DNA of 64,000 bases from Phytoactinopolyspora mesophila (GTDB lineage Bacteria > Actinomycetota > Actinomycetes > Jiangellales > Jiangellaceae). Each line of letters starts with the position of its first letter. Position 1 is the stretch's first letter. The notes beneath the pieces are model-generated. The model was given only the letters and a program-made list of their open reading frames with translations, was not told the DNA's origin and searched no databases. Location: contig NZ_WLZY01000011.1 in NCBI RefSeq assembly GCF_010122465.1, positions 62,001 to 126,000 on the forward strand. The letters run 5' to 3'. The position numbers and the translations under genes were made by a program. Below are positions 1 through 64,000 of the stretch, one piece after another.

Positions 1-66
1 GCTGCGGCCATGCATAAAAACCTTGGCGACGGCGGAGTTCGAGCCAGCGGGCGTCTGGCGAGCCAT
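1..66 (-). CDS. VapB-like antitoxin, N-terminal fragment running off the left edge
   Basis: Only 22 codons are inside the window. The minus-strand ATG at 66 follows a purine-rich GAGGGGAG about 9 bases upstream. The product reads MARQTPAGSNSAVAKVFMHGRS. The segment AKVFMHGRS is the typical first strand of AbrB/SpoVT-fold antitoxins of the VapB/VagC type, which usually continue with QAVRLP. These proteins neutralise a PIN-domain toxin and repress their own operon, and the toxin gene would lie outside to the left. Seen: start, ribosome site and motif. Inferred: family and partner. With only 22 residues the call is tentative. Confidence 0.5.
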   Translation of the reverse strand, partial: MARQTPAGSNSAVAKVFMHGRS

Positions 67-89
67 GAGTCACCGCTCCCCTCGTGATA

Positions 90-112
90 GATACCAAGAG
101 TGTATACCAAGT
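90..112. promoter_or_regulatory. Direct repeat ATACCAAG, likely operator/promoter of the VapB-like gene
   Basis: The 8-mer ATACCAAG occurs at 91-98 and again at 104-111, 13 bp apart. Read on the minus strand this gives two TTGGTAT units just upstream of the ribosome site of the fragmentary antitoxin gene. Antitoxin-type autorepressors normally bind repeats in this position. The assignment is inference from position and repetition. The rest of 113-204 shows no gene. Confidence 0.4.
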
Positions 113-204
113 GCCGGGAGTTGACCGGTGCTGCTGCTCATCCGGCTCGTCGGCTGAAGGCGGGATGCGATGATCGAGTGAGGAGGGTGATCCGGCCAGT
201 TGGG

Positions 205-1818
205 CTACGTCGCGTAGGTTCGTGGGGTCCACACCGTGGCCGAGCCGTCCGGCCGGGTGCTGATCCGGGTCTGCGAAGAACCGATGAGCAGCAGACACCG
301 CATGTCGACATCGTCGGCCTCGAATCCGGCCAGAGTGGTCACCGTGATCGACTCATCCGGCCCGCCGACGTCGCGAGCGATGACCAGGGGCGTCTCGGGT
401 GTACGGTGACGCAGCAGCACAGCCCGGACCTGTTCGAGGTGGTCGCGGCGGCTGCGCGACGCCGGGTTGTAGAGCGCTAGTGCGAGGTCGGCCGCTCCGG
501 CCGCGTCGAGGCGTCGTTCGATGATCTCCCACGGCTTGAGCCGGTCGGACAGCGAGAGTACGCAGTAGTCATGGCCGAGCGGGGCACCGACCCGGGACGC
601 CGCGGCCTGGGCGGCGGTGAGGCCGGGCACCACCCGGACCGCGACATCGGCCCAGCGTGAGTCCTCCGCTTGTTCCAGCACCGCCGAAGCCATCGCGAAG
701 ACGCCCGGGTCGCCGGACGACACCACGGCGACCCGGCCGCCAGCCGACGCCAGCTCCAGCGCCTGGACGGCTCGGTCAGCCTCCACCCGGTTGCCTGAGC
801 TGTGCCGCTGCTGACCAGGCCGGACCGGGACCCGGGAAACGTATGGACCATAGCCGACAACATGATCCGCGGCGGCGAGTTCCACGCTGGCCTCGGGTGT
901 CAGCCAATCCGGGCCGGCCGGCCCGAGTCCGACAACCACGACCTCGCCGCCGTGTGGCCCACTGCTATGGGTGGTACCGGTGCGCGCGTCATCATCGGAC
1001 ACCGTCCGCGCGCCTGACGTCCGTGACGTGTACGCGGGGCTCGGCACCACGGCAAGGGAGAAATAGGGGACGCTGTCCGGATCGACCTCGGCCAGCGGCT
1101 GAACACGCTGCTCGCCCCAGGTGGCCCGCTCGATGTAGTACGCCTCGTCCAGCCGGCCGGCCTCTTCCAGAGCGTCCCGCACGGACGGGAAGGTGCGGCC
1201 GAGCTTGAGGATCGCGGCCGCGTCCGTCTCTGCTAGGCGCATCGCGAGCTGGGGGGCGGGCATGGTGCCGGGCAGGACGGTGAGTGCTTCCTCGTGCTGG
1301 ACGAGCGGACGCCCGAGCTCGGCAGCGGCCGCCGTCATTGACGTGACACCGGGTACCGCGTGCGCCTCGTACCGGTGGCAGAGCCGCTCATGCATGTGCA
1401 TGTAAGAGCCATAGAAGAACGGATCGCCGGCACACAGCACGGCGACGTCGCGCCCCGCGTCGAGGTGTTCGGCGAGCCGCTTCGCGGCGTGCTCATAGAA
1501 CTCCGCCATCGCGCCGTCGTAGCCGCCAGGATGCTGGGTGCCCTCGGTGGTGACCGGATAGACCAGCGCTTCCTCGATCTGGTCGGCACGCAGATACGGT
1601 TCGGCGATCGAGCGCGCGATGCTGCGGCCGTGCCGGGCGCTGTGATAGGCGACGACGTCGGCCGCACCGATGAGCCGGGCAGCCTTGACGGTCACCAGTT
1701 CAGGATCGCCTGGACCGAGGCCGATGCCCCAGAGCGTTCCGGGCTTAGACCCCGTTCCTAAACCCCGGCTGGGCTCGCCGGCCCCCGCATCCCGACCGGC
1801 GGCGTTCTCGTCAGTCAT
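205..1818 (-). CDS. cobIJ: CobI-CobJ fusion: precorrin-2 C20-methyltransferase / precorrin-3B C17-methyltransferase
   Basis: Bifunctional SAM-dependent corrin ring methylase of 537 residues, cytosolic. After a low-complexity N-terminus of about 28 residues, the CobI half opens with GIGLGPGDP (31-39) and shows the CAGDPFFYGS methylase motif. A linker of about 25 residues near 265-290 leads to the CobJ half, which opens with VVGLGPAGPDWLTP and contains SSGDPGVFAMA and the LALYNPASRSR motif typical of C17 methylases. CobI/CobJ fusions are common in actinomycetes. It is the last visible gene of the cobG-cobH-cobIJ operon. The ATG at 1818 has a weak ribosome site and lies inside the loop of a long inverted repeat (1744-1915); translation may be coupled to the preceding 40-codon ORF. 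Confidence 0.93.
   Translation of the reverse strand: MTDENAAGRDAGAGEPSRGLGTGSKPGTLWGIGLGPGDPELVTVKAARLIGAADVVAYHSARHGRSIARSIAEPYLRADQIEEALVYPVTTEGTQHPGGYDGAMAEFYEHAAKRLAEHLDAGRDVAVLCAGDPFFYGSYMHMHERLCHRYEAHAVPGVTSMTAAAAELGRPLVQHEEALTVLPGTMPAPQLAMRLAETDAAAILKLGRTFPSVRDALEEAGRLDEAYYIERATWGEQRVQPLAEVDPDSVPYFSLAVVPSPAYTSRTSGARTVSDDDARTGTTHSSGPHGGEVVVVGLGPAGPDWLTPEASVELAAADHVVGYGPYVSRVPVRPGQQRHSSGNRVEADRAVQALELASAGGRVAVVSSGDPGVFAMASAVLEQAEDSRWADVAVRVVPGLTAAQAAASRVGAPLGHDYCVLSLSDRLKPWEIIERRLDAAGAADLALALYNPASRSRRDHLEQVRAVLLRHRTPETPLVIARDVGGPDESITVTTLAGFEADDVDMRCLLLIGSSQTRISTRPDGSATVWTPRTYAT
1744..1772. repeat. Left arm of a 29-bp inverted repeat spanning the cobIJ start
   Basis: This arm lies inside the first codons of cobIJ and is the reverse complement of 1886-1914 at 27 of 29 positions. 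In the cob mRNA the two arms could pair into a long stem whose roughly 113-nt loop holds the cobIJ start codon. Alternatively the pair are ends of a small inserted element. Confidence 0.7.
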
Positions 1819-1933
1819 CGCACAACCCCAGTGCGATTCCTTCCTCGGCCTTGCCGGATCGCGCGCGGATGACCCGCTCGCTCATCCAGCCGGGGTTTAG
1901 GAACAGGGTCTTAGGTTCGGCTGGGTCGGTCAT
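1811..1933 (-). CDS. Candidate 40-residue small protein between cobH and cobIJ
   Basis: A short reading frame starts with ATG at 1933, overlapping the cobH stop by the ATGA arrangement, and ends with TGA at 1811-1813, 8 bases into cobIJ. The product begins MTDPAEPKTLFLNPGWMSER and ends GIALGLCDD. About 78 percent of its third codon positions are G or C, as expected for coding DNA here. Stop/start overlaps at both ends suggest translational coupling through the operon. I do not recognise the product. It could be a genuine small protein or simply a coupling leader that delivers ribosomes to the cobIJ start, which has a poor ribosome site of its own. Confidence 0.4.
   Translation of the reverse strand: MTDPAEPKTLFLNPGWMSERVIRARSGKAEEGIALGLCDD
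1886..1914. repeat. Right arm of the 29-bp inverted repeat upstream of cobIJ
   Basis: Partner of 1744-1772 (27 of 29 positions complementary). It lies within the 40-codon ORF between cobH and cobIJ. Confidence 0.7.
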
Positions 1934-2553
1934 TCCGCCTCCTGGGCGATGGCATTGACGGCGGCGGTGGCGATCGCGCTGCCACCCCGCCTCCCGTGCA
2001 CGGTCAAGTAGGGCGCCGGGGCACGCTTGGCCAGTTCTTCCTTGGACTCGACCGCGCCGACGAAACCGACCGGTACACCGATGATGGCAGCCGGGGCGCC
2101 GACGCCCTCATCCAGCAACTCGAAGAGCCGGAACAGCGCGGTGGGGGCGTTGCCGATCGCGACGACGGAGCCGGGCAGCCGATCTCGCCACAGGTCCAGA
2201 GCCGCGGCGCTGCGGGTGGTGCCCAGCTCAGCCGCCAGGCTCGGCACCTGCGGGTCGTCGAGCGTGCAGATCACTTCGTTGCCGGCTGGCAACCGGGAAC
2301 GGGTCACCCCGCTGGCGATCATTTTGGCGTCGGTGAGGATCGGAGCGCCGTCGCGCAACGCGGCCCGGCCGGCGGAGACGACGTCGTCGGTGAAGGCCAG
2401 ATCGTCGACGAGATCGACCATGCCGCAGGCGTGAATCATGCGCACCGCGACCGTTGACATCTCTGGCGGGAGATCTGTCAGGCGGGCCTCGGCGCGAATA
2501 GTCGCGAAGGACCGGCGATAGATCTCCGCGCCGTCGCGGATGTAGTCGTGCAT
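1930..2553 (-). CDS. cobH: Precorrin-8X methylmutase CobH
   Basis: CobH moves the C11 methyl group to C12, converting precorrin-8X to hydrogenobyrinic acid. The 207-residue product is the usual family length. It begins MHDYIRDGAEIYRRSFATIR and contains RMIHACGMVD, with the catalytic His expected in CobH/CbiC, then ILTDAKMIASGV and the C-terminal HGRRGGSAIA. The start at 2553 is chosen because the protein then begins exactly at the family N-terminus and AAGGGA lies about 6 bases upstream. The cobG stop ends one base before the cobH start (TAACATG), so the two are coupled. It is followed by the candidate small ORF and cobIJ. Confidence 0.95.
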   Translation of the reverse strand: MHDYIRDGAEIYRRSFATIRAEARLTDLPPEMSTVAVRMIHACGMVDLVDDLAFTDDVVSAGRAALRDGAPILTDAKMIASGVTRSRLPAGNEVICTLDDPQVPSLAAELGTTRSAAALDLWRDRLPGSVVAIGNAPTALFRLFELLDEGVGAPAAIIGVPVGFVGAVESKEELAKRAPAPYLTVHGRRGGSAIATAAVNAIAQEAE

Positions 2554-2554
2554 G

Positions 2555-3808
2555 TTATTCCCTTCTTGCCCTGGTGCCCGGCCCCGGAGGCTCCGGAGTG
2601 GTCCACGCCGCTTTGGCGACAGTGGAGGCCAGCGCGTCGAGCGGAACCGGGTCGCCGTCCACGGTGTAGCCGCTACCGGTGGCCACGGCATCGACATGGT
2701 CGGATCGTGGCCGCCCGCATCGCCGTTCACATCCGGAGACGTGCACCGCGCTACCGGGCGGAAGCACCGGTAGGAACCGCCGGACGTCAGCCCGCACATC
2801 CGCGGCCGACGCGGCGCACCCAGGACTTCCGATGCAGGCCGTGACCCCGAGCGACGCATCGGTGGGATCGAGCAGGAAACCGGCCGCTGTCAGTTCTTCG
2901 GCAGCTTTGTCCGCGAGCGTCGCGGACAGCCCTGGCAGGACCGCTGACCGCCACGGCGTGAAGACGACGATGTGCGGCGCGATCTCGGCCAGCAGTTCGA
3001 CCTGTGCGGCATCCAATGTGCCGAGACTCACGCCGGCGACGATCGCGCGGGCATGACCGGTGTCGTGGGGATGCACGCCCACCGGAGCTGGTTCGGACGA
3101 GCCGAAGCGTTTCGGATCGATCCATCCGACGTCGTCGGCGAGCGTCTCGGTCACGGCAGCGGCAAGATGGGTGGTGCCGCCGAGTTCGCGGACGTGCCAC
3201 GCGCCACTGCCGGCGTCGGCCCGTTGGTCGAGGAACGTGAGCGCGGCGGTCACCATCGCCGGCACAGCGCGGTGCGGAGGCACCCGCAACCCGGTATCGG
3301 AACCCGCGAGCAACAACGCGCCGGCCTGATCGTCGAGTGCGCGCCAGCCGACGTCGAGCGCATCTCCGGGCAGGTCGCCACGGCCGTCGTCGAGCCCGAA
3401 CTGGAAACGGCCGGGCAACTCCGCGAGTCTCGGCTCGGCACGGATCGCCTCGTCGAGGGTGTTCACCATCAACCGGACATCCACGAAACCGCCGCTGATG
3501 CCACTCAGCGGCGATGCCAGGATGTTGCGGACTCGTTCATGCGACGACGACGGCAGCAGCCCGACGTCGGCGAGGCGCCGGGCGAGTTCATCCGGGTCGG
3601 ACAGGCCACGAAGCTGGATGTTGGCGCGTGATGTCAGGTGGAGACGACCGTCTCCCAGCTCGGCGGCGCACTGGCCGAGCGCACGTACCTGGGGAGTGGT
3701 CAGCCGGCCACCGGGAACCCGGATCCGGGCCAGCGGGCCGTCCGCGGCAGCATGGGTGGCGAGAGTCCCAGGACAGGCGTCCGCGCGGTTGCGCACCGTC
3801 CGGGTCAT
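2555..3808 (-). CDS. cobG: Precorrin-3B synthase CobG
   Basis: CobG is the O2-dependent Fe-S monooxygenase of the aerobic B12 pathway. It hydroxylates precorrin-3A and forms the lactone that primes ring contraction. The 417-residue protein shows the nitrite/sulfite-reductase-type repeats: LHLTSRANIQLRGL in the first half, and near the end TACIGSPGCAAS followed by HVSGCERRCGRP. These give the C-x5-C and C-x3-C cysteines for the [4Fe-4S] cluster. Start 3808 (MTRTVRNRADACPG) is preferred because a longer version would translate the riboswitch; GGAAGG lies about 10 bases upstream. It is the first gene of the riboswitch-controlled cobG-cobH-cobIJ operon. Confidence 0.92.
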   Translation of the reverse strand: MTRTVRNRADACPGTLATHAAADGPLARIRVPGGRLTTPQVRALGQCAAELGDGRLHLTSRANIQLRGLSDPDELARRLADVGLLPSSSHERVRNILASPLSGISGGFVDVRLMVNTLDEAIRAEPRLAELPGRFQFGLDDGRGDLPGDALDVGWRALDDQAGALLLAGSDTGLRVPPHRAVPAMVTAALTFLDQRADAGSGAWHVRELGGTTHLAAAVTETLADDVGWIDPKRFGSSEPAPVGVHPHDTGHARAIVAGVSLGTLDAAQVELLAEIAPHIVVFTPWRSAVLPGLSATLADKAAEELTAAGFLLDPTDASLGVTACIGSPGCAASAADVRADVRRFLPVLPPGSAVHVSGCERRCGRPRSDHVDAVATGSGYTVDGDPVPLDALASTVAKAAWTTPEPPGPGTRARRE

Positions 3809-3849
3809 CACCGACCGCCTTCCATCACCTCGTGGAGTGGTCTTTCCTG

Positions 3850-4025
3850 TGCCGTGGCCGGTCTCCTGGCTAACGGGGTCTGGCGCCGTCCGGCCTGCCT
3901 TCCCAGGCAAACGTGCTGCCCAGTGGCTCCCTCCGCTGAGGGTACGGCCGGGGACTTCCCCGATCACAGTGGCGAGGGCCGCTCCGGTTTAGTACCGGAT
4001 TCCCGTACACCACGGCAGGCACCAC
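3850..4025 (-). ncRNA. Cobalamin riboswitch upstream of cobG
   Basis: On the minus strand the region carries the B12-box GCCAGGAGACCGGCC (3856-3870), the GCCACTG element followed by a GGGGA/TCCCC hairpin, a second GCCACTGGG, and the 5' GGGAATCCGGTACTAAACCGG helix. These parts in this order define a cobalamin-sensing leader RNA. It ends about 40 bases before the cobG start, so B12 binding probably hides the ribosome site or ends transcription. The outer ends are approximate. Confidence 0.92.
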
Positions 4026-4110
4026 TGTACGGTACGCCCGGTTACCTACCGCCGGAGTGGGCGTGGCGCCGGGGTGGGGCAGGCACACCTATACGAACTG
4101 AATGACGCAA

Positions 4111-4127
4111 ATGCCAAGTGTTGGCAT
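4111..4127. promoter_or_regulatory. Perfect inverted repeat ATGCCAA-N3-TTGGCAT
   Basis: A 7-bp perfect dyad with a 3-bp spacer in the gap between the riboswitch and the lipoprotein gene. It could be an operator for the lipoprotein or for the cob promoter, or a short hairpin. The rest of 4026-4322 shows no convincing gene. Confidence 0.4.
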
Positions 4128-4322
4128 CTTCGTCAACCACTTTAGCCAGGTGTGGATCAGGGCGTGCCGGTTGGCGGTGATGCGCCCCCGAGAGCCGGGC
4201 GGGGTGATCCTCTCCATGGTGTGGGCAATCCCTCGGCAGGGTTCGGCCCGTACAACGTCTGTCCGAACGATTCCCGGGCGGACGTCACGCTGCGGCCGGC
4301 CCGGGCGACCCATGGAGGAACC

Positions 4323-4856
4323 ATGAACAGCCACTTGCGGCGTTCCTTTGCGCTGGCGGGCGTGGCGGCGTTGTTGTCGCTGAGCGCCTGCGGCACCGAC
4401 GACGATGCGGCGGACACCGAGGCCAACGATGACGTCGCGGCTGAAGGCAACGGCGATGTCGTCGCTGTGACCGAGTCCTCGCTGGGAGAGATTCTCGTTG
4501 ACGGCGACGGGATGACTTTGTACCTGTTCACCGTCGACGAGCCGGGGGTGAGCAACTGCGACGAGGACTGCCTCGAGGTGTGGCCGCCGATGGAAGGTGA
4601 GCCGGAGGCCGGGTCCGGTGTGAACGCGGATCTGCTCGGCAGCACCGAGCACGACGACGGCACCGTCCAGGCCACCTACGGCGACTGGCCGCTGTACTAC
4701 TACGCGGGCGATGCCGCTCCTGGCGATCTAGATGGTCAAGGGCTGAACGACGTCTGGTTCGTGCTCGACGCGGACGGCAACGCGGTGGAAGGCACCCCGG
4801 CCGACGACGCGGAAGACGCGGACGACGATGACGACGACGGCGGCTCTGTCTACTGA
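4323..4856 (+). CDS. Secreted lipoprotein with two COG4315/PF03640 repeats
   Basis: A 177-residue exported lipoprotein. A short basic N-terminus and hydrophobic stretch (ALAGVAALLSLSACG) end in a lipobox whose Cys, about residue 22, would be lipidated. Two copies of the secreted-repeat motif follow: MTLYLFTVDEPGVSNCDEDC with EVWPP, then WPLYYYAGD with GLNDVWFVLDADG. The conserved Cys pair and WP motifs are typical; the family function is unknown. The C-terminus is very acidic (a run of Asp near 160-172). GGAGGA lies 4 to 9 bases before the ATG. It stands alone, convergent with the decayed phosphatase across a 44-bp palindrome. Confidence 0.9.
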   Translation: MNSHLRRSFALAGVAALLSLSACGTDDDAADTEANDDVAAEGNGDVVAVTESSLGEILVDGDGMTLYLFTVDEPGVSNCDEDCLEVWPPMEGEPEAGSGVNADLLGSTEHDDGTVQATYGDWPLYYYAGDAAPGDLDGQGLNDVWFVLDADGNAVEGTPADDAEDADDDDDDGGSVY

Positions 4857-4878
4857 CTCCTGTGCCGGACGTAACCTA

Positions 4879-4922
4879 GCGTCCTGCGACTTGAGCCCAA
4901 TAGCGCTCGCCCTGCAGGACGC
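4879..4922. repeat. 44-bp palindromic element, copy A
   Basis: Pattern: GCGTCCTGC, a middle with GAG..CC and GCGC, then CTGCAGGACGC. It lies between the convergent lipoprotein gene and the phosphatase pseudogene. A further half-site (GCGTCCTGCAGGG) follows at 4930-4942. It may also act as a bidirectional terminator. Confidence 0.85.
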
Positions 4923-4949
4923 AACGTAGCGTCCTGCAGGGAATCGGCT

Positions 4950-5828
4950 TCAGCGGACGGCGAGGTTCAGAGCGAGCCAGTATGCGTCGAAGTTGCGTAG
5001 CCGGTGCCCGTGATGGCCTGCACGCCGCCCTCGTCCCGGATCCGCATGGTCCCGTAGCGGTTGTTGCCCGGGGTGCCGGGGCCGGTGTCGTACCCGGTGT
5101 GCGGCTTGTCGGTCCAGCGCGAGTCCAGCGAAGCGAACTGGAACACCGGGAAGCCGCCGCATTCGTTGCCGCCACCGGTGTCGATGTTGAGTTCGTGCCG
5201 GTCGCCGGAGATGATGCACATCCGGTCCAGCCAGCCGAGGTCGCCGAACATCTGGACCAGCTCGTCACGTTCGTGAGTGAACCTGGACCACGAGTCGTTC
5301 GAGATGCCCATCCACTGCGACGGGTTGAGCCAGATCATGAACTCCGCCTCGGATGTGGCCAGCTCTTCCTCCATCCAGGCCTTCTGTGCGCTGCCGAGCA
5401 TGGTCTTGGATGGGGTAGTGGAGATCACCGAGATGGGCGAAGAACAGCGGATCGAGCTGTCGGATGGTGTCGAATACCTCGTGGTTCGAGACGCGGCTGG
5501 CGTCGAGATTTCCTGCGCAGCTGGCCGCGGCGAACATGTACGACGCCGGCTCGCCCACAGCCGGATGTGTGTGGAAGCGGCCGGTCACGCTGGTGTCGAT
5601 GGAACCGTCCGTCTCGAGCGCGAACCAGTACTGCGTGTTCGGAGCAAGACCGGTTGCTTCGATCGAGGCGACCTGCTGGGGAGTGGGCGAGACCGGACCG
5701 TAGAACTCGGGCCCGGCGAGGCCGGGGTTGTCCGCTACCGCCAGCCGGACACTCGACGCCGCCACCTTGCTGCGCACCCATGCCGTGGCTGGTGTTACCG
5801 CCCCCACCCACGTATTGATCACCGACAT
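4950..5828 (-). pseudogene. Decayed PhoD-like alkaline phosphatase / metallophosphoesterase
   Basis: The 5' part is intact: ATG at 5828 with GGAGGA upstream, MSVINTWVGAVTPATAWVRSK, a PhoD N-terminal fibronectin-like domain, then AAASCAGNLD and the metal site HLGDLHYP. At about 5405-5425 the frame changes and the sequence jumps to KTMLGSAQKAWMEEELA, which normally lies some 150 to 200 residues further on. The central metallophosphatase part is therefore deleted. ISGDRHELN, a late metal motif, is read in the second frame. Near 4990-5000 a second shift returns to the original frame and gives a plausible C-terminus ending WLALNLAVR. One internal deletion and two frame changes make a functional enzyme unlikely. 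The family hydrolyses extracellular phosphate esters. Confidence 0.85.
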
Positions 5829-5859
5829 CGGCTGCTCCTCCGGGATTCGTTGGCGTACT

Positions 5860-6183
5860 TCAGGCATCGGTGATGGTGGTGAACTCCGTGGGGTGGGTGG
5901 TCCACGGCGCGCCACCAGGGGTGATCACCTCGAAGGTCGACTGACTCGAATCGATCGGGTCGGCGAGTACGGTCTCGGTGGTCGCCAGCTTCGCCTGCGG
6001 CGGGTGATCGAGGACGATCGCGGTAGACGTGGAACCGGGGGCGGGAAATTCTCCGGCCGAAGAATTCTGCAGGGCCGGCGAAACGGTCGAGCCGGCCACC
6101 TGCTTGCCAACAAATACCGCGCCCGCCGCGGCACCAGTACTACTCAGAAAGACTCGTCGGGTCACGGTCTTGCGGTGATTCAA
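5860..6183 (-). CDS. Small Tat-exported protein of unknown function
   Basis: A 107-residue product. The best start is TTG at 6183, with GAGGAGG 5 to 6 bases upstream. The N-terminus NHRKTVTRRVFLSSTGAAAG is a twin-arginine signal (TRRVFL), so the protein is probably exported folded. The remaining 80 or so residues are polar and match no family I know; they end PTEFTTITDA. It precedes the phosphatase pseudogene by 31 bases on the same strand and may be its former operon partner or a remnant of its leader. It could itself be a relic. Confidence 0.55.
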   Translation of the reverse strand: MNHRKTVTRRVFLSSTGAAAGAVFVGKQVAGSTVSPALQNSSAGEFPAPGSTSTAIVLDHPPQAKLATTETVLADPIDSSQSTFEVITPGGAPWTTHPTEFTTITDA

Positions 6184-6500
6184 TGCGGCCTCCTCGTTCA
6201 ACCGTGTACCCACGAAAAGCAGCATCAACCCAGGTCAAACTTGCAAACGGTGGGTCCTCGCGGTGCCCGAAGTGACCCTCGCGCTGCCGCTTTCCGCCCT
6301 TGAGCGCGACGCTAAATGGCTGAGAAGAACCGGTCAATGCGCGATCGCTAATGCGCGGATAACTGTTCGTTGATAACTCTTTGTTGGCTCCCGCGTACAC
6401 GAATTCTCCCGGCCTCGGCGGACGGACGCGCAGAAATATGGGAGTCGGTGGGTGGCAGGTCGGCTCGGGCCGGCGAGGGACGCTGGGGCAGTATGGGTGA
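6184..6500. other. Intergenic region between the divergent Tat protein and threonine dehydratase genes
   Basis: About 317 bases without a convincing gene. It must hold the promoters of both flanking divergent genes. I see no clear operator or terminator, and the local AT content is higher around 6340-6400. Confidence 0.5.
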
Positions 6501-7448
6501 GTGATCGATGTATCCGATGTGAAAGCCGCTCGCGCCCGGCTCCGTGGCCACATCCGCACCACGCCGGTGTTCGAGATCGACCCGGCGCATGTCGCGCCCG
6601 CCGCGCGTGTGTGGTTCAAGCTAGAGCAGCTGCAGCACACCGGGTCGTTCAAGGTCCGGGGCGCGTTCAACCGGATCCGGACGGCTATCGAAGAAGGACA
6701 GCTCGTCGTCGGCGGGACCGGTGTCATCGCGGCTTCTGGAGGCAATGCGGGTTTGGCCGTGGCTTATGCCGCCGCCGAGCACGGCGTGACGGCGCAGGTC
6801 TACGTGCCGGAGACCGCGCCGCCGGTGAAGGTGAAGAAGCTGCGAGCACTGGGTGCGGATGTACGGCAGGTGGGCACTAAGTACGCCGACGCGTACGAGA
6901 CCGCTATCCAGCGCGCCGAAGAAACGGATGCGCTGTTCTGCCATGCCTACGACCAGCCCGAAATCTGCGCCGGTCAGGGCACTATCGGCCTCGAGATTGC
7001 CGAGCAGACCGGCGGCGCTGCCGACACCGTCCTGGTCGCCGTGGGAGGGGGCGGTCTGCTGGCCGGCATCGCCGCGGCACTCGAAGGCCAGGCCCGCGTC
7101 GTTGGTGTCGAGCCTTCCACCGCTCCCACACTGAACACCGCACTCGCCTCCGGAGGTCCGGTGGACGTCGGCGTCTCCGGCGTTGCCGCCGACTCGCTCG
7201 GCGCGTCGCGGCTCGGCGGCATCGCGTACGACGTCGCGGTGCGAACCGGGGTGGGTTCGGTGCTCGTGGACGACGCCCACATCGTCGAGGCGCGGCGCCG
7301 CCTCTGGACCGACTACCGTATCGTCGTCGAGCACGGTCCGGCGACGGCGGCGGCCGCGTTGTTCAGCGGCGCTTATCAGCCCACAGAGGGCGAGCGGATC
7401 GTCGTCGTGCTCTCCGGCGCCAACACTGACCCGTCGGATCTGGTCTGA
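6501..7448 (+). CDS. Threonine/serine dehydratase-like PLP enzyme
   Basis: Fold-type II PLP enzyme of 315 residues that probably deaminates threonine or serine to a 2-oxo acid plus ammonia. Visible motifs are HTGSFKVRGAFNR (the Lys forms the internal aldimine), ASGGNAGLAVAYAA (phosphate-side loop), and the glycine-rich VAVGGGGLLAG. There is no C-terminal ACT regulatory domain, so this is a catabolic or racemase-like form rather than biosynthetic IlvA. The GTG start at 6501 places the family N-terminus correctly. The next gene, an OsmC protein, follows after 50 bases. A second, divergent relative lies at 27606. Confidence 0.85.
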   Translation: MIDVSDVKAARARLRGHIRTTPVFEIDPAHVAPAARVWFKLEQLQHTGSFKVRGAFNRIRTAIEEGQLVVGGTGVIAASGGNAGLAVAYAAAEHGVTAQVYVPETAPPVKVKKLRALGADVRQVGTKYADAYETAIQRAEETDALFCHAYDQPEICAGQGTIGLEIAEQTGGAADTVLVAVGGGGLLAGIAAALEGQARVVGVEPSTAPTLNTALASGGPVDVGVSGVAADSLGASRLGGIAYDVAVRTGVGSVLVDDAHIVEARRRLWTDYRIVVEHGPATAAAALFSGAYQPTEGERIVVVLSGANTDPSDLV

Positions 7449-7498
7449 CGCCCGTCGGCCACCGCCGATAGGGCATTCGAGAAGCTGGAGGAACACCA

Positions 7499-7981
7499 AT
7501 GTCGGCAAGCCACCAATACGAACTCGTCGTCGAATGGACCGGCAACCGAGGAATCGGGACGTCGGACTACCGCGCGTACGGGCGAGAGCACGACGTGCGC
7601 GCCGAAGGAAACGCGACGACGATCTCCGGTTCGGCGGACCCTGCGTTCCGGGGCGACCCGGAACGGTGGAACCCGGAAGAGCTGCTGGTGGCTTCGCTTT
7701 CGCAGTGCCACATGTTGTGGTTCCTGCACCTGGCCGCGGTAGCCGGCGTCGTCGTGACGGAGTATGTCGACTCGCCGGTCGGCACCCTGGAAATGGACAA
7801 GAAAGGGGGCGGCTCCGGCCAGTTCACCGAGGTGATCCTGAGGCCGTCGGTGACCGTGGCCGACGGATCAATGATCGAGAAGGTCGCCGGCGCGCACGAG
7901 AAGGCCGCCGAGAAGTGTTTCATCGCCCGCTCGGTGAACTTCCCGGTCAAGCACGAACCCTCCACCCGTCCCGCCCCATGA
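7499..7981 (+). CDS. OsmC/Ohr family protein
   Basis: A 160-residue OsmC-fold protein. Members reduce organic hydroperoxides with two cysteines or serve uncharacterised redox roles. It starts HQYELVVEWTGNRGIGTSDY and carries the family core WNPEELLVASLSQCHMLWFLHL, with the first catalytic Cys in SQCH, and a second Cys in KAAEKCFIARSVNFPV. The last part of the Ohr group is present, but the exact subfamily is uncertain. AAGCTGGAGGAAC gives a good ribosome site for the ATG at 7499. The stop codon TGA is the first three bases of the palindrome at 7979-8028. Confidence 0.88.
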   Translation: MSASHQYELVVEWTGNRGIGTSDYRAYGREHDVRAEGNATTISGSADPAFRGDPERWNPEELLVASLSQCHMLWFLHLAAVAGVVVTEYVDSPVGTLEMDKKGGGSGQFTEVILRPSVTVADGSMIEKVAGAHEKAAEKCFIARSVNFPVKHEPSTRPAP

Positions 7982-8028
7982 TCATTGGCTTCTGACCACC
8001 TGAAAGCGGGGGAAAGCGCCAATGATCA
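7979..8028. terminator. Hairpin between convergent osmC-like gene and cobN
   Basis: TGATCATTGGC (7979-7989) and GCCAATGATCA (8018-8028) form a perfect 11-bp stem with a 28-base loop, placed between two convergent genes. It probably works as a bidirectional transcription end. Its TGATCAT/ATGATCA core resembles the palindromes at 44688 and 48291. Confidence 0.65.
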
Positions 8029-8043
8029 CCGGGAGGGCGCGGG

Positions 8044-11000
8044 TTACTCCTCCAGGTCGCCCTCGGTTTCGAGTACAGCCTGCTGGAGGGCCTCGAGTGC
8101 GTCGGGCGACGGCTCGGCCCACAGGCCACGCTGGGCGGCTTCGAGCAGCCGTTCGGCCATACCCTTGCGCGCCCACGGGTTGGACTGCCGGAAGAAGTCG
8201 GCGACCTCGGGGTTGTTGATGTACTCCTTGGTCAGGGTCTCGTACATCCAGTCTTCGACGACGCCGGCCGTGGCGTCGTATCCGAAGAGGTAGTCAACCG
8301 TCGCCGCCATCTCGAAGGCGCCCTTGTAGCCATGCCGCTGCATGGCGGCGATCCATTTCGGGTTCACTACCCGGGCCCGGAAGACGCGGGCGGTCTCCTC
8401 GGACAGCGACCTGGTGCGCACGTGTTCGGTGACCGCGGAGTCGCCGACGTAGGCCGCCGGCGCGTCGCCGGTGAGATGCCGGACCATGGCGACCATGCCG
8501 CCGTGGTACTGGTAGTAGTCGTCCGAGTCGACGATGTCGTGCTCGCGGGTGTCCTGGTTCTTCACCGCGACCTGGATGCGCGAGTACGCCTTCTCCATGT
8601 CCTGCCGGGCCTCCACGCCGTCCAGTCCGCGGCCGTAGGCGTAGCCGCCCCAGACGGCGTACACCTCGGCGAGGTCAGCGTTGGTGCGCCAGTTCCGCGC
8701 GTCCACCAGCGGCAGCAGACCGGCGCCGTAGGCTCCCGGCTTGGAGCCGAAGATGCGTGCGGTGGCCCGGCGTGGATCGGTTCCAGCCGCGACGTCTTCG
8801 GCGACGTGCGTCCGCAGGTGGTTCGCGTCGGGTTCCTCATCCAGTTCGGCCACGGTCCGGATCGCGTCGTCGATCAACCCGACGACGTGCGGGAACGCGT
8901 CCCGGAAGAAGCCGGAGATCCGGATCGTGACATCCACGCGCGGCCGCGGCTCGCCGTCGAGCAGCAGTTCGTCGGCCGGGATGACCTCGAACCCGGTCAC
9001 TCGGCGCGACGCCTCGTCCCACACCGGGCGCACGCCGATCAGCCAGAGCACTTCTGCGAGGTCGTCGCCCTGGGTGCGCATCGCGGCCGTGCCCCAGATG
9101 GTGAGCCCCACCGACGTGGGCACAGCCCCGGTATCGGCTTTGTGCCGGCGCAGCAGCGAGTCGCCGAGCGCGACGCCGACGTCCCACGCGTTGCGCGACG
9201 GGATCGCCTTGGGGTCGACGGAGTACATGTTGCGACCGGTGGGCAACACATTGACCAGGCCGCGCGTCGGTGAACCGGAGGGGCCCGGCGGGACGTAGCG
9301 GTTGTCCAGCGCCCCGATGGTGTTGGTGATCTCGTCCGTGGTGCGGGCCAGCCGTGGGACCAACTGCTCGGCGCCGAAGCGCAGCACCTCGGCAACATTG
9401 TCCACGTCGGCGCCGAGTACATCGGCGACGACACTCTTGGCTTCCTGTGGTTGCCAGTCGCGGCGGGCCAGCTCCTCGACCAGCGCCCGAGCGGTGGTTT
9501 CGAGCAGGTCGACGACGTCCGACCCGGTCCGCGACGCCAGCGCGGGCGCGGTGGGGGCGTCGTCATTGTTGTGTCCTGCAGAGTGAGGGTCCTGGCGCTC
9601 GCTCTGCAGGACGCTGGCGATGCCGAACAGGGACCGGACACCGACGCTCTGCTCCACGGCAGCGCCCGGTTCGGCCAGGAGCACCTGCTCGTCCAGCCCG
9701 GCCCAGTCGGCGATGGCGCCACGCAGCCCACGATGCGCCGTCTCGCCGCCGAACACCTGTCGCGCCCGCAACACCGCGAGCACGTCGTTGACCAGTTCGT
9801 CGCCTTCCGGCGCGCGGCCGAGCACGTGCAAGCCGTCGCGGATCTGCACGTCCTTGATCTCGCATAGGTACCCGTCGATGTGCAGAACGAAATCGTCGAA
9901 GTCGTCCTCGCCGGGCATGTGTTCGGTGTGGAGGTCCCGGTGCAATTCGGCCTGGGTGACCAGCTCCCAGATCTGGTTCCGGACGGTGGGCGCCTTCGCC
10001 GGGTCCAGCTCGGCAACCGTCGCATACTCATCCAGGAGCTGCTCCAGCTTCGCCAGGTCGCCGTAGGTGTCGGCGCGGGCCATCGGCGGGATCATGTGGT
10101 CGATCAGGACGGCATGGGCTCGCCGCTTGGCCTGGGTGCCCTCGCCGGGATCGTTGACGATGAACGGGTAGATCAGCGGCAGATCGCCCAGGACGGCGTC
10201 CGGCGCGGAATCGTCGGACAGGCCGAGCCCCTTGCCGGGCAGCCACTCCAGTGTGCCGTGTTTGCCGAGGTGGACAACCGCGTGCGCGCCGAACCCGCCG
10301 TCGGTCACCGATTCCTGTAGCCACCGGTACGCGGCGACGTAGTGGTGGGAAGGCGCGAGGTTGGGGTCGTGGTAGATCGCCACCGGGTTCTCGCCGAAGC
10401 CGCGTGGCGGCTGGATCATCAGAACGACGTTGCCGAAGATCAGGCCCGCCAGCGCGATGGACGGCTCGTCGCCGCTGGTGTCGACGTAGAGCTCGCCGGG
10501 CGCCTCCCCCCAGGCCGCCACGATGTCCTCGCGCAGTGCCTCCGGGAGGGTCGCGAACCACTGTCGGTACTGCGAGGCGGGGATGCTGGCGGCCGCGCTG
10601 GCCAGCTGCTCTTCGGTCAGCCACTCGACGTCGTGCCCGCCCGCCGCGATCAGCTGATGGACCAGTGCGTCGCCTGGCGGAAGGTCCGCGCCGTCCTCAC
10701 CCGCGCCGCGCCCGAGCGCGTCGAGGTCCAGATCTCCGATGTCGTAGCCGGCCGCGCGCAGGCTGCGTAGCACTTCGACGGCGCTGGCCGGTGTGTCGAG
10801 CCCAACGGCGTTTCCGACGCGGGCGTGTTTGGTTGGATAGCTGGACAGCACCAGCGCGATCCGCTTCTGTGCATTGGGGGTGTGCCGGAGCCGGGCGGTG
10901 CGCACCGCGATGCCGGCCAGGCGCCGGGCGCGTTCGGGATCGGCGACGTAGTGCGGGACGCCGTCCGCGCCGACCTCCTTGAAAGAGAACGGGACGCCGA

Positions 11001-11898
11001 TGATCCGGCCGTCGAACTCCGGGAGCGCGACCTGAGTGGCCGCATCCATCGGGTTCATGGCGCCGTCGCTTTCGCTCCAGGCTTCCCGGGTGCTGGTCAG
11101 GGTGAGGCCCTGCAGCACCGTGACGCCGAGCTCGGTGAAGATGGCCGTGCTCCAGGCGTCGTCGTCCTCACCCGCCGCGGCCTTGCCGGCGACGAGCCCC
11201 CCGCTTGCCAGCACCGTGGTGATGACGACGTCGGCGCGGCCGAGCTGTTCGCGAAGACCCGCGTACTCTTCGCGGTCGGCGCCGCGCAGGGTGTCGGTGA
11301 AGATCGGTAGCGGGATGCCGCCGACGGCTTCGATCTGTTCGCACAGCGCGTCGATGAAGGCGGTGTTCCCGGAGAGTTCGTGTGAGCGGTAGAACACCAC
11401 GCCGATCACTGGCTTGCCCGGCTGGACGGGTTCACTGTCCAGGTCAGCGGCCTGTGCGCCGGGTGGCACGTGAATGCCGAAGCGCGGCTGCTCGGCGGGC
11501 GGCTCGAAGCCTTCACCGTTGAGCAGGATGGTGTCGCACAGGAACGCCGCCAGCTGCGCGAGGTTGACCGGCCCGCCCGCCACGAGGTAGCGCTGGGTCT
11601 CCGTCGCGACGCCGGACGGCACGGTGGACAACGCGTGCAACTGGGCGTCGGGGCTGGATTCGCCGCTGACGACGACGGTGGGGATGCCGGAGGCCCGGAC
11701 CGCGTCGAGTCCTTCGGGCCAGGCCTCGCGTCCGCCCAGAAGCCGGACCACGGCGACATCGACGTCCTCGAGCAGCGTGGAGACCTGCCCGGCAGGTGTA
11801 CGCGCTGGGTTGGCGACCATCCAGCGATCGTCCGCGCGGATCGCGGTCAGCAGATCTGTGTCGGCGGTGGACAGCAGCAGAAGGCGGGGCTGGCTCAT
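8044..11898 (-). CDS. cobN: Cobaltochelatase subunit CobN
   Basis: CobN is the large subunit of the ATP-dependent aerobic cobalt chelatase; with CobS/CobT-like AAA+ partners it inserts Co2+ into hydrogenobyrinate a,c-diamide. The 1284-residue protein is slightly longer than usual. The N-terminus is MSQPRLLLLSTADTDLL. Core motifs include IGVVFYRSHELSGNTAFIDAL, IALVLSSYPTKHARVGNAVGLD, HLGKHGTLEWLPGKGLGLS and YPFIVNDPGEGTQAKRR. Residues 762-776 are an in-frame insert encoded by a 44-bp palindrome (9571-9614) in a loop before the conserved VDLLETTARALVEEL. Start 11898 is chosen because anything longer enters the upstream riboswitch. Transcribed alone. Confidence 0.96.
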   Translation of the reverse strand: MSQPRLLLLSTADTDLLTAIRADDRWMVANPARTPAGQVSTLLEDVDVAVVRLLGGREAWPEGLDAVRASGIPTVVVSGESSPDAQLHALSTVPSGVATETQRYLVAGGPVNLAQLAAFLCDTILLNGEGFEPPAEQPRFGIHVPPGAQAADLDSEPVQPGKPVIGVVFYRSHELSGNTAFIDALCEQIEAVGGIPLPIFTDTLRGADREEYAGLREQLGRADVVITTVLASGGLVAGKAAAGEDDDAWSTAIFTELGVTVLQGLTLTSTREAWSESDGAMNPMDAATQVALPEFDGRIIGVPFSFKEVGADGVPHYVADPERARRLAGIAVRTARLRHTPNAQKRIALVLSSYPTKHARVGNAVGLDTPASAVEVLRSLRAAGYDIGDLDLDALGRGAGEDGADLPPGDALVHQLIAAGGHDVEWLTEEQLASAAASIPASQYRQWFATLPEALREDIVAAWGEAPGELYVDTSGDEPSIALAGLIFGNVVLMIQPPRGFGENPVAIYHDPNLAPSHHYVAAYRWLQESVTDGGFGAHAVVHLGKHGTLEWLPGKGLGLSDDSAPDAVLGDLPLIYPFIVNDPGEGTQAKRRAHAVLIDHMIPPMARADTYGDLAKLEQLLDEYATVAELDPAKAPTVRNQIWELVTQAELHRDLHTEHMPGEDDFDDFVLHIDGYLCEIKDVQIRDGLHVLGRAPEGDELVNDVLAVLRARQVFGGETAHRGLRGAIADWAGLDEQVLLAEPGAAVEQSVGVRSLFGIASVLQSERQDPHSAGHNNDDAPTAPALASRTGSDVVDLLETTARALVEELARRDWQPQEAKSVVADVLGADVDNVAEVLRFGAEQLVPRLARTTDEITNTIGALDNRYVPPGPSGSPTRGLVNVLPTGRNMYSVDPKAIPSRNAWDVGVALGDSLLRRHKADTGAVPTSVGLTIWGTAAMRTQGDDLAEVLWLIGVRPVWDEASRRVTGFEVIPADELLLDGEPRPRVDVTIRISGFFRDAFPHVVGLIDDAIRTVAELDEEPDANHLRTHVAEDVAAGTDPRRATARIFGSKPGAYGAGLLPLVDARNWRTNADLAEVYAVWGGYAYGRGLDGVEARQDMEKAYSRIQVAVKNQDTREHDIVDSDDYYQYHGGMVAMVRHLTGDAPAAYVGDSAVTEHVRTRSLSEETARVFRARVVNPKWIAAMQRHGYKGAFEMAATVDYLFGYDATAGVVEDWMYETLTKEYINNPEVADFFRQSNPWARKGMAERLLEAAQRGLWAEPSPDALEALQQAVLETEGDLEE
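9571..9614. repeat. 44-bp palindromic element, copy B, in frame inside cobN
   Basis: Same 44-bp layout as the intergenic copies. Read in the cobN frame it encodes (A)SVLQSERQDPHSAGH, nearly the peptide that the copy in cobQ encodes. Confidence 0.9.
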
Positions 11899-11939
11899 AG
11901 CGTCCTCTCTCGGGCGTTTCCCGCACCCGGATCGGTGGC

Positions 11940-12112
11940 GACGTCGGGCAGTGTCCTGGCTCCCGGATCGGCGCCGGTTCTTCGGCCTTCCCAGGCGCCC
12001 TGTCTTGGACGGAGCACCCAGTGGCCTCATGGTGAGAGCCGACTCCCCGGTCACAGTGGCGGGACCGCCCCGGATTCAGGCGCGAGCGCCCTCACCGGTG
12101 TTCCTGCCGTGA
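11940..12112 (-). ncRNA. Cobalamin riboswitch upstream of cobN
   Basis: On the minus strand the region shows the B12 box GCCAGGACACTGCCC (11946-11960), the GCCACTGTGACCGGGG element, GCCACTGGG, and a CGCCTGGGAAGGC-type hairpin. This is the same architecture as the leader of cobG. The B12 box ends about 47 bases before the cobN start. Ends are approximate. Confidence 0.92.
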
Positions 12113-12155
12113 CGTCGGATGGTCGGTGCCGATCCTATCTGCCGGACGTCGCGGT

Positions 12156-12199
12156 GCGTCCTGCAGGTTGAGGCCTGGGGCGCTCGGGGCGCAGGACGT
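12156..12199. repeat. 44-bp palindromic element, copy C
   Basis: Intergenic copy between the cobN riboswitch and the AbiEi/DUF559 gene: GCGTCCTGCAGG, GAGGCCTGGGGCGC middle, and a degenerate right arm GCGCAGGACGT. Confidence 0.85.
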
Positions 12200-12229
12200 T
12201 GCGCGGGAGTCGCGGGACGAGTGCTTCTT

Positions 12230-12273
12230 GCGTCCTGCCGGCTGATGCCCAGGGCACTCGGTCTGCAGGACGC
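12230..12273. repeat. 44-bp palindromic element, copy D
   Basis: Second intergenic copy 30 bp after copy C: GCGTCCTGCCGG left arm, TCTGCAGGACGC right arm. A half element (GGGGCGCAGGACGTTG) follows at about 12290-12305. Confidence 0.85.
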
Positions 12274-12375
12274 CACACCGCGGGGGAGCTGGGGCGCAGG
12301 ACGTTGGGCGCGGGTTGTCCACAGATGGGTCGCCGCATCTTGAACGGGCTTGGGCCTGCGGGAAGGGTCACACCC

Positions 12376-13287
12376 ATGCGCTATCCAGACGTTGAACGGC
12401 TCGCCGCCGACCAGAGCGGTGTCATCTCCCGACGCCAGCTCTACTCGCTTGGCCTGACGCGGTGGCAGGTCAAGGCCCAGCTGCGGGCTGGCAGGTGGCG
12501 CTCACACGGCCGGCAGACCATCGCCGTGCACACCGGAACCCTTGATCAGTCCGCATTGTGGTGGCGTGCCGTCTGGGAGGTTGGCGCCGATGCGGCGCTA
12601 GATGGAGTGAGCGCCCTGCAAGCAGCCGGGCTGCGCGGATTCGAGGCACCGGTCCTGCAGGTGTCGGTATCTCGTGGCAGCCGGTACCGCAAGCTGCCGG
12701 GCGTGCGGGTCTACGAGACGCGGCGCAGGAAGCCGGACGATGTGCTCGGCCACGGCCTGCCGCGTGTCCGCCCGGAGATCGCTGCCGTGCGAGCGGCACT
12801 CTGGGCGGTGACGAACCGCCAGGCTGCTTTGTTGTGGCTGATGCCGATCCAGCAGCGGATCTTTGGTGCAGAAGCGTTGAGTGAAGCGTTCTCGTCGGTC
12901 AAACGGCACCGCCGCCGTGCCTTCCTCCGTACGGTCCTGGCTGATCTCGTGAATGGCGTCCAGTCCATGGGCGAGCTGGACTTCGCCCGCATGTGCCGTG
13001 CCCGCGGCTTGCCCGAACCGACCCGTCAGGTAGTCCGGCGTGGCCCGAATGGGCGGATCTACCTGGACGTCTACTGGGATCAATGGGGGATTGTCGTGGA
13101 GATAGAGGGAGCACAGCACCTGGATCCGGGCATGGCGATCAGCGATGCGCTACGGCAGAACCATCTCTTCGTCCATGGTGACGGGGTGCTGCGCATCCCG
13201 GTGATTGGGCTTCGGCTGGAGCCAGACGCGTTCATGAATCAGGTTGCGCGACTGCTGGCTCGCTGCCGGCGTGCCGCTGCCGCCTGA
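12376..13287 (+). CDS. AbiEi-type HTH plus DUF559 (VSR-like endonuclease fold) protein
   Basis: A 303-residue protein. Residues 1-50 (ERLAADQSGVISRRQLYSLG, LTRWQVKAQLRAGRW) match the winged-helix domain of AbiEi-type antitoxins. The C-terminal 100 residues (MGELDFARMCRARGLPEPTR, YLDVYWDQWGIVVEIEGAQH) match DUF559, whose ExxGxxH core resembles very-short-patch-repair endonucleases. Such proteins occur in many copies in actinomycetes; their role is not established and may be regulatory, defensive or mobile. Start 12376 begins exactly at the AbiEi domain, with GGAAGG upstream. A longer version would translate the palindromes. It is bracketed by 44-bp palindromes on both sides. Confidence 0.8.
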   Translation: MRYPDVERLAADQSGVISRRQLYSLGLTRWQVKAQLRAGRWRSHGRQTIAVHTGTLDQSALWWRAVWEVGADAALDGVSALQAAGLRGFEAPVLQVSVSRGSRYRKLPGVRVYETRRRKPDDVLGHGLPRVRPEIAAVRAALWAVTNRQAALLWLMPIQQRIFGAEALSEAFSSVKRHRRRAFLRTVLADLVNGVQSMGELDFARMCRARGLPEPTRQVVRRGPNGRIYLDVYWDQWGIVVEIEGAQHLDPGMAISDALRQNHLFVHGDGVLRIPVIGLRLEPDAFMNQVARLLARCRRAAAA

Positions 13288-13307
13288 ACCCCGCGGGACG
13301 CGACTCA

Positions 13308-13351
13308 ACGTCCTGCAGGAGGAGGCCTGGGGTGCACCCTCTGCAGGACGC
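13308..13351. repeat. 44-bp palindromic element, copy E
   Basis: Lies between the convergent DUF559 and GNAT genes: ACGTCCTGCAGG, GAGGCCTGGGGTGC middle, TCTGCAGGACGC right arm. A degenerate half-site (ACGTTCTGCAACG) follows. Confidence 0.88.
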
Positions 13352-13374
13352 AACCTGACGTTCTGCAACGCGAG

Positions 13375-13851
13375 TCAATCGGACAGACGCGAAGTCGGCT
13401 CCGGTCGACGCTCCGCGCGCTCCATGTACCTGTTGTGCTCGGGTGCGGTGAAGCCGAACTTGGCGTAGAGATCGTGCCCGTCGGCGGTGTGCAGCATCCA
13501 TCGCAAGTCGGCGCCGGCACCGTCCTCGATCATCGCCGCCACCAGCGATGCCCCCACGCCCCTGCCGCGGTGGGCGAAGTCGACGAATACGTCGGCCAGG
13601 TAGGCGATGGACACGCCGTCGGACAGCGCGCGCGCAAAGCCGACCATTTCCCCGGCTTCCGCGCCGTCCCCGGCCGGCTCGTACGCACCTACGACGCGCC
13701 ACGCACCATCGATCTGTGCATCGACGATCTCGCGACTGCGCCAACGCCCCCAATACGCGTGTTCGGAGAGGAAACTCCAGACCACCTCGCGGTCGACTCG
13801 CGAGGCGTCATCGTCGAACTCGTACCCGGCAAACTTCCGCGTGACTGTCAC
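13375..13851 (-). CDS. GNAT family N-acetyltransferase
   Basis: A 158-residue acetyl-CoA-dependent acetyltransferase; the substrate is unknown. The acetyl-CoA pyrophosphate loop is HRGRGVGASLVAAMIEDG, preceded by the beta strand AYLADVFVDFAH. The C-terminal ADGHDLYAKFGFTAPEHNRYMER is the usual end of single-domain GNAT proteins that act on small molecules. The GTG start at 13851 gives the N-terminus (M)TVTRKFAGYEFDDD; the ribosome site is weak. It is flanked on both sides by 44-bp palindromes. Confidence 0.88.
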   Translation of the reverse strand: MTVTRKFAGYEFDDDASRVDREVVWSFLSEHAYWGRWRSREIVDAQIDGAWRVVGAYEPAGDGAEAGEMVGFARALSDGVSIAYLADVFVDFAHRGRGVGASLVAAMIEDGAGADLRWMLHTADGHDLYAKFGFTAPEHNRYMERAERRPEPTSRLSD

Positions 13852-13891
13852 GACCTGATTTTCTCATTCGCCACCTGCAGGACGTCACGGT

Positions 13892-13935
13892 AAGTCCTGC
13901 ACGGCGAGGTCTGGAGCGCACGCCCCGCAGGACGC
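13892..13935. repeat. 44-bp palindromic element, copy F with flanking half-sites
   Basis: Full copy AAGTCCTGC to CCGCAGGACGC. A right half-arm precedes it (CCTGCAGGACGT, about 13874-13885) and a left half-arm follows (ACGTCCTGCAG, about 13942-13952), so 13872-13952 looks like three partly nested units. Confidence 0.85.
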
Positions 13936-13983
13936 AAGATAACGTCCTGCAGCGCCGTCAACGCTGGCCGCCGCCGGATGGCT

Positions 13984-14505
13984 TCAGGCAGCCTGTAGCC
14001 GCGCGAACGCCTCCAGGCTGTCCGGCGTCCACGGCCAGACATCGAGTTTTGCCTGGATTTCGCCGACGGTCAGGAACGAGTACCAGTCAACCTCTTCGGC
14101 CTGCGGATTGACCAGGGCGTCGCAGCGCACCTCGTAGACCGCGGCCCACCAGGTGAAGTCCGCATCCTCATACAGGAATCGGAGCAGCGGGGTGGGTGCG
14201 GGCAGTCCCGAGACCCCGAGTTCCTCCTCGGCTTCGCGATGCGCCGCATCGTCATACGTCTCTCCCGCACGCACAACGCCGCCGACGAACATGTCATACC
14301 GTGACGGGAAGATCAGCTTGGACGCGGTCCGGCGGTGCACGAAGATCGCGCCGCCGGCGTTGCGTACCAGGACGAATGTCGACCGATGCCGCAGCCGGTG
14401 TGCGTAGGCGTCGGCCCGCCGTGCCTGGCTGACGACGCGGTCGGACTTGTCGACGATGTCGAGTAGCTCGTCCTCGGGGCGTTCTTGCACCACATCGTCA
14501 TCCAA
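13984..14505 (-). CDS. NUDIX hydrolase
   Basis: A 173-residue NUDIX protein. It carries the Nudix box GGVVRAGETYDDAAHREAEEELG, with the REAEEELG helix that binds Mg2+. The N-terminal layout (ELLDIVDKSDRVVSQARRADAYAHRLRHRST) resembles isopentenyl-diphosphate isomerase-like and YfcD-type Nudix proteins, which act on nucleoside or isoprenoid diphosphates; the substrate is not known. The start is uncertain: TTG at 14505 or GTG at 14493, neither with a strong ribosome site. It stands upstream of the GNAT gene on the same strand, separated by repeats. Confidence 0.87.
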   Translation of the reverse strand: MDDDVVQERPEDELLDIVDKSDRVVSQARRADAYAHRLRHRSTFVLVRNAGGAIFVHRRTASKLIFPSRYDMFVGGVVRAGETYDDAAHREAEEELGVSGLPAPTPLLRFLYEDADFTWWAAVYEVRCDALVNPQAEEVDWYSFLTVGEIQAKLDVWPWTPDSLEAFARLQAA

Positions 14506-14644
14506 CCAGAGCTACGCCCAGCGGTGCTTCCGTAGGTTCACGTGCAGGACAAGCCCGCCGTCGAACAGGATCGTTGTCGGATCCCGGCATCTTTGGGAGC
14601 CCGGGGCGTCGGCTGCCGCGGCCGATGGAGATAGCCTGTGCGGC

Positions 14645-15163
14645 GTGAAACCGATGATCGTGTGGCTGAACGGAACGTTCGGCGCGGGAAAGACCACGGC
14701 AGCCGAGGAGCTCGTCGAGGTGATGCCTGATGCCAGGACGTTCGATCCGGAGTGTGTCGGCTTCATGCTCCGGCGGTTCATCACCGAGCCGGTCGGAGAT
14801 TTCCAGGATTGGCCGGCGTGGCGCGCGCTGGTGACCGAGACAGCCCATCAGATCCTCCAGCATTATGGCGGGACGCTGGTGGTGCCTATGACGTTGCTGC
14901 GGCGCGAATATGCAAACGAGATATTCGCCGGATTACGCGAGCACGGTATCGATGTGCGGCATGTGCTGCTGCACGTCGACGACGACGAGCTGGTGCGGCG
15001 CATCGAATCCGACCAGGTCGAATCCGGGGCGCGGGACTGGCGGCTGGAGCATATTTCGCCTTACCGAGACGCGTTGGCCTGGCTGCGAGACGATGCCGCG
15101 GTCGTCGACACGACACACATGGCGCCGGTAGACGTGGCGCAGAAGGTCGTCGGCCTGCTCTGA
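14645..15163 (+). CDS. P-loop ATPase / kinase-like protein
   Basis: A 172-residue P-loop protein. The N-terminus MIVWLNGTFGAGKTTAAEEL holds a Walker A motif (GTFGAGKT). Later parts include VVPMTLLRREYANEIFAGL, where a nucleoside or shikimate kinase would have its second strand, and HVDDDELVRRIESD. Related small actinomycete proteins are annotated as AAA-family ATPases or tunicamycin-resistance-like kinases. The substrate is unknown. The GTG at 14645 is preferred over the ATG three codons later; there is no strong ribosome site for either. Confidence 0.75.
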   Translation: MKPMIVWLNGTFGAGKTTAAEELVEVMPDARTFDPECVGFMLRRFITEPVGDFQDWPAWRALVTETAHQILQHYGGTLVVPMTLLRREYANEIFAGLREHGIDVRHVLLHVDDDELVRRIESDQVESGARDWRLEHISPYRDALAWLRDDAAVVDTTHMAPVDVAQKVVGLL

Positions 15164-15168
15164 TCCCG

Positions 15169-15450
15169 TCAGGTCTCGGCGCGGCAGTCGGAGGTCAGCG
15201 CCGTCAGGTCCGAGTCCGCCAAGGCGGTTTGAGCCGCATCAACCGCGGCCGATGCGGTGGCCCACTCGGACTCGATGACTTCGGCCAGGCTTTCCGCCGC
15301 GCGCAGGGCCTGTTCACAGGATTCGGGAAGCGACGTGTCCGTCCCGCCCGCAGTGGCTCCGATGAGCAAGCCGATCGCCAGGCTGAGTATGACCGCCGCG
15401 ACGGCAAACAGCAGGTTGCGGGGTCGGCTGGTGTGGTCCGAGTCGTTCAT
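15169..15450 (-). CDS. Small single-pass membrane protein downstream of jetC
   Basis: A 93-residue protein with a basic N-terminus (MNDSDHTSRPRN), one hydrophobic helix (LLFAVAAVILSLAIGLLIGA) and a short outside helical region rich in Ala and Glu with two Cys (PESCEQALRAAES, LTSDCRAET). The Cys pair could form an extracytoplasmic disulfide. GGAACGAGG precedes the ATG at 15450. It lies 89 bases downstream of jetC on the same strand, where Wadjet operons normally carry jetD. It is clearly not JetD. Function unknown. Confidence 0.65.
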   Translation of the reverse strand: MNDSDHTSRPRNLLFAVAAVILSLAIGLLIGATAGGTDTSLPESCEQALRAAESLAEVIESEWATASAAVDAAQTALADSDLTALTSDCRAET

Positions 15451-15539
15451 AGCGACCTCGTTCCTTCCGGACGCTGACCGGAGTCCTACCAGTTTCCCCC
15501 TGATACGCGCGTGTTTGATGGCATTTTCACAACAAACGG

Positions 15540-18500
15540 TCAGTCTGCCGGGACGCTGGCGGCGGTACGGCCCTGGCGGGGAGTCAAGTCGCTGAAGGTT
15601 GCCGACGTCGCGTTGGACCGGGCGCCATCGGCCGCTACCCGTTTGTCGACCAGCACGACCTGACCGATGAACGGTTCGAGGATCCCGGACATCCGGATCG
15701 GGGCGGCAATGATCATCTGGAATCCGAACTCGTCGAACGCGGCCAGCGCCTGCTGGGAGAACGCCTCGTCGGACTTGCTGAACGCCTCGTCCAGCATCAA
15801 CGGAGCGAAATGCGGCCGGCCCTCGGAGTCCGGGTCTGCGAGGTTGTAACTCAGCGCCGCAGCCAGACAGAACGCCACCAGCTTTTCCTGCTCGCCGCCG
15901 GAACTCGACGCGGTGTTCCGATACGTCGACACGATGTCGTGATCGGCACCTTTTTCGATGCCGTAGAAGAAGTAGCTGGTCCGGACGTCCAGCACGGCAT
16001 CCCGCCACCGCCGGGACTCGGCGTCGTCGTCGGTGAAGCGTGTCATCAAGGCACGCACCCGGCGGAATTGCCCCAGCAGCTTCTCCGGGTCACGTCGTGC
16101 GGCGGGCGCGTCGCGCAGCAAGGCATCGACGTTGCCCCGGAACTCCTTGACCTCGGCGGGTGGCGTCGCCTGGTAGGCGATTTGGAGGTGGGTTCCCGGA
16201 TTGAACTCGACGCGGGAAAGCCCCGAGTTGACCATGTCGATCCGGCTCTGGATCTCGTTGGCCGCGTTCTCGATCGCGCGTTGCAAGACGCTGATCGACG
16301 GCACCATGTCTTCACTGATCATTTGCTGGAAACGGCCCATCGCATTGGGCAGGCGACGGCGCACGATATCGGCGTGCAAAGCGGCGAAGTCCGCGCCGGA
16401 GCGGTCGACGTCTCCGCTGGCGTCGGGCGCGGAATCGGGCCATTCCTCGACGAACCGCTCGATGGCTGACTTCAGCCGCGCGTGTGCGTAGCGGCGGTCG
16501 GCTTCGGCCGCGTCTCGTCGTCGTTCGAGCTCTTTGCGGAACGCGACCCGGACCTGGGCGAGGTTGTCGGGCGTGACCGCGAGCTCGAGATCGGCGAACA
16601 CCTGGTCGAGGTAGGAGCGGTGAGCGTCGTTGCTGGTGCCGTGTGGTTCGGCGGTCTCGTTCTCAAGCATGTTGAGCCAGCTGGTCTGCCGGGCGCGCAG
16701 GGCGCTGAGCTTGTTCCGCAGGTCTGAGCGGGCATCGGCAACGGATTGCCACCGTGCCTCGGCTGCGCCGCGGTCGTCTTCGAGCCGCTGCAGGTCGACG
16801 TTGTCCGCTCTGAGCTGCTCGATGCGCTCGGCGTAGCCCTGTGCGCTAGCCGTGGCCGACCAGTGGTCGAGCTGCATCCAGCTCGTGAACCCTTCGAGTT
16901 GCGTGGCGGCCTCGATGGTGGACTCCACCTGGCGGTAGCGCTGGTCCAGCTCGTCGGCCTCCGCTCGAGCCTGCTTCTCGGCCTCGGCCAGGCGGGCGAC
17001 CTCGGCTTCCAGGGCCGCAACTTTTGCTCGGATGTCGCCACCGAGGATGTATGACGCCGGATCGGTGAGCGCCCGGCGATCGTCCTTGCGGTAGTGGCTC
17101 CCGGGCAGTTTCACGGTGCCGTTCAGGGTGACCGCTGTGCGGTGCTGATCGAGTTCTTCCGAGGTCTGGACGCAGACGTGGTCGAACCTGCCGGCCAGCT
17201 GGCCGGCCAGCCACGGGCCGGCGGTGTGGGTCTCGTCGACAGTGAGCTTGCTGGCCAGCGTGCCTGGCTCGGCCCGGTCAGCCGCCGTGCTCTCGGCGGG
17301 TACGACGCTGTACTCGACCACGCCGCGCATGTCGTGGTTGTCGATGAACTGCTGAACCGCCCGTTGATGCGCGGCAGGGACCAGCAGCCGCAATCCGAAG
17401 GCCCGGAGCACCTTCTCAGCCGCCGGACGCCATTGTTCCTCGGCTTCGTCCACGTCGATGAGTTCCGCCGCGTACGGCAGTTCGGTGACGGCCACGCCCG
17501 CGCCGTCGGCGATCATCTCCCGGCGGTCGGCTTCGCGGCGGGGTATCAATGAACGGGATGCCTGTAGCGTCGCAAGCTCGGTGGCCTTGGTCTCATGCTG
17601 CTTGCGGGCCTGGCCCGAGGCGGCGAACACGGCATGCCGCCGCGGCTCGATCTCTGCCTTGTCCTGGTGGGCCCGCTCCAGAATGCGGGGGAGCTTCTGC
17701 CGCAGCGCGACGAAGGTCTGCTCGTCCTCGGGGCACGGCTCACCGATGCGCTCGACCAGCGTGCGGTACGTGCGGTGGGTCCGCTCGCGCGCCTCCACCT
17801 CGCGATTGGCGGCGTCGAGGCGCAGTTTCACTTCCTCCAGGGCTTGACCTTCGCGCCGCAGCTGCTCGTCCAAGGACACGTAGGCCGACTTCGCTTCCTC
17901 ATAGCGGCGCTCCTGCTCGCCGAGGTCGGCGTCGAGGGACTTGATCTCGTGGTCGAGCGCATCCAGTGCTTCTCGGATCGCCTGCACATGGACGCCGCGC
18001 ACGTAGTGCTCCATTGGGGCACCCAGCAGAGTCTCGGCGAGGTTGTGGGTCTGCCCTGACTCCCGGTAGGCCGTCCAGCTCTCGGGCACCTCGCGCAGTA
18101 CCTTCTCCTGTGCGTGCGCCCGGCGGGCCGTTTCGTATGCCTCGTTCAGCGGGGTGAACGCATCCAGCATCTTCTGTGCCGCGTCGAAGGTGCCTGGTTC
18201 GTCGAGCATGTTGCCGCGGATGAAGAGGTTCAGGTCACCGACGTTCTTCATCGCCTTCGCCTTGCCCAGAAGGGACAACGCGGTCTTCGAGTTGCCGAGG
18301 CCGATGCGTTTGCCGAGTTCTCGCACGTAGGCAGCCTGGCTGTCCGGATAGTGCGCAGGGTGGGTCTGCTTGAACCAGCGGGTATCGAAGTTGCGCTGCG
18401 CCCACTCCTCCAGCACGGTGAGGTCGAGGTGGCCGTGGTGCAGCTGGTACATCGTTTTCAGCGATGCGCCGTCGGTTTCGGCACCGGTGAACCACTTGAC

Positions 18501-18911
18501 GACGACGGCGGTGGTGATGGCGTCCACCCCGTCGGCGTAGGTGGCCGCGATCGCCGACCAGGTGGGTTTGCCGCCGCGCAGGTAGCGCACTTTGGACCGG
18601 TTGTGCTCGTCGTTGGTCTCCGACCACGCACCTCGCACGTAGTCCGCGACGCTGCGGGTGCCCTGCTTCGCCCCTCGCACGTTCAGGTCGGCCGATGCGT
18701 TGAAACGCTGGTCATGGGTCGGTAGGAGCACGGCCGAATGGGCGTCCATCAGAGACGATTTCCCTGACCCGGACGGGCCGGTGAACAACACACCGCGTTC
18801 TTCGACGGGAAGGTCCTTGTACCCGTTGAACGTGCCCCAGTTGATCACCTGCAGTCGCACCAGCCGGAACTGGCCGAGGAAGATGGTGCGCTTGCCGATG
18901 TCGTCAGTCAT
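15540..18911 (-). CDS. jetC: Wadjet JetC: MukB/SMC-like ATPase
   Basis: A 1123-residue SMC-type ATPase. The N-terminal head contains FRLVRLQVINWGTFNG and Walker A GPSGSGKSS (45-53). A long heptad-rich coiled coil fills the middle, with a hinge-like part near the centre. The C-terminal head has the signature SSSGGEQEKLVAF (from about 1002) and Walker B HFAPLMLDEAF (about 1034). In Wadjet (MksBEF/EptABC) this motor extrudes DNA loops and recognises small circular plasmids. ATG 18911 overlaps the jetB stop by 8 bases and begins at the family N-terminus. No JetD gene follows, which is unusual. Confidence 0.93.
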   Translation of the reverse strand: MTDDIGKRTIFLGQFRLVRLQVINWGTFNGYKDLPVEERGVLFTGPSGSGKSSLMDAHSAVLLPTHDQRFNASADLNVRGAKQGTRSVADYVRGAWSETNDEHNRSKVRYLRGGKPTWSAIAATYADGVDAITTAVVVKWFTGAETDGASLKTMYQLHHGHLDLTVLEEWAQRNFDTRWFKQTHPAHYPDSQAAYVRELGKRIGLGNSKTALSLLGKAKAMKNVGDLNLFIRGNMLDEPGTFDAAQKMLDAFTPLNEAYETARRAHAQEKVLREVPESWTAYRESGQTHNLAETLLGAPMEHYVRGVHVQAIREALDALDHEIKSLDADLGEQERRYEEAKSAYVSLDEQLRREGQALEEVKLRLDAANREVEARERTHRTYRTLVERIGEPCPEDEQTFVALRQKLPRILERAHQDKAEIEPRRHAVFAASGQARKQHETKATELATLQASRSLIPRREADRREMIADGAGVAVTELPYAAELIDVDEAEEQWRPAAEKVLRAFGLRLLVPAAHQRAVQQFIDNHDMRGVVEYSVVPAESTAADRAEPGTLASKLTVDETHTAGPWLAGQLAGRFDHVCVQTSEELDQHRTAVTLNGTVKLPGSHYRKDDRRALTDPASYILGGDIRAKVAALEAEVARLAEAEKQARAEADELDQRYRQVESTIEAATQLEGFTSWMQLDHWSATASAQGYAERIEQLRADNVDLQRLEDDRGAAEARWQSVADARSDLRNKLSALRARQTSWLNMLENETAEPHGTSNDAHRSYLDQVFADLELAVTPDNLAQVRVAFRKELERRRDAAEADRRYAHARLKSAIERFVEEWPDSAPDASGDVDRSGADFAALHADIVRRRLPNAMGRFQQMISEDMVPSISVLQRAIENAANEIQSRIDMVNSGLSRVEFNPGTHLQIAYQATPPAEVKEFRGNVDALLRDAPAARRDPEKLLGQFRRVRALMTRFTDDDAESRRWRDAVLDVRTSYFFYGIEKGADHDIVSTYRNTASSSGGEQEKLVAFCLAAALSYNLADPDSEGRPHFAPLMLDEAFSKSDEAFSQQALAAFDEFGFQMIIAAPIRMSGILEPFIGQVVLVDKRVAADGARSNATSATFSDLTPRQGRTAASVPAD

Positions 18912-19647
18912 TGTTGTCGATCCCATCTGCGACGAGGCCTTCCGGGATCGCCTCGCCACGGGCGATAGCGCGGTACCTCTGTGTCAGGGCTTCCACGCGA
19001 TCCGCGGTCAGGATCGAGGTGATGGCCCCGTGGATGACATAGCGGTCGGTGCCTTTGACCGGCTTGATGATGGCGGCGTCGTCGAGCGACTTGATGGCGG
19101 CGAGGATCTTCTTGTGGAACGACGCTTCGTCGGTGTCGTCGGCGCGCTTGTACGCCATCATGTAGTCGATCATGTCGGTGGATTCGACGACCGGGCTGTC
19201 CGGCGCGGCCAGGTACTGCTGGTACAGGTACAACGCAAGGGTGCTGGCGGCGAGGCTGAGCGTCTTGGTGCGCAGCACGGCGCGGCTGTGTGGGCTCGGG
19301 TCGTCGGCCTGACGGGTGAAGGCATACCGGTGCTCATGGTTGATCTCGAGGATCAGGCCGAGCTCACACAGGCGGCTGCGCAGCACCTCCTCGTGCTGCA
19401 GGATGATCGCCCAGTGCCGGTTGTCCTTCCCGCCCACGTGCGGAGCGGCGACGAGCTCCTGCAACGTCCAGCACACCTCTGGCGGCAGCTGGCTCGTGTC
19501 TCCGTCGAAGCGCGGCCCGTGCGTGGTGCTGCCGACCCGGGCGCCCGGTGGACGAGCGGAGTCGTCGAACACGTCTGTGGGATCGAGTGTCGCCGGTGGG
19601 ACGGCAGTGGCCTCAGCGAACAGGCCGTCGTCGTCAACGTCAGGCAT
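18904..19647 (-). CDS. jetB: Wadjet JetB: DUF4194 (MukE-like) subunit
   Basis: A 247-residue protein of the DUF4194 family, the MukE-like winged-helix partner that binds the kleisin JetA. Typical segments are CWTLQELVAAPHVGGKDNRHWAIILQHEEVLRSRLCELGL and SDMIDYMMAYKRADDTDEASFHKKILAAIKSL; the C-terminus holds the winged-helix strand DRYVIHGAITSILTADRVEALTQRY. The first 45 residues are disordered and acidic. The ATG overlaps the jetA stop by 8 bases and the stop overlaps jetC by 8 bases, so the three genes form one tightly coupled operon. Confidence 0.9.
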   Translation of the reverse strand: MPDVDDDGLFAEATAVPPATLDPTDVFDDSARPPGARVGSTTHGPRFDGDTSQLPPEVCWTLQELVAAPHVGGKDNRHWAIILQHEEVLRSRLCELGLILEINHEHRYAFTRQADDPSPHSRAVLRTKTLSLAASTLALYLYQQYLAAPDSPVVESTDMIDYMMAYKRADDTDEASFHKKILAAIKSLDDAAIIKPVKGTDRYVIHGAITSILTADRVEALTQRYRAIARGEAIPEGLVADGIDNND

Positions 19648-21190
19648 CCATCGCCTCTTCCAGAAGGAACGCTTGTTTCCGCAGGATCCGGTGGCGGGTC
19701 ATCGGCGCCGCGGGGTCGGCCACCGGCTCGGCGAACACGGCGGAGGGAAGGAAGATGTCGCGCCGGCCCTGCCGGGTGTGGACGCTGGCGCGTACCCGCA
19801 CCTGAGGATCCACTTCACCCCAGCGCGCGGCGAGCGACCACAAGCCGATGACGTCTCCGGTGCGGGGGCGTTCGAGCTGGTCCAGCACCTCGGACAGGGT
19901 GGCCGGACCAGCGCCGGCGCTCAATGTGGTGTTGACCGCCGAGCGCAGGGAGGCCCAGTCGATGGACTCCTGCCCGGTGAGTGTGGCTGGATCGACCGGG
20001 AACTCGTCGGCGGGCGAGGTGAGCGGGTCGGGTGGGTCACCGATGCCTTCGTGCATCCGGAGGCGCCCCACTGACGACGTGTCGGCGCTGCTCATCGGGA
20101 TGGCGAAGCCGGTGTCGCGACCGCCGTGGGTGTGTTGGAACGCCTCTGCGGCCGCCGCCTGGGCCTCGTTGACCAGCACCCGCATGCTGCGGTAGTGCAG
20201 AGCGTCTCCTCCGCGCACGAAGTTGTTCATCCGCCGGAACGCCACGGCGCGCGCTTCTTCGACCTCGCGAACCCGGTCCCACATCGCGTCGATGAAACCG
20301 GTCAGCGAATCAGCGATGTCGGGTCTGAGGCCCTCGACGTGGGAGACGATCTCGGCGATGTCCGTCTCGAGCTGGGCACGTTGCGACGGTGTGGCGATGA
20401 GCGTGGCGAAAGCGCGGAACGCCTGCCCTTCAGCGGCCTCGGAGATGACGTCGTGGCCTTCGAACATCCGGTCCAGCGAATCGGCGAAGGCAGCCGGATC
20501 GTCGGCGAGACTTTGGCGGATGAGCGCCGTGGTGTTGGCTTGCATCTGCTCGCCGTAGCGGGCGATGTCGGCGGGGATCCGCTCGATCAGCTGGGTGAGC
20601 GCGGTGACCTTGTCGACGAGATCACGCTGGTCCACGTCCTGGGTGGTGTCGTCGTCGAGTGCCTCGCGCTGTGCGGTGAGCATGGCGATCTGATCGTCGA
20701 GCGCCTGCCGGCGGGCGGCGGGATCGGGGCTGGCCTCGATGGCGATCTGCCGGATCTCGGCCATGACCATGGAGAGCGCGGATTCGGTCGCGAGGGAGGT
20801 GTGCCGCTGCAGGTTGGACATCTGGCGGACGGCCTGGCTCGCGCCGGAGGTCAGCTGGTAGCGCTCGGTGCGGGTGTCAGGATCGATACTGCGCCGGACC
20901 CAGCCCTTCTTCGTCCACCGGGTCAGCAGGGTGTCGGCATCCGGGGCGGGGGTGAGGCCGGGTTCGTCGTCCGCGGGCAGGTAACCGCGCATCGGACCAG
21001 CCAGGTCAGCGTCGATCTTGGCGGTGAGAGATTCTCCGTCGACGATCCGGCCGTCGCCGAGGTGCGCCGCCATCAGCGCGAGGTGCAGCAGCGCGTCGTT
21101 GGAGCGGAGCAGCGACATGGTGACGTCAGCTGCGGCGTTGGCGCGAAACTCCAGCCATAGTTGCTCGGCGCTTCGCTCCTTCCCCCTCAC
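19640..21190 (-). CDS. jetA: Wadjet JetA: DUF3375 (kleisin, MukF-like) subunit
   Basis: A 516-residue DUF3375 protein, the kleisin that bridges the JetC heads. The N-terminus LWLEFRANAAADVTMSLLRS with NDALLHLALMAAHL matches the family start. The middle is helical (RQALDDQIAMLTAQREALDD, YGEQMQANTTALIRQSLADD), and the C-terminus DIFLPSAVFAEP is characteristic. The GTG at 21190 is chosen because the conserved N-terminal helix would be lost from the ATG at 21118; the ribosome site is poor. jetA lies 63 bases downstream of cobQ on the same strand, so the operon may be partly read from the cobD-cobQ transcript. Confidence 0.9.
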   Translation of the reverse strand: MRGKERSAEQLWLEFRANAAADVTMSLLRSNDALLHLALMAAHLGDGRIVDGESLTAKIDADLAGPMRGYLPADDEPGLTPAPDADTLLTRWTKKGWVRRSIDPDTRTERYQLTSGASQAVRQMSNLQRHTSLATESALSMVMAEIRQIAIEASPDPAARRQALDDQIAMLTAQREALDDDTTQDVDQRDLVDKVTALTQLIERIPADIARYGEQMQANTTALIRQSLADDPAAFADSLDRMFEGHDVISEAAEGQAFRAFATLIATPSQRAQLETDIAEIVSHVEGLRPDIADSLTGFIDAMWDRVREVEEARAVAFRRMNNFVRGGDALHYRSMRVLVNEAQAAAAEAFQHTHGGRDTGFAIPMSSADTSSVGRLRMHEGIGDPPDPLTSPADEFPVDPATLTGQESIDWASLRSAVNTTLSAGAGPATLSEVLDQLERPRTGDVIGLWSLAARWGEVDPQVRVRASVHTRQGRRDIFLPSAVFAEPVADPAAPMTRHRILRKQAFLLEEAMDA

Positions 21191-21253
21191 GCTTCGACAC
21201 CATAATCGATGCCCGGCCAGGACGACGACTCGTGCTGGACACTCTGGTGTTTG

Positions 21254-22795
21254 CTAGGAGTTGACCTGTGATGACGCGATGAACGGGAGGTCTTTGGGCG
21301 GGCCATCCTCGATCAGCTGGAGGAGTGCCTGGGTATCGAGGTGTTCGGTCACGGCGTCGGCGAGCCGGTCGAGCATCAGCTCGCGTTGTTCGGTGAATCC
21401 GGGACCACCGGTGGGTCGCCAGGACCGGCCGGCTTCGCCGGCGATTTCGGTGAGCCAGGCGCGGCGGAAGGCGTCGTTCTCGAACGCGCCGTGCCACATC
21501 GTGCCCCAGACGCTGCCGGCGCGGTAGCCGTCGAGAAACCGTTCGCTAGGGCGGTGCGTGCCGGTGGCGACGCCGTGGTGGATCTCGTAGGCCTGGACGG
21601 GGTGGCCGCGCCATGATCCCTGCGGGCGGCCCAGCTGCTTCTCGGTGCTGAACATCACCTCGGCCGGAAGCAGCCCGAGCCCGTCCACGGACTGCCCGGA
21701 CTCGACCGGATCGACGATCTTCTCGGTGAGCATCTGGTAGCCGCCGCAGACACCGAGCACGGGGCGGCCAGACCGGGCGCGAGCGACGACGGCCGTGTCC
21801 AGCCCGCGTTCCCGCAGCCAGGCCAGGTCGGACACGGTCGCCCGGCTGCCGGGGAGAACCGCAAGATCGGCGCCGGCGACGACGTCGGGGTCGGCGGTCA
21901 GGGTCACGGTCACGCCCGGCTCCGACGCGAGGGCGTCGACGTCGGTGGCATTCGACACCCGCGGGAAACGCACGACGGCGACCGTCAGCGGCCGTTCGCT
22001 GCGTCCTGCCAACCGAGCGTCCGGGCCCTCACTCTGCAGGACGCTGGCGCGTTGCCAGCCGCCGGCGGCGAGGGCGTCCTCGGAGTCGATCCACACGCCA
22101 TCGAGCCACGGCAGTACCCCGTACACCGGCCGGCCGGTGAGTTCGGTGATCCGTTCCAGTCCTGGTCGCAGCACGTCGACGTCTCCGCGGAACTTGTTGA
22201 CGACGAAACCGGCCAGCTGCCGTTGATCGGCAGCGTCCAACAGCGCCAGCGTGCCGAACATGGCAGCCAGCGACCCACCGCGGTCGACGTCGGCCACGAC
22301 CAGCACCGGCAGATCGGCATGACGGGCGAGACCCATGTTGACGTAGTCACCGGCCCGCAGATTGATCTCGGCCGGGCTGCCCGCTCCTTCGCAGATGACG
22401 ACGTCGAACCGGCTGCGCAGATCGGCCAGCGCCTCGAAGGCGGCTTGGGCCAGCTTCTGCCGGCCGGTCGTGTACTCACCGCTGCGCAATGTGCCGTGCG
22501 CGCGGCCCATCAGCACGATGTGGGACGTCCGGTCACTGCCGGGTTTCAGCAGCACCGGATTCATGGCGGCCTCGGGTGTCACCCGGGCGGCCATCGCCTG
22601 CACCCACTGCGCCCGCCCGATCTCTGAGCCATCGGGGCAGACCATGGAATTGTTGGACATGTTCTGTGCCTTGAATGGCGCCACCCGTATTCCTTGGCGG
22701 GACAGCCACCGGCAGAGGCCGGAGGCCACCAGGCTCTTGCCGGCATCCGACGTGGTCCCCGCCACCAGCAGCCCGGCGCCGTGTGTGCTGGTCAT
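21254..22795 (-). CDS. cobQ: Cobyric acid synthase CobQ
   Basis: A 513-residue ATP-dependent amidase that makes four amidations (positions b, d, e and g) of adenosylcobyrinate a,c-diamide. The N-terminal ATPase domain shows GLLVAGTTSDAGKSLVASGL, KAQNMSNNSMV and ICEGAGSPAEINL with VVADVDRGGSLAA. The C-terminal glutaminase domain has VLGVCGGYQML, with the catalytic Cys, and YEIHHGVA. Residues 251-265 are an insert encoded by a 44-bp palindrome (22001-22044), between VWIDSEDALAAGGW and VAVVRFPRVSNATD, which are adjacent in relatives. The start overlaps the cobD stop (ATGA), so the two are coupled. Confidence 0.96.
   Translation of the reverse strand: MTSTHGAGLLVAGTTSDAGKSLVASGLCRWLSRQGIRVAPFKAQNMSNNSMVCPDGSEIGRAQWVQAMAARVTPEAAMNPVLLKPGSDRTSHIVLMGRAHGTLRSGEYTTGRQKLAQAAFEALADLRSRFDVVICEGAGSPAEINLRAGDYVNMGLARHADLPVLVVADVDRGGSLAAMFGTLALLDAADQRQLAGFVVNKFRGDVDVLRPGLERITELTGRPVYGVLPWLDGVWIDSEDALAAGGWQRASVLQSEGPDARLAGRSERPLTVAVVRFPRVSNATDVDALASEPGVTVTLTADPDVVAGADLAVLPGSRATVSDLAWLRERGLDTAVVARARSGRPVLGVCGGYQMLTEKIVDPVESGQSVDGLGLLPAEVMFSTEKQLGRPQGSWRGHPVQAYEIHHGVATGTHRPSERFLDGYRAGSVWGTMWHGAFENDAFRRAWLTEIAGEAGRSWRPTGGPGFTEQRELMLDRLADAVTEHLDTQALLQLIEDGPPKDLPFIASSQVNS
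22001..22044. repeat. 44-bp palindromic element, copy G, in frame inside cobQ
   Basis: GCGTCCTGCC left arm and TCTGCAGGACGC right arm, exactly 44 bp. In the cobQ frame it encodes (A)SVLQSEGPDARLAGR, matching the peptide in CobN and lying in the same orientation and frame. Confidence 0.9.
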
Positions 22796-23760
22796 CGGGC
22801 CCTCCGCCGGCGGGTCAGCGTCGTGACGGCGATCCGACCGGCGACGACGGTGGCCAGCGCGCCCACCGAGACAGCTCGGGACAGGCGCACCGCACGTGGG
22901 ATGTCGGCTGCCTTGACATCAGGCCCGGAGCCGAGGACGGGTCGCTCATCGACGCCGTAGGGATAAACCGTGCGTCCACCCAGCTGCCGGCCGAGCGCCC
23001 CGGCGAATGCCGATTCCACGACCCCCGCGTTGGGGCTCGGGTGACGCCCCGCGTCCGCGCTCCAGGCGCGCAGCGCATCCCCTGTCCGGCCACCTACCAG
23101 CGGTGCGGCAACGGCCGTCAACACCCCGGCGAGGCGTGCCGGGATGACGTTGGCGGCGTCGTCAAGCCGGGCCGACGCCCACCCGAAGTTGCGGTACCGG
23201 TCGCTTTTGTGTCCCACCATGGCGTCGAGTGTGTTGACCGCGCGGTAGCCGATCAGGCCTGGCAATCCGGCGACCGCGCCCCAGAACAGCGGCGCCACCA
23301 CCGCGTCAGAGGTGTTCTCGGCCACCGACTCGACGGTGGCGCGGGCCAGACTGTCGGCGTCGAGTACGGCAGGGTCCCGGCCACACAGATGCGGCAGGCG
23401 GCGCCGGGCAGCCTCGAGGTCTCCGGCTTCGAGTGAGCGGGCGAGCAGATCGGCCTCGCGGGTCAGGCTGCGCCCGCCCAGCACGGCCCACGTCGCCAGC
23501 GCAGTGGCCGCTACCTGGACGTTCCCGGAGCGACGGCGGGCCGCTTCGGCCGCGGCGACCGGCACCCCGACGGCGACCGCGGTGTACAACGCCCCGCGTG
23601 GCTTCGAGTCGGCCCACCATGCGCGCTCGAGACGCCCCGCCGCTTGGCCGAATCCGGCGACGGGATGCCCGCGCCGTGGGTCGCCGAACACCGCGTCGGC
23701 GATGGCTCCGGCCACCAGGCCGGTTGTGGTGGTCCAGGTCACCGGGACATCCTTGCTCAT
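22792..23760 (-). CDS. cobD: Adenosylcobinamide-phosphate synthase CobD (CbiB)
   Basis: A 322-residue integral membrane enzyme that attaches aminopropanol (phosphate) to cobyric acid. Typical motifs are IADAVFGDPRRGHPVAGFG, ATVESVAENTSDAVVAPLFWGAVAGLPG, YRAVNTLDAMVGHKSDRYRNFGWASARLDD and NAGVVESAFAGALGRQLGG. Several hydrophobic helices are visible. Start 23760 (MSKDVPVTW) is preferred over an upstream ATG in the same frame because it begins at the family N-terminus; the ribosome site is weak. It diverges from the riboswitch-controlled cobUT-cobS operon and is coupled to cobQ. Confidence 0.93.
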   Translation of the reverse strand: MSKDVPVTWTTTTGLVAGAIADAVFGDPRRGHPVAGFGQAAGRLERAWWADSKPRGALYTAVAVGVPVAAAEAARRRSGNVQVAATALATWAVLGGRSLTREADLLARSLEAGDLEAARRRLPHLCGRDPAVLDADSLARATVESVAENTSDAVVAPLFWGAVAGLPGLIGYRAVNTLDAMVGHKSDRYRNFGWASARLDDAANVIPARLAGVLTAVAAPLVGGRTGDALRAWSADAGRHPSPNAGVVESAFAGALGRQLGGRTVYPYGVDERPVLGSGPDVKAADIPRAVRLSRAVSVGALATVVAGRIAVTTLTRRRRAR

Positions 23761-23844
23761 ACCTCGCCGCTTCGCTCCCTTTGGTGGAATGTGGCATTCT
23801 TCCATGTTGGGAGAACGGCCTCGGCGGGCACCAGTGCTCGTCGG

Positions 23845-23965
23845 CGCCTGGAACCCGTTCTCTTGTGTCCAAGGGAAGCCGGTCGGAATCCGGCGCTGAC
23901 CCGCAACCGTAGGCCACCTCCGTTGCTGGAGCCTCGTGGCGAGCCGGACTGCTTGGATGCGGGAG
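23845..23965 (+). ncRNA. Cobalamin riboswitch upstream of cobUT
   Basis: The classic conserved string is visible: AAGGGAAGCCGGTCGGAATCCGGC followed by GCTGACCCGCAACCGTA, then a hairpin and the B12 box GAGCCGGACTGCTTGG (about 23941-23956). It is more standard in form than the other two leaders in this window. About 100 bases of leader with GC-rich hairpins follow before the start of cobUT. Ends are approximate. Confidence 0.93.
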
Positions 23966-24068
23966 CGGCCGTAGTTACTCGTCGAGGTTTGCGGGTGGGC
24001 CGGGATCTTGGCCGTGTCGCACCATAGTGGCCCTCTCCCGGACTCATCCCGGGGAAGGAACGGGACAC

Positions 24069-25787
24069 GTGCGCATCACCTCTGCGCCGGACGGCGTCGC
24101 TGGCACATCTGTGGAGAAGATCCTCGTGCTCGGAGGAGCGCGTTCGGGAAAGTCGGTCTACGCCGAGAAGTGGGCCCATGAGAGCGCCCGCCCGGGACCC
24201 GTCACATACCTGGCGACGGCTCCGCCCAGGCCCGGCGACACCGAATGGGCCGAGCGCGTAGAGCGGCACCGGGAACGTCGCCCGGCAGCATGGGAAACAC
24301 TCGAGACCACCGAGGTTGTCTCAGTGCTACGGCGCGCTTCGGGCACGGTGATCGTCGAATGTCTCTCGCTGTGGCTGTCGTCGGTGCTCGACGATGCGGG
24401 TGTGTGGGGTGACGCCGGCGATGGTGCGGGTGTCGGGCCGGGGGACGAGAGCGCCCCATCCACCCCCATCGACATCGTCGAGGCGGCGGTATCCGACCTG
24501 ATCGACGCGTGGCGCTCATCGCGGGCGGCGATCGTCGCGGTGAGCAACGAGGTCGGCTCCGGTGTCGTGCCCGCTACCCGGTCCGGACGGCTCTACCGCG
24601 ACCTGCTCGGCAACCTCAACCGGCGCGTCGCCGATGTAGCGGACCGTGCGGTGCTCTGTGTCGCCGGCCGGGCGCTGGACCTTCCCGCCCCGCTTTCCGC
24701 ACCAGGTGACGTTCAGGACAACAGTTGTCACCAGCGTCACCCGGTTCAGCACCATGTACGTGCCGCCGAACTGGGTGTGCCGGCTCCTGTGGACGAGACT
24801 GTCGAAGCCCGCGCGCGGGAGCTGATCGACGGGCTGGCCAAGCCGGTCGGCTCGCTCGGGCGCCTCGAGGAGATCGCCGTCTGGCTCGCCGGCCGCCAGG
24901 GGGAATATCCGCCGCGGATGCCTTCGCGGGCCGGCGTCACCGTCTTCGCCGGCGACCACGGGGTGGCCGCGGAGGTCTCCGCGTATCCCCCGGCCGTGAC
25001 CGCCGCGATGGTCCGCACTGTCGTGTCCGGCCAGGCGGCGATCAACGCGCTGGCCGCTCAGCACGGCGCCACGGTCCGGATACGTGATCTCGCCGTCGAC
25101 GCCGACCTGCCCGATGTCCCACAGGAGGTGGGCGAGCACAAGGTGCGCCGGGGCAGCGGCCGGATCGACGTCGAGGACGCCCTGACGCCTGAGCAGGTGC
25201 GCATCGCGGTTTCCGCCGGTCGCAGGCTGGTGGTCGACGAGCCGGTTGACGTGCTGATCGCCGGTGACCTGGGCATCGGCAATACGACCACGGCGGCCGC
25301 GATCATCGGTGCTGTCCTGGGGCTCGACGCGCGGAAGGTCACCGGCCGGGGTACGGGCATCGACGACGCCACGCTGGAGCACAAGAGCACGGTTGTCGCC
25401 GCCGCGATCGAGCGGGCGCGGCCGGTGCGCGACGATCCGCTGGCACTGCTGAGCACGATCGGCGGAGCGGATTTCGCCGCGATGGCTGGATTCCTTGCCG
25501 GCGCTGCCGAGCACGGAATTCCGGTGCTGCTCGACGGCGTCGTCGTCACCGCCGCCGCGCTGGTCGCGGAGCTGCTCACGCCCGGTGCCTCGGCGTGGTG
25601 GCTGGCCGGCCACCTGTCCGTCGAGCCGGCGCATGCCGCCGCTCTCGACTACCTGGGACTGGAGCCGATCGTGGACCTGCGGATGCGTCTCGGGGAGGGA
25701 ACCGGCGCGCTGGCGGCGTTGCCGACGCTGCGCTCGGCGGTGGCCATGAGCACGCGGATGGCCGCGCTGGCTGACCTGGAACTCTGA
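24069..25787 (+). CDS. cobUT: CobU-CobT fusion: cobinamide kinase/guanylyltransferase and NaMN:DMB phosphoribosyltransferase
   Basis: A 572-residue bifunctional enzyme of nucleotide-loop assembly. The CobU half begins ILVLGGARSGKSVYAEKWA (P-loop GGARSGKS) and includes TYLATAPPRPGDTEW, IVECLSLWLSSVL and IVAVSNEVGSGVVP. After a linker near 200-225, the CobT half shows KPVGSLGRLEEIAVWLAGRQ, VFAGDHGVAAEVSAYP, IAGDLGIGNTTTAAAI and the catalytic-Glu region LGEGTGALAALP. The GTG at 24069 is chosen over an upstream ATG because GGGGAAGGAAC lies just before it. cobS follows after 4 bases. Such fusions are common in actinomycetes. Confidence 0.93.
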   Translation: MRITSAPDGVAGTSVEKILVLGGARSGKSVYAEKWAHESARPGPVTYLATAPPRPGDTEWAERVERHRERRPAAWETLETTEVVSVLRRASGTVIVECLSLWLSSVLDDAGVWGDAGDGAGVGPGDESAPSTPIDIVEAAVSDLIDAWRSSRAAIVAVSNEVGSGVVPATRSGRLYRDLLGNLNRRVADVADRAVLCVAGRALDLPAPLSAPGDVQDNSCHQRHPVQHHVRAAELGVPAPVDETVEARARELIDGLAKPVGSLGRLEEIAVWLAGRQGEYPPRMPSRAGVTVFAGDHGVAAEVSAYPPAVTAAMVRTVVSGQAAINALAAQHGATVRIRDLAVDADLPDVPQEVGEHKVRRGSGRIDVEDALTPEQVRIAVSAGRRLVVDEPVDVLIAGDLGIGNTTTAAAIIGAVLGLDARKVTGRGTGIDDATLEHKSTVVAAAIERARPVRDDPLALLSTIGGADFAAMAGFLAGAAEHGIPVLLDGVVVTAAALVAELLTPGASAWWLAGHLSVEPAHAAALDYLGLEPIVDLRMRLGEGTGALAALPTLRSAVAMSTRMAALADLEL

Positions 25788-25791
25788 CCCG

Positions 25792-26592
25792 ATGCGTGAT
25801 GCGTGGCGGCTGGCCGTCGGAACCCTCACCACCGTCCAGGTGCGTCCGCCGGCGCAGGTGACAGGGGCGACGGCGGGTGCGGCGATGCTGCTCGCTCCGG
25901 TGGCGGGCGGCGTGCTGGCCGTGCTCGCCGGGGTGGTGTTCTGGGTGGGGCTATGGCTGGGCCTCGGCTCGCTGGTGGCCGCCGCGTTGGCGATCGCCGC
26001 GCTGCGGCTGGGTGATCGGGGGTTCCATCTCGACGGGCTCGCAGACACGGCGGACGGGCTGGCCGCCTCCTACGACCGGGAACGGGCGCTCGCGGTGATG
26101 CGCACCGGAGACACCGGTCCTGCCGGAGCCAGCGCCGTGGTTCTCGTGCTCCTGGTCCAGGTGGCAGCAGCCGCGCAGCTTGGCCGGTTGGAGCCAGTGG
26201 CCGCGGCGGTCGGGCTGGCGGGTTGTGTGGTGGTCTCGCGGGCGATGCTCATGGCCGCCTGCCTGCGTGGCGTGCCGTCGGCCCGGACGGAGGGACTCGG
26301 GGCCGTCGTCGCCGGATCGGTGGGCCGGGTGGCCGCCGTGGGAGCGACGGCCGTGGTCACCGCTACATTGGCGGGCGCCTTCGCGATCGCTGGCTGGCCG
26401 GGGAACGAAGCCGCCGGGGCGGTGCCCTGGTGGAGCGCGCCCGTTGTCGTCGCGCTCGCGCTGATGACCACCGGTGTTGTCCTGTGGCGCTGCACCCGGC
26501 GGCTGGGTGGTGTCACCGGCGACGTCCTTGGCGCGGTGGTCGAGGTGTCGCTCGCTGCCGGGTTGGTGGCGCTGGTCGCCACGGCCGGCTGA
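25792..26592 (+). CDS. cobS: Adenosylcobinamide-GDP ribazoletransferase CobS
   Basis: A 266-residue membrane protein that joins alpha-ribazole to AdoCbi-GDP, the last step of the nucleotide loop. The signature GFHLDGLADTADGLAASYDRERALAVMRTGDTGPAGA contains the Mg2+-binding aspartates. At least six hydrophobic segments are visible. The C-terminal GGVTGDVLGAVVEVSLAAGLV is the typical end motif. The spacing of 4 bases after cobUT indicates one operon under the riboswitch. Confidence 0.95.
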   Translation: MRDAWRLAVGTLTTVQVRPPAQVTGATAGAAMLLAPVAGGVLAVLAGVVFWVGLWLGLGSLVAAALAIAALRLGDRGFHLDGLADTADGLAASYDRERALAVMRTGDTGPAGASAVVLVLLVQVAAAAQLGRLEPVAAAVGLAGCVVVSRAMLMAACLRGVPSARTEGLGAVVAGSVGRVAAVGATAVVTATLAGAFAIAGWPGNEAAGAVPWWSAPVVVALALMTTGVVLWRCTRRLGGVTGDVLGAVVEVSLAAGLVALVATAG

Positions 26593-26630
26593 TCCGGGCC
26601 GCCGTCTCGCGTCGGTCCGCCGCGAGCACG

Positions 26631-27524
26631 TTACGGCCAAACGGGTGTCGTGATCGTGGCTTCGAGCGCGTCGAGCAAAGCCTGCACGGGCCGCGGTGGT
26701 GGCGGCTTGCCATACGTCACCGCGAGCACCCGCCGGTGGTCGCCCGGTATGCAGTCGATACGTACACCCGGGTGGCGGTTCGCGACGAGCGCCAGGCCGG
26801 GCAGCGTCGTGACGCCGATGCCGGCCGCCACCAGCGCCTGTGCCGCTACGTAGTCGTCGGTCTCGAACTCGATCGTGGGCACGAAGCCGGCGTTTTCACA
26901 GACGAACAGCAGATGCGCGCGGCAGCGTTCACATCCGGCGATCCATTGTTCGCCGGCGTAGGTGGCCAGCGCCGAGCGGGCGCCGGACCATTCGCGTGCC
27001 CTGGGCGTCACCATGTAGAGCGGCTCGTCGAGCAGTGCCGTGGCGGTTACGTGCGCCAGGTGGGCCGGCGGGGTGTCGTGTTCGAAGGTGAGTGCGACGT
27101 CGACGTCGCCGTTGCGCAGGGCGGACAGCGCTTCCGGTGGCTCGCATTCGGTCAGGCCGAGCTCGAGTTGCGGATGGTCGGCCGCGAATCGGGCGGCGGC
27201 CGGTGGTACGAGCGTGGCCAGCGCGGATGGGAATGCCGCGAGCCGGACCCGGCCGGTCTGCAGGCCCGCGTGCGCGGCGAGCTCGGTCTGCGCCGCGTCC
27301 ACCCGGCCGAGGATCTCTTCGGCCCGGGAGGCGAGCAGGCGGCCGGCGTCGGTGAGCCGGATACCGCGACCGGCGCGCTGGACGAGCGGCGTTCCGATCT
27401 CGGTCTCGAGACGGGCCAGGTGGTGGCTGACGGAGGGCTGGGCGTAGTGCAGTGACTCCGCGGCTGCGGTGACCGATCCTTCCCGGGCCACAGCGACCAG
27501 GACTCGCAGGCGGTTCAGGTCCAC
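26631..27524 (-). CDS. LysR-type transcriptional regulator
   Basis: A 297-residue LysR regulator. The N-terminal winged HTH is DLNRLRVLVAVAREGSVTAAAESLHYAQPSVSHHLARLETEIGTPL, and an effector-binding domain follows (GRVRLAAFPSALATLVPPAA onwards). The GTG at 27524 begins at the family N-terminus. No Shine-Dalgarno sequence is evident, so a leaderless or near-leaderless mRNA is possible. It is divergent from the threonine-dehydratase-like gene at 27606, the usual arrangement for a LysR regulator and its target, so it probably responds to an amino acid or its 2-oxo product. That link is inferred from position. Confidence 0.9.
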   Translation of the reverse strand: MDLNRLRVLVAVAREGSVTAAAESLHYAQPSVSHHLARLETEIGTPLVQRAGRGIRLTDAGRLLASRAEEILGRVDAAQTELAAHAGLQTGRVRLAAFPSALATLVPPAAARFAADHPQLELGLTECEPPEALSALRNGDVDVALTFEHDTPPAHLAHVTATALLDEPLYMVTPRAREWSGARSALATYAGEQWIAGCERCRAHLLFVCENAGFVPTIEFETDDYVAAQALVAAGIGVTTLPGLALVANRHPGVRIDCIPGDHRRVLAVTYGKPPPPRPVQALLDALEATITTPVWP

Positions 27525-27605
27525 AGGTAAAGCATAGATGAAATTGATGGATCTCAAGAAAAATGGCATTGGACCTATTAATCGAAGCTTGCGATGGTAG
27601 GAAAC
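27525..27605. promoter_or_regulatory. Divergent promoter region with imperfect dyad
   Basis: An unusually AT-rich 81-bp gap between the LysR gene and its divergent neighbour. CTATTAATCG (27579-27588) and CGATGGTAG (27592-27600) form an imperfect dyad just before the ATG of the dehydratase gene. This is a candidate LysR operator, not proven. Confidence 0.4.
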
Positions 27606-28580
27606 ATGCGCACTCCATCGATCAGCGACGTACTGCACGCCCGGCGCGTGCTCGATTCTCTACTACCGCCCACACCCTTGCGGTCGTATTCGGCGCTGAA
27701 CTCGACGGTGGGCATCGACGTGCTGGTCAAGCACGAGAACATCCAGCCCACCGGCGCGTTCAAAGTGCGCGGTGGGCTGAACCTCCTCGCCGGGATGCCC
27801 GCCGACGAGCAACGGCGGGGAATCATCGGGTACTCGACCGGTAACCACGCGCAGTCGCTGGCCTACGCCGCGGCCCGGGTTGGGGCGGCTTGCACCATCG
27901 TCATGCCGGAAAACCCGAACCCCTGTAAAGCGGCCGCGGTCCGCGCACTCGGCGCGGAGGTCATCGAGGCCGGTGCGGCGCTGGGTGAAGCCTGCGAGTA
28001 CGCCGGAAAGCTCGCCGCCGAGCGCGGTGCCCGGCTGGTCAGCGCCGCCAACGAGCCCGCCCTCATCGCCGGTGTGGGCACGTCGTACCTCGAAGTCTTC
28101 GAGCAAGCCCCGGACGTCGACGTCGTCGTCGTGCCCGTCGGCGGGGGCAGTGGCGCGGCCGCGGCGTGTCTCGTGGCCTCCGCGGTGGCGCCGGACTGTG
28201 AGGTTGTCGCTGTGCAAGCCGCGGCGTCGCCAGCGGCACACGACTCGTGGCGATCCGGTGAGATCGTCACGCGGCCCAACCAGACCGCGGCCGAAGGGCT
28301 GGCCACCGGCTCGGGCTTCGAGTTGACCCAGGGCATCATGCGCCAGCACCTGTCCGACTTCCTGCTGGTCGACGACGACGTCATCGCCGCCGCGCAATGG
28401 GTTTTGCTGCGCGACGCACACACGGTGGCCGAGCGCGCCGGCGCCGCGTCGATGGCCGCGTTGCTTGCTTACCCGCAGCGGTTCGCCGGCCGGCGGGTAG
28501 CGGTGATGTGCACCGGCTCGAATGCCAGCGAGGACGAGCTCCGCGGAATCGCCCAGCCGCCGGTTGCCGCGGCCGCCTGA
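27606..28580 (+). CDS. Threonine dehydratase-like PLP enzyme
   Basis: A 324-residue fold-type II PLP enzyme. Motifs are HENIQPTGAFKVRGGLN (Lys for PLP), STGNHAQSLAYAAARVGA (phosphate and substrate loop), and PVGGGSGAAAA. The layout resembles ectoine-type EutB or catabolic threonine/hydroxyaspartate dehydratases; no ACT domain is present. TAGGAAAC precedes the ATG at 27606, which is preferred to the one four codons upstream. It is divergent from a LysR regulator. It is a distant paralogue of the enzyme at 6501, which differs in its glycine loop (GGGGLLAG against GGGSGAAA). The exact substrate is unknown. Confidence 0.85.
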   Translation: MRTPSISDVLHARRVLDSLLPPTPLRSYSALNSTVGIDVLVKHENIQPTGAFKVRGGLNLLAGMPADEQRRGIIGYSTGNHAQSLAYAAARVGAACTIVMPENPNPCKAAAVRALGAEVIEAGAALGEACEYAGKLAAERGARLVSAANEPALIAGVGTSYLEVFEQAPDVDVVVVPVGGGSGAAAACLVASAVAPDCEVVAVQAAASPAAHDSWRSGEIVTRPNQTAAEGLATGSGFELTQGIMRQHLSDFLLVDDDVIAAAQWVLLRDAHTVAERAGAASMAALLAYPQRFAGRRVAVMCTGSNASEDELRGIAQPPVAAAA

Positions 28581-28604
28581 ACGGTCGTGGCCGATGGCGC
28601 GTCG

Positions 28605-29126
28605 TCAGTCCGGCTTCGCCTCACGGGCGTAGCGCTGCGCTAGCTCGACGTACTCTCTCGCGTTCTCGCGGACCTTCGCGGCTTCGTCGTCCGTGAGGCC
28701 GCGCCGCACCTTGCCCGGCACACCGGCCACCAGCGAACGTGGCGGGATCTCGGTGCCCTCGAGGATCACCGTGCCGGCTGCTACCAGCGACTCCGCCCCG
28801 ATCCGCGCTCCGTTCAGGACGGTCGCTCCCATCCCGACCAGGACGTCGTCGTCGATGGTGCAGCCATGCAGCACCGCGCGATGCCCGGTAGAGACGCCGC
28901 TTCCGATCGTGAGCGGGAACCCCGGGTCGGTGTGCAGGACACAGCCGTCCTGAATATTGGTGCGCGCGCCGATGGTGATCCGGTTGAAATCGGCTCGGGC
29001 GACCGCCCCGAACCAGACGCTGGCCTGCTCTCCGAGAGTGACGTCACCGATCAACGTCGCGGTGTCGGCCAGCCAGGTGTCGGTGCCGAGCGTCGGGCGG
29101 ACGCCGCCCAGTTCGATGATGTTCAC
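28605..29126 (-). CDS. Gamma-carbonic-anhydrase-like hexapeptide protein
   Basis: A 173-residue left-handed beta-helix protein of the gamma-CA/YrdA group. Hexapeptide turns run through ATLIGDVTLGEQASVWFGAV and the Zn-site region RADFNRITIGARTNIQDGCVLHTDP and GHRAVLHGCTIDDDVLVGMGATV, where three His are metal ligands. The C-terminal helix (VRENAREYVELAQRYAREA) packs on the trimer. Family members bind Zn, and some act as carbonic anhydrase or acyl-CoA-linked scaffold; activity here is unproven. The GTG start at 29126 faces the ROK kinase gene head to head. Confidence 0.88.
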   Translation of the reverse strand: MNIIELGGVRPTLGTDTWLADTATLIGDVTLGEQASVWFGAVARADFNRITIGARTNIQDGCVLHTDPGFPLTIGSGVSTGHRAVLHGCTIDDDVLVGMGATVLNGARIGAESLVAAGTVILEGTEIPPRSLVAGVPGKVRRGLTDDEAAKVRENAREYVELAQRYAREAKPD

Positions 29127-29206
29127 GACCCACAGTGTGGTGCTTGATCGTGGTGACGTTCAACTGGCTTGGAGGGAGCCGGTCGTGGTCATGGTTTTAT
29201 ATCGGA

Positions 29207-30229
29207 GTGACACTCCACGGGCGAAACGCCGGCTCAAACACAAGTGCCCTGGTAGAGCGTGTTCGATGGGCGCTGACGGCTCATGGCTGGCGCCCCGGCG
29301 AGTTGCCGGAACCACCGCCGGACGCCGCGCTCGAACCGGTCGTGGGCGTAGATGTCGGCGGCACGAAGATCCATGCCGCGCTGGTCCCGCCGGCCGGACC
29401 ACCCTTGATCGACGCAACCGTCGCGACGGATCCACGTGGCAACCGAGAGGTCGTCGGACAGATCGCCGCGCTTGTCGAGAAGCTCACGGATCAGACCGAG
29501 CACGCGGAGCAGCCCCGGCGGATCGGCATCGGCACCCCCGGCGCGCCGGACCCGGTGACCGGGACCGTCGCCCACGCGCCGAACATTCCCGGCTGGGACC
29601 AGCTCGACGTGGCAGCTGAGCTCGAGAGCCGGTTGGGAGCACGTCCGGTGCTTCACAACGACGTCAACCTGGCCGCTTGGGGAGAGCGCTTCTGGAACGC
29701 CGAGCACAGCGGCGGTGACCTTGCCTTCGTCGCGGTCGGCACGGGCATCGGGCTCGGCCTGATCCTCGCCGACCAGCTGCACCGCGGTGGCCACGGGCTG
29801 GCGGGCGAGATCGGTGACCTGCCGTTCGGGGCCGATCCGTTCGAGGCCGAGAATCTGGTGCACGGCCCGCTCGAGACCGAGGTCAGCGGCCGCGGCATCG
29901 AACGTGCCTATGTCCGGGCCGGCGGCTCGGCGCGGCTGAGCGTTCCCGAGATCTTCGAAGCGGCCACGGCGGGCGATGTGATCGCTGAGCGGGTGATCGA
30001 CGACATCGGCCGGCTGCTCGCCATGACGTTGCGGTCCGTGCGGGCGATCGTCGACCCCGATACGTACGTGCTCGGTGGAGGTATCGGATCTCGCCCGGAG
30101 ACACTGGCCGCGACGCTGCGCTGGCTGGAGCCGGTCCCGGGGCCGGACTGGCGGGTGCACCTGAGCACCCTGGGTCCGCGGGCCACGGTCGCCGGCGCGT
30201 TGGCGATCGCCTGTTCCGATATGGGGTAG
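29207..30229 (+). CDS. ROK family sugar kinase (glucokinase-like)
   Basis: An actin-fold ROK protein. ATP/phosphate motif VVGVDVGGTKIHAALV, then GIGTPGAPDPVTGTV, the sugar-binding NDVNLAAWGE, VAVGTGIGLGLI, and HGLAGEIGDLPFG with the conserved Glu. The C-terminal YVLGGGIGSRPETL completes the fold. The usual ROK zinc cysteines (CxCGxxGC) are missing, and there is no N-terminal HTH, so it is a kinase rather than a repressor. The start is uncertain: GTG 29207 gives 340 residues, while a TTG at 29303 would start near the fold itself. It is followed by a PPOX protein after 10 bases. Confidence 0.8.
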   Translation: MTLHGRNAGSNTSALVERVRWALTAHGWRPGELPEPPPDAALEPVVGVDVGGTKIHAALVPPAGPPLIDATVATDPRGNREVVGQIAALVEKLTDQTEHAEQPRRIGIGTPGAPDPVTGTVAHAPNIPGWDQLDVAAELESRLGARPVLHNDVNLAAWGERFWNAEHSGGDLAFVAVGTGIGLGLILADQLHRGGHGLAGEIGDLPFGADPFEAENLVHGPLETEVSGRGIERAYVRAGGSARLSVPEIFEAATAGDVIAERVIDDIGRLLAMTLRSVRAIVDPDTYVLGGGIGSRPETLAATLRWLEPVPGPDWRVHLSTLGPRATVAGALAIACSDMG

Positions 30230-30239
30230 AGGGCCCGGC

Positions 30240-30677
30240 ATGCGGTTGAACGAAGCGGAATGCCGTCGCCGGCTGGGTGCGGCCCGGGTCGCGCGGCTGG
30301 CGACCACCGGCGCCGACATGCGTCCGCACCTGGTGCCGGTGACGTTCGCCGTGTCCGGGGATCTTCTCGTCGTCGGCGTGGATCAGAAGCCCAAGACGAC
30401 GACGAAACTCCGGCGGATGCGCAACATCGAGGAGAACCCACGGGTCACGGTGCTGTGCGACCACTATGACGACGACTGGACGCAGCTCTGGTGGGTGCGC
30501 GCCGACGGCGAAGCGTCGATCGTCGAGCGCGGCGAGATACGCGACCACGCCATCGAGCTGCTGGTCGCAAAGTATGAGCAATACGCCGTTGACCCACCCG
30601 CAGGGCCGGTCATCGTCCTCGCGATCGGTGCTTGGTCCGGCTGGGCATACTCATCCGCCGACCCCGCCGGTACCTGA
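30240..30677 (+). CDS. PPOX-class F420-dependent oxidoreductase (split-barrel)
   Basis: A 145-residue flavin/F420 split-barrel protein. The fold signature is ARVARLATTGADMRPHLVPVTFAVSGDLLVVGVDQKPKTT followed by KLRRMRNIEENPRVTVLCDHYDDDW and LWWVRADGEASIV. The C-terminal IGAWSGWAYSSAD agrees with the TIGR03668 group, whose members in actinomycetes are predicted to use coenzyme F420. The reaction is unknown. The ATG is 10 bases after the ROK gene stop; co-transcription is likely. Confidence 0.85.
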   Translation: MRLNEAECRRRLGAARVARLATTGADMRPHLVPVTFAVSGDLLVVGVDQKPKTTTKLRRMRNIEENPRVTVLCDHYDDDWTQLWWVRADGEASIVERGEIRDHAIELLVAKYEQYAVDPPAGPVIVLAIGAWSGWAYSSADPAGT

Positions 30678-30717
30678 AGGCGGCATCCGTGCGCGGCGCC
30701 TAAGCTGCACACGTCAG

Positions 30718-30733
30718 ATGCACGATCGTGCAT
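30718..30733. promoter_or_regulatory. HipB operator candidate 1: ATGCACGATCGTGCAT
   Basis: Perfect 16-bp palindrome in the leader of hipBA. Three related sites follow at 30791, 30852 and 30912. Confidence 0.75.
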
Positions 30734-30790
30734 CAAGTAGTGAGTGACTGGTGCGTAAGTGCAAGAGCTAAGCCGTCGGCAAAGCGCACC

Positions 30791-30804
30791 TGCACGTTCG
30801 TGCA
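30791..30804. promoter_or_regulatory. HipB operator candidate 2: TGCACGTTCGTGCA
   Basis: Same dyad as site 1 with a changed centre (TT), 72 bp downstream. Probably bound by HipB. Confidence 0.65.
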
Positions 30805-30851
30805 TATTCACGTGGCATGTGGCACCATAATTCCAGGTGCAGGTACGGGCG

Positions 30852-30865
30852 ATGCACGATCATGC
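30852..30865. promoter_or_regulatory. HipB operator candidate 3: ATGCACGATCATGC
   Basis: Imperfect copy of the dyad, about 20 bp before the hipB start. Confidence 0.55.
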
Positions 30866-30884
30866 GGATACGTAGGTGATTTTG

Positions 30885-31154
30885 ATGGCTGATCGAGAAG
30901 ATGCCCCTCATCTGCATGATCGTGCAGACGTTGCGGTCCTTGGTCGGCAGGTGCGTTGGCGGCGCAAGCAGCTGGACCTGCGACAGGAAGAACTGGCCGA
31001 CCTCGCTGGCTGCTCGGAGCGGTTCGTCCACATGCTGGAGGCGGGAAAGCCGACCGTCCGGCTGGACAAGGTGCTCGATGTCCTGCGAGTCCTCGGTCTC
31101 CACCTCGAAGTGCGACGCGGCGTCGCCGACGGAATCACGGTGGCCGACACATGA
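30885..31154 (+). CDS. hipB: HipB-like antitoxin, XRE-family HTH
   Basis: An 89-residue antitoxin and autorepressor. The Cro/C1-type HTH is LGRQVRWRRKQLDLRQEELADLAGCSERFVHMLEAGKPTVRLDKVLDVLRVLG. It should bind the kinase encoded by the next gene and repress the operon. ATG 30885 is preferred over the GTG 9 bases upstream because TAGGTG lies at a good distance. The stop overlaps the hipA start (ATGA). Four palindromes of the TGCACGATCGTGCA type lie at and upstream of the gene, one of them inside its first codons, as expected for cooperative autoregulation. Confidence 0.88.
   Translation: MADREDAPHLHDRADVAVLGRQVRWRRKQLDLRQEELADLAGCSERFVHMLEAGKPTVRLDKVLDVLRVLGLHLEVRRGVADGITVADT
30912..30927. 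promoter_or_regulatory. HipB operator candidate 4, inside hipB: CTGCATGATCGTGCAG
   Basis: Near-perfect copy of the dyad within codons 10-15 of hipB. Binding here would block elongation or stabilise looping. Confidence 0.6.
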
Positions 31155-32419
31155 GCTCGCAGCCCGAGTATGCCCTCGACGAGTTGGTCGACGTCGGCCG
31201 TGCTGATGTGTACAAGCAGGATTCGCTGGCTGGACATCTGGAACGGGAGGGCGACGACGTGCTCTTCCGCTACACGGATACATGGCTGGAGCGACCGAAC
31301 ACACCCATCGCGACCACTTTGCCGCTCACCGACGTGCCGCATCGCACAACGGGCGGCGCCGTCCCGGCGTTCTTCGCAGGGCTGCTCCCGGAGGGGCGCA
31401 GGCTGTCCGCACTACGCCGCGCTACCAAGACGTCTCCGGACGATGAGCTGACTCTTTTGCTCGGTGTCGGACAGGACGTCGTGGGTGATGTCCAGGTGGT
31501 TCCGGAAGGCTGCGTGCCGGGCCAAGTCAGTCCGCTGTTGGAAGTCGGCGACGAGCAACACTGGGGCCGCATCCGCTTCGCCGATATCGTCAGCAAGCTC
31601 GACACTCAGGTTGATCGCGTCGGCCTCGCTGGGGTGCAGGACAAGGTCAGTGCAGCCATGGTGAACCTCCCCATCATCCGAGCCGGGCACCGCTTCATCC
31701 TCAAGCTAGAACCGCCTGAGTACCGGCACCTTGTCGACAACGAGAATTTCTTTATCGACGCGGCCCGCAAGTCCGGATTGGATGTCGTGGACGCGACGAT
31801 GTTGACCGACGCGGATGGCGCTCACGGGCTCCTCATCCGCCGGTTCGACCGCTACGCCGCTGACGGCATCGAGAGGTCGTTGGCGGTCGAGGACGGCTGC
31901 CAGGTTCTCGGCCGTCACCCGGCAGCGAAGTACCGGATGTCGACCGAGGATGTGTTCACCGCGCTCAGCCGCGTCTGCGGGGCGCCCGTCGTCGCCGCGC
32001 GGACATTCCTGGCCCAGCTGGCCTTCGCCTACGTCACCGGCAATGGTGATGCGCACGCGAAGAATTTTTCCGTCATGCAGGTCGATGACGACGAATGGCG
32101 GCCCACTCCTCTGTACGACGTGCCCAACTCGCAGCCCTACGGCGACAACACACTCGCGATGCCGATAGGCGGGCGGCGTGATGCCGGGTTGCCGGACTCG
32201 GCCTTCGTCGACCTGGGCCGGGCCATAGGTGTGCCTGAGCGAGCCTCTCGTAAGGTGCTCGCGGATATCGCGGCGAAGGTCGATGTCTGGCTGCCCGACC
32301 TCGAACGGTTGCCTTTCGATACCGGGGTGCTCAAGAAGCTGCGTCGGGTCATCGAGCGCCGACGTGCCACGCTGGAGCGCAATGCGGCTGCCGGCGGTGC
32401 GCCGCGTCGTGGCCGATAG
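31151..32419 (+). CDS. hipA: HipA-type serine/threonine kinase toxin
   Basis: A 422-residue HipA-fold kinase. The N-terminal subdomain is followed by GLAGVQDKVSA (158-168, the nucleotide/activation region), FILK (182-185, ATP-binding Lys), and the catalytic loop GNGDAHAKNFSV, with Asp300 as the base; YDVP (322-325) is the metal-binding part. Family toxins phosphorylate glutamyl-tRNA synthetase or similar targets and cause growth arrest. All catalytic residues look intact, so the toxin is probably active. The ATG overlaps the hipB stop by 4 bases. Confidence 0.9.
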   Translation: MSSQPEYALDELVDVGRADVYKQDSLAGHLEREGDDVLFRYTDTWLERPNTPIATTLPLTDVPHRTTGGAVPAFFAGLLPEGRRLSALRRATKTSPDDELTLLLGVGQDVVGDVQVVPEGCVPGQVSPLLEVGDEQHWGRIRFADIVSKLDTQVDRVGLAGVQDKVSAAMVNLPIIRAGHRFILKLEPPEYRHLVDNENFFIDAARKSGLDVVDATMLTDADGAHGLLIRRFDRYAADGIERSLAVEDGCQVLGRHPAAKYRMSTEDVFTALSRVCGAPVVAARTFLAQLAFAYVTGNGDAHAKNFSVMQVDDDEWRPTPLYDVPNSQPYGDNTLAMPIGGRRDAGLPDSAFVDLGRAIGVPERASRKVLADIAAKVDVWLPDLERLPFDTGVLKKLRRVIERRRATLERNAAAGGAPRRGR

Positions 32420-32457
32420 GACCTGTTCCCGTTGTGGCCCCACTGATGGCGGACCGC

Positions 32458-33441
32458 TCAGCGGCTCCTCCGGGCGGGCTCCGGCCGCGCGGCGTCGTGC
32501 CTGGGTTGTTCGTTCAGGTGGCGCATCGCCCGGTAGAGCATGCTTTTCACCACGCGTGGATGCAGGCGCGACACGATGGCCATGTAGAGCCGGCCGCGCC
32601 GGTTGTGGATCTGGACGATGGTCGTCAGGGTCACCGCATCGGTCTGAACCAGTACCGATGCGCGGAAGTCGAGATGCCCGGCGTTGGTGCCCAGCAGCAC
32701 CTCGTGCGTGTCCCGTTCGATGGTGTCGAAGGCGCGATTGCTCTCCGGCCTGATCCCGACGAGGCGAACCAGCCGGTTGCGCAGCAGAAGCAGCGCGCCC
32801 ACCCACCGCGGCGGTGACCGGAAGATGGCATCGGCCCACACCTGCGGGTCGGTGGTCGCGCCCGGTTGGAGTGTGACCTCGAAGGCGTCGGCGTAATCGA
32901 CCCGGTCCAGCGCGTCCCTGATGAGGAGGCTTTGGTCCGGAATCGGTACCGCGCGCGGTTTAGGGAACTCGGTCAGCCGTCGCCATAGGCGCACCCACGG
33001 TGACCACCGCGCCGGCTGGGCGACCCGGCCGGTGGCGGCCAGTTCGGCGTTGTCGAGGAGGTCTTCGAGTACGGCGTCGTGTAGCCAGCGGACCACTAGT
33101 GGCACGAGCACTCGCATCACGCCCCGCGGACGTGCCTCGAGGACGTGACGGACCACGCACCGGCCGTCGGCGATCGGCTCGACGCTGAGCTCATGGCGGC
33201 CGGTGATGCCGGTCTCGGGGTGGAACGTGAACTCGATCCGGCGTCCGGGCTCGTAGGCGCTCACCCAATACCGGACCTCGCCGTGGCCGCCGTCGGCGCC
33301 GACCTGCAGCGGGCGGTCGAACCTCATCGGGACCCAGGCCGGAGACGGCCACAGCGGATCATCGTCCGATGCCAGCCTGTCGAGTAGGGCGCCCACCTCT
33401 TCGGCGGGGGCGTTGATCGTGCGTGCGTGCACGTTTCGCAT
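32458..33441 (-). CDS. SRPBCC / DUF2867 domain protein
   Basis: A 327-residue cytosolic protein in two halves. The N-terminal 150 residues look like an SRPBCC ligand-binding fold (VRYWVSAYEPGRRIEFTFHPETGITGRHELSV). The C-terminal 170 resemble DUF2867 (DRVDYADAFEVTLQ, FRSPPRWVGALLLLRNRLVRLVGI, LGTNAGHLDFRASVLV). The function is unknown and may involve a lipid or other hydrophobic ligand. GGAGGGAGAG lies before the ATG at 33441. It is divergent from a TetR gene, with three overlapping palindromes between, so TetR control is very likely. Confidence 0.75.
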   Translation of the reverse strand: MRNVHARTINAPAEEVGALLDRLASDDDPLWPSPAWVPMRFDRPLQVGADGGHGEVRYWVSAYEPGRRIEFTFHPETGITGRHELSVEPIADGRCVVRHVLEARPRGVMRVLVPLVVRWLHDAVLEDLLDNAELAATGRVAQPARWSPWVRLWRRLTEFPKPRAVPIPDQSLLIRDALDRVDYADAFEVTLQPGATTDPQVWADAIFRSPPRWVGALLLLRNRLVRLVGIRPESNRAFDTIERDTHEVLLGTNAGHLDFRASVLVQTDAVTLTTIVQIHNRRGRLYMAIVSRLHPRVVKSMLYRAMRHLNEQPRHDAARPEPARRSR

Positions 33442-33453
33442 GGAACTCTCCCT

Positions 33454-33492
33454 CCATACGGTCGCGTATGGTAACCATACGGTACCGTACGG
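33454..33492. promoter_or_regulatory. Three overlapping TetR-type operators
   Basis: CCATACGGTCGCGTATGG (33454-33471), CGTATGGTAACCATACG (33465-33481, perfect about its centre) and CCATACGGTACCGTACGG (33475-33492) share arms. The same protein could bind at three phases about 10 bp apart, covering both divergent promoters. This is the expected site for the adjacent TetR regulator. Confidence 0.8.
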
Positions 33493-34083
33493 TTGGTGAG
33501 ATCGAAACATCAGGGTCAGGGCGCCTCTGGAGCGCGCCTGACCGCATCGGATTGGGCGCAGGCGGCTTTGACGGCCATTGGGGAGGGCGGGCTCGCGGCC
33601 GTGGCGGTCGAGCCGCTCGCGACCCGGCTCGGAGCGACCAAGGGCAGTTTCTACTGGCATTTCCAGAACCGCAAAGCATTGATCGAAGCCGCGTTGCGGT
33701 TGTGGGAGCGGGAGCACACCGAGATGATCATCTCGGCCATGGAAGCCGACCCGGATCCGGCCGCACGGCTACGGAGGCTGTTCACCCTGGTGGTCGGGTA
33801 TAGCCGCCATGACCGGATCGAGATCGCGCTGATGGCTACCGCCGACGACCCTATGGTCGCGCCGGTCGTGCAAGGTGTGACGGAGCGCAGGGTGGCCTAT
33901 GTGGCGGCACAGTTCGAACAGCTCGGATTGCCGGTGGGTGAGGCGCGCGGCCGTGCCCTGCTGGCAGTGAGTGTCTATCTGGGCCACATCCAGCTGGCCC
34001 ATGCCGCGCCCGAAACGCTCCCGCGTGACTCGGGGGAGTGGGAGCGGCACCTGAGCGGCATGGTCGACACCTTCCTTCCGTGA
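33493..34083 (+). CDS. TetR family repressor
   Basis: A 196-residue TetR regulator. The HTH is AALTAIGEGGLAAVAVEPLATRLGATKGSFYWHFQNRKALIEAALRLW, followed by an all-helical ligand domain. The TTG at 33493, or the GTG one codon later, directly abuts the operator array, so the mRNA may be leaderless and the gene self-repressed. Likely targets are the divergent DUF2867 gene and the ABC exporter 112 bases downstream. Confidence 0.87.
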   Translation: MVRSKHQGQGASGARLTASDWAQAALTAIGEGGLAAVAVEPLATRLGATKGSFYWHFQNRKALIEAALRLWEREHTEMIISAMEADPDPAARLRRLFTLVVGYSRHDRIEIALMATADDPMVAPVVQGVTERRVAYVAAQFEQLGLPVGEARGRALLAVSVYLGHIQLAHAAPETLPRDSGEWERHLSGMVDTFLP

Positions 34084-34195
34084 CGGTCCGGACCGCTCCG
34101 GTGATGTAGCGCCGGAGTGTGAGCTGAGTCACTGCCGTTCATGAAGTGGTGGGTTGTCTCGTCTGTAGTTCGTGAGCACGACGGACGGAGACATC

Positions 34196-35116
34196 ATGAC
34201 TGCTGCTATCGCTACATCTGGGCTGGTGAAGGGGTTCGGCTCGACCCGCGCGCTGAGCGGCCTCGACCTGGTTGTCGAGACCGGGGAGGTGCATGGATTC
34301 CTCGGGCCGAATGGCGCCGGCAAATCCACCACCATCCGGGTGCTGCTCGGGCTCCTGCGGGCCGACTCCGGCCGCGCGGAAGTTCTCGGCGAAGATCCCT
34401 GGTACAACGCGGTCTCCCTGCACCGGCGGATGGCCTATGTGCCGGGGGATGTCGAGCTGTGGCCGAACCTCACCGGCGGTGAGGCGATCGATCTGCTCGG
34501 CCGGCTCCGGGGTGGGCTCGACCCGGCCCGGCGGGCGGAGCTGATCGAGCGCTTCGACCTCGATCCGACGAAGAAGGGCCGCACCTACTCCAAGGGAAAC
34601 CGGCAGAAGGTCGCGATCGTGGCGGCGCTCGCCTCCGACGCGGAGTTGCTGCTACTCGACGAGCCGACCGCCGGGCTGGACCCGCTGATGGAAGTGGTGT
34701 TCCAGGACGTGATCAACCAGGTGAAGTCGGAGGGGCGAACGGTGCTGCTCTCCAGCCACATCCTGGCTCAGGTCGAAGAGCTCGCCGACAAGGTCAGCAT
34801 CATCCGGCAGGGCGAGATCGTCCAGTCCGGCACTCTCACCGAGATGCGGCACCTCACCCGCACCACCATCGAGGCGGATACCGGCAAGCCAGTCAGCGGC
34901 CTGGAGGGGATGCCCGGCATCCACGACTTGGAGTCCACCGACGACCGGGTGCGGTTCGCGGTCGACGGTGACCATCTCGCCAGAGCGGTCCGGGCCTTGA
35001 GCCAATTCGAGATCCGCAGTCTGACCAGCCATCCGCCCACGCTGGAGGAGCTCATGTTGCGTCACTACGGCGACGAACTCGCCGTGGCTGGCAACGGAAA
35101 CCGGGAGGAGCGATGA
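34196..35116 (+). CDS. ABC transporter ATP-binding protein (drug/antibiotic exporter type)
   Basis: A 306-residue ABC ATPase. Walker [11 protein letters not shown]-loop region, a signature reading [15 protein letters not shown] (SKGNRQK in place of LSGGQ, as is usual in this exporter group), Walker [13 protein letters not shown] and the H-loop SSHILAQ. ATG 34196 is chosen because GGACGGAG lies just upstream. The stop overlaps the permease start by 4 bases (ATGA). Together they probably form an efflux pump for a hydrophobic drug, under the TetR repressor upstream. Confidence 0.92.
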
Positions 35117-36762
35117 CGGTAACCGCCGTTCGGCAGCCGTCCCGGGCGCCCGCCGGGAACTCTCCCGGTGACGTTCTCGCTGGTACCGGCCCACTGATCC
35201 GGTTCGTGCTGCGCCGTGATCGGATCAAGCTGCCCGCGTGGCTGCTGGGCATCAGCGTTCTGCTGGTTCAACTGACGACGGCGGCCTCCGGTCTCATGGA
35301 GACCGAACAGCAGCGAGAAGACGTCAGGCGGTTCATGGAAGGAGCGGTCGGTGCCGTGTTCGGCCCCGGCTATGGGCGCGACGCGATCTCGCCCGACTTG
35401 TACGTTGCCGGCGTCTACGGCCTCGTCTTCTTCGTGCTGGCGGCTTTGATGAGCATTCAGCTGGTCGCCCGGCACACTCGGGTCGATGAGCAGAGCGGGC
35501 GGGCCGAACTCCTCCGGGCCGCCGTCGTCGGGCGCTACGCCCAGCTCACAGCGGCGCTGACCGTCGCGGCCGGCGCGAACGTGTTGCTCGCGCTGATGCT
35601 CGGCGGTGTGATGGCCGCCAAAGGCTACAACGGCGCCGACGGTTTGCTGTTCGGCGCCAGCGTAGCGGCGGTGGGGCTGGTATTCGCCGGGATCACCGCG
35701 CTCACCGTCCAGGTCACCGAATATTCGCGGGCCGCAACCGGAATGGCGGGCGCGGTGCTCGGGGCGGCATGGGCGGTCCGGGCGGCAGGCGACATGGCTG
35801 ACGACTACGGCAGCCCACTGTCATGGTTTTCGCCACTGGCCTGGTCGAACCAGACTCGCCCGTATGTGGACGGCCGGTGGTGGCCGCTGTTGCTCTCGGT
35901 TGCTCTCGCCGCGGCTGCCGCCGCGGCCGGATATGCGTTGTCGAGCCGGCGGGATGTCGGAGCGGGACTGGTCGCGGCCCGCGCCGGGGTACCCGTGGCC
36001 GCGGCCTGGCTCGGGTCGCCGCTGGCGGCAGCGTTCCGGCTGCAGCGGGCCAGCCTGATCTGGTGGACGGTAGCGCTGGCGATATTCGGTTTCATGTTCG
36101 GCGGGTTCGCAGATCAGATCACCGACACCGACGGCATCAGCGAGGACCGTATCGAGATGTTCGGCGGCTCTGTCGAGACATTGGCCGACGGCTATCTCGG
36201 TGTGATCACGCTGTTCACCGCTTCTCTCGCGGGCATCATGGTTGTCCTCGGCGTGCAGGCGGTCCGGCTGGAGGAGACCAAGGGCCGGGCCGAGCCGTTG
36301 CTGGCGACCGCGACCAGCCGCTGGGCCTGGTTCGGCAGCTACCTGGTGGTGTTGTCGGCCGGGCTGGTCGGGCTGCTGCTCGTCGTCGGGCTGGTAGCCG
36401 GAGCGGGCGCTGCCGTCTCGGTGGGCGACAGCGCGTACATCTGGGATGTGACCGCGGCACACCTGGCGCACGCTCCGGGCGTCTTGGTCCTGCTCGGGCT
36501 CGCCGCGCTGCTGTTCGGTGTGCTGCCCAGGGTGATCGGGGCGACCTGGGTGGTGCTCGGCCTCGGCGTGTTCGTCGGGATCTTCGGGCCGCTGATGGAG
36601 GTTCCTCAGGGGCTGCGCAACGTGCTTCCCACGGAGCACACCGGCCAGCCGCCTCTGGACAGCGTCTCCTGGCCGGCGATGGTGATTCTTCTGGTGATCG
36701 CCGCCGGGCTGATGGCGGCAGGCCTCGCCGCCTTTCGCCGCCGGGACCTGGAGACCAAGTGA
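35113..36762 (+). CDS. ABC-2 type exporter permease
   Basis: A 549-residue membrane protein of the polyketide-antibiotic exporter group (COG3559-like), with about 12 hydrophobic helices in two similar halves; [20 protein letters not shown] and [24 protein letters not shown] begin the halves. The repeated parts [21 protein letters not shown] and [21 protein letters not shown] follow the helices in each half, the cytosolic coupling loops expected of an internally duplicated permease. It is coupled to the ATPase by ATGA. Confidence 0.9.
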
Positions 36763-36777
36763 ACCGGTGGTGACGAC

Positions 36778-37713
36778 ATGAGGATCTTCATCGCCGGCGC
36801 GTCCGGCGCGATCGGCAGGCAGCTTGTTCCTTTGCTGGTGGCAGGTGGCCACGAGGTGGTCGGCTCGACCCGCTCAGCCGCCAAAGCCGGCACGCTGCGT
36901 GTACTGGGTGCCGAGCCGGTCGTGGTCGACGCGCTGGACCCGGACTCGGTCGCTGACGTGGTCGCGAAGGCAGAGCCAGAGGTGATCGTCCATCAACTGA
37001 CCGCGTTGAGCGGCCGGCCGCGGTTTCGGCAGGTGAAGGCGATGATGGCCGCCGCCAACCGGTTGCGTACCGAAGGCACCGACCATCTGCTCGCCGCGGG
37101 TCATGCCGTCGGCGTCCGCAAGTTCGTCGCACAGAGCAACGCCATGTGGATGGAACGCGTCGGCGGGCCGGTCGCCGGCGAGGACGGACGGATCGAGCCG
37201 CACCCGCCTGCCGATGTGGCCGAGGCCGTGGCCGCCTTGCGCCACGTGGAGGACTCGGTGACCCGGATTACCTGGGCCGACGGCATCGTGCTCCGCTACG
37301 GTGGCTTCTACGGCGCGGGTACCGGCCTCACCGGCGACGTCATAGCCGACCAGGTCCGCAAACGAAGGTTTCCGATCGTCGGTGGAGGTGGCGGGGTGTG
37401 GTCGCTGGTGCACATCGCCGATGCCGCGGCGGCCACCGTGGCGGCGGTCGAACGAGGCAAGTCAGGCATCTACCACGTCGCCGATGACGAGCCGGCGCAA
37501 GTATGCGACTGGCTGCCCCACTTGGCCCGCGCACTCGGAGCCAAACCGCCGCTGCGTGTACCGGCCTGGTGTGTGCGCTTGCTGACGGGCGCGGGGGCGG
37601 TGAACATGATGACGCAGGCGCGCGGGATCTCCACTGAGACGACCAAGCGGGAACTGGACTGGACGCCGCGGTACCCGGACTGGCGTAAAGGTTTCACCGA
37701 GGAATTGGGGTAG
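36778..37713 (+). CDS. NAD-dependent epimerase/dehydratase (COE partner of ECF41)
   Basis: A 311-residue extended SDR. The Rossmann motif IFIAGASGAIGRQLVP lies at the N-terminus; HQLTALSGRPRFRQVKAM, VRKFVAQSNAMW, a sugar-epimerase-like substrate region and WSLVHIADAAAATVAAV follow. Classical YxxxK is not obvious, as in many atypical relatives. It starts 15 bases after the permease and ends 6 bases before the sigma factor. Epimerase, carboxymuconolactone decarboxylase or oxidoreductase genes beside ECF41 factors are a known pairing, and they are the usual targets of that factor. Confidence 0.85.
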   Translation: MRIFIAGASGAIGRQLVPLLVAGGHEVVGSTRSAAKAGTLRVLGAEPVVVDALDPDSVADVVAKAEPEVIVHQLTALSGRPRFRQVKAMMAAANRLRTEGTDHLLAAGHAVGVRKFVAQSNAMWMERVGGPVAGEDGRIEPHPPADVAEAVAALRHVEDSVTRITWADGIVLRYGGFYGAGTGLTGDVIADQVRKRRFPIVGGGGGVWSLVHIADAAAATVAAVERGKSGIYHVADDEPAQVCDWLPHLARALGAKPPLRVPAWCVRLLTGAGAVNMMTQARGISTETTKRELDWTPRYPDWRKGFTEELG

Positions 37714-37719
37714 CTGGAT

Positions 37720-38643
37720 ATGTCTGTCTCGGAACTGTACGGCGGGCTGCGGCCGCGAGCGTTCGCCATTGCGTATCAGATGCTCGGCAGTGTCGGCGAA
37801 GCCGAGGACCTGGTGCAGGAAGCGTTTCTGCGGATGCATCAGGTTGAGCAGCGCGGCGAGACGATCAACTCGCCCCGGGCGTACATCGCCACGATGGTCA
37901 CCCGGCTGGCCATCGATCAGCTCCGCTCAGCGCGGGCGCAGCGGGAGCAGTACATCGGCGAGTGGCTGCCGGAGCCACTGGCCACCGAGCCGACACCGGC
38001 TGAGAAGGCCGAGACCGCCGACTCGTTGTCACTCGCATTCCTGGTGCTGCTGGAAAGCTTGACGCCGCAGCAGCGGGCCGCGTTCCTGCTACGTGAGGTG
38101 TTCGAGTATCCGTACCCGGAGGTCGCCGAGATCATCGGCACCGATGTGGACAGTGCCCGGCACCTGGTGGCACGGGCCCGAAACCATGTACGGGAGCGCA
38201 GGCCACGCCATTACGCCTCCCGGCGGCAGCGAGAAGAGCTGGCTCAGCGCTTCTTCGCCGCCGCCCAGCAGGGCGATATGTCCGCGTTGGAAGAGATGTT
38301 GGCGCAGGATGTGGCCTTGCACGCCGACGGTGGCGGGAAGGCGCCGGTACACAAGCAGCCGATCTTCGGCCGGACCCGGGTGGCACGGGCCTTGTCGAAG
38401 GGGATCCCTATCCTGCTACGCAGGGGCGGGCGTATCGAGCTCACGGAGGTCAACGGCCAGCCCGGCGCGGTGGCGTTCGACGAGCACGACCAGCTGATCG
38501 GAGTCATGGAGCTCGACGTCGCCGACGGCCAGATCCAGGCGATCAACTCCGTGGCCAATCCTGACAAGCTGCAACACCTCGCCAAGGTCGGGCCCCTCGG
38601 CGTCCTGCTGCTCGCGGGCCTCCGATCAGGCGACGAGACCTGA
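37720..38643 (+). CDS. ECF41-type RNA polymerase sigma factor (SigJ-like)
   Basis: A 307-residue ECF sigma factor. Region sigma2 is FAIAYQMLGSVGEAEDLVQEAFLRM, sigma4 is LTPQQRAAFLLREVFEYPYPEVAEIIGT. A C-terminal SnoaL-like domain of about 100 residues follows. The ECF41 hallmarks are present: WLPEPL in the linker, DGGGK in the extension and NPDKL near the end. In this group the C-terminal domain replaces a separate anti-sigma factor and modulates activity. The partner epimerase is directly upstream. I found no clear TGTCACA-type ECF41 promoter before the epimerase. Confidence 0.93.
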   Translation: MSVSELYGGLRPRAFAIAYQMLGSVGEAEDLVQEAFLRMHQVEQRGETINSPRAYIATMVTRLAIDQLRSARAQREQYIGEWLPEPLATEPTPAEKAETADSLSLAFLVLLESLTPQQRAAFLLREVFEYPYPEVAEIIGTDVDSARHLVARARNHVRERRPRHYASRRQREELAQRFFAAAQQGDMSALEEMLAQDVALHADGGGKAPVHKQPIFGRTRVARALSKGIPILLRRGGRIELTEVNGQPGAVAFDEHDQLIGVMELDVADGQIQAINSVANPDKLQHLAKVGPLGVLLLAGLRSGDET

Positions 38644-38651
38644 GCTCTGGG

Positions 38652-39653
38652 TCAGGTACCGGCCGCATCCAGAGCGGTGAGCTGCTCGGCGGTGAGCTTG
38701 ACGTCGAGTGCCGGCATGGCGGCGTCGTAATGGTCCAACGTGCGCGGGCCCATCAGCGCCACCCGCTCCGGCTCGGTTTGGTGCAACATCCAGGCGAGCA
38801 CCACCTGGCTCGGGGTGACGTCCAGCTCAGCGGCCAGCTGGTCGACCGCGGCCAGCCGGGCGTCGGTGTCCGGTCCCGCGTAGCCGGCCAGCATCCGATG
38901 TCCGGTGCGGCGCTCGGGCTCGTAGGCGCCTTGCAGTATCGGTGAGTAGGCGACCAGCGTGAGGTCGTCGTGCGTCTGCAAGTAGTCCATGTGTTCGTCG
39001 CCGACGACCGACGCGTACTGCCGGCCGGCCGGCGGCCGCAGGTAGGAGTGTTGCTGTTGGACGGCGACCGGCGCGGGCCAGCCGTGCTGCGCGCATAGTT
39101 GCCGGATTCGCTCGAGCCGCCAGGCGCGTACATTGGACCAGCCGATGTAGCGCACCTTCCCGGATTGCACGATGCCGGCTAGCGCCTCCAGCGTCTCCTC
39201 GAGTGGCGTGTTGTGGTCATCCACGTGAACGTAGTAGAGGTCGATGTGGTCGGTGCGCAGCCTTCTCAGACTGCCGTCGACCGCGGCGCGCAACGTGTCG
39301 GCTCCAGCCCCGACGAAACGCACCCGGCTCCAGTCCGTGCTGCCGTCCGCCATGCGCGCGTCGTCGGGATTCTGCACGACGCCGCTGCCCTTTGTCGCCA
39401 GGAAGACCTGGTCCCGGCGGCTGCCCTCGGACATCCAGCGGCCTAGCAGTTCCTCACTCTCCCCGCCGTTGCCGGCCGGCATATGCCACCAGCAGTAACA
39501 GTCCGCGGTGTCGAGGAACGTCCCGCCCGCCCCGACATAGCGGTCCAGCATCTGTCGCGACGTGGCCTCATCGGTTCGCGTGCCCATCAGCATGCAACCC
39601 AGCGCCAGCTGGCTGACCTGCTCACCTGTGCGCCCTAGTTCAACAGTCTTCAC
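38652..39653 (-). CDS. Aldo/keto reductase
   Basis: A 333-residue NADPH-dependent TIM-barrel reductase. Motifs: VELGRTGEQVSQLALGCMLMG, GGTFLDTADCYCWW (catalytic Asp and Tyr in DTADCY), IDLYYVHVDDHNTPLEE (catalytic His region), VRYIGWSNVRAWRLE, and a C-terminal NADP-binding part SQVVLAWMLHQTEPERVALMGPRT. The GTG at 39653 is chosen because AAGGAGCAACAG lies directly upstream. A MerR-type promoter precedes it at 39688-39718. The substrate is unknown. Confidence 0.92.
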   Translation of the reverse strand: MKTVELGRTGEQVSQLALGCMLMGTRTDEATSRQMLDRYVGAGGTFLDTADCYCWWHMPAGNGGESEELLGRWMSEGSRRDQVFLATKGSGVVQNPDDARMADGSTDWSRVRFVGAGADTLRAAVDGSLRRLRTDHIDLYYVHVDDHNTPLEETLEALAGIVQSGKVRYIGWSNVRAWRLERIRQLCAQHGWPAPVAVQQQHSYLRPPAGRQYASVVGDEHMDYLQTHDDLTLVAYSPILQGAYEPERRTGHRMLAGYAGPDTDARLAAVDQLAAELDVTPSQVVLAWMLHQTEPERVALMGPRTLDHYDAAMPALDVKLTAEQLTALDAAGT

Positions 39654-39687
39654 CTGTTGCTCCTTCGTCTCGTTGTCAACGCTTTGA

Positions 39688-39718
39688 ACGCTACGAACTG
39701 GAGCGCGCTCCAGGTCAA
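39688..39718 (-). promoter_or_regulatory. MerR-type promoter of the aldo/keto reductase gene
   Basis: On the minus strand TTGACC (39713-39718) and TAGCGT (39688-39693) are separated by 19 bp instead of 17. The perfect palindrome CTGGAGCGCGCTCCAG (39698-39713) fills the spacer. This over-long spacer with a central dyad is the hallmark of promoters activated by MerR-family proteins, which untwist the DNA. The regulator gene is not in the window. The rest of 39719-39921 shows no gene and must hold the coxG promoter. Confidence 0.8.
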
Positions 39719-39921
39719 CTCCCATGTTCGTGAACACTCTTCCGTGCCAAGACCCGGCAAACGTATTCGTTATCACCGGTGGGGTGCGTTGGAGCGGCCG
39801 AATTGACCCGGAGGGGTAACGCGCCGACCCGGGCATCGCTCATAGCGTCTCTGACAAGCCTGTTCGGCCCCGGTGCGGGGCAGGTTTCGATGAGGCCCTT
39901 TCCGCGACCCGAGGTGGTGCG

Positions 39922-40665
39922 ATGCAACTCCAGCATGAGTTCACGCTTCCGATCCCGCCCGATCAGGCGTGGTCGACGCTGCTCGACGTGGAGCGCATCG
40001 CGCCGTGTATGCCAGGCGCAGCCCTGGATCGGATCGACGGTGACGACTTCTCCGGCCGGGTGACCCTCAAGGTCGGACCGCTTCGGCTGAACTACCGGGG
40101 TGATGCCCGGCTGGAGGAGAAGGACCCACAAGCGCGCCGGCTGGTGATCGCCGCTGAGGGTCAGGAAGCTCGCGGATCCGGCACGGCGAAAGCGGCGGTT
40201 ACCGCGTCGTTGTCGGCCGTTCCGGACGGGACACGCGTCGCGCTGCAAACGGACCTGGCCCTCACCGGCCGGCCGGCCCAGTTCGGCCGGGGCCTGGTGA
40301 ACGAGGTCGCGGGGACGATCATCGGCCAGTTCGCCGAACGGCTCTCCGCTGAGATGAGCAACGGCGGGCTACCCCAGCAAGCGCTGCCGGACGCGGGTGC
40401 CGATGCGCCAGGGGCTGGCAACGGCCGGCCCTCGTCGTCGCCCGGATCGTCGTCGGCGGTGACCGACACCGACGAGAACTCGCTGGACGTGCTGACCCTG
40501 CTGCGTACGACGGTCGGCACCCGGGGCCTGATCGCGCTCGGCGGGATCGCGGCCGTGGTCGCTGCCTTCCTGCTGGGCCGCCGTCGTTCCCGATCCTGGC
40601 CCGCCGCTGACGGCCGACCGCCCGGATGGCCGGCCGTGTATGTCATCGACGCAGGGGAGAAGTGA
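39922..40665 (+). CDS. coxG: CoxG-like SRPBCC protein with C-terminal membrane anchor
   Basis: A 247-residue protein. Residues 1-145 form the CoxG/SRPBCC fold: FTLPIPPDQAWSTLLDVERIAPCMPGAALDRIDGDDFSGRVTLKVGP. A Ser/Pro-rich linker leads to one transmembrane helix (GLIALGGIAAVVAAFLLG) followed by basic residues. CoxG proteins help to mature or anchor molybdenum hydroxylases of the CoxLMS type at the membrane. It opens the catabolic cluster, and its presumed client subunits lie 6 to 15 kb downstream. It overlaps or closely abuts the ligA-like gene. Confidence 0.85.
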   Translation: MQLQHEFTLPIPPDQAWSTLLDVERIAPCMPGAALDRIDGDDFSGRVTLKVGPLRLNYRGDARLEEKDPQARRLVIAAEGQEARGSGTAKAAVTASLSAVPDGTRVALQTDLALTGRPAQFGRGLVNEVAGTIIGQFAERLSAEMSNGGLPQQALPDAGADAPGAGNGRPSSSPGSSSAVTDTDENSLDVLTLLRTTVGTRGLIALGGIAAVVAAFLLGRRRSRSWPAADGRPPGWPAVYVIDAGEK

Positions 40666-40670
40666 TCGCG

Positions 40671-40922
40671 GTGTACGACCTGCAGAAACTGCTCTGGGAT
40701 GTCCGCAAGGACCTGGATCTGGCCAACCGTTTCCGGTCCGAGCCGGACGCGGTGCTCGACGAGTACGGCATCGATGGAGAGGAGCGTGCCGCGATGAAGG
40801 CGCTGGACTTCAAGACGTTGTACGAACGTGGCGCCAATCCGTACCTGCTCTATTTCTGCGCGCTGCAGATCGGCGTCGACCGCGCCGAGTACTACGCAAA
40901 ACTCCGCGGGGAGGTCAGCTGA
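40671..40922 (+). CDS. LigA-type small subunit of an extradiol dioxygenase
   Basis: An 83-residue protein with the LigA (protocatechuate 4,5-dioxygenase alpha) helical fold: LWDVRKDLDLANRFRSEPDAVLDEYGIDGEERAAMKALDFKTLYERGANPYLLYFCALQIG. The small subunit caps the active site of the catalytic LigB-type partner, whose ATG overlaps this gene's stop (TGATG). The GTG at 40671 is chosen over that at 40662 because AGGGGAG lies 11 bases upstream of the former but only 2 from the latter. Confidence 0.88.
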   Translation: MYDLQKLLWDVRKDLDLANRFRSEPDAVLDEYGIDGEERAAMKALDFKTLYERGANPYLLYFCALQIGVDRAEYYAKLRGEVS

Positions 40923-41755
40923 TGGGACAGATAGTCGGAGCGTTCACGGCATCACACTCACCCGGCATCACCGGATTCCCCGAACGCGCCGAGCCGGCTC
41001 AACGAGAGGCCGTCGAGGGCGCGTTCGGTGAGGTCCGACGCCGGATCGAGGAGCTGGCGCCGGATGCGGTGGTCGCAGTCTCTGTCGAGCATTTCACCAA
41101 CTTCTTCCTGGGCAACCTGCCGGCGTTCGCCATCGGCACGGCCGGTTCGTACCTCGGCCCGGTGACGAAGGAGATGGGCGAGTTCCTGGGTGTCGAGCAG
41201 CATGATTACCCTGGCGACGCGGTGCTGGGCGCACACCTGTACCGGTTCGCGCTGGAGTCGGACTTCGACCCGGCGCTGGTTGAGGGCGGCTTGGCGTTCG
41301 ACGAGAACTTCTGCGTGCCGCTAAAGCACCTCGACCCCGGCTCGGCGCTGCCGCTCGTGCCCGTCATCGTCAACGGTGTTAATCCGCCGTGGCCGACAGC
41401 CCGGCGCTGCTACGACTTCGGCCGGATGATTCGCGCTGCCGTGGAAGCGCAGGACGACGCGCGGCGAGTCGTCGTTCTCGGAACCGGCGGTCTCTCCCAC
41501 TGGGTGGGTATGCCGGAGGCAGGCTCGGTGAACGAGGAGTTCGACCGTGATTTCCTCGACCGGCTGGAGAGCGGCGACCCGGCCAGGCTCACCGACTACA
41601 CGCAGGAGCAGATCGACGCCGCCGGCAACGGCGCGCACGAGATCCGCACCTGGCTGGTCACCGCCGGCGCGGCCGGAGTGCCCTTCGACACCCTCGTCTA
41701 CGAACCCGTTCCCGCCTGGCTCACCGGAACCGCGCTGGCCGCGGCCCGGATCTAA
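40922..41755 (+). CDS. LigB-type extradiol ring-cleavage dioxygenase, catalytic subunit
   Basis: A 277-residue class III extradiol dioxygenase. The N-terminal AFTASHSPGITG has the first metal His, AVSVEHFTNFFLGNLPAF the second His region, and AFDENFCVPLKHLDP, LVPVIVNGVNPPWPTARRCY and VVVLGTGGLSHWVG complete the active site. It cleaves a catechol-type ring next to the hydroxyls, using Fe(II). Together with the 83-residue LigA-type subunit it forms a two-component enzyme like LigAB or CarBaBb. The following hydratase-aldolase suggests that the cleaved ring was part of a fused bicyclic system. Confidence 0.9.
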   Translation: MGQIVGAFTASHSPGITGFPERAEPAQREAVEGAFGEVRRRIEELAPDAVVAVSVEHFTNFFLGNLPAFAIGTAGSYLGPVTKEMGEFLGVEQHDYPGDAVLGAHLYRFALESDFDPALVEGGLAFDENFCVPLKHLDPGSALPLVPVIVNGVNPPWPTARRCYDFGRMIRAAVEAQDDARRVVVLGTGGLSHWVGMPEAGSVNEEFDRDFLDRLESGDPARLTDYTQEQIDAAGNGAHEIRTWLVTAGAAGVPFDTLVYEPVPAWLTGTALAAARI

Positions 41756-41792
41756 ACCGACCCGGATCTGAACCAACTTTGGAGGACCACTT

Positions 41793-42827
41793 ATGAGCAA
41801 GCTGCCCGACGTCACCGGCCGGGACATGCGTGGTGTCATGGCCTACCCACCCACCCCCGCCCTCCCTGGCGCGGAGCGCGTGGACGCCACCGACACCGTC
41901 GACCTCGCAGAGACCGAGCGGATGATCCGCACCCTGGTCAACGACGGGGTCGACGCGATCGCGCTCAACGGCACCCTGGGCGAATGCGCCACGCTGACGC
42001 TGGACGAGTGGAAGGCGTATGCCGCCTGCGCGCAGGAGACCGCCGAGGCCACCCGGTCCGGGTTCCCACTGTTCATCGGGACAACGACACTCAACACGCG
42101 GGACACCGTGTCGCGGATGCGCTACCTGGCCGACCTCGGCGTCACGGGCACGCTGCTGGGGCGGCCGATGTGGGGCGAGATGACCGGACCGGTGATGGAG
42201 CGTTTCTACCGCGACGTCGCCGAAGCGGTGCCGGAGCTGGCCATCACGGTGTACGACAACACGGCAGCCTTCCGCGGCATCATCCCGCGCAGCGTGTACC
42301 GGACCCTTGTCGAGCTGCCGCAGGTGGTGGCCGTCAAGTACGCGGGTGGCGCGTCCGTCGGCTTCCGCTACCACAACGACATGGCGCACACCCAGACGTC
42401 GTTCCCGCTGATGCCGATCGAGACCGACTGGTTCCCGGCCTGGGAGATGTACGGCGAAGAGCTGGTGGGTATGGCGTGGTCGTCGACGACGGCGTGTGGC
42501 CCGGCTCCGGTGCTGGCACTGCGGGACGCGCTGCGTGAGAACCGGTACGACGAAGCGCGCTGGCTCACCGAGCGGCTGCGCTGGGCGCACGAGCCGTTCC
42601 TGGTCGGGCAGGACTTCATGGAGTTCGCCAAGTACAACGTCCCGCTGGAGAAGATCCGGGTGAACGAGGCCGGCTACATCGACGTCGGCAAATCCCGCCC
42701 GCCCTACACCGAAGACTTCGTCCCCGAGAAACACGTCCAGGACACCAAGGACCACATCGCCCGCTACAAGCAGGTCGTGAAAGAGGTCGCGGAACGTCTG
42801 GGCAGGACACACACAGAGAAGGTGTGA
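41793..42827 (+). CDS. Hydratase-aldolase of the DHDPS family (NahE/PhdG/PhdJ-like)
   Basis: A 344-residue class I aldolase. Motifs: GVMAYPPTPALPG, ALNGTLGECATLTLDEW (60-75), the catalytic Tyr in ITVYDNTAAFRG and the Schiff-base Lys182 in VVAVKYAGG. The extra C-terminal part (YIDVGKSRPPYTEDFVPEKH) agrees with trans-o-hydroxybenzylidenepyruvate and carboxybenzalpyruvate hydratase-aldolases. These enzymes remove pyruvate from the product of extradiol cleavage of a fused ring and release an aldehyde. GGAGG precedes the ATG. It sits between the extradiol and Rieske genes, fitting that order of reactions. Confidence 0.9.
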   Translation: MSKLPDVTGRDMRGVMAYPPTPALPGAERVDATDTVDLAETERMIRTLVNDGVDAIALNGTLGECATLTLDEWKAYAACAQETAEATRSGFPLFIGTTTLNTRDTVSRMRYLADLGVTGTLLGRPMWGEMTGPVMERFYRDVAEAVPELAITVYDNTAAFRGIIPRSVYRTLVELPQVVAVKYAGGASVGFRYHNDMAHTQTSFPLMPIETDWFPAWEMYGEELVGMAWSSTTACGPAPVLALRDALRENRYDEARWLTERLRWAHEPFLVGQDFMEFAKYNVPLEKIRVNEAGYIDVGKSRPPYTEDFVPEKHVQDTKDHIARYKQVVKEVAERLGRTHTEKV

Positions 42828-42830
42828 CAG

Positions 42831-44147
42831 ATGACCGCGACCGGAACCAGCGAGGGCGTCCAGCGGATGCTGGCTGACATGCGGGAAGGTGTCCTGCAGG
42901 GACGGGTTCCCGCGCGGATTTTCAACGACCAGGAGATCTTCGACCTGGAGCGGGACAAGCTCTTCTCCACGGCGTGGTGTTTCCTCGCACACGAGTCGGA
43001 GATCCCCAAGAACGGCGACTACGTGGTGCGCTACATCGCGAACAACAGCATCATCGTGGTGCGCGATGAGCACGGGAACATCAACGCCAACCTCAACATG
43101 TGCCGGCATCGCGGCAACATGATGTGTAAGTCGGAGATGGGTAACGCCTCGCATTTCCGGTGCTCGTACCACGGCTGGGTGTACAAGAACTCCGGTGAGC
43201 TGATCGGTGTGCCCTACTTCAAGGAGGGCTACGAAGGGCAGCTGGACAAGAAGCAGTGGGGCATGATCAAGATCCGCATCGACACGTATGCGGGCCTGAT
43301 CTTCGGCACGCTTGACCCACAGGCGCCGAGCCTGGACGAGTACCTGGGCGGGTTCCAGTTCTATCTGGACATCTATCTCAGGCAGGGCGCGGGTGGCAGC
43401 GAGGTACACGGCCCCCCGGACCACTGGGTGGCCGAGACGGATTGGAAGATCTGCGCGGAGAACTTCTCCGGCGACGGCTACCACACCCCGGTGGCGCACC
43501 AGTTCGGGTTCCACCTCGGGTACTTCCCGTCGTCCGGAGCGACGCACAGCGAAGGCTGGGCGGTGCACATCCCGGACAAGGGCCACGGCATCGGGCTCGG
43601 CCACACACCGGGGATGCCGCCGTTCTTCGGTTACCCGGACGAGCTGGTCGAGCAGATGCGTGGCAGCCTGTCGGCCGAGCAGATAGAGGTGTTCTCGAAA
43701 ACCCGTACCGCCGTGGGCTCGGTGTTCCCGAACCTCTCCTTCCTGATCCAGCCGTTCAGCCTGGTGCCGGGTGAGCCGGGGGTGCGCTTCTGCACCATGC
43801 GGCTGTGGCATCCGATCGGTCCCGGCCGGATGGAGATGTGGTCCTGGTGCCTCGTGCCGAAGGACGCCTCGGACGAATACAAGGAGGCGGCGTACAAGGC
43901 GTACACGCTGACCTTCGGTCAGGCGGGCACGTTCGAGCAGGACGACTTCGAGAACTGGACCAGGGTCACCAAGGCGGCGGGCGCCACGGCGGTGCGGGAC
44001 GTGGACTTCCCCTACGTCATGGGCCTGGAGCGCCCGCGGTTGGCGGATTTCCCTGGTCCTGGGTACGCGGTCTCGCCCTATGTCACGGACACCAACTTCC
44101 GCAACCTGTGGTCCACCTGGCTGGACTACCTGACCCGGGAGGCCTGA
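42831..44147 (+). CDS. Rieske ring-hydroxylating oxygenase, large (alpha) subunit
   Basis: A 438-residue terminal oxygenase. Rieske motif: C91-R-H93 with C111-S-Y-H114. Mononuclear iron site: ENFSGDGYHTPVAH with His218 and His223, and Asp215 as the electron bridge. The layout resembles PAH dioxygenase alpha subunits (PhdA/NidA) of actinomycetes. It adds O2 to an aromatic ring to give a cis-dihydrodiol. The beta subunit starts one base after the stop, and ferredoxin and reductase lie 15 kb downstream in the same cluster. Confidence 0.93.
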   Translation: MTATGTSEGVQRMLADMREGVLQGRVPARIFNDQEIFDLERDKLFSTAWCFLAHESEIPKNGDYVVRYIANNSIIVVRDEHGNINANLNMCRHRGNMMCKSEMGNASHFRCSYHGWVYKNSGELIGVPYFKEGYEGQLDKKQWGMIKIRIDTYAGLIFGTLDPQAPSLDEYLGGFQFYLDIYLRQGAGGSEVHGPPDHWVAETDWKICAENFSGDGYHTPVAHQFGFHLGYFPSSGATHSEGWAVHIPDKGHGIGLGHTPGMPPFFGYPDELVEQMRGSLSAEQIEVFSKTRTAVGSVFPNLSFLIQPFSLVPGEPGVRFCTMRLWHPIGPGRMEMWSWCLVPKDASDEYKEAAYKAYTLTFGQAGTFEQDDFENWTRVTKAAGATAVRDVDFPYVMGLERPRLADFPGPGYAVSPYVTDTNFRNLWSTWLDYLTREA

Positions 44148-44148
44148 C

Positions 44149-44670
44149 ATGGCGCTGAACGTGACCGGTGTGGACCGGGAGACCCGAGAGTCGATCCGCG
44201 AGTTCCTGTACCTGGAGTCGCTGGCGCTCGACGAGCGGCGGTTCCGGGACTGGCTCGAGGCGTTCGCCGACGACGCTCACTACGAGATCCCGGTGCGGGT
44301 GACCCGGGAGAAGCTCTCCGAGTGGGAACTGTCGCCCACATCCCGGATCTTCGACGACACCAAGGAAACCCTGGATGTGCGGGTGAAACGGCTGGAGACC
44401 GACTTCGCATGGTCCGAGCAGCCGCCCTCACGCACGCGGCATTTCATCACGAACATCATTGTCCAGCCGACAGAGAAGGCCGACGAGTATCTGGCCTTGT
44501 CCAGCTGTCTCGTCTACCGAAGCCGCGGCGAGGAGATCACGCCCAGCCTCTTCTCCGCCCAGCGCAGGGACCTGCTGCGCCGCGACGGTGATAGCTGGCT
44601 GATCGTGCATCGCTGGGCCGCGCTCGACCAGGCCGTCGTGAACGCCCACAACATGTCGATCTTCATCTGA
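44149..44670 (+). CDS. Rieske oxygenase, small (beta) subunit
   Basis: A 173-residue beta subunit with the cone-shaped SnoaL/NTF2-like fold that builds the alpha3-beta3 hexamer. It begins REFLYLESLALDERRFRDWLEAFADDAHYEIPVRVTRE, the family pattern, and includes RVKRLETDFAWSEQPPSRTRHFITNI. It follows the alpha subunit with a one-base gap. A palindrome lies shortly downstream (44688-44752). Confidence 0.92.
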   Translation: MALNVTGVDRETRESIREFLYLESLALDERRFRDWLEAFADDAHYEIPVRVTREKLSEWELSPTSRIFDDTKETLDVRVKRLETDFAWSEQPPSRTRHFITNIIVQPTEKADEYLALSSCLVYRSRGEEITPSLFSAQRRDLLRRDGDSWLIVHRWAALDQAVVNAHNMSIFI

Positions 44671-44687
44671 ACAAGAGCCCCCACTCG

Positions 44688-44752
44688 TGTTGATCATGGC
44701 CACGTGACGCCTCTTCGAGGTCGAATAGGTGCCATCTGCCCATGATCAACGC
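44688..44752. repeat. Palindrome of the TGATCATGG type, copy 1
   Basis: GTGTTGATCATGG at the left and CCATGATCAACGC at the right form a long stem with a degenerate inner part. It is closely related to the element at 48291-48356. It may end or attenuate transcription after the beta-subunit gene. Confidence 0.75.
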
Positions 44753-44774
44753 AGGAGGGGGCGGAGGAGGGAAC

Positions 44775-45062
44775 GTGGACGAGGACTCTAGCGAGCACGG
44801 AACCGCAGAACAGTGGCCCGCGGGCGGCGCGCTGCTCGATGAGGTCCCGCGTGACGGCGGTGTCGAAGGGCCTATCGTGATCGCGAACGAGTTCGCCGAC
44901 GTGGTCGTCACCCGCGTGCACACCCGCAACGGGGTGCGGCTGGACATCTGGTCGCCGCGACGCGGGACCCGCGTCCAGCTGGACGCCGTCGAGCTGGATT
45001 GCCTCAGCTACCAGGAACCCGAGACGTTCACCGAGATGCTCGAACGGAAACCCGGGGGATGA
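44775..45062 (+). CDS. Small protein of unknown function in the catabolic operon
   Basis: A 95-residue product. GTG 44775 is chosen because a strong GGAGGAGGG lies about 7 bases upstream; an earlier ATG at 44742 would start inside the palindrome. The protein has an acidic start (MDEDSSEHGTAEQW) and a compact beta-rich body (IVIANEFADVVVTRVHTRNGVRLDIWSPRRGTRVQLDAVELDCLSY). I do not recognise it with certainty; small ORFs beside dihydrodiol dehydrogenases exist in other aromatic clusters. Its stop overlaps the SDR start (ATGA), so it is translated with the operon. Confidence 0.65.
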   Translation: MDEDSSEHGTAEQWPAGGALLDEVPRDGGVEGPIVIANEFADVVVTRVHTRNGVRLDIWSPRRGTRVQLDAVELDCLSYQEPETFTEMLERKPGG

Positions 45063-45868
45063 CAGGCCCCGGCCCCGCGGCGCAATCAGCTCCACCCGGA
45101 CGACTGGCCGGTCGGACCGTGCTGGTCACGGGCGGCGGTTCGGGGATCGGGCGCGGCGTCGTGGACGCGTACCTCGCCGAGGGCGCTCGGGTGACGGTGC
45201 TGGAGCGATCCGACGAGTACATCGCCAAGCTGGCCAGCGACGTCGGCGACGCGGTCAGCATTGTGCGCGGCGACGCGACCGACCCAGCCGCCATCGTGAA
45301 GGCTGTCAGCACGGCTGCCGACGACGCCCGTCTCGACCACCTGACCTGCTGCGCCGGCGTCTTCGACTACTACGCCTCGGTGCGCGATCTCACGGCTGCA
45401 GAGTTGCGAGCCGCAGCGGAGGAGATCTGGCGGGTCAACGTCCTCGGCGGACTGCTCGCGGTCAATATCGCCTACCCGAGGCTGCGGGCGGCGCGTGGTT
45501 CGGTCACCTTGACGCTGTCCGCGTCCGCGTTCTATCCGGAAGGCGGCGGTGTGCTGTACGGCAGCTCGAAGTGGGCGCTACGCGGCGTCGTCGCTCATCT
45601 GGCCAAGGATCTGGCCCCGGATGTGCGGGCGAACGGCGTGGCGCCCGGCGGAACGTCGGGAACCCGGCTGGGCGGACTGGATGCGCTGGATCAGGACATG
45701 ACCGCCGACCGGGTCGACGGCCGCGACCAGCGAATTCAGGCGGGCAACGCGCTTGACGTCATTCCGCGGCCCGAGGATCACGCGGGCGCATACGTGTATC
45801 TGGCGGATCCCGTGGCGGCGCGCATCGTCACCGGCGTCGTGGTGAACACCGACGGAGGCAGGACGTGA
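45059..45868 (+). CDS. Short-chain dehydrogenase, probable cis-dihydrodiol dehydrogenase
   Basis: A 269-residue SDR. Cofactor motif TGGGSGIG (24-31), ...CCAG near 97-100, Ser154/Ser156 with Tyr167 and Lys171 (YGSSK) as the catalytic set. The general layout resembles BphB-type dihydrodiol dehydrogenases, which turn the Rieske product into a catechol using NAD+. Genomic position between Rieske and hydroxylase genes supports this. The start overlaps the previous stop, and the stop overlaps the coxL start (GTGA). Confidence 0.82.
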   Translation: MTGPGPAAQSAPPGRLAGRTVLVTGGGSGIGRGVVDAYLAEGARVTVLERSDEYIAKLASDVGDAVSIVRGDATDPAAIVKAVSTAADDARLDHLTCCAGVFDYYASVRDLTAAELRAAAEEIWRVNVLGGLLAVNIAYPRLRAARGSVTLTLSASAFYPEGGGVLYGSSKWALRGVVAHLAKDLAPDVRANGVAPGGTSGTRLGGLDALDQDMTADRVDGRDQRIQAGNALDVIPRPEDHAGAYVYLADPVAARIVTGVVVNTDGGRT

Positions 45869-48297
45869 CACAGACTCAAGGACAGCCCCAAGCCCCGGCC
45901 CGAGCGGCGGCGGACGCGCCTCCACCAGGCACCGAGCGCTTTGTGGGCCAGGCGGTCCGGCGGCGTGAGGATCCGCGATTCCTGACCGGACGGGGGCGCT
46001 TCCTCGAGGACCGGACTTTGCCGGGGCAGCTCTACGCGCATTTCGTGCGCAGTTCGGTGGCCCACGCGCGGCTACTCGGGATCGACACCGCCGCCACTCT
46101 GGCCACACCGGGTGTCGTCGCCGTCATCACCGCAGACGACCTGCGCGACGTGCACCCGATCCCGCTGATCCGGCAGCCGCCCAGCCTCGGTGTGCCGTTG
46201 CCCGAGCTGCCGGTGCTGTCGTCGGGAACCGTCCGCTGGGTGGGTGACCCGGTGGCCGTCGTCATCGCCGAATCGCCCGCGGCCGCCGCCGACGGCGCGG
46301 AGGCGGTGCACGTGTCCTACGAAACCCTTCCTGCGGTGTGCCTTGTTGAAGACGCCGTGGCCGGCGATGCACCCGTGCTCCATGAGGGGTTCGACGACAA
46401 CTGCTGCTTCCGCACCTCGTACACCGGCGGCGACACCGCTGCGGCCTTCGACGCCGCGCCACACCGCCTGCGCCGCCGCCTGGTGAACCACCGGGTCGCG
46501 CCGTTCGTGATGGAGCCACGCGGCATGATCGCAGCGTATGACCAGCACGAGCAGGTCATGGATGTCTGGATCACTACTCAGCGTCCGCATCACACCAGGT
46601 GGTTCATCGGCCAGGTGCTGGGGATGCCAGAACATCTGATCCGGGTCGACGCGGGCGACGTCGGCGGCGCGTTCGGGGCCAAGGAGCCGATGTATCCCGA
46701 CGAGGCCGCGATCGCCTACGCCGCGAAGCACCTGGGCCGGCCGGTGAAGTGGGTGGAGGAGCGAACCGAGAGTTTCCTCGCAACGACGCACGGCCGCGAT
46801 CACGTCGCCGACCTGGAAGTGGCCTTCGACGACGACGGCGTCATCACCGCCATGCGCGGGCGCGTGCTGGGCAACATGGGGGCGTACCTGTACCCGAACT
46901 CGTCGGGAACCATCATCGGCCGTACGGGCCCGTTGCTGCCGCAGAGCTACGCCTTCGACTCGATCGACGTCGAGATCGTCGGCGTGTTCACCAACACGAC
47001 CCCCACCGGGCCATATCGAGGCGCCGGCCGGCCGGAGGCCACCTACTACACCGAGCGCCTGATCGACGAGGTCGCCGCGGATCTCGGACTGGATCCGGCG
47101 GAGGTGCGTCGTCGTAACTATGTTCCCGCCGACGCGTTCCCATGGCACACCCCGACCGGCTTGGACTACGACAGCGGCGACTACGCGGCAGCCCTGCAGA
47201 CGGCGCTGGACGAGATCGGGTACGACGACGTGCGGGCCATGCAGCGCGCGGGCACGGACGACGGCCGGCTGATCGGGCTGGGTATGGCGTCGTACGTCGA
47301 GATCGGCGGCGTGACGCCGTCGGCGGTGGCGGCGATGGAAGGCTCACCCGGTCTGTGGGAGAGCGCGTCCGTGCGGGTTCACCCGTCCGGCAAGGTGGCC
47401 ATCTCGATGGGGACGTGCGGGCACGGTCAAGGCCATGAGACGACGTTCGCGCAGGTGGCCGCCGATGCGCTGCAGATCCCGTACGACGACATCTCGATCA
47501 TCTACGGCAACACCGAGACCTCGCCGTTCGGCTTCGGCACGTTCGGATCGCGCAGCGCGGCGGTTGGCGGCACCGCTGTGCTGCTTGCCTGCCGGAAGGT
47601 GGTGGCCAAAGCGCGACGATGGGCTGGCGAGCTGCTGGAGGCCGACGAGAAGGACATCGAGCAGGTTCCCGGCGGTTACCAGGTCAGGGGTGTGCCCGCG
47701 AGCCGGATCGGCTTCGCCGCTATCGCGACCAAGGCGCTGATGCTGATGAAACCGCTGCCCGAAGGTGAAGAGCCAGGGCTGGACGCGACCGGCTACTTCG
47801 ACCCGCCCAACTACACGTTCTCCTCCGGGACACACGCGTGTGTGGTGGAGGTGGACCGCGACACCGGCCACATCGAGGTCACCGACTTCGTCGCCGTGGA
47901 CGACTGTGGCACCGTGATCAACCCGCTTGTGGCCGACGGACAGGTGCATGGCGGCGTCGCCCAGGGTGTCGCGCAAGCGCTGTTCGAGCGGGTGGTCTAC
48001 GACGATGACGGTCAGCCGCTGACGTCGTCGTTGATGGACTACGCCGTCCCAACGGCGCGGCAGACCCCGGTGATCCGTACGGCCCGCGCGACGTCGCCCA
48101 CGCCCGTGAACCCGATGGGTGTGAAGGGCATCGGGGAGAGCGGCGCGATCGGGTCGACGCCGGCCATCGCGAATGCGGTACTGGATGCGCTGCGCCCGGC
48201 GGGTGTGTGGGACCTGGACATGCCGTTCACGCCGGAGCGGGTGTGGGCGGCCCTGCGGACCGCGCCGGGCCGAATCGACCGACCCATCCCGCGTTGA
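45865..48297 (+). CDS. Molybdenum hydroxylase large subunit (CoxL-like, xanthine oxidase family)
   Basis: An 810-residue catalytic subunit that binds the molybdopterin cytosine dinucleotide cofactor. Motifs: VGQAVRRREDPRFLTGRGRF, GDVGGAFGAKEPMYPDEAAIAY, the active-site loop TTPTGPYRGAGRPEATY (about 380), and the catalytic Glu in KGIGESGAIGS (about 757). CO dehydrogenases have the AYxCSFR loop here; GPYRGAGRPE instead indicates a form II enzyme hydroxylating an N-heterocycle, aldehyde or similar. The S and M subunits lie 7 kb away at 55157-56571. The stop codon sits in the left arm of a palindrome. Confidence 0.9.
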   Translation: MTQTQGQPQAPARAAADAPPPGTERFVGQAVRRREDPRFLTGRGRFLEDRTLPGQLYAHFVRSSVAHARLLGIDTAATLATPGVVAVITADDLRDVHPIPLIRQPPSLGVPLPELPVLSSGTVRWVGDPVAVVIAESPAAAADGAEAVHVSYETLPAVCLVEDAVAGDAPVLHEGFDDNCCFRTSYTGGDTAAAFDAAPHRLRRRLVNHRVAPFVMEPRGMIAAYDQHEQVMDVWITTQRPHHTRWFIGQVLGMPEHLIRVDAGDVGGAFGAKEPMYPDEAAIAYAAKHLGRPVKWVEERTESFLATTHGRDHVADLEVAFDDDGVITAMRGRVLGNMGAYLYPNSSGTIIGRTGPLLPQSYAFDSIDVEIVGVFTNTTPTGPYRGAGRPEATYYTERLIDEVAADLGLDPAEVRRRNYVPADAFPWHTPTGLDYDSGDYAAALQTALDEIGYDDVRAMQRAGTDDGRLIGLGMASYVEIGGVTPSAVAAMEGSPGLWESASVRVHPSGKVAISMGTCGHGQGHETTFAQVAADALQIPYDDISIIYGNTETSPFGFGTFGSRSAAVGGTAVLLACRKVVAKARRWAGELLEADEKDIEQVPGGYQVRGVPASRIGFAAIATKALMLMKPLPEGEEPGLDATGYFDPPNYTFSSGTHACVVEVDRDTGHIEVTDFVAVDDCGTVINPLVADGQVHGGVAQGVAQALFERVVYDDDGQPLTSSLMDYAVPTARQTPVIRTARATSPTPVNPMGVKGIGESGAIGSTPAIANAVLDALRPAGVWDLDMPFTPERVWAALRTAPGRIDRPIPR

Positions 48298-48356
48298 TCA
48301 TGGCCACGTGACACCTATCGGACGCCGAACACGCGTCACGTGCCCATGATCAACGC
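48291..48356. repeat. Palindrome of the TGATCATGG type, copy 2
   Basis: GCGTTGATCATGG-CCACGTGAC and GTCACGTG-CCCATGATCAACGC form an almost perfect stem of about 22 bp. The coxL stop TGA (48295-48297) is within the left arm. The same core is at 44688-44752. Likely a terminator or attenuator between coxL and the ThDP enzyme gene. Confidence 0.8.
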
Positions 48357-48376
48357 GAAAATGTGGAGGAGTGAAT

Positions 48377-50062
48377 ATGACGACGGTGTCGGCCGGTCAG
48401 GCAGTGGGGGAGACGCTATGGCAGCTCGGCGTCCGGCAGGTGTTCGGTGTGGTGGGCAGTGGAAACTTCGTGCCCACGGCAGCCCTGGTTGAGGCTGGTG
48501 CCAGATACGTGGCGGCCCGGCATGAGGGTGCGGCGGTCACGATGGCGGACAGCTACGCACGGGTGTCTGGAGAGCTGGCCTTGTGCAGTGTGCACCAGGG
48601 GCCGGGGTTGACCAACACGATCACCGGCCTGGTGGACGCGGTGAAGAGCCGGACGCCGTTGCTCGTCATCACTGGTCAGACGTCCGCCGGATCGACCAGA
48701 TCGAATTTCTATGTCGACCAGATCGGGCTTATCGACCGCACTGGCGCAATCGCGGAGCAGGTGTACCGAGGGGAGACGGTGGTCGAGGACACGGTCCGGG
48801 CGTTCCGCCGGGCGTGGGTGGAGCGCCGGCCGGTGGTGCTCAACCTGCCGCTGGACATCCAGGCTGCCGGTGTACCCGCGCCCGAACAGCTCGCGACCGA
48901 CGGGGGCGGCACGGTGCGCGTACCTGCGCCCACCCCGGAATCCGTTGCGGGCGTGGCGAGCCTGCTAGCCACCGCGAGGCGGCCGCTGATTATCGCCGGG
49001 CGCGGCGCGGTGGTGTCAGACACGCGGGATGCACTGCTCCTGCTCGGAGAACGGACTGGAGCGCTGCTGGCCAATACGGCCGTCGCCAACGGGTTCTTCA
49101 CCGACGATCCGTGGACGCTGGGTATCGCCGGTGGGTTCGCGTCCGACGGCGCGGCGGAGTTGATGCGCGAGGCCGACGTCGTGGTTGGCTTCGGCTGCTC
49201 CTTCACCACGTGGACCACGCGGCACGGGCGGCTGCTCGGGCCGGACGCGGCGGTCGTGCAGGTCGACGTCGACGCACGTGCACTCGGGCAGACCGAGCGG
49301 GTTGATGTGGGTGTGCTCGGTGATTCGGGTGAGACCGCCCGGGCACTCCTCGACGAGCTGGCGGCGCGGGACAGCCGGCAGGAAGACAGTCCATATGCGG
49401 GCAAACCCGGCTGGCGGACCGAGACCGTCGCGGCCCGGATCCACCGCTACGGCCGAGCACAATCCGCGGAGTCGCAAGCGGGGCAGCCAGGCCTGATTCA
49501 CCCGAGGGTGCTGTCCCTTGAGCTGGAGACGATGCTGCCCGCGGCGCGGACCGTCGTCGTCGACGGCGGGCATTTCCTCGGCTGGCCGGTGACCTGCTGG
49601 ACAGTGCCGGATCCGGAGGGGTTCGTGTTCACCAGTTCCGGGTTCCAGTCGATCGGGCTCGGCCTCGCGGCAGCGGTCGGCGCGCAGACCGCCCGGCCGG
49701 ACCGGCTGACCGTCCTAGCAGCAGGCGACGGCGGATTCCTGATGAGCGTCTCCGAGCTGGAGACGCTGGTGCGGCTCCGGCTACCGGTGCTGGTCGTCGT
49801 GTACAACGACGCCGCGTACGGTGCGGAGGTGCACCATTTCAGCGGTGGCCGCACCAGGCTGGAACTGGTGCGATTCCCCCCGACGGACATCGCGGCGCTT
49901 GCCCGCGGGGCGGGGGCAGCAGGTGTCACGGTGCGCGGCGTCTCGGATCTTACGCCGGTGGCCGAGTGGCTGGAGAACCCCGAGGGGCCCATGATCGTCG
50001 ATGCGAAAATCGACCCTGACGTGGTCGGATACTGGGCCGAGCAAGACTTCCAAGGCCACTGA
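48377..50062 (+). CDS. Thiamine-diphosphate-dependent decarboxylase/ligase (acetolactate-synthase-like)
   Basis: A 561-residue ThDP enzyme with the three usual domains. The activating Glu50 sits in ARHEGAAVTMADSYAR; the FAD/Rossmann-like middle domain contains ATARRPLIIAGRGAV; the ThDP/Mg motif is GDGGFLMSVSELETLVRLRLPVLVVVYND (about 450-480). It could act as a benzoylformate-type decarboxylase, an aldehyde ligase or an acetolactate-like synthase; the sequence does not decide. In this cluster it may process a 2-oxo acid such as pyruvate released by the aldolase. GGAGGAG precedes ATG 48377. Confidence 0.85.
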   Translation: MTTVSAGQAVGETLWQLGVRQVFGVVGSGNFVPTAALVEAGARYVAARHEGAAVTMADSYARVSGELALCSVHQGPGLTNTITGLVDAVKSRTPLLVITGQTSAGSTRSNFYVDQIGLIDRTGAIAEQVYRGETVVEDTVRAFRRAWVERRPVVLNLPLDIQAAGVPAPEQLATDGGGTVRVPAPTPESVAGVASLLATARRPLIIAGRGAVVSDTRDALLLLGERTGALLANTAVANGFFTDDPWTLGIAGGFASDGAAELMREADVVVGFGCSFTTWTTRHGRLLGPDAAVVQVDVDARALGQTERVDVGVLGDSGETARALLDELAARDSRQEDSPYAGKPGWRTETVAARIHRYGRAQSAESQAGQPGLIHPRVLSLELETMLPAARTVVVDGGHFLGWPVTCWTVPDPEGFVFTSSGFQSIGLGLAAAVGAQTARPDRLTVLAAGDGGFLMSVSELETLVRLRLPVLVVVYNDAAYGAEVHHFSGGRTRLELVRFPPTDIAALARGAGAAGVTVRGVSDLTPVAEWLENPEGPMIVDAKIDPDVVGYWAEQDFQGH

Positions 50063-50101
50063 TCCCTGCGGCTCGCGCGGGCTCGCCGGTGCGCCTGGGA
50101 G

Positions 50102-51199
50102 TCACCCGGCGGCGCTGCCTGCCTGGCCGGTGCCGCGGCTGCCGGAGGACCAGATGAGCTGGATCAACTCGGCCCGGTTGCGGACGTCGGTCTTGGCGAA
50201 GACCCGCTTGAGGTGCTGTTTGACGGTGTTCTCCGTGACGTACGCCCGCTCCGCGATCTGCTTGGTGGTCAGCCCTTGGCTCACCAGCTCGGCGATCTCT
50301 TGTTCCCGCCTGGACAACACGTCCCACAGGGGCAGCCGCTCCACGGTCTCCTGTCCGCAGTTGAAGATCAGCGTGACCGCAGCGTCGTCGTTGTCGGCCA
50401 GCCGGTAGGACTTGACGATCACCTGGCGGCCGGAGCGCTGGTCCCGCAGGCTGCGCGTGTGTACGCGTTTGCCATCGCGGCGGAACTCCTCCATCGCCTC
50501 GGCGATGCTCTCGTCCACCGGGCCGAGCCGCCCGGACACGTCCGGCGACACTGTCAGCCAGGGTTCGTCGCGGGCGGTGCGGTTGCGGTACAGCACCTGG
50601 GCGTCGAGATCGGTGACGACGACGGCCTGCGGCACCCGGTCCAGCACGTGCTCGAGCATGCTGGCGCGATGACCGGTGCTCTCAAAGCGCAACGCGCGCT
50701 CGGTAGCGAGGCTGAGCTGTTCGCTGGCGAAGCGGGCGGCGATCAGATCGTCGTCGTCGAAGCCCGGTTGTGCCTCGGTGCGGGCGAAGTTGATTGTCCC
50801 GAAGAACGTGCCGGACACCACTACCGGCGCCTCGAGTGAGTGCGCGTAGCCGCCGACGCCAAGCGCGGAGCGGGCGCCGCACGCCGTCCACCGCTCGACC
50901 GGCGCCACGCGGGACGAGTCGATCGGACGGCGCTGCTCCAGCACGAAGTCCAGCACAGGGTCGTCGTCGCGGCCGTACTCCTCGTAGTCGTCGAGGAAGT
51001 CCGAGCCCACCTCGGCGCGGACACTGACCACGCCGCCCGAATCGGTATCCAGACGATACAGGCCGAATCCGCCGGCCGGGATCACTTCTTGAACGACGTC
51101 GAAGAACGCGTTCTCGACCTCGCCCAGGGTCAAAGCCGACTGGAGTGCGCCGGCGAACCGGCTCCGTGCGTCTTGCTCGTGTATTGCCCGAGGTTTCAT
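50102..51199 (-). CDS. LuxR-type regulator with GAF-like sensor domain
   Basis: A 365-residue regulator. The C-terminal HTH is LSRREQEIAELVSQGLTTKQIAERAYVTENTVKQHLKRVFAKTDVRNRAELI. The N-terminal two thirds resemble a GAF domain (AFFDVVQEVIPAGGFGLYRLDTD and FFGTINFARTEAQPGFDDDDLIAARFASEQLSLAT) followed by a PAS-like segment (RVPQAVVVTDLDAQVLYRNRTA). Start 51199 has AGGTGG upstream. It is the only minus-strand gene in the cluster and is divergent from the TRAP operon, so it likely senses a substrate or metabolite and controls the promoters around it. Confidence 0.88.
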   Translation of the reverse strand: MKPRAIHEQDARSRFAGALQSALTLGEVENAFFDVVQEVIPAGGFGLYRLDTDSGGVVSVRAEVGSDFLDDYEEYGRDDDPVLDFVLEQRRPIDSSRVAPVERWTACGARSALGVGGYAHSLEAPVVVSGTFFGTINFARTEAQPGFDDDDLIAARFASEQLSLATERALRFESTGHRASMLEHVLDRVPQAVVVTDLDAQVLYRNRTARDEPWLTVSPDVSGRLGPVDESIAEAMEEFRRDGKRVHTRSLRDQRSGRQVIVKSYRLADNDDAAVTLIFNCGQETVERLPLWDVLSRREQEIAELVSQGLTTKQIAERAYVTENTVKQHLKRVFAKTDVRNRAELIQLIWSSGSRGTGQAGSAAG

Positions 51200-51609
51200 C
51201 CACGACCACCTAGTGCCGTTGGTTGGATCAGTGGTGCTGTGCGGACGGACGACCTGCGCGAGGCTCCCCACGCACGGGAGTCCGTCCCGTCGGCCGACCC
51301 CTCGTTCGGGTGCAGAGGTTCCAGGCAGCATGCATGGCCGGGATATGGCTGGTCAATGCTCTTGTGCCGGTCCCGTGCCGAACGTCAGCGAAACGTCAGC
51401 GCGCCCTGGCCGCCCCGCGCGGCACCGGTACGCGGTGAGGTTCGTGGATGTACCCGATTGGGTGAAACCCCCGCACCGATGCAGCCGGTAGCGTCTCTCG
51501 AATCTGGCAGCGGTTTGCACGACGAGCTCCCCGGACAACGTGAGCCCACCCAGGAGGCGGCCACGCCTCCTGTATCAGCTGAACCGAAGAGCCACGGAGG
51601 TTAAGAGCT
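51200..51609. promoter_or_regulatory. Divergent control region luxR / TRAP operon
   Basis: 410 bases without a gene. Two features are visible. The direct repeat AACGTCAGCG occurs at 51381-51390 and 51392-51401, an 11-bp period as in SARP/BTAD binding sites. A perfect hairpin CAGGAGGCG-gcca-CGCCTCCTG (51551-51572) lies in the probable leader of dctP. The promoters of luxR and of the TRAP operon must be in this region. Confidence 0.55.
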
Positions 51610-52704
51610 ATGAAACGTTCGACGCTTGTCCGAGGCCGGCTGGTTGCCGGCCTGGCCGCAGTTGCCATGCTCGCGGCATGCGGGGACGGAGCCATCGCCA
51701 GCGGCGGCGACGGCGACGGCGAGAGTGAATCGGTCGGGGATGAGGACACCGCCGAGATCTCCCTGCGGTACGCGTTCTTCGCTCCTGCCGCGTCGTTCCC
51801 GGCCGTTCAGATGGAGGAGTGGGCCGAGCGCCTCAATGAGCGCACCGACGGCCAGATATCCGTCGAGCTGTTCCCCGGCGGCACGCTCCTGGGTGCCGGC
51901 GACATCTACGACGGCGTCAGCGGCGGTATCGCCGATGTCGGGCTTGATTCACCCGCGTACGACGTCGGCCGCTTCCCGCTGAGCTCGGTTGTGTCGCTGC
52001 CGGTCGGCTTCGCCAATGCCAAGGTGGCCAGCCGGACTCTACTGGACCTGCTCGACGAGTTCGAACCGCAGGAGTTCGCCGGATACGAGATCATCACAGC
52101 CTTCACGACGGAGCCGGCCCGGCTGCAGTCGGACCGGCCGGTGTCGAGCCGGGACGACCTCGCGGGGCTGGAAGTGCGCGGATCCGGCGCCGGTGTGCCG
52201 GCTTTGCAGGCGCTGGGCGCCTCACCGGTGGGTATGCCGATGCCCGAGGTCGCCGAAGGGCTGCAGACCGGCGTCATCAACGGCTACGTGTCCTCGCGCG
52301 AGGTGCTGCAGGACTTCGGCCTGGCCGAGCAGGTCGGCTACGTGAGCGACTACGCCTTCGGCGTGTCCAACACCTTCGTCGCGGTGATGGACGAAGACAA
52401 ATTCGCCGCCCTGCCCGACGACGTGAAAGCCGAGATCCAGGGCTTACGTCAGGAGATGATGGAGTTCGCCTCCGGCTATCACGACGACGAGAACGTCGGC
52501 GGGGCGCTGGAATGGGCCGAAGCCGAGCACGATCTGGAGGTCGTCCAGCTCGATGAAGGTGAGGAAGAGGCCTGGGACGAGATCCTCAGCGAACTCATCA
52601 CCGCCTGGGCCGACGATGTCGAAGGTAACGGCTTCGACCCGCAAGAGGTCTTCAACCGGATGACCGAGCTGCAGGAGCAGTACACGGCCGAGTTCGGCGA
52701 CTGA
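51610..52704 (+). CDS. dctP: TRAP transporter substrate-binding protein (DctP-type lipoprotein)
   Basis: A 364-residue extracytoplasmic solute receptor. The lipobox LAAVAMLAACGDG has its Cys near residue 24, followed by an acidic linker. The DctP fold includes MEEWAERLNERTDGQISVELFPGGTLLGAGDIYDGVSGGIADVG, and RPVSSRDDLAGLEVRGSGAGVPALQALGASPVGMPMPEVAEGLQTGVINGYV, where the Arg is the carboxylate-binding residue. It therefore probably binds an organic acid and passes it to the DctQM membrane part. CGGAGG precedes the ATG. It is the first gene of the dctPQM group. Confidence 0.92.
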   Translation: MKRSTLVRGRLVAGLAAVAMLAACGDGAIASGGDGDGESESVGDEDTAEISLRYAFFAPAASFPAVQMEEWAERLNERTDGQISVELFPGGTLLGAGDIYDGVSGGIADVGLDSPAYDVGRFPLSSVVSLPVGFANAKVASRTLLDLLDEFEPQEFAGYEIITAFTTEPARLQSDRPVSSRDDLAGLEVRGSGAGVPALQALGASPVGMPMPEVAEGLQTGVINGYVSSREVLQDFGLAEQVGYVSDYAFGVSNTFVAVMDEDKFAALPDDVKAEIQGLRQEMMEFASGYHDDENVGGALEWAEAEHDLEVVQLDEGEEEAWDEILSELITAWADDVEGNGFDPQEVFNRMTELQEQYTAEFGD

Positions 52705-52745
52705 GGCTGCCGCTCGTGACCGGCAACGGGCTCGAAGGAGGGACC

Positions 52746-53240
52746 ATGTCCGGCGGTGTTGACCTGGTGACGAAGTCTCTGGCCAGCGTCGCCGGCGTGG
52801 TTCTGCTCGTGATGCTGTCCATCACGGTGGGCAACATCGGGTTGCGCTTGTTCGCCACGCCCTACCACGGCACCTTCGAAGTAGTGGGGCTGCTCGCGGT
52901 GCTGGTGAACGGGCTGGCGCTGGCGGAGGCGCAGCGCAGCAGGTCGCATATCGCGATCGACCTGGTGATGCGCCGGACCTCCGTACGCACCCAACTCTAC
53001 GTCGGCGCGATGGTGACGGTGATCTCGGTTGTCCTGTTCAGCCTGCTGGCCCAGCAGCTCACGGCCTACGGGCTGAACCTGCGTGATCAAGGGGCGGTGA
53101 CCGATTCGCTGCGGTTGCCGTTCTGGCCAGTCTCGCTGGTGCTGGCCGTGGGGGTGGCCGGACTGGTGCTCGCGTTGTTGGCCGACCTGGCTGCCGTCCG
53201 CCGCAATCTGCGCTCGGCCAACCCGGAGACGATCTGGTGA
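52746..53240 (+). CDS. dctQ: TRAP transporter small membrane subunit (DctQ)
   Basis: A 164-residue protein with four transmembrane helices; VLLVMLSITVGNIGLRLFATPYHGTFEVVGLLAVLVNGLALAEAQR is the DctQ pattern, followed by RSHIAIDLVMRR. ATG 52746 is chosen because of GAAGGAGGGACC directly upstream. Together with DctM it forms the Na+ or H+ driven permease. Confidence 0.9.
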   Translation: MSGGVDLVTKSLASVAGVVLLVMLSITVGNIGLRLFATPYHGTFEVVGLLAVLVNGLALAEAQRSRSHIAIDLVMRRTSVRTQLYVGAMVTVISVVLFSLLAQQLTAYGLNLRDQGAVTDSLRLPFWPVSLVLAVGVAGLVLALLADLAAVRRNLRSANPETIW

Positions 53241-53268
53241 GCCGCTCGGACGTTCCTGGGAGTGCATC

Positions 53269-54552
53269 GTGAGCTTCACCGTCGTAGCGGTCATCGGGAT
53301 CGCCATCATGCTCATGATCATGATGTTGCGGATGCCGGTGGCGTTCGCGCTCATGCTGGCCGGCGTCGTCGGCTCCGCCTACATGATCGGCACACCGGCC
53401 GCGATCCAGCTGCTGGCGGCGGACACATACCGGCAGTTCACGTCGTATGGGTTGTCGGTTATTCCGCTGTTCGTCTTGATGGGGCAGATCGCGTTCCGGG
53501 CCGGGATCAGCGAACGCCTCTACGCGACCGCGTACAAATGGATCGGCTCGCTGCCGGGTGGTGTGGCGGCGACGACGATTCTGGCCAGCATCGGGTTCTC
53601 GACGTTCTCCGGGTCCAACTCGGCGACGACGGCCACCATGGGCGCGGTCTCCTTGCCCGAGATGAAGAAGTACCGGTATCAGCCCGCCCTCAGCGGTGGA
53701 AGCGTCGCCATCGGTGGCACGCTGGGTGTCTTGATCCCGCCGTCGACGGCTTTGATCATCATCGCGATCCAGTCCGAGCAGTCCATCGCGCGGCTGTTCG
53801 TGGCGGCCTTGGTGCCAGGGCTGGTCGTGGGCGCCTTGCTGGTCGCGACGGTGCTGGTGCTGTGCTGGCGCCGTCCCGAGCTTGGGCCGCCTGGTCCCAA
53901 GGTGAGCTGGCCGGAGCGGTTCAAGTCGCTCACCGGGGTGCTGGAGGCACTGGCGCTGTTCGCGCTTGTCATCGGCGGGCTGTACCTAGGGTGGTTTACC
54001 CCGACCGAGGCCGGTGCCGTAGGGGCGTTCGGGGCGATCGTCATCGCGTTGCTCCGCCGCAGCCTCACCCCCAAGGCGTTGTGGGCCGCGGTGATGGACA
54101 GCCTGCGGATCTCGGCCATGGTGGTGCTGCTGGTGACCGGCGCGGTGGTCTTCGGGCGTTTCCTGAGCCTGACGCGGCTCCCGTTCGAGCTGGCGGCATG
54201 GGTCGGATCACTGGCTGTGCCCTCGATGGTGGTCCTGCTCATCCTGGTGCTGATCTACCTGGTGGGCGGTGCGTTCATGGACGCGCTGGGCTTTCTGGTC
54301 ATCAGCATTCCGATCTTCTTCCCGCTGGCGGTGTCGCTCGGGTTCGACCCGGTCTGGTTCACCATCATCGTCACGCTGGTGACCACCATCGGCGCGGTGA
54401 CGCCGCCCGTGGGTGTGAACCTCTACATCGTGAGTGCGCTGGACAAGGACCTCGACGTGGTGTCGGTGTCCAAAGGGACCGTCGTCTTCTTCATCCCGTA
54501 CGCCTTGGCCATCGCCTTGTTCATCGCCGTCCCCGGATTGATCATCACCTGA
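53269..54552 (+). CDS. dctM: TRAP transporter large membrane subunit (DctM)
   Basis: A 427-residue protein with about 12 membrane segments. Conserved blocks are MMLRMPVAFALMLAGVVGSAYMIG, SVIPLFVLMGQIAFRAGIS, ASIGFSTFSGSNSATTATMGAVSLPEM and GGSVAIGGTLGVLIPPSTALIIIAI. These are the DctM transport-core signatures. The GTG start at 53269 is preceded by GGGAG. It ends the dctPQM set and is followed 46 bases later by the carboxymuconolactone-decarboxylase-like gene. Confidence 0.93.
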   Translation: MSFTVVAVIGIAIMLMIMMLRMPVAFALMLAGVVGSAYMIGTPAAIQLLAADTYRQFTSYGLSVIPLFVLMGQIAFRAGISERLYATAYKWIGSLPGGVAATTILASIGFSTFSGSNSATTATMGAVSLPEMKKYRYQPALSGGSVAIGGTLGVLIPPSTALIIIAIQSEQSIARLFVAALVPGLVVGALLVATVLVLCWRRPELGPPGPKVSWPERFKSLTGVLEALALFALVIGGLYLGWFTPTEAGAVGAFGAIVIALLRRSLTPKALWAAVMDSLRISAMVVLLVTGAVVFGRFLSLTRLPFELAAWVGSLAVPSMVVLLILVLIYLVGGAFMDALGFLVISIPIFFPLAVSLGFDPVWFTIIVTLVTTIGAVTPPVGVNLYIVSALDKDLDVVSVSKGTVVFFIPYALAIALFIAVPGLIIT

Positions 54553-54598
54553 TGTGGCCATCACCAAGAAGGACGACGAGTAAGGGAGGACCAGCGGG

Positions 54599-55045
54599 AT
54601 GGTTGACGACGATGCCAGGCACGACGACGGGGATCGGGACGAGCAGCAGCGGTATGTGGACGAGATGGTCCGCCGCCGCGGTTACGTCCTCGACTACCAC
54701 CGGGTGATGGCGGCGCACGACCTACCGGTGCTCAAAGCAGCCAATGAGCTGGTGTCCGCCGCGTACCTGGAGGAACGTTCGCTCGACCGGCGGACCAAGG
54801 AGCTGCTGTTCGTCCTCAGTCTGACGGTGGTGCGGGCGGAACGGCACCACATCGCCAGCCACATCAGGGTCGCGCTGCAGCACGGCGCCACTCCGCAGGA
54901 GATCTTGGAGGCGATCGAGATCGCACTCCCGCAGGCCGGTGTCGTGGCATTCCAGCACGGCTTCGACGTATGGCGGGAGGTGGTCGGCGCCGAGGGGATC
55001 GAGCCCAGTCCGGACGTCCTGCCGCACCCGGAGACCCGGAATTGA
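54599..55045 (+). CDS. Carboxymuconolactone decarboxylase (CMD) family protein
   Basis: A 148-residue AhpD/CMD-like protein: all-helical, with ANELVSAAYLEERSLDRRTKELLFVLSLTVVRAERHHIASHIRVALQHGATPQEILEAIEIALPQAG. The AhpD CxxC pair is absent, so this is not a peroxidase and is more likely a decarboxylase or lyase relative. It is a candidate for a decarboxylation or ring-opening step in the lower pathway. GGAGG precedes the ATG. Confidence 0.82.
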   Translation: MVDDDARHDDGDRDEQQRYVDEMVRRRGYVLDYHRVMAAHDLPVLKAANELVSAAYLEERSLDRRTKELLFVLSLTVVRAERHHIASHIRVALQHGATPQEILEAIEIALPQAGVVAFQHGFDVWREVVGAEGIEPSPDVLPHPETRN

Positions 55046-55156
55046 CCCGTCGGGGGGACGTGGCTGACCTGCCGCGTTCCGTAGCGTGACGAACCACTGG
55101 ACAGGAACTCTCCGCACCAAGACGCACCACCGGACAACACGAGCATCGGAGCCGCG

Positions 55157-55690
55157 ATGGATCCCGCCGCGAGGAGCACGGACGTTGTTGTTGACCTCGA
55201 GGTCAACGGGCGACGCGAGGTGCATACCGTGCCGGCGCGTACCCTGCTGGTCCATTTCCTGCGGGAGAACCTCGGCCTCACCGGCACCCATGTCGGCTGC
55301 GACACCACGCAGTGCGGGGCGTGCACCGTGGAGCTGGACGGGGTGGCGGTGAAGTCGTGCACGGTGCTGGCGGCGCAGGCCGCGGGGAGCTCGGTGCGCA
55401 CCATCGAGGACGTCTCGCTGGGCACCGAAAACGGGCTCGACCCGGTCCAACAGGCGTTCTGGGACGAGCACGGCCTGCAGTGCGGGTTCTGTACGCCCGG
55501 CATGGTGCTCGCGGTCCGGCAGTTGCTGCGTGACAACCCCAAGCCGACCGACGACGAGGTACGCCATGGCATCGACGGCAACCTGTGCCGTTGCACCGGC
55601 TATCAGAACATCGTTGCCGCGGCGCTCAAGGCGGCGAGTACGCAGGAGCCGGCGACCACGAAGGCGACGTCGACGGCGAAGGCGGACTGA
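55157..55690 (+). CDS. Molybdenum hydroxylase [2Fe-2S] subunit (CoxS-like)
   Basis: A 177-residue iron-sulfur subunit. The first cluster is plant-ferredoxin type, with Cys48, Cys53, Cys56 and Cys68 (GCDTTQCGACTVEL); the second uses Cys109, Cys112, Cys144 and Cys146 (QCGFCTPG and NLCRCTGY). It passes electrons from the Mo site of the large subunit to FAD. A Thr/Ala/Lys tail of about 20 residues extends the C-terminus. The coxM gene follows after 2 bases, while coxL is far upstream. Confidence 0.93.
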   Translation: MDPAARSTDVVVDLEVNGRREVHTVPARTLLVHFLRENLGLTGTHVGCDTTQCGACTVELDGVAVKSCTVLAAQAAGSSVRTIEDVSLGTENGLDPVQQAFWDEHGLQCGFCTPGMVLAVRQLLRDNPKPTDDEVRHGIDGNLCRCTGYQNIVAAALKAASTQEPATTKATSTAKAD

Positions 55691-55692
55691 CG

Positions 55693-56571
55693 ATGTACCC
55701 AGCGGAGTTCGCCTACCAGCGCCCAGCCGATCTCGACGGCGTGTTCACCGCGCTGGAGCAGCATGCCGGTGAAGCCAAGCTGATCGCCGGCGGCCAGAGC
55801 CTCCTGCCGATGATGAAGCTGCGCCTCGTCAGCCCGGCCATGCTGATCGACCTGGCCGGCACTGCAGAGCTGCGCGGTCAGTGGCGTACCGAGAACGGCG
55901 TCCGGATCGGCGCGCTGACCACGTACCGCGAACTACAGCACAGCTCCAGCACCCTCGGGTTGCTGCCCGGTCTGGCGGACACGCTGGAGGTCATCGCCGA
56001 CCAGCAAGTCCGTGCCCGCGGCACCGTCGGCGGCGCGCTGGCCCACGGCGACCCTACGGCCGACCTGCCCGCGCTGATGCTGGCCTTGGACGCGGAGGTG
56101 CGGATCGGTTCCCGTCGCGGAGAACGGGTGATGGCCCTCAGCGACTTCGTGACCGGCATCTTCTCGACGGATCTCGCCGACGACGATGTGCTGACCGCGG
56201 TTGACGTGCCCTTGCCGCCGCCCGGGACCGGAGCGGCCTACGAGAAGTTCGAGCAGCCGGCCAGCCATCTCGCGTTGTGTGGGGTGGCTGCGGCGCTGAC
56301 CGTCGTCGACGGTGTGGTCCACCGCGCGCGGGTAGCCATGACCGGCGTATCCGGGACACCCCGGCGGCTCCCCGTGGTGGAGGACGCGCTGCTCGGCGCC
56401 GCGGCGGATCCAGCGGTGCTGGATGACGTCGCGGCGCTCGCCTCCCAGGGTGTCGAACCGCTCAGTGACCTGCACGCCCCGGCCGAATACCGGCTGCACC
56501 TGCTCGAAGTGGCCACCCGGAGAGCCCTGCAGGTCGCGGCGTCACGAGCTGGAATGAGGTGGGCCGCATGA
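55693..56571 (+). CDS. Molybdenum hydroxylase FAD-binding subunit (CoxM-like)
   Basis: A 292-residue FAD subunit. FAD motifs: AKLIAGGQSLLPMMKLRL (first) and RARGTVGGALAHGDPTADLPALMLAL (second). The C-terminal CO-dehydrogenase flavoprotein domain closes with RLHLLEVATRRALQVA. It takes electrons from CoxS. Start 55693 begins at the family N-terminus (MYPAEFAYQRP). The stop overlaps the enoyl-CoA hydratase start (ATGA). Confidence 0.92.
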   Translation: MYPAEFAYQRPADLDGVFTALEQHAGEAKLIAGGQSLLPMMKLRLVSPAMLIDLAGTAELRGQWRTENGVRIGALTTYRELQHSSSTLGLLPGLADTLEVIADQQVRARGTVGGALAHGDPTADLPALMLALDAEVRIGSRRGERVMALSDFVTGIFSTDLADDDVLTAVDVPLPPPGTGAAYEKFEQPASHLALCGVAAALTVVDGVVHRARVAMTGVSGTPRRLPVVEDALLGAAADPAVLDDVAALASQGVEPLSDLHAPAEYRLHLLEVATRRALQVAASRAGMRWAA

Positions 56572-57422
56572 GCGAGCCGAACGAGACGGACGAGATCAAC
56601 GATGACGCCGTGCTGGTCAGGCGCACGGGCACGGTCACCACGTGCACGCTGAACCGGCCCGGGACCGGCAACAAGCTCGACGCGACGCTGCTGGACCTGC
56701 TGGCCGAGCGCGTCCGTGAGGCCAGGGACGCCGGCACCCGGGTGCTGGTGCTCCGTGGTGCCGGAGACGACTTCTGCCTCGGCCGGCAGGGCCCTAGGCT
56801 GGACGGCCCGCCGACACCGAGCATCCTCAACGCAGAATTTGCCCGCGTCCAAGGCGTGAACGAACTGGTCGAAGATTTCCCCGGGCTCACCGTCTCGGTG
56901 GTGCACGGCCGGGCCTTGGGCGCCGGGGCCAGCCTGGCCGGCCGGTGCGACCTGGTCGTGGCCGCCAGCACCGCGCGGCTCGCCTTTCCCGAAGTCCCGC
57001 ACGGCATCGCACCCACCGTCGTCGCTTCGTACTTCGTTCACCGGCTGAACCGCACCGCCCTCCTGGACCTTTTACTGACCGGGCGGGTCGTGGACGCGGT
57101 GGAGGCGCAGCGACTCGGCCTCGTGTCCCGGATCGTCGACGAGGAGACTCTCGACGGCTCGGTCGACGCGCTGGCCGAGGAGCTCGCGCGGCTGGACCCG
57201 GACATCGTGCGGACCATCAAGTCGTTCATCGGCGTCGCGTCGACGGTGCCTCCACGGACCGCCGTCCGGCTCGGCGTCGCCGAATTGGTCAATCAGATGG
57301 TTGACCAAGCCGCCACCGACCAAGCCACCACCGACCAAGCCACCACCGACCAAGCCACCACCGACCAAGCCACCACCGACCAAGCCACCACCCCCGACCC
57401 GTCCATCGGAGGATCGAGATGA
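56568..57422 (+). CDS. Enoyl-CoA hydratase/isomerase family protein with repeat tail
   Basis: A 284-residue crotonase-fold protein. The oxyanion-hole parts are LRGAGDDFCLGRQG and VHGRALGAGASLAGRCDLVVAASTARLAFPEVPHG, with the Glu in the second. It hydrates or isomerises an acyl-CoA or related enol in the lower pathway; the exact reaction is unknown. The C-terminus ends in five copies of DQATT plus one variant, from the 15-bp tandem repeat at 57303-57392. Start and stop overlap the neighbours by ATGA, so it is part of a tightly coupled operon. Confidence 0.88.
   Translation: MSEPNETDEINDDAVLVRRTGTVTTCTLNRPGTGNKLDATLLDLLAERVREARDAGTRVLVLRGAGDDFCLGRQGPRLDGPPTPSILNAEFARVQGVNELVEDFPGLTVSVVHGRALGAGASLAGRCDLVVAASTARLAFPEVPHGIAPTVVASYFVHRLNRTALLDLLLTGRVVDAVEAQRLGLVSRIVDEETLDGSVDALAEELARLDPDIVRTIKSFIGVASTVPPRTAVRLGVAELVNQMVDQAATDQATTDQATTDQATTDQATTDQATTPDPSIGGSR
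57303..57392. repeat. Six-copy 15-bp tandem repeat
   Basis: Unit GACCAAGCCACCACC repeated six times (first copy GACCAAGCCGCCACC). It encodes the DQATT pentapeptide tail of the enoyl-CoA hydratase and ends 27 bases before the start of the next gene. Copy number is likely to vary between strains. Confidence 0.95.
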
Positions 57423-58006
57423 GCAGCACCGAACTCACTGTGCGTAAGACCTTCGCCCAGGTAGAGGAGATCCGGCTGGCAGCCGGCGTATCCGACGACG
57501 ACGGCCCGCTGCGCAAGGTCGCCGTCTGCGTGGTGTGCACGAACCCGTTCGCCGGCCAAGGGTACGTTGCCGACCTGGCACCCCTGGTGGACGCGTCGGG
57601 CGAGATCGGGACCTATCTCGGCACCGAGGCCGCACGGCTGCTGGGTGCGCCGGTCGAGAGCTACGGCAAGGCCGGGCTGGTGGGCACCTCGGGTGAACAG
57701 GAGCACGTCAACGCCGCGCTGACGTCGGTGTTCGGCAACGCGTTCCGGGCCGCGATCGGGGGCGGGAAGGCGTGGATCACGTCGGCGACGAAGGTCTCCG
57801 CACCCGGTGCCGTCATCGACGTGCCACTGGCCTTCAAGGACGAGATCTGGGTGCGCAGCCACTACGACGCCTTGGAGATGCGTATTCCTGACGCGCCGCT
57901 GCCGGACGAACTGGTGATCATCGCCGCAGTGTCTAACCGGGGCCGGATCAACGCCCGGGTGGGCGGGCTCACCGTCGACGAGGCCCGGGCCGGCGGTGCG
58001 TCGTGA
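57419..58006 (+). CDS. DUF1185 / PF06684 (amino-acid-synthesis family) protein
   Basis: A 195-residue protein of the DUF1185 family. Conserved blocks are RKVAVCVVCTNPFAGQGYVADLAPLVDASGEIGTYLGTEA, YGKAGLVGTSGEQEHVNAALTSVFGNAFRAAIGGGKAWI and AVIDVPLAFKDEIWVRSHYD. The family is known from structures to have a chorismate-mutase-like fold, but its reaction is not established. It is coupled by ATGA to the enoyl-CoA hydratase and by GTGA to the enamidase-like amidohydrolase, which suggests work on the same cyclic amide or its open product. Confidence 0.85.
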   Translation: MSSTELTVRKTFAQVEEIRLAAGVSDDDGPLRKVAVCVVCTNPFAGQGYVADLAPLVDASGEIGTYLGTEAARLLGAPVESYGKAGLVGTSGEQEHVNAALTSVFGNAFRAAIGGGKAWITSATKVSAPGAVIDVPLAFKDEIWVRSHYDALEMRIPDAPLPDELVIIAAVSNRGRINARVGGLTVDEARAGGAS

Positions 58007-59202
58007 CGGCGCGGCTCGCCGTCGTCGGCGCCGGGACGGTGCTCTCCGGCGACCGGACCGCCCCGGTGATCGGCGACGCGGACACCGTGTACTGCGAAGA
58101 CGGCGTGATCACCGCTATCGGCACGGAGAGTCAGCTCGGTGCGCAGATCGACGCCGCGGACACGGTGATCGACGCGCGCGGCAGCACCCTGGCGCCGGGT
58201 CTGATCGACTCGCACTGCCACGTGGTCCTGGGGGACTACACCCCGCGGCAGAAGACCGTCGACTTCCTGGCCAGCTATGTACACGGCGGCATCACCAGCG
58301 TGGTCTCTCCGGGCGAGATCCACGCACCCGGCCGTCCGCACGACGCCACCGGAGTGAAGGCGCTGGCCATCGCCGCCCGGTCCTGCTTCGAGAACTTCCG
58401 GCCGGGCGGCATGCGGGTGCACGCGGGGGCCGTCGTCCTGGAACCGACGCTGCGGCGGGAGGACTTCGCCGAGCTGCAGCGCGCCGGTGTGCACCTGGCC
58501 AAGTTCGGCTTCGGCCGCTACGAGGACCCCTCCGACGGCGTCGACCAGGTCAGATGGGCCCAGGAGCACGGCATCACGGTGATGTGCCACTCCGGTGGTG
58601 CCAGCATCCCCGGCAGCAAACCCATCACGCCGGAGCATCTGCTGGAACTCGCGCCGGACGTCTGTGGGCACATCAACGGCGGTCCGACCTCGCTCAGCGA
58701 GCAGGGGGTCGACCTCATCATCGAGCAGACCACGATGGCGCTGCAACTGGTCCAGGCCGGCAACGTGCGCTCCGCGGTGCGGATCCTGCGCAAAGCCCTG
58801 GACGACGGTCAGTTCCACCGGGTGGTCATCGGCTCGGACACTCCGACCGGCACCGGCGTGATGCCGCTGGGTGTGCTCAAGACGGTGGCCGAGCTGTCGT
58901 CATTGGCCGGTGTCGACCCCGCGTTGATGTGGGCGGCCGCGACCGGCAACAACGCCGCGACGTGGGACCTGCCGTCAGGCTATATCCGCCCCGGAGCGGC
59001 CGCGGACCTGGTGGTGATGGACGCGCCCTGGGGGTCGACGGCCGACGACGCACTCGGTGCGCTGCGGATCGGCGACCTACCGGGGATCAGCGCCGTCGTC
59101 ACCGCCGGGCAGGCCCGGGGACTGCTGAGCCGGAACACACCGCGGGCGGCCCGGCTGGCCACGATCGCCCCGGCGCAGCCGCACCTGGAGCCGGCCCATT
59201 GA
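58003..59202 (+). CDS. Enamidase-like metal-dependent amidohydrolase
   Basis: A 399-residue amidohydrolase. The metal site is built by His71 and His73 (DSHCH), His196 (CHSGGAS), His223 (HINGG) and Asp279 (GSDTPTG); Lys167 lies where a bridging carboxylate or carbamylated Lys is expected. From memory, the pattern DYTPRQKTVDFLASYVHGG, ISPG.. HAPGRPHDATG and the end RNTPRAARLA matches the enamidase that opens 6-oxo-tetrahydronicotinate in anaerobic nicotinate fermentation. The likely reaction is hydrolysis of a cyclic enamide or lactam. It is coupled to the DUF1185 gene. Confidence 0.8.
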   Translation: MTARLAVVGAGTVLSGDRTAPVIGDADTVYCEDGVITAIGTESQLGAQIDAADTVIDARGSTLAPGLIDSHCHVVLGDYTPRQKTVDFLASYVHGGITSVVSPGEIHAPGRPHDATGVKALAIAARSCFENFRPGGMRVHAGAVVLEPTLRREDFAELQRAGVHLAKFGFGRYEDPSDGVDQVRWAQEHGITVMCHSGGASIPGSKPITPEHLLELAPDVCGHINGGPTSLSEQGVDLIIEQTTMALQLVQAGNVRSAVRILRKALDDGQFHRVVIGSDTPTGTGVMPLGVLKTVAELSSLAGVDPALMWAAATGNNAATWDLPSGYIRPGAAADLVVMDAPWGSTADDALGALRIGDLPGISAVVTAGQARGLLSRNTPRAARLATIAPAQPHLEPAH

Positions 59203-59273
59203 CCCGCACCGTTCACCTGACCACTGAAAACACCGAGGCCGGCACAGGCCGATCGGATAGAGGAGGACACGAC

Positions 59274-59477
59274 ATGTCCATGAAGGTGATCGTCGACCTG
59301 CAGGCATGTCAGGGATACGCCTGCTGCATGATGGAGGCACCGGCGGTGTTCGACCTGGACGAGTCCGCAGGCAAGGCGATCGTCCTCGAGGAGACGCCGT
59401 CGGACGAGCTCCGCACGCAGGTGGAAGCCGCAGCCAGAGTCTGTCCAGCGCGCGCCATCACCGTCGAGAACGGCTGA
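59274..59477 (+). CDS. [3Fe-4S]-type ferredoxin
   Basis: A 67-residue ferredoxin. Cluster ligands are Cys12, Cys18 (CQGYACC) and Cys57 (VCP), the C-x5-C...C-P arrangement of [3Fe-4S] ferredoxins that serve Rieske oxygenases and P450s in actinomycetes; Cys17 is an extra Cys. AGAGGAGG gives a strong ribosome site. It very likely supplies electrons to the Rieske oxygenase at 42831, from the reductase encoded 5 bases later. Confidence 0.92.
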   Translation: MSMKVIVDLQACQGYACCMMEAPAVFDLDESAGKAIVLEETPSDELRTQVEAAARVCPARAITVENG

Positions 59478-59481
59478 TCCG

Positions 59482-60648
59482 GTGCGCCGCGTCGTGGTGG
59501 TAGGGGCTTCGCTGGCTGCGGTGCACGCAATCGAAGGGCTACGCGAGCACGGCTATGCGGGCGAGATCCTGTTGATCGGGGCCGAGCCGCACCTACCCTA
59601 CGATCGCCCGCCGCTGTCGAAGGAAGCACTTCATCACGGTCCTGAACTGGACAAGGTCCACTTGCGGGCGCCCGAGTGGTACGTCGAGGCCGGCGTCGAG
59701 CTGCGGCTCGGCCGCCGCGCGAAGCACCTGAACCCGGCCCGGCGCGTTGTCGTCCTCGATGACGGTACACAGGAGGAGTACGACGGCCTCGTGCTCGCCA
59801 CCGGATCCACCCCGAAGACGCTGGGCGGAGTCGGCCCTGTGCACACCCTGCGGACCGTGGACGACGCCATCGCCCTGCACGGGCAGCTGACACCGGGGAG
59901 ACACCTAGTGGTGTTGGGCGCCGGGTTCATCGGGCTCGAAGTGGCCGCGACGGCCCGCGAGATGGGCCTGGACGTGTCCGTAGTCGAGCTTGCCCCGGTG
60001 CCTCTGACACGGGTTCTGGGCGACGAAGTGGGGCAGTGGTTCCGGACGCACCAGGAGGCACACGGCGTTCAGTTGCACTGCGGCAGCGTCCTGGACGGCA
60101 TCGAAGCGGGCGCCCGTGGCAGCAAGATCCGGCTCCAGAATGGCACGGTGCTCTCCGCCGACCTGGTGGTGGCCGGGGTCGGCGTCACCCCAGCGACCGG
60201 ATGGCTGGAGGGCAGCGGCGTGCGGCTGGCCGACGGTGTGGTGTGCGACAAAAGCCTGCACACCTCGGTGCCCGGCGTTGTCGCCGCCGGAGACGTCACC
60301 CGCTGGTACAACGCGTTGTTCGACGAGGAGATGCGGGTCGAGCAGTGGACGAACGCCGTTGAACAGGGCCGACACGCCGCCGCGTCGCTACTGGGCGCGG
60401 TCGAGGCATACACTCCAGTTCCATACTTCTGGTCCGATCAATTCAACGCGAAGATGCGTTTTGTGGGTCGGGCGAACGCAGCCGAGCAGATCCACGTCGA
60501 GCGGATGGACGACACGTCGATGGTGGCCCTGTTCGGCAGGGACGGGGTCCTGCGCGGGGCTCTGTGCGTGAATGCCGCTCGTCGATTGGCGCTGTACAGC
60601 CGGGCCATTCGCGACCAGGTGCCCTGGGGCGACGTCGTCGAGTCCTGA
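59482..60648 (+). CDS. FAD-dependent ferredoxin reductase
   Basis: A 388-residue glutathione-reductase-fold reductase of the BphA4/putidaredoxin-reductase type. FAD motif VVVVGASLAAVHAIEGLREHG, LPYDRPPLSKEAL, NAD motif HLVVLGAGFIGLEVAATAREMG and VVAAGDVTRW, where FAD binds at the end. It moves electrons from NAD(P)H to the ferredoxin. The GTG start at 59482 is four bases after the ferredoxin stop. It is the last enzyme of the cluster before the regulator. Confidence 0.92.
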   Translation: MRRVVVVGASLAAVHAIEGLREHGYAGEILLIGAEPHLPYDRPPLSKEALHHGPELDKVHLRAPEWYVEAGVELRLGRRAKHLNPARRVVVLDDGTQEEYDGLVLATGSTPKTLGGVGPVHTLRTVDDAIALHGQLTPGRHLVVLGAGFIGLEVAATAREMGLDVSVVELAPVPLTRVLGDEVGQWFRTHQEAHGVQLHCGSVLDGIEAGARGSKIRLQNGTVLSADLVVAGVGVTPATGWLEGSGVRLADGVVCDKSLHTSVPGVVAAGDVTRWYNALFDEEMRVEQWTNAVEQGRHAAASLLGAVEAYTPVPYFWSDQFNAKMRFVGRANAAEQIHVERMDDTSMVALFGRDGVLRGALCVNAARRLALYSRAIRDQVPWGDVVES

Positions 60649-60659
60649 GGAGGTCGCTG

Positions 60660-63600
60660 GTGTCGCACCCGGAGCCGGCCGGTGCCGCAGCGGGACTCCG
60701 TGTTGCGGTGGACATCAGGGTGCTCGGTGAATTCAGCGTGTCGATCGGAGGCGATGCGGTCCGGCTGACCGGGCGCCGGGGGCGTGGGCTGTTTGCGTTG
60801 CTGGCGTCGCGGCCCGGACAACCGGTGAGTACGGCCGAAGTGCTGCGTCAGGTGTGGGACGCCGATGCGCCGGAATCACCCGGCGAGTCGGCACGCAACA
60901 CGGTGCAGGCCCGGGTGTCCGCGTTGCGCCGGGCCGTGGGACCGGACCTGCTGCGCGCCGTGGAGACCGGCTACGTGCTGGACCTTCCGCCAGATGCGGT
61001 CGACGCGGTCCGTTTCGAGCGTGCTGTGCGACGCGCCAGGGAGTTCCGGGCAGCGATGTCGATGGACGATTCCAGCGTCGCCTATGCCGATGCGCTTGGC
61101 CAGTGGCGAGGGGAGCGTGCCTACGCCGGCCTTCGGTACGTGCCTGCTCTGGCGAAAGAGGCAGATCGCCTCGCTGAGCTGCGACTTCAGGTGCTGCAGG
61201 AGAGCCTGGCGCTGGAAATCGAGCGTGGACGTTATGACGAGGTCGCCGCGACGCTGGTCGACGCCACCAGCCGGCACCCCGGTGTCGAGGAGTTGTGGGC
61301 CCTGCGGATGCTCGGCCTTTACGGACAGGGGCGGCAGGCCGAGGCAAGCGAGATCTACGTCGAGGCCCGCCGTCAGTTGCGTGAACAGTTCGGCCTCGAC
61401 CCAAGCCCGCGGCTGCGGGAGCTCGAATCGATGATCCTGCACCAGAAGGACCCGCGCAGCGCTGGGCTGCGCATCCTCGGACCGGCTCGGATCGCGCGGC
61501 CGGCGACCTCGTTCGTGGGCCGGCAGGAGGATCTCGACCAGGTCGCGGCACTCGTGTCGGGCGCTCGGCTGGTCTCCCTCACCGGACCCGGCGGAGTGGG
61601 TAAGACCCGGCTGGCCATGGAGGCCGCGCAGGCATTGGTGGACACGTGTGCAGCCGTCGCGGCGCACGGGGTGACCGTCGTCGACCTGATCGAATACCGA
61701 CGTAGTGATGATCTTGCTGGAGCGGTGCTCGAGGCGCTCGGCCCGGTGGTGCCGTCGTCGAGATCGGTGGCGACCAGTACGCAGGCTCGTCGTTCGCTCG
61801 ACATGTTGTGTGACGTCCTCGCCGACCGGCGGCTGCTGCTGATCCTGGACAACTGCGAGCACCTGATCGACGACATCGCGGCCTTGACGTCCGCGTTGCT
61901 CGCCCGCACCACCGCCACGCATGTGCTGACCACCAGCAGGGAAGCGCTTAATGTGCCGGGCGAGAGTGTCTACGTCGTGGATCCGCTGGACGACGATCCC
62001 GCGGTACGGCTGTTCCTGGACCGGGTGCGTGCGACCCAGCCCGATCTCCACGTCGACGACGTCCGGATGCGGACCGTGACCACGATGTGCCGCCAACTGG
62101 ACCGGCTCCCCCTGGCCATGGAACTGGCCGCGGTACGCATCCGGGCGCTCGGAATCGACGAGGTCGCCCGCCTGCTAGACGACCGGGTCGGCCTGCTCAA
62201 TCACGGTGCGCGAACCGCTGCCGCCAGGCATCGCACTCTCGAGGCGGTCATCGACTGGAGCTACGACCTGCTCGACGAACGCGACCGGCGGGTGTTCGAG
62301 GTGTTGTCGGTGTTCCGCGGCTCGTTCGCCGTACGCCATGCCAGGCAGGTGTGTGTACGGGTGGGTAGCACCGAGGCGCAGGTCATGGACAGTATCGAGC
62401 GGCTCGTGTCGCGATCGATGGTGCAGGCCGAAACCGGGCCGGACGGTGGCCCCCGGTTCCGGCTGCTGGAGACGATGCGTGCCTATGCCGCCGAGCGGTT
62501 GCGTGCCTCAGGGCGGGAGCAGGGGGCCGTCCTCGCTCACGCGCAGGTATATGTCGAGCTCGTACGGAAGCAGATGCAGGTCTTGAAGACCGAGCGGCAG
62601 GCGAGCGCGGTCGCGGCCTTGATGAGTGAGGACCCGAACATCCGCGCCGCCCATAACAACGCGGTCCAGCGGCGGTTCGGCGCGCTGGCGCAGGAGTTCG
62701 TCGGCGCCCTCGGCTACGTCGCCTGGATGCGCGAGGGCCGGGCGCCGGACTGGGGCATGGTGGTGCGCTCGTTGGACCTGCCTGCCCGCGACGTCGAGAT
62801 CCGGCTGCGGGCCCTGGCCTGGGCCACCCACCTGGGCTCGGTGTTCGGGCACGCCGAGGAAGCCGTCCACTACGGCGAGATGGCCGCACGGCTGGCGGCG
62901 GCCCACCCGGAGTGTCCCCTGCCGGAAGTCGGCTTCGCGTTGCTGGCCAGGGCACATGCACTGCACCGGCTGGGGCGCTGGGACGAGGGCGACGCGGTGT
63001 TGCGAGAGGCCCGGGAGGTCTCGGCCGTGGACGGCGACCAATGGACCCGCGCGGGCTGTGCCATGGTCCGCGGCCTGGGGGCGCTGGTACGTGGCTGGCT
63101 GGCCGAGGCCGACGAGCAGTTCATCGAGGCCGCGAACCGTTACCGCGCGTGCCCCGACCGGTGGGGGCAGCAGCGCGCGGCGTTGCGCCGGGCGATCGTC
63201 GGAGGTGCCCAGGGTGATCACGCGGGTGCGGCGCAGCTGCTGACAGAGGCGCTGGCCTTTCTCGACGAGCTGGAGCTGCCGGAAGCGGCCGTTCCGGCGC
63301 GAGTGGCGCTGGCGCGGGCGACTTTGTTCGCAGGTGACGTCGAGACCGCGCGCGGCATGGTGGAAACGCTGGAGCGTGGTGGGATCATCGGGCGGTTCAG
63401 CGAGGTGGGCGGGAGGGTGCTCCAATGTCGGGCTGTTCTCGCCGAACACGACGGAGCGGTCGACGACGCGGTGGAGCTGCACCTGGGGGCCGCGCGGCGG
63501 CTGCTGGACGCGGGGCTTTCGGCCGAGGCCATCGAATCTCTGGCGAGGGTCGTCCTGCTGGCCGGGCCTACGAGCTCTGCCGGGAGTTCCGCCGTGCAGG

Positions 63601-63785
63601 AAGCTGCGGCGGTGGCAGAAGGCAGTGCTGATCCGCGGGTACAGGCCACCGCGTGTGATGTGCGGGGGTTGGTCGACGACGACGCGGACGCGGCCCTGCA
63701 GCAGGCGGAGGCTAGGGCCATCCGCGCCCAGCATGGGCTGGCCATGCCGGCTCTGCTGGTTGCTCGCCCATGGGTGCCGGGTTGA
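60660..63785 (+). CDS. BTAD/NB-ARC transcriptional regulator (AfsR/SARP-like)
   Basis: A 1041-residue STAND regulator. An OmpR-type winged HTH (DIRVLGEFSVSIGGDAVRLTGRRGRGLFALLAS) is followed by a BTAD domain to about residue 260. An NB-ARC ATPase follows (Walker A GPGGVGKT near 310, Walker B LLLILDNCEHL near 392) and then TPR-like helices to the end. Such proteins activate neighbouring operons. GTG 60660 has GAGGAGG upstream and starts 11 bases after the reductase, so it is co-transcribed and may feed back on the pathway. It is a candidate binder of the 11-bp direct repeat at 51381. Confidence 0.9.
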   Translation: MSHPEPAGAAAGLRVAVDIRVLGEFSVSIGGDAVRLTGRRGRGLFALLASRPGQPVSTAEVLRQVWDADAPESPGESARNTVQARVSALRRAVGPDLLRAVETGYVLDLPPDAVDAVRFERAVRRAREFRAAMSMDDSSVAYADALGQWRGERAYAGLRYVPALAKEADRLAELRLQVLQESLALEIERGRYDEVAATLVDATSRHPGVEELWALRMLGLYGQGRQAEASEIYVEARRQLREQFGLDPSPRLRELESMILHQKDPRSAGLRILGPARIARPATSFVGRQEDLDQVAALVSGARLVSLTGPGGVGKTRLAMEAAQALVDTCAAVAAHGVTVVDLIEYRRSDDLAGAVLEALGPVVPSSRSVATSTQARRSLDMLCDVLADRRLLLILDNCEHLIDDIAALTSALLARTTATHVLTTSREALNVPGESVYVVDPLDDDPAVRLFLDRVRATQPDLHVDDVRMRTVTTMCRQLDRLPLAMELAAVRIRALGIDEVARLLDDRVGLLNHGARTAAARHRTLEAVIDWSYDLLDERDRRVFEVLSVFRGSFAVRHARQVCVRVGSTEAQVMDSIERLVSRSMVQAETGPDGGPRFRLLETMRAYAAERLRASGREQGAVLAHAQVYVELVRKQMQVLKTERQASAVAALMSEDPNIRAAHNNAVQRRFGALAQEFVGALGYVAWMREGRAPDWGMVVRSLDLPARDVEIRLRALAWATHLGSVFGHAEEAVHYGEMAARLAAAHPECPLPEVGFALLARAHALHRLGRWDEGDAVLREAREVSAVDGDQWTRAGCAMVRGLGALVRGWLAEADEQFIEAANRYRACPDRWGQQRAALRRAIVGGAQGDHAGAAQLLTEALAFLDELELPEAAVPARVALARATLFAGDVETARGMVETLERGGIIGRFSEVGGRVLQCRAVLAEHDGAVDDAVELHLGAARRLLDAGLSAEAIESLARVVLLAGPTSSAGSSAVQEAAAVAEGSADPRVQATACDVRGLVDDDADAALQQAEARAIRAQHGLAMPALLVARPWVPG

Positions 63786-63808
63786 TGGGGGTAGACTCCG
63801 GCGCCGAG

Positions 63809-64000
63809 TCAGAAGGGTGGCGGATCGTCCCGGCCGGGCTCGGACTGCCCCGATTGTTCAGGTGGGCTGTGCCCACGGGCGGTGGCCGCGGCGCCGGCAG
63901 GTGGTGTGTCCGGCGCGATACGCGGGAACTCCACAACGCTGGAGTGGCCAGTAGGGCTGGTCCAACGCTGCCGGCCGCCGCCGAGATGCTCGACCTTCCA
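63809..64000 (-). CDS. C-terminal fragment of a probable DUF222/HNH endonuclease-type protein
   Basis: A minus-strand reading frame enters from the right edge and ends at 63809. It reads WKVEHLGGGRQRWTSPTGHS at the edge and ends in a Pro/Gly-rich tail (SEPGRDDPPPF). Trp-Thr-Ser-Pro-x-Gly-His is typical of the end of actinomycete DUF222-HNH proteins, which are multi-copy and of uncertain role. Only 63 residues are visible, so the family call is provisional. The 23 bases 63786-63808 hold nothing else. Confidence 0.5.
   Translation of the reverse strand, partial: WKVEHLGGGRQRWTSPTGHSSVVEFPRIAPDTPPAGAAATARGHSPPEQSGQSEPGRDDPPPF

Follow-up and report, generated by a model that had tools for sequence, protein, structure and literature searches.

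Short palindromic elements that lie between genes and also in frame inside unrelated protein genes, where they encode a recurring peptide, are described from Rickettsia (the Rickettsia palindromic elements, RPEs) and Wolbachia in PMC10969869 and PMC2229807; the latter gives a length of 105–146 bp for RPEs. PMC2229807 also presents ERIC/RU-1, RU-2, RU-3 and the Correia MITEs as small inverted-repeat elements that are mainly intergenic, with some copies in frame in genes. For REP sequences and BIMEs we used the definition and the stop codon distances given in PMC12306157.

The window analysed here is a stretch of 64,000 nucleotides from Phytoactinopolyspora mesophila (genome G000; the other sampled members of the genus are G001 to G004). 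A sequence-only reading of it had claimed that a palindromic element is inserted in frame in both cobN and cobQ, in the same frame and encoding the same peptide, and both elements were confirmed; the residue numbers given for them, 762 and 251, start one too high (761 in CobN, counted from 11898, and 250 in CobQ). The core is a 40 bp palindrome, GTCCTGC-N26-GCAGGAC, and the cobN and cobQ copies read ASVLQSE...AG(R/H). Seven exact matches to GTCCTGC-N{18,45}-GCAGGAC occur in the window, where 0.03 would be expected from 100 shuffles. The copies and their two host genes are as follows.

4881–4920, no strand assigned: intergenic copy with convergent genes on either side; outer arms at 4864–4870 (one mismatch) and 4931–4937.
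8044–11898 (likely start), minus strand: cobN, CobN/Mg-chelatase family, host of an element.
9573–9612 (core), minus strand: element in frame inside cobN, encoding ASVLQSERQDPHSAGH / VLQSERQDPHSAGH; orthologous copies in G004, G003, G002 (2 arm changes).
12158–12197, no strand assigned: intergenic, on the upstream side of the cobN riboswitch; the region upstream of cobN also holds the element in G004 (one mismatch) and G003 (two copies).
12232–12271, no strand assigned: intergenic, the second of the two copies on the upstream side of this riboswitch; exact pattern match.
13310–13349, no strand assigned: intergenic, flanked by convergent genes whose stop codons lie 22 and 25 nt away; each outer arm has one mismatch; G004 and G003 have matching copies.
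13894–13933, no strand assigned: intergenic four-arm copy; outer arms at 13877–13883 and 13944–13950; matching copy in G003.
21254–22795, minus strand: cobQ (cobyric acid synthase), which carries an element.
22003–22042 (core), minus strand: element in frame inside cobQ, encoding ASVLQSEGPDARLAGR / VLQSEGPDARLAGR, in the linker between CbiA and GATase_3; orthologous copies in G004, G003 and G002, decayed copy in G001.

A search of the window against Rfam returned two cobalamin riboswitches only, on the minus strand at 3839–4029 and 11949–12106, one of them directly upstream of cobN; a known RNA family was rejected on that ground. The window also holds three adjacent minus-strand genes (15540–21190) that match the PADLOC models JetC, JetB and JetA (Wadjet type I), an 80 nt inverted repeat pair (44685–44764 and 48279–48358, 81% complementary, 3.5 kb apart) whose sequence is unrelated to the element family, and a 15-base tandem repeat, GACCAAGCCACCACC, at 57288–57407.

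Genome-wide, G000 contained 67 matches to the same arm pattern, against 5 for a reversed-pattern control, and the spacer was exactly 26 in 65 of the 67 arm pairs with spacers of 18–45 (control, 1). The single spacing, together with counts far above the controls, indicates a true repeat family and not a chance occurrence. In the half-site profile, where the arms are exact by construction as the set was selected on exact arms, TTGC lies outward of the arms and a purine-rich stretch inward, followed further in by an invariant G at position 13 and a near-invariant G at position 15. The element thus has terminal inverted repeats made of 7 bp exact arms plus a TTGC-like extension, and the flanks of the stem are GCAAC-like (equivalently GTTGC-like). 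Its centre is asymmetric, with CG on one side and GC on the other, so that each copy has an orientation. Tandem copies repeat with a 50 bp period, and a 74 bp four-arm form, GCAGGAC-N10-GTCCTGC-N26-GCAGGAC-N10-GTCCTGC, also occurs: both outer arms were present in 15 of 65 copies in G000 and one in a further 3, compared with 0 and 1 of 260 at shifted control positions. The form with both outer arms is rarer elsewhere (2/20 in G003, 0/30 in G004, 0/20 in G002 and 0/5 in G001).

The family is specific to the genus among the genomes sampled. Exact arms with the N26 spacer numbered 65 in G000, 40 in G004, 30 in G003, 24 in G002 and 5 in G001; in the other 94 genomes of this search a single match was seen in 7, about the rate of the reversed-pattern control. 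A strict pattern with a GWG...CWC core gave 58, 37, 29, 16 and 2 matches, respectively, and was present in 5/5 genus members and 0/388 other genomes sampled from the class. It was found in no viral contig, and a phage source was rejected on that ground.

Insertion into proteins is a minority fate of the copies. With genes called by a simple in-house program, 58 of the 65 copies in G000 are intergenic, 3 are clearly coding and 4 are ambiguous. A check for further inserts, which had been proposed from the sequence, added four hosts to CobN and CobQ in this genome, namely a GH2 beta-galactosidase, ArgB (at the N-terminus), a NirD-like Rieske protein encoded behind nirB (N-terminus) and HisI (C-terminus), the last three being judged by homology. 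Clearly coding copies in DNA from five species, some of them orthologous to each other, were in frame 0 in 10/10 cases; of 12 ambiguous copies at ORF edges, 9 shared that frame, and the 3 in a different phase scored poorly as coding sequence on one side. Of the three frames, frame 0 is the one that can be tolerated: it has a stop in 1/280 copy-strands and a cysteine in 17%, compared with 6/280 and 100% for frame 1 and 93/280 and 74% for frame 2. In CobQ the insert lies between the Pfam domains CbiA (10–235) and GATase_3 (271–442). A structural model of the 513 residues built from 31 sequences, which superseded a poor one from 5 sequences (pLDDT 55.8), had a mean pLDDT of 88.4 and fell below 50 only at 246–265, covering the insert, and at 510–513, so the insert, which lies in the interdomain linker, is the sole internal stretch of this kind; modelling of where the loops lie had been suggested from the sequence. 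A second in-frame element follows IHHGVA in the cobQ genes of G004 (L149:5705), G003 (L152:9420) and G002 (L155:15447), and is absent from the CobQ of the window.

The expectation that relatives lack the segments held outside the genus. The CobQ motif was found in 0/80 relatives from other genera, whose loci (1.53 Mb) contained no exact element, and the CobQ linker measured 20–27 residues in the 21/80 relatives that could be parsed, compared with 35 in G000. At the GH2 site, for which 12 of the loci retrieved were used, G000 has 16 residues; 7 of the 8 non-genus orthologues aligned have 1–2, and the eighth (G020) has 15 that are unrelated. In G001 and G002 this stretch runs to 19 and 42 residues, with no recognisable element. 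In an argB survey covering 11/22 genomes, the gene of G003 showed the same start context, carried no element and was 60 nt shorter than that of G000, that of G001 also lacked the element, and G004 and G002 had copies just upstream of argB rather than inside it. The sister genome G005 has CobN and CobQ linkers of similar length but no palindrome. Within the genus the expectation failed, as the cobN segment is shared by G000, G004, G003 and G002, the first cobQ site by the same four with a decayed copy in G001, and same-place copies also occur at the second cobQ site (G004, G003 and G002) and at two intergenic sites. The CobN and CobQ copies are old and vertically inherited within the genus.

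The likeness to RPEs pointed out in the sequence-only reading was borne out, in that one palindrome family sits both between genes and, in a single frame, within unrelated enzymes, with the segment absent outside the genus; it is drawn from descriptions of RPEs rather than from their sequences. The differences are that RPEs measure about 105–150 bp, compared with a 40 bp core, a 50 bp period and a 74 bp four-arm form here, and that the host is a GC-rich actinomycete in which the arms are near-invariant and the interior is free. In the mainly open-access literature on actinomycete coding palindromes, palindromic repeats and RPEs we found no description of this family, which agrees with the claim that it had not been reported in actinomycetes; as far as the literature searched goes, it is undescribed.

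The arms and the interior have evolved very differently. In 23 pairwise comparisons of orthologous copies the arms differed at 25/322 sites and the interiors at 250/598; this count leaves out nirD, the copies upstream of cobN, the decayed CobN copy of G001 and the decayed GH2 copies of G001 and G002, and its arm figure would rise if decayed copies were included. In coding copies the arm forces the codons GCA (7–8% of alanine codons) and GGA (11% of glycine codons). Among identical aligned residues in four species, GGA was shared in 15/15 pairs inside elements versus 10/162 elsewhere in CobN and CobQ, and GCA in 12/19 versus 3/122; the species pairs in both the arm and the codon tests are not independent. 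Damaged copies are scarce in G000: in an 891 kb sample chosen around copies, the half-site GCGTCCTGC occurred 113 times, 92 times with an exact partner arm and 3 times with one carrying 1–3 mismatches, and contig C11, taken nearly whole regardless of copies, held 8 exact copies and 0 with 1–3 arm mismatches and a full core. Sites of attC or DNA-uptake type were rejected as models, since the half-site is not abundant alone and 92/113 occurrences are in exact pairs. The decayed copies of G001 and part of G002 indicate that the arm constraint is not genus-wide.

Arm position 5 is a weak point, having drifted in 11 of the 29 relaxed-pattern copies of G002; 9 of these 11 variants are changed in one arm only, one is a complementary double change and one a non-complementary double. 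The cobN copy of G002 carries a complementary double change. At stem positions 8–12 in G000, pairing was no more frequent than for independent halves, and a pooled oriented set (n = 103, including orthologues and tandem duplicates) showed a slight pairing excess at positions 8–10, where 59, 83 and 16 of 2000 shuffles reached the observed value. A hairpin-only constraint was rejected as the main force because of the missing covariation in G000 and the 9/11 one-sided variants in G002. The pattern of substitutions favours sequence recognition over pairing as the constraint on the arms, with which a hairpin would still be compatible.

Two copies on different contigs of G004 are identical over 40 bases, and in the 5 kb compared their similarity is confined to 71 nt, a block shorter than an RPE; this suggests that the element may be, or have been, mobile. 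It is the only convincing dispersed identical pair, as an identical pair in G003 is part of a 161 nt duplication that starts at the element edge. Tandem duplicates of the element also occur. Duplicated gene-end fragments in G003 (L255:2738 and 4345; L152:17231 and L153:1850) have edges at or inside the element, as though rearrangements had broken there. When the flanks of 140 copies were scanned for direct repeats, the excesses were no more than small across the many offsets compared, and no target-site duplication stood out. ERIC/RU-1, RU-2, RU-3 and Correia elements are about 100–200 bp long and most of these families have TA ends or target duplications, neither of which was evident here. 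The element also resembles REP/BIME sequences, which are likewise short, imperfect, multicopy palindromes, mostly extragenic, with many near stop codons and some in tandem. However, the family described here has in-frame protein copies, its flank is GTTGC-like whereas that of REP sequences is GTAG, and the Y1/RAYT transposase family (PF01797) was found in 0/22 genomes of the bacterial family searched (controls positive in 5/14); a REP/RAYT system was rejected because PF01797 is absent.

Taken together, the family is best read as RPE-like, with arms that are probably a recognition site for a putative factor. On balance we favour the view that it is a REP/MITE-like, non-autonomous, dispersible short palindrome, with arms read by such a factor and the peptide a by-product. 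Copies would have been spread by some recombination or transposition activity, and those in protein genes would survive only in loops, linkers and termini and only in the open, hydrophilic, mostly cysteine-free frame. The arms would persist since a factor of the genus's own, binding DNA or RNA in a sequence-specific way, would read them, so that selection would act on the DNA. Against this reading, no mobilising enzyme or arm-binding protein was identified, no target-site duplication stood out, a single convincing dispersed pair was seen and the arm constraint does not extend to the whole genus. It is also possible, though we hold this only tentatively, that the element serves the genus as an address in its DNA (or RNA), under selection and read by a protein, sometimes in the four-site 74 bp form. 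Its sequence requirement would then be strong enough to persist inside enzymes of essential pathways and would thereby impose a 15-residue peptide on CobN, CobQ and other proteins; G001 and the sister genus would have lost the reading protein, and their sites would have decayed.

We consider it unlikely that the copies are plain selfish or relic DNA in the manner of Rickettsia, inserted, tolerated, now functionless and slowly decaying. Such an origin would account for elements that lie in frame within loops and termini of unrelated enzymes, and for the copies that have clearly decayed in G001 and partly so in G002, but G000 is almost without arm-damaged copies, as contig C11 illustrates, despite widely divergent interiors (on average 13.8 of 26 positions identical), and rare codons are retained in the arms. 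Near-invariant arms around a diverging interior are not what would be expected of plain decaying selfish DNA. The words ‘selfish’ and ‘mobile’ rest on little here, with one dispersed identical pair and no mobilising enzyme found.

Position relative to genes could suggest a repeated, mostly bidirectional transcription terminator or 3′-end RNA hairpin, which we think improbable. In G000, a stop codon lies within 30 nt of the start of 33/58 intergenic copies compared with a null of 14.3%, and convergent gaps take 16/58 copies but hold 10.6% of intergenic bases. Of the copies that follow a single gene, 50 could be assigned an orientation, and 34 of these point the same way with respect to that gene (23 more were unassignable). 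However, an expectation matched for gap already places 27.2/58 within 30 nt, indicating that much of the stop codon effect reflects copies in short gaps behind genes; the corresponding observed and gap-matched values were 21/25 and 14.9 in G004, 8/15 and 5.5 in G003, and 12/18 and 6.3 in G002. The copies are thus palindromic, extragenic for the most part and near gene ends, with a modest gap-matched excess. The convergent enrichment was absent from the targeted loci of G003 and G004, the stem is followed by no U-run but by the GCAAC-like flank, stem positions 8–12 lack covariation in G000 with a weak excess at 8–10 only in the pooled set, and copies within cobN, cobQ and the GH2 gene would cut their own transcripts. 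A regulon was likewise rejected, as Pfam analysis of 17 of the genes ending beside copies, and of the host genes, revealed no common pathway. Selection on the encoded peptide itself, for a function at the protein level, is highly improbable: the same peptide does recur in several enzymes, but the majority of copies are intergenic, codon choice and not residues alone is kept, the double change in the CobN copy of G002 turns Leu into Pro with the matching base change in the opposite arm, and the stretch in CobQ is predicted to be disordered.

Coding palindromes have so far been regarded as peculiar to Rickettsia and Wolbachia. Their occurrence in free-living actinomycetes of high GC content is a second case, and it suggests that short palindromes in DNA may extend enzymes by a peptide in bacteria of very different kinds. 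The constraint on the arms at the DNA level makes the idea of a selfish and tolerated element testable: does some factor read the arms, and can the sequence of a protein be shaped by selection that acts on a site in the DNA?
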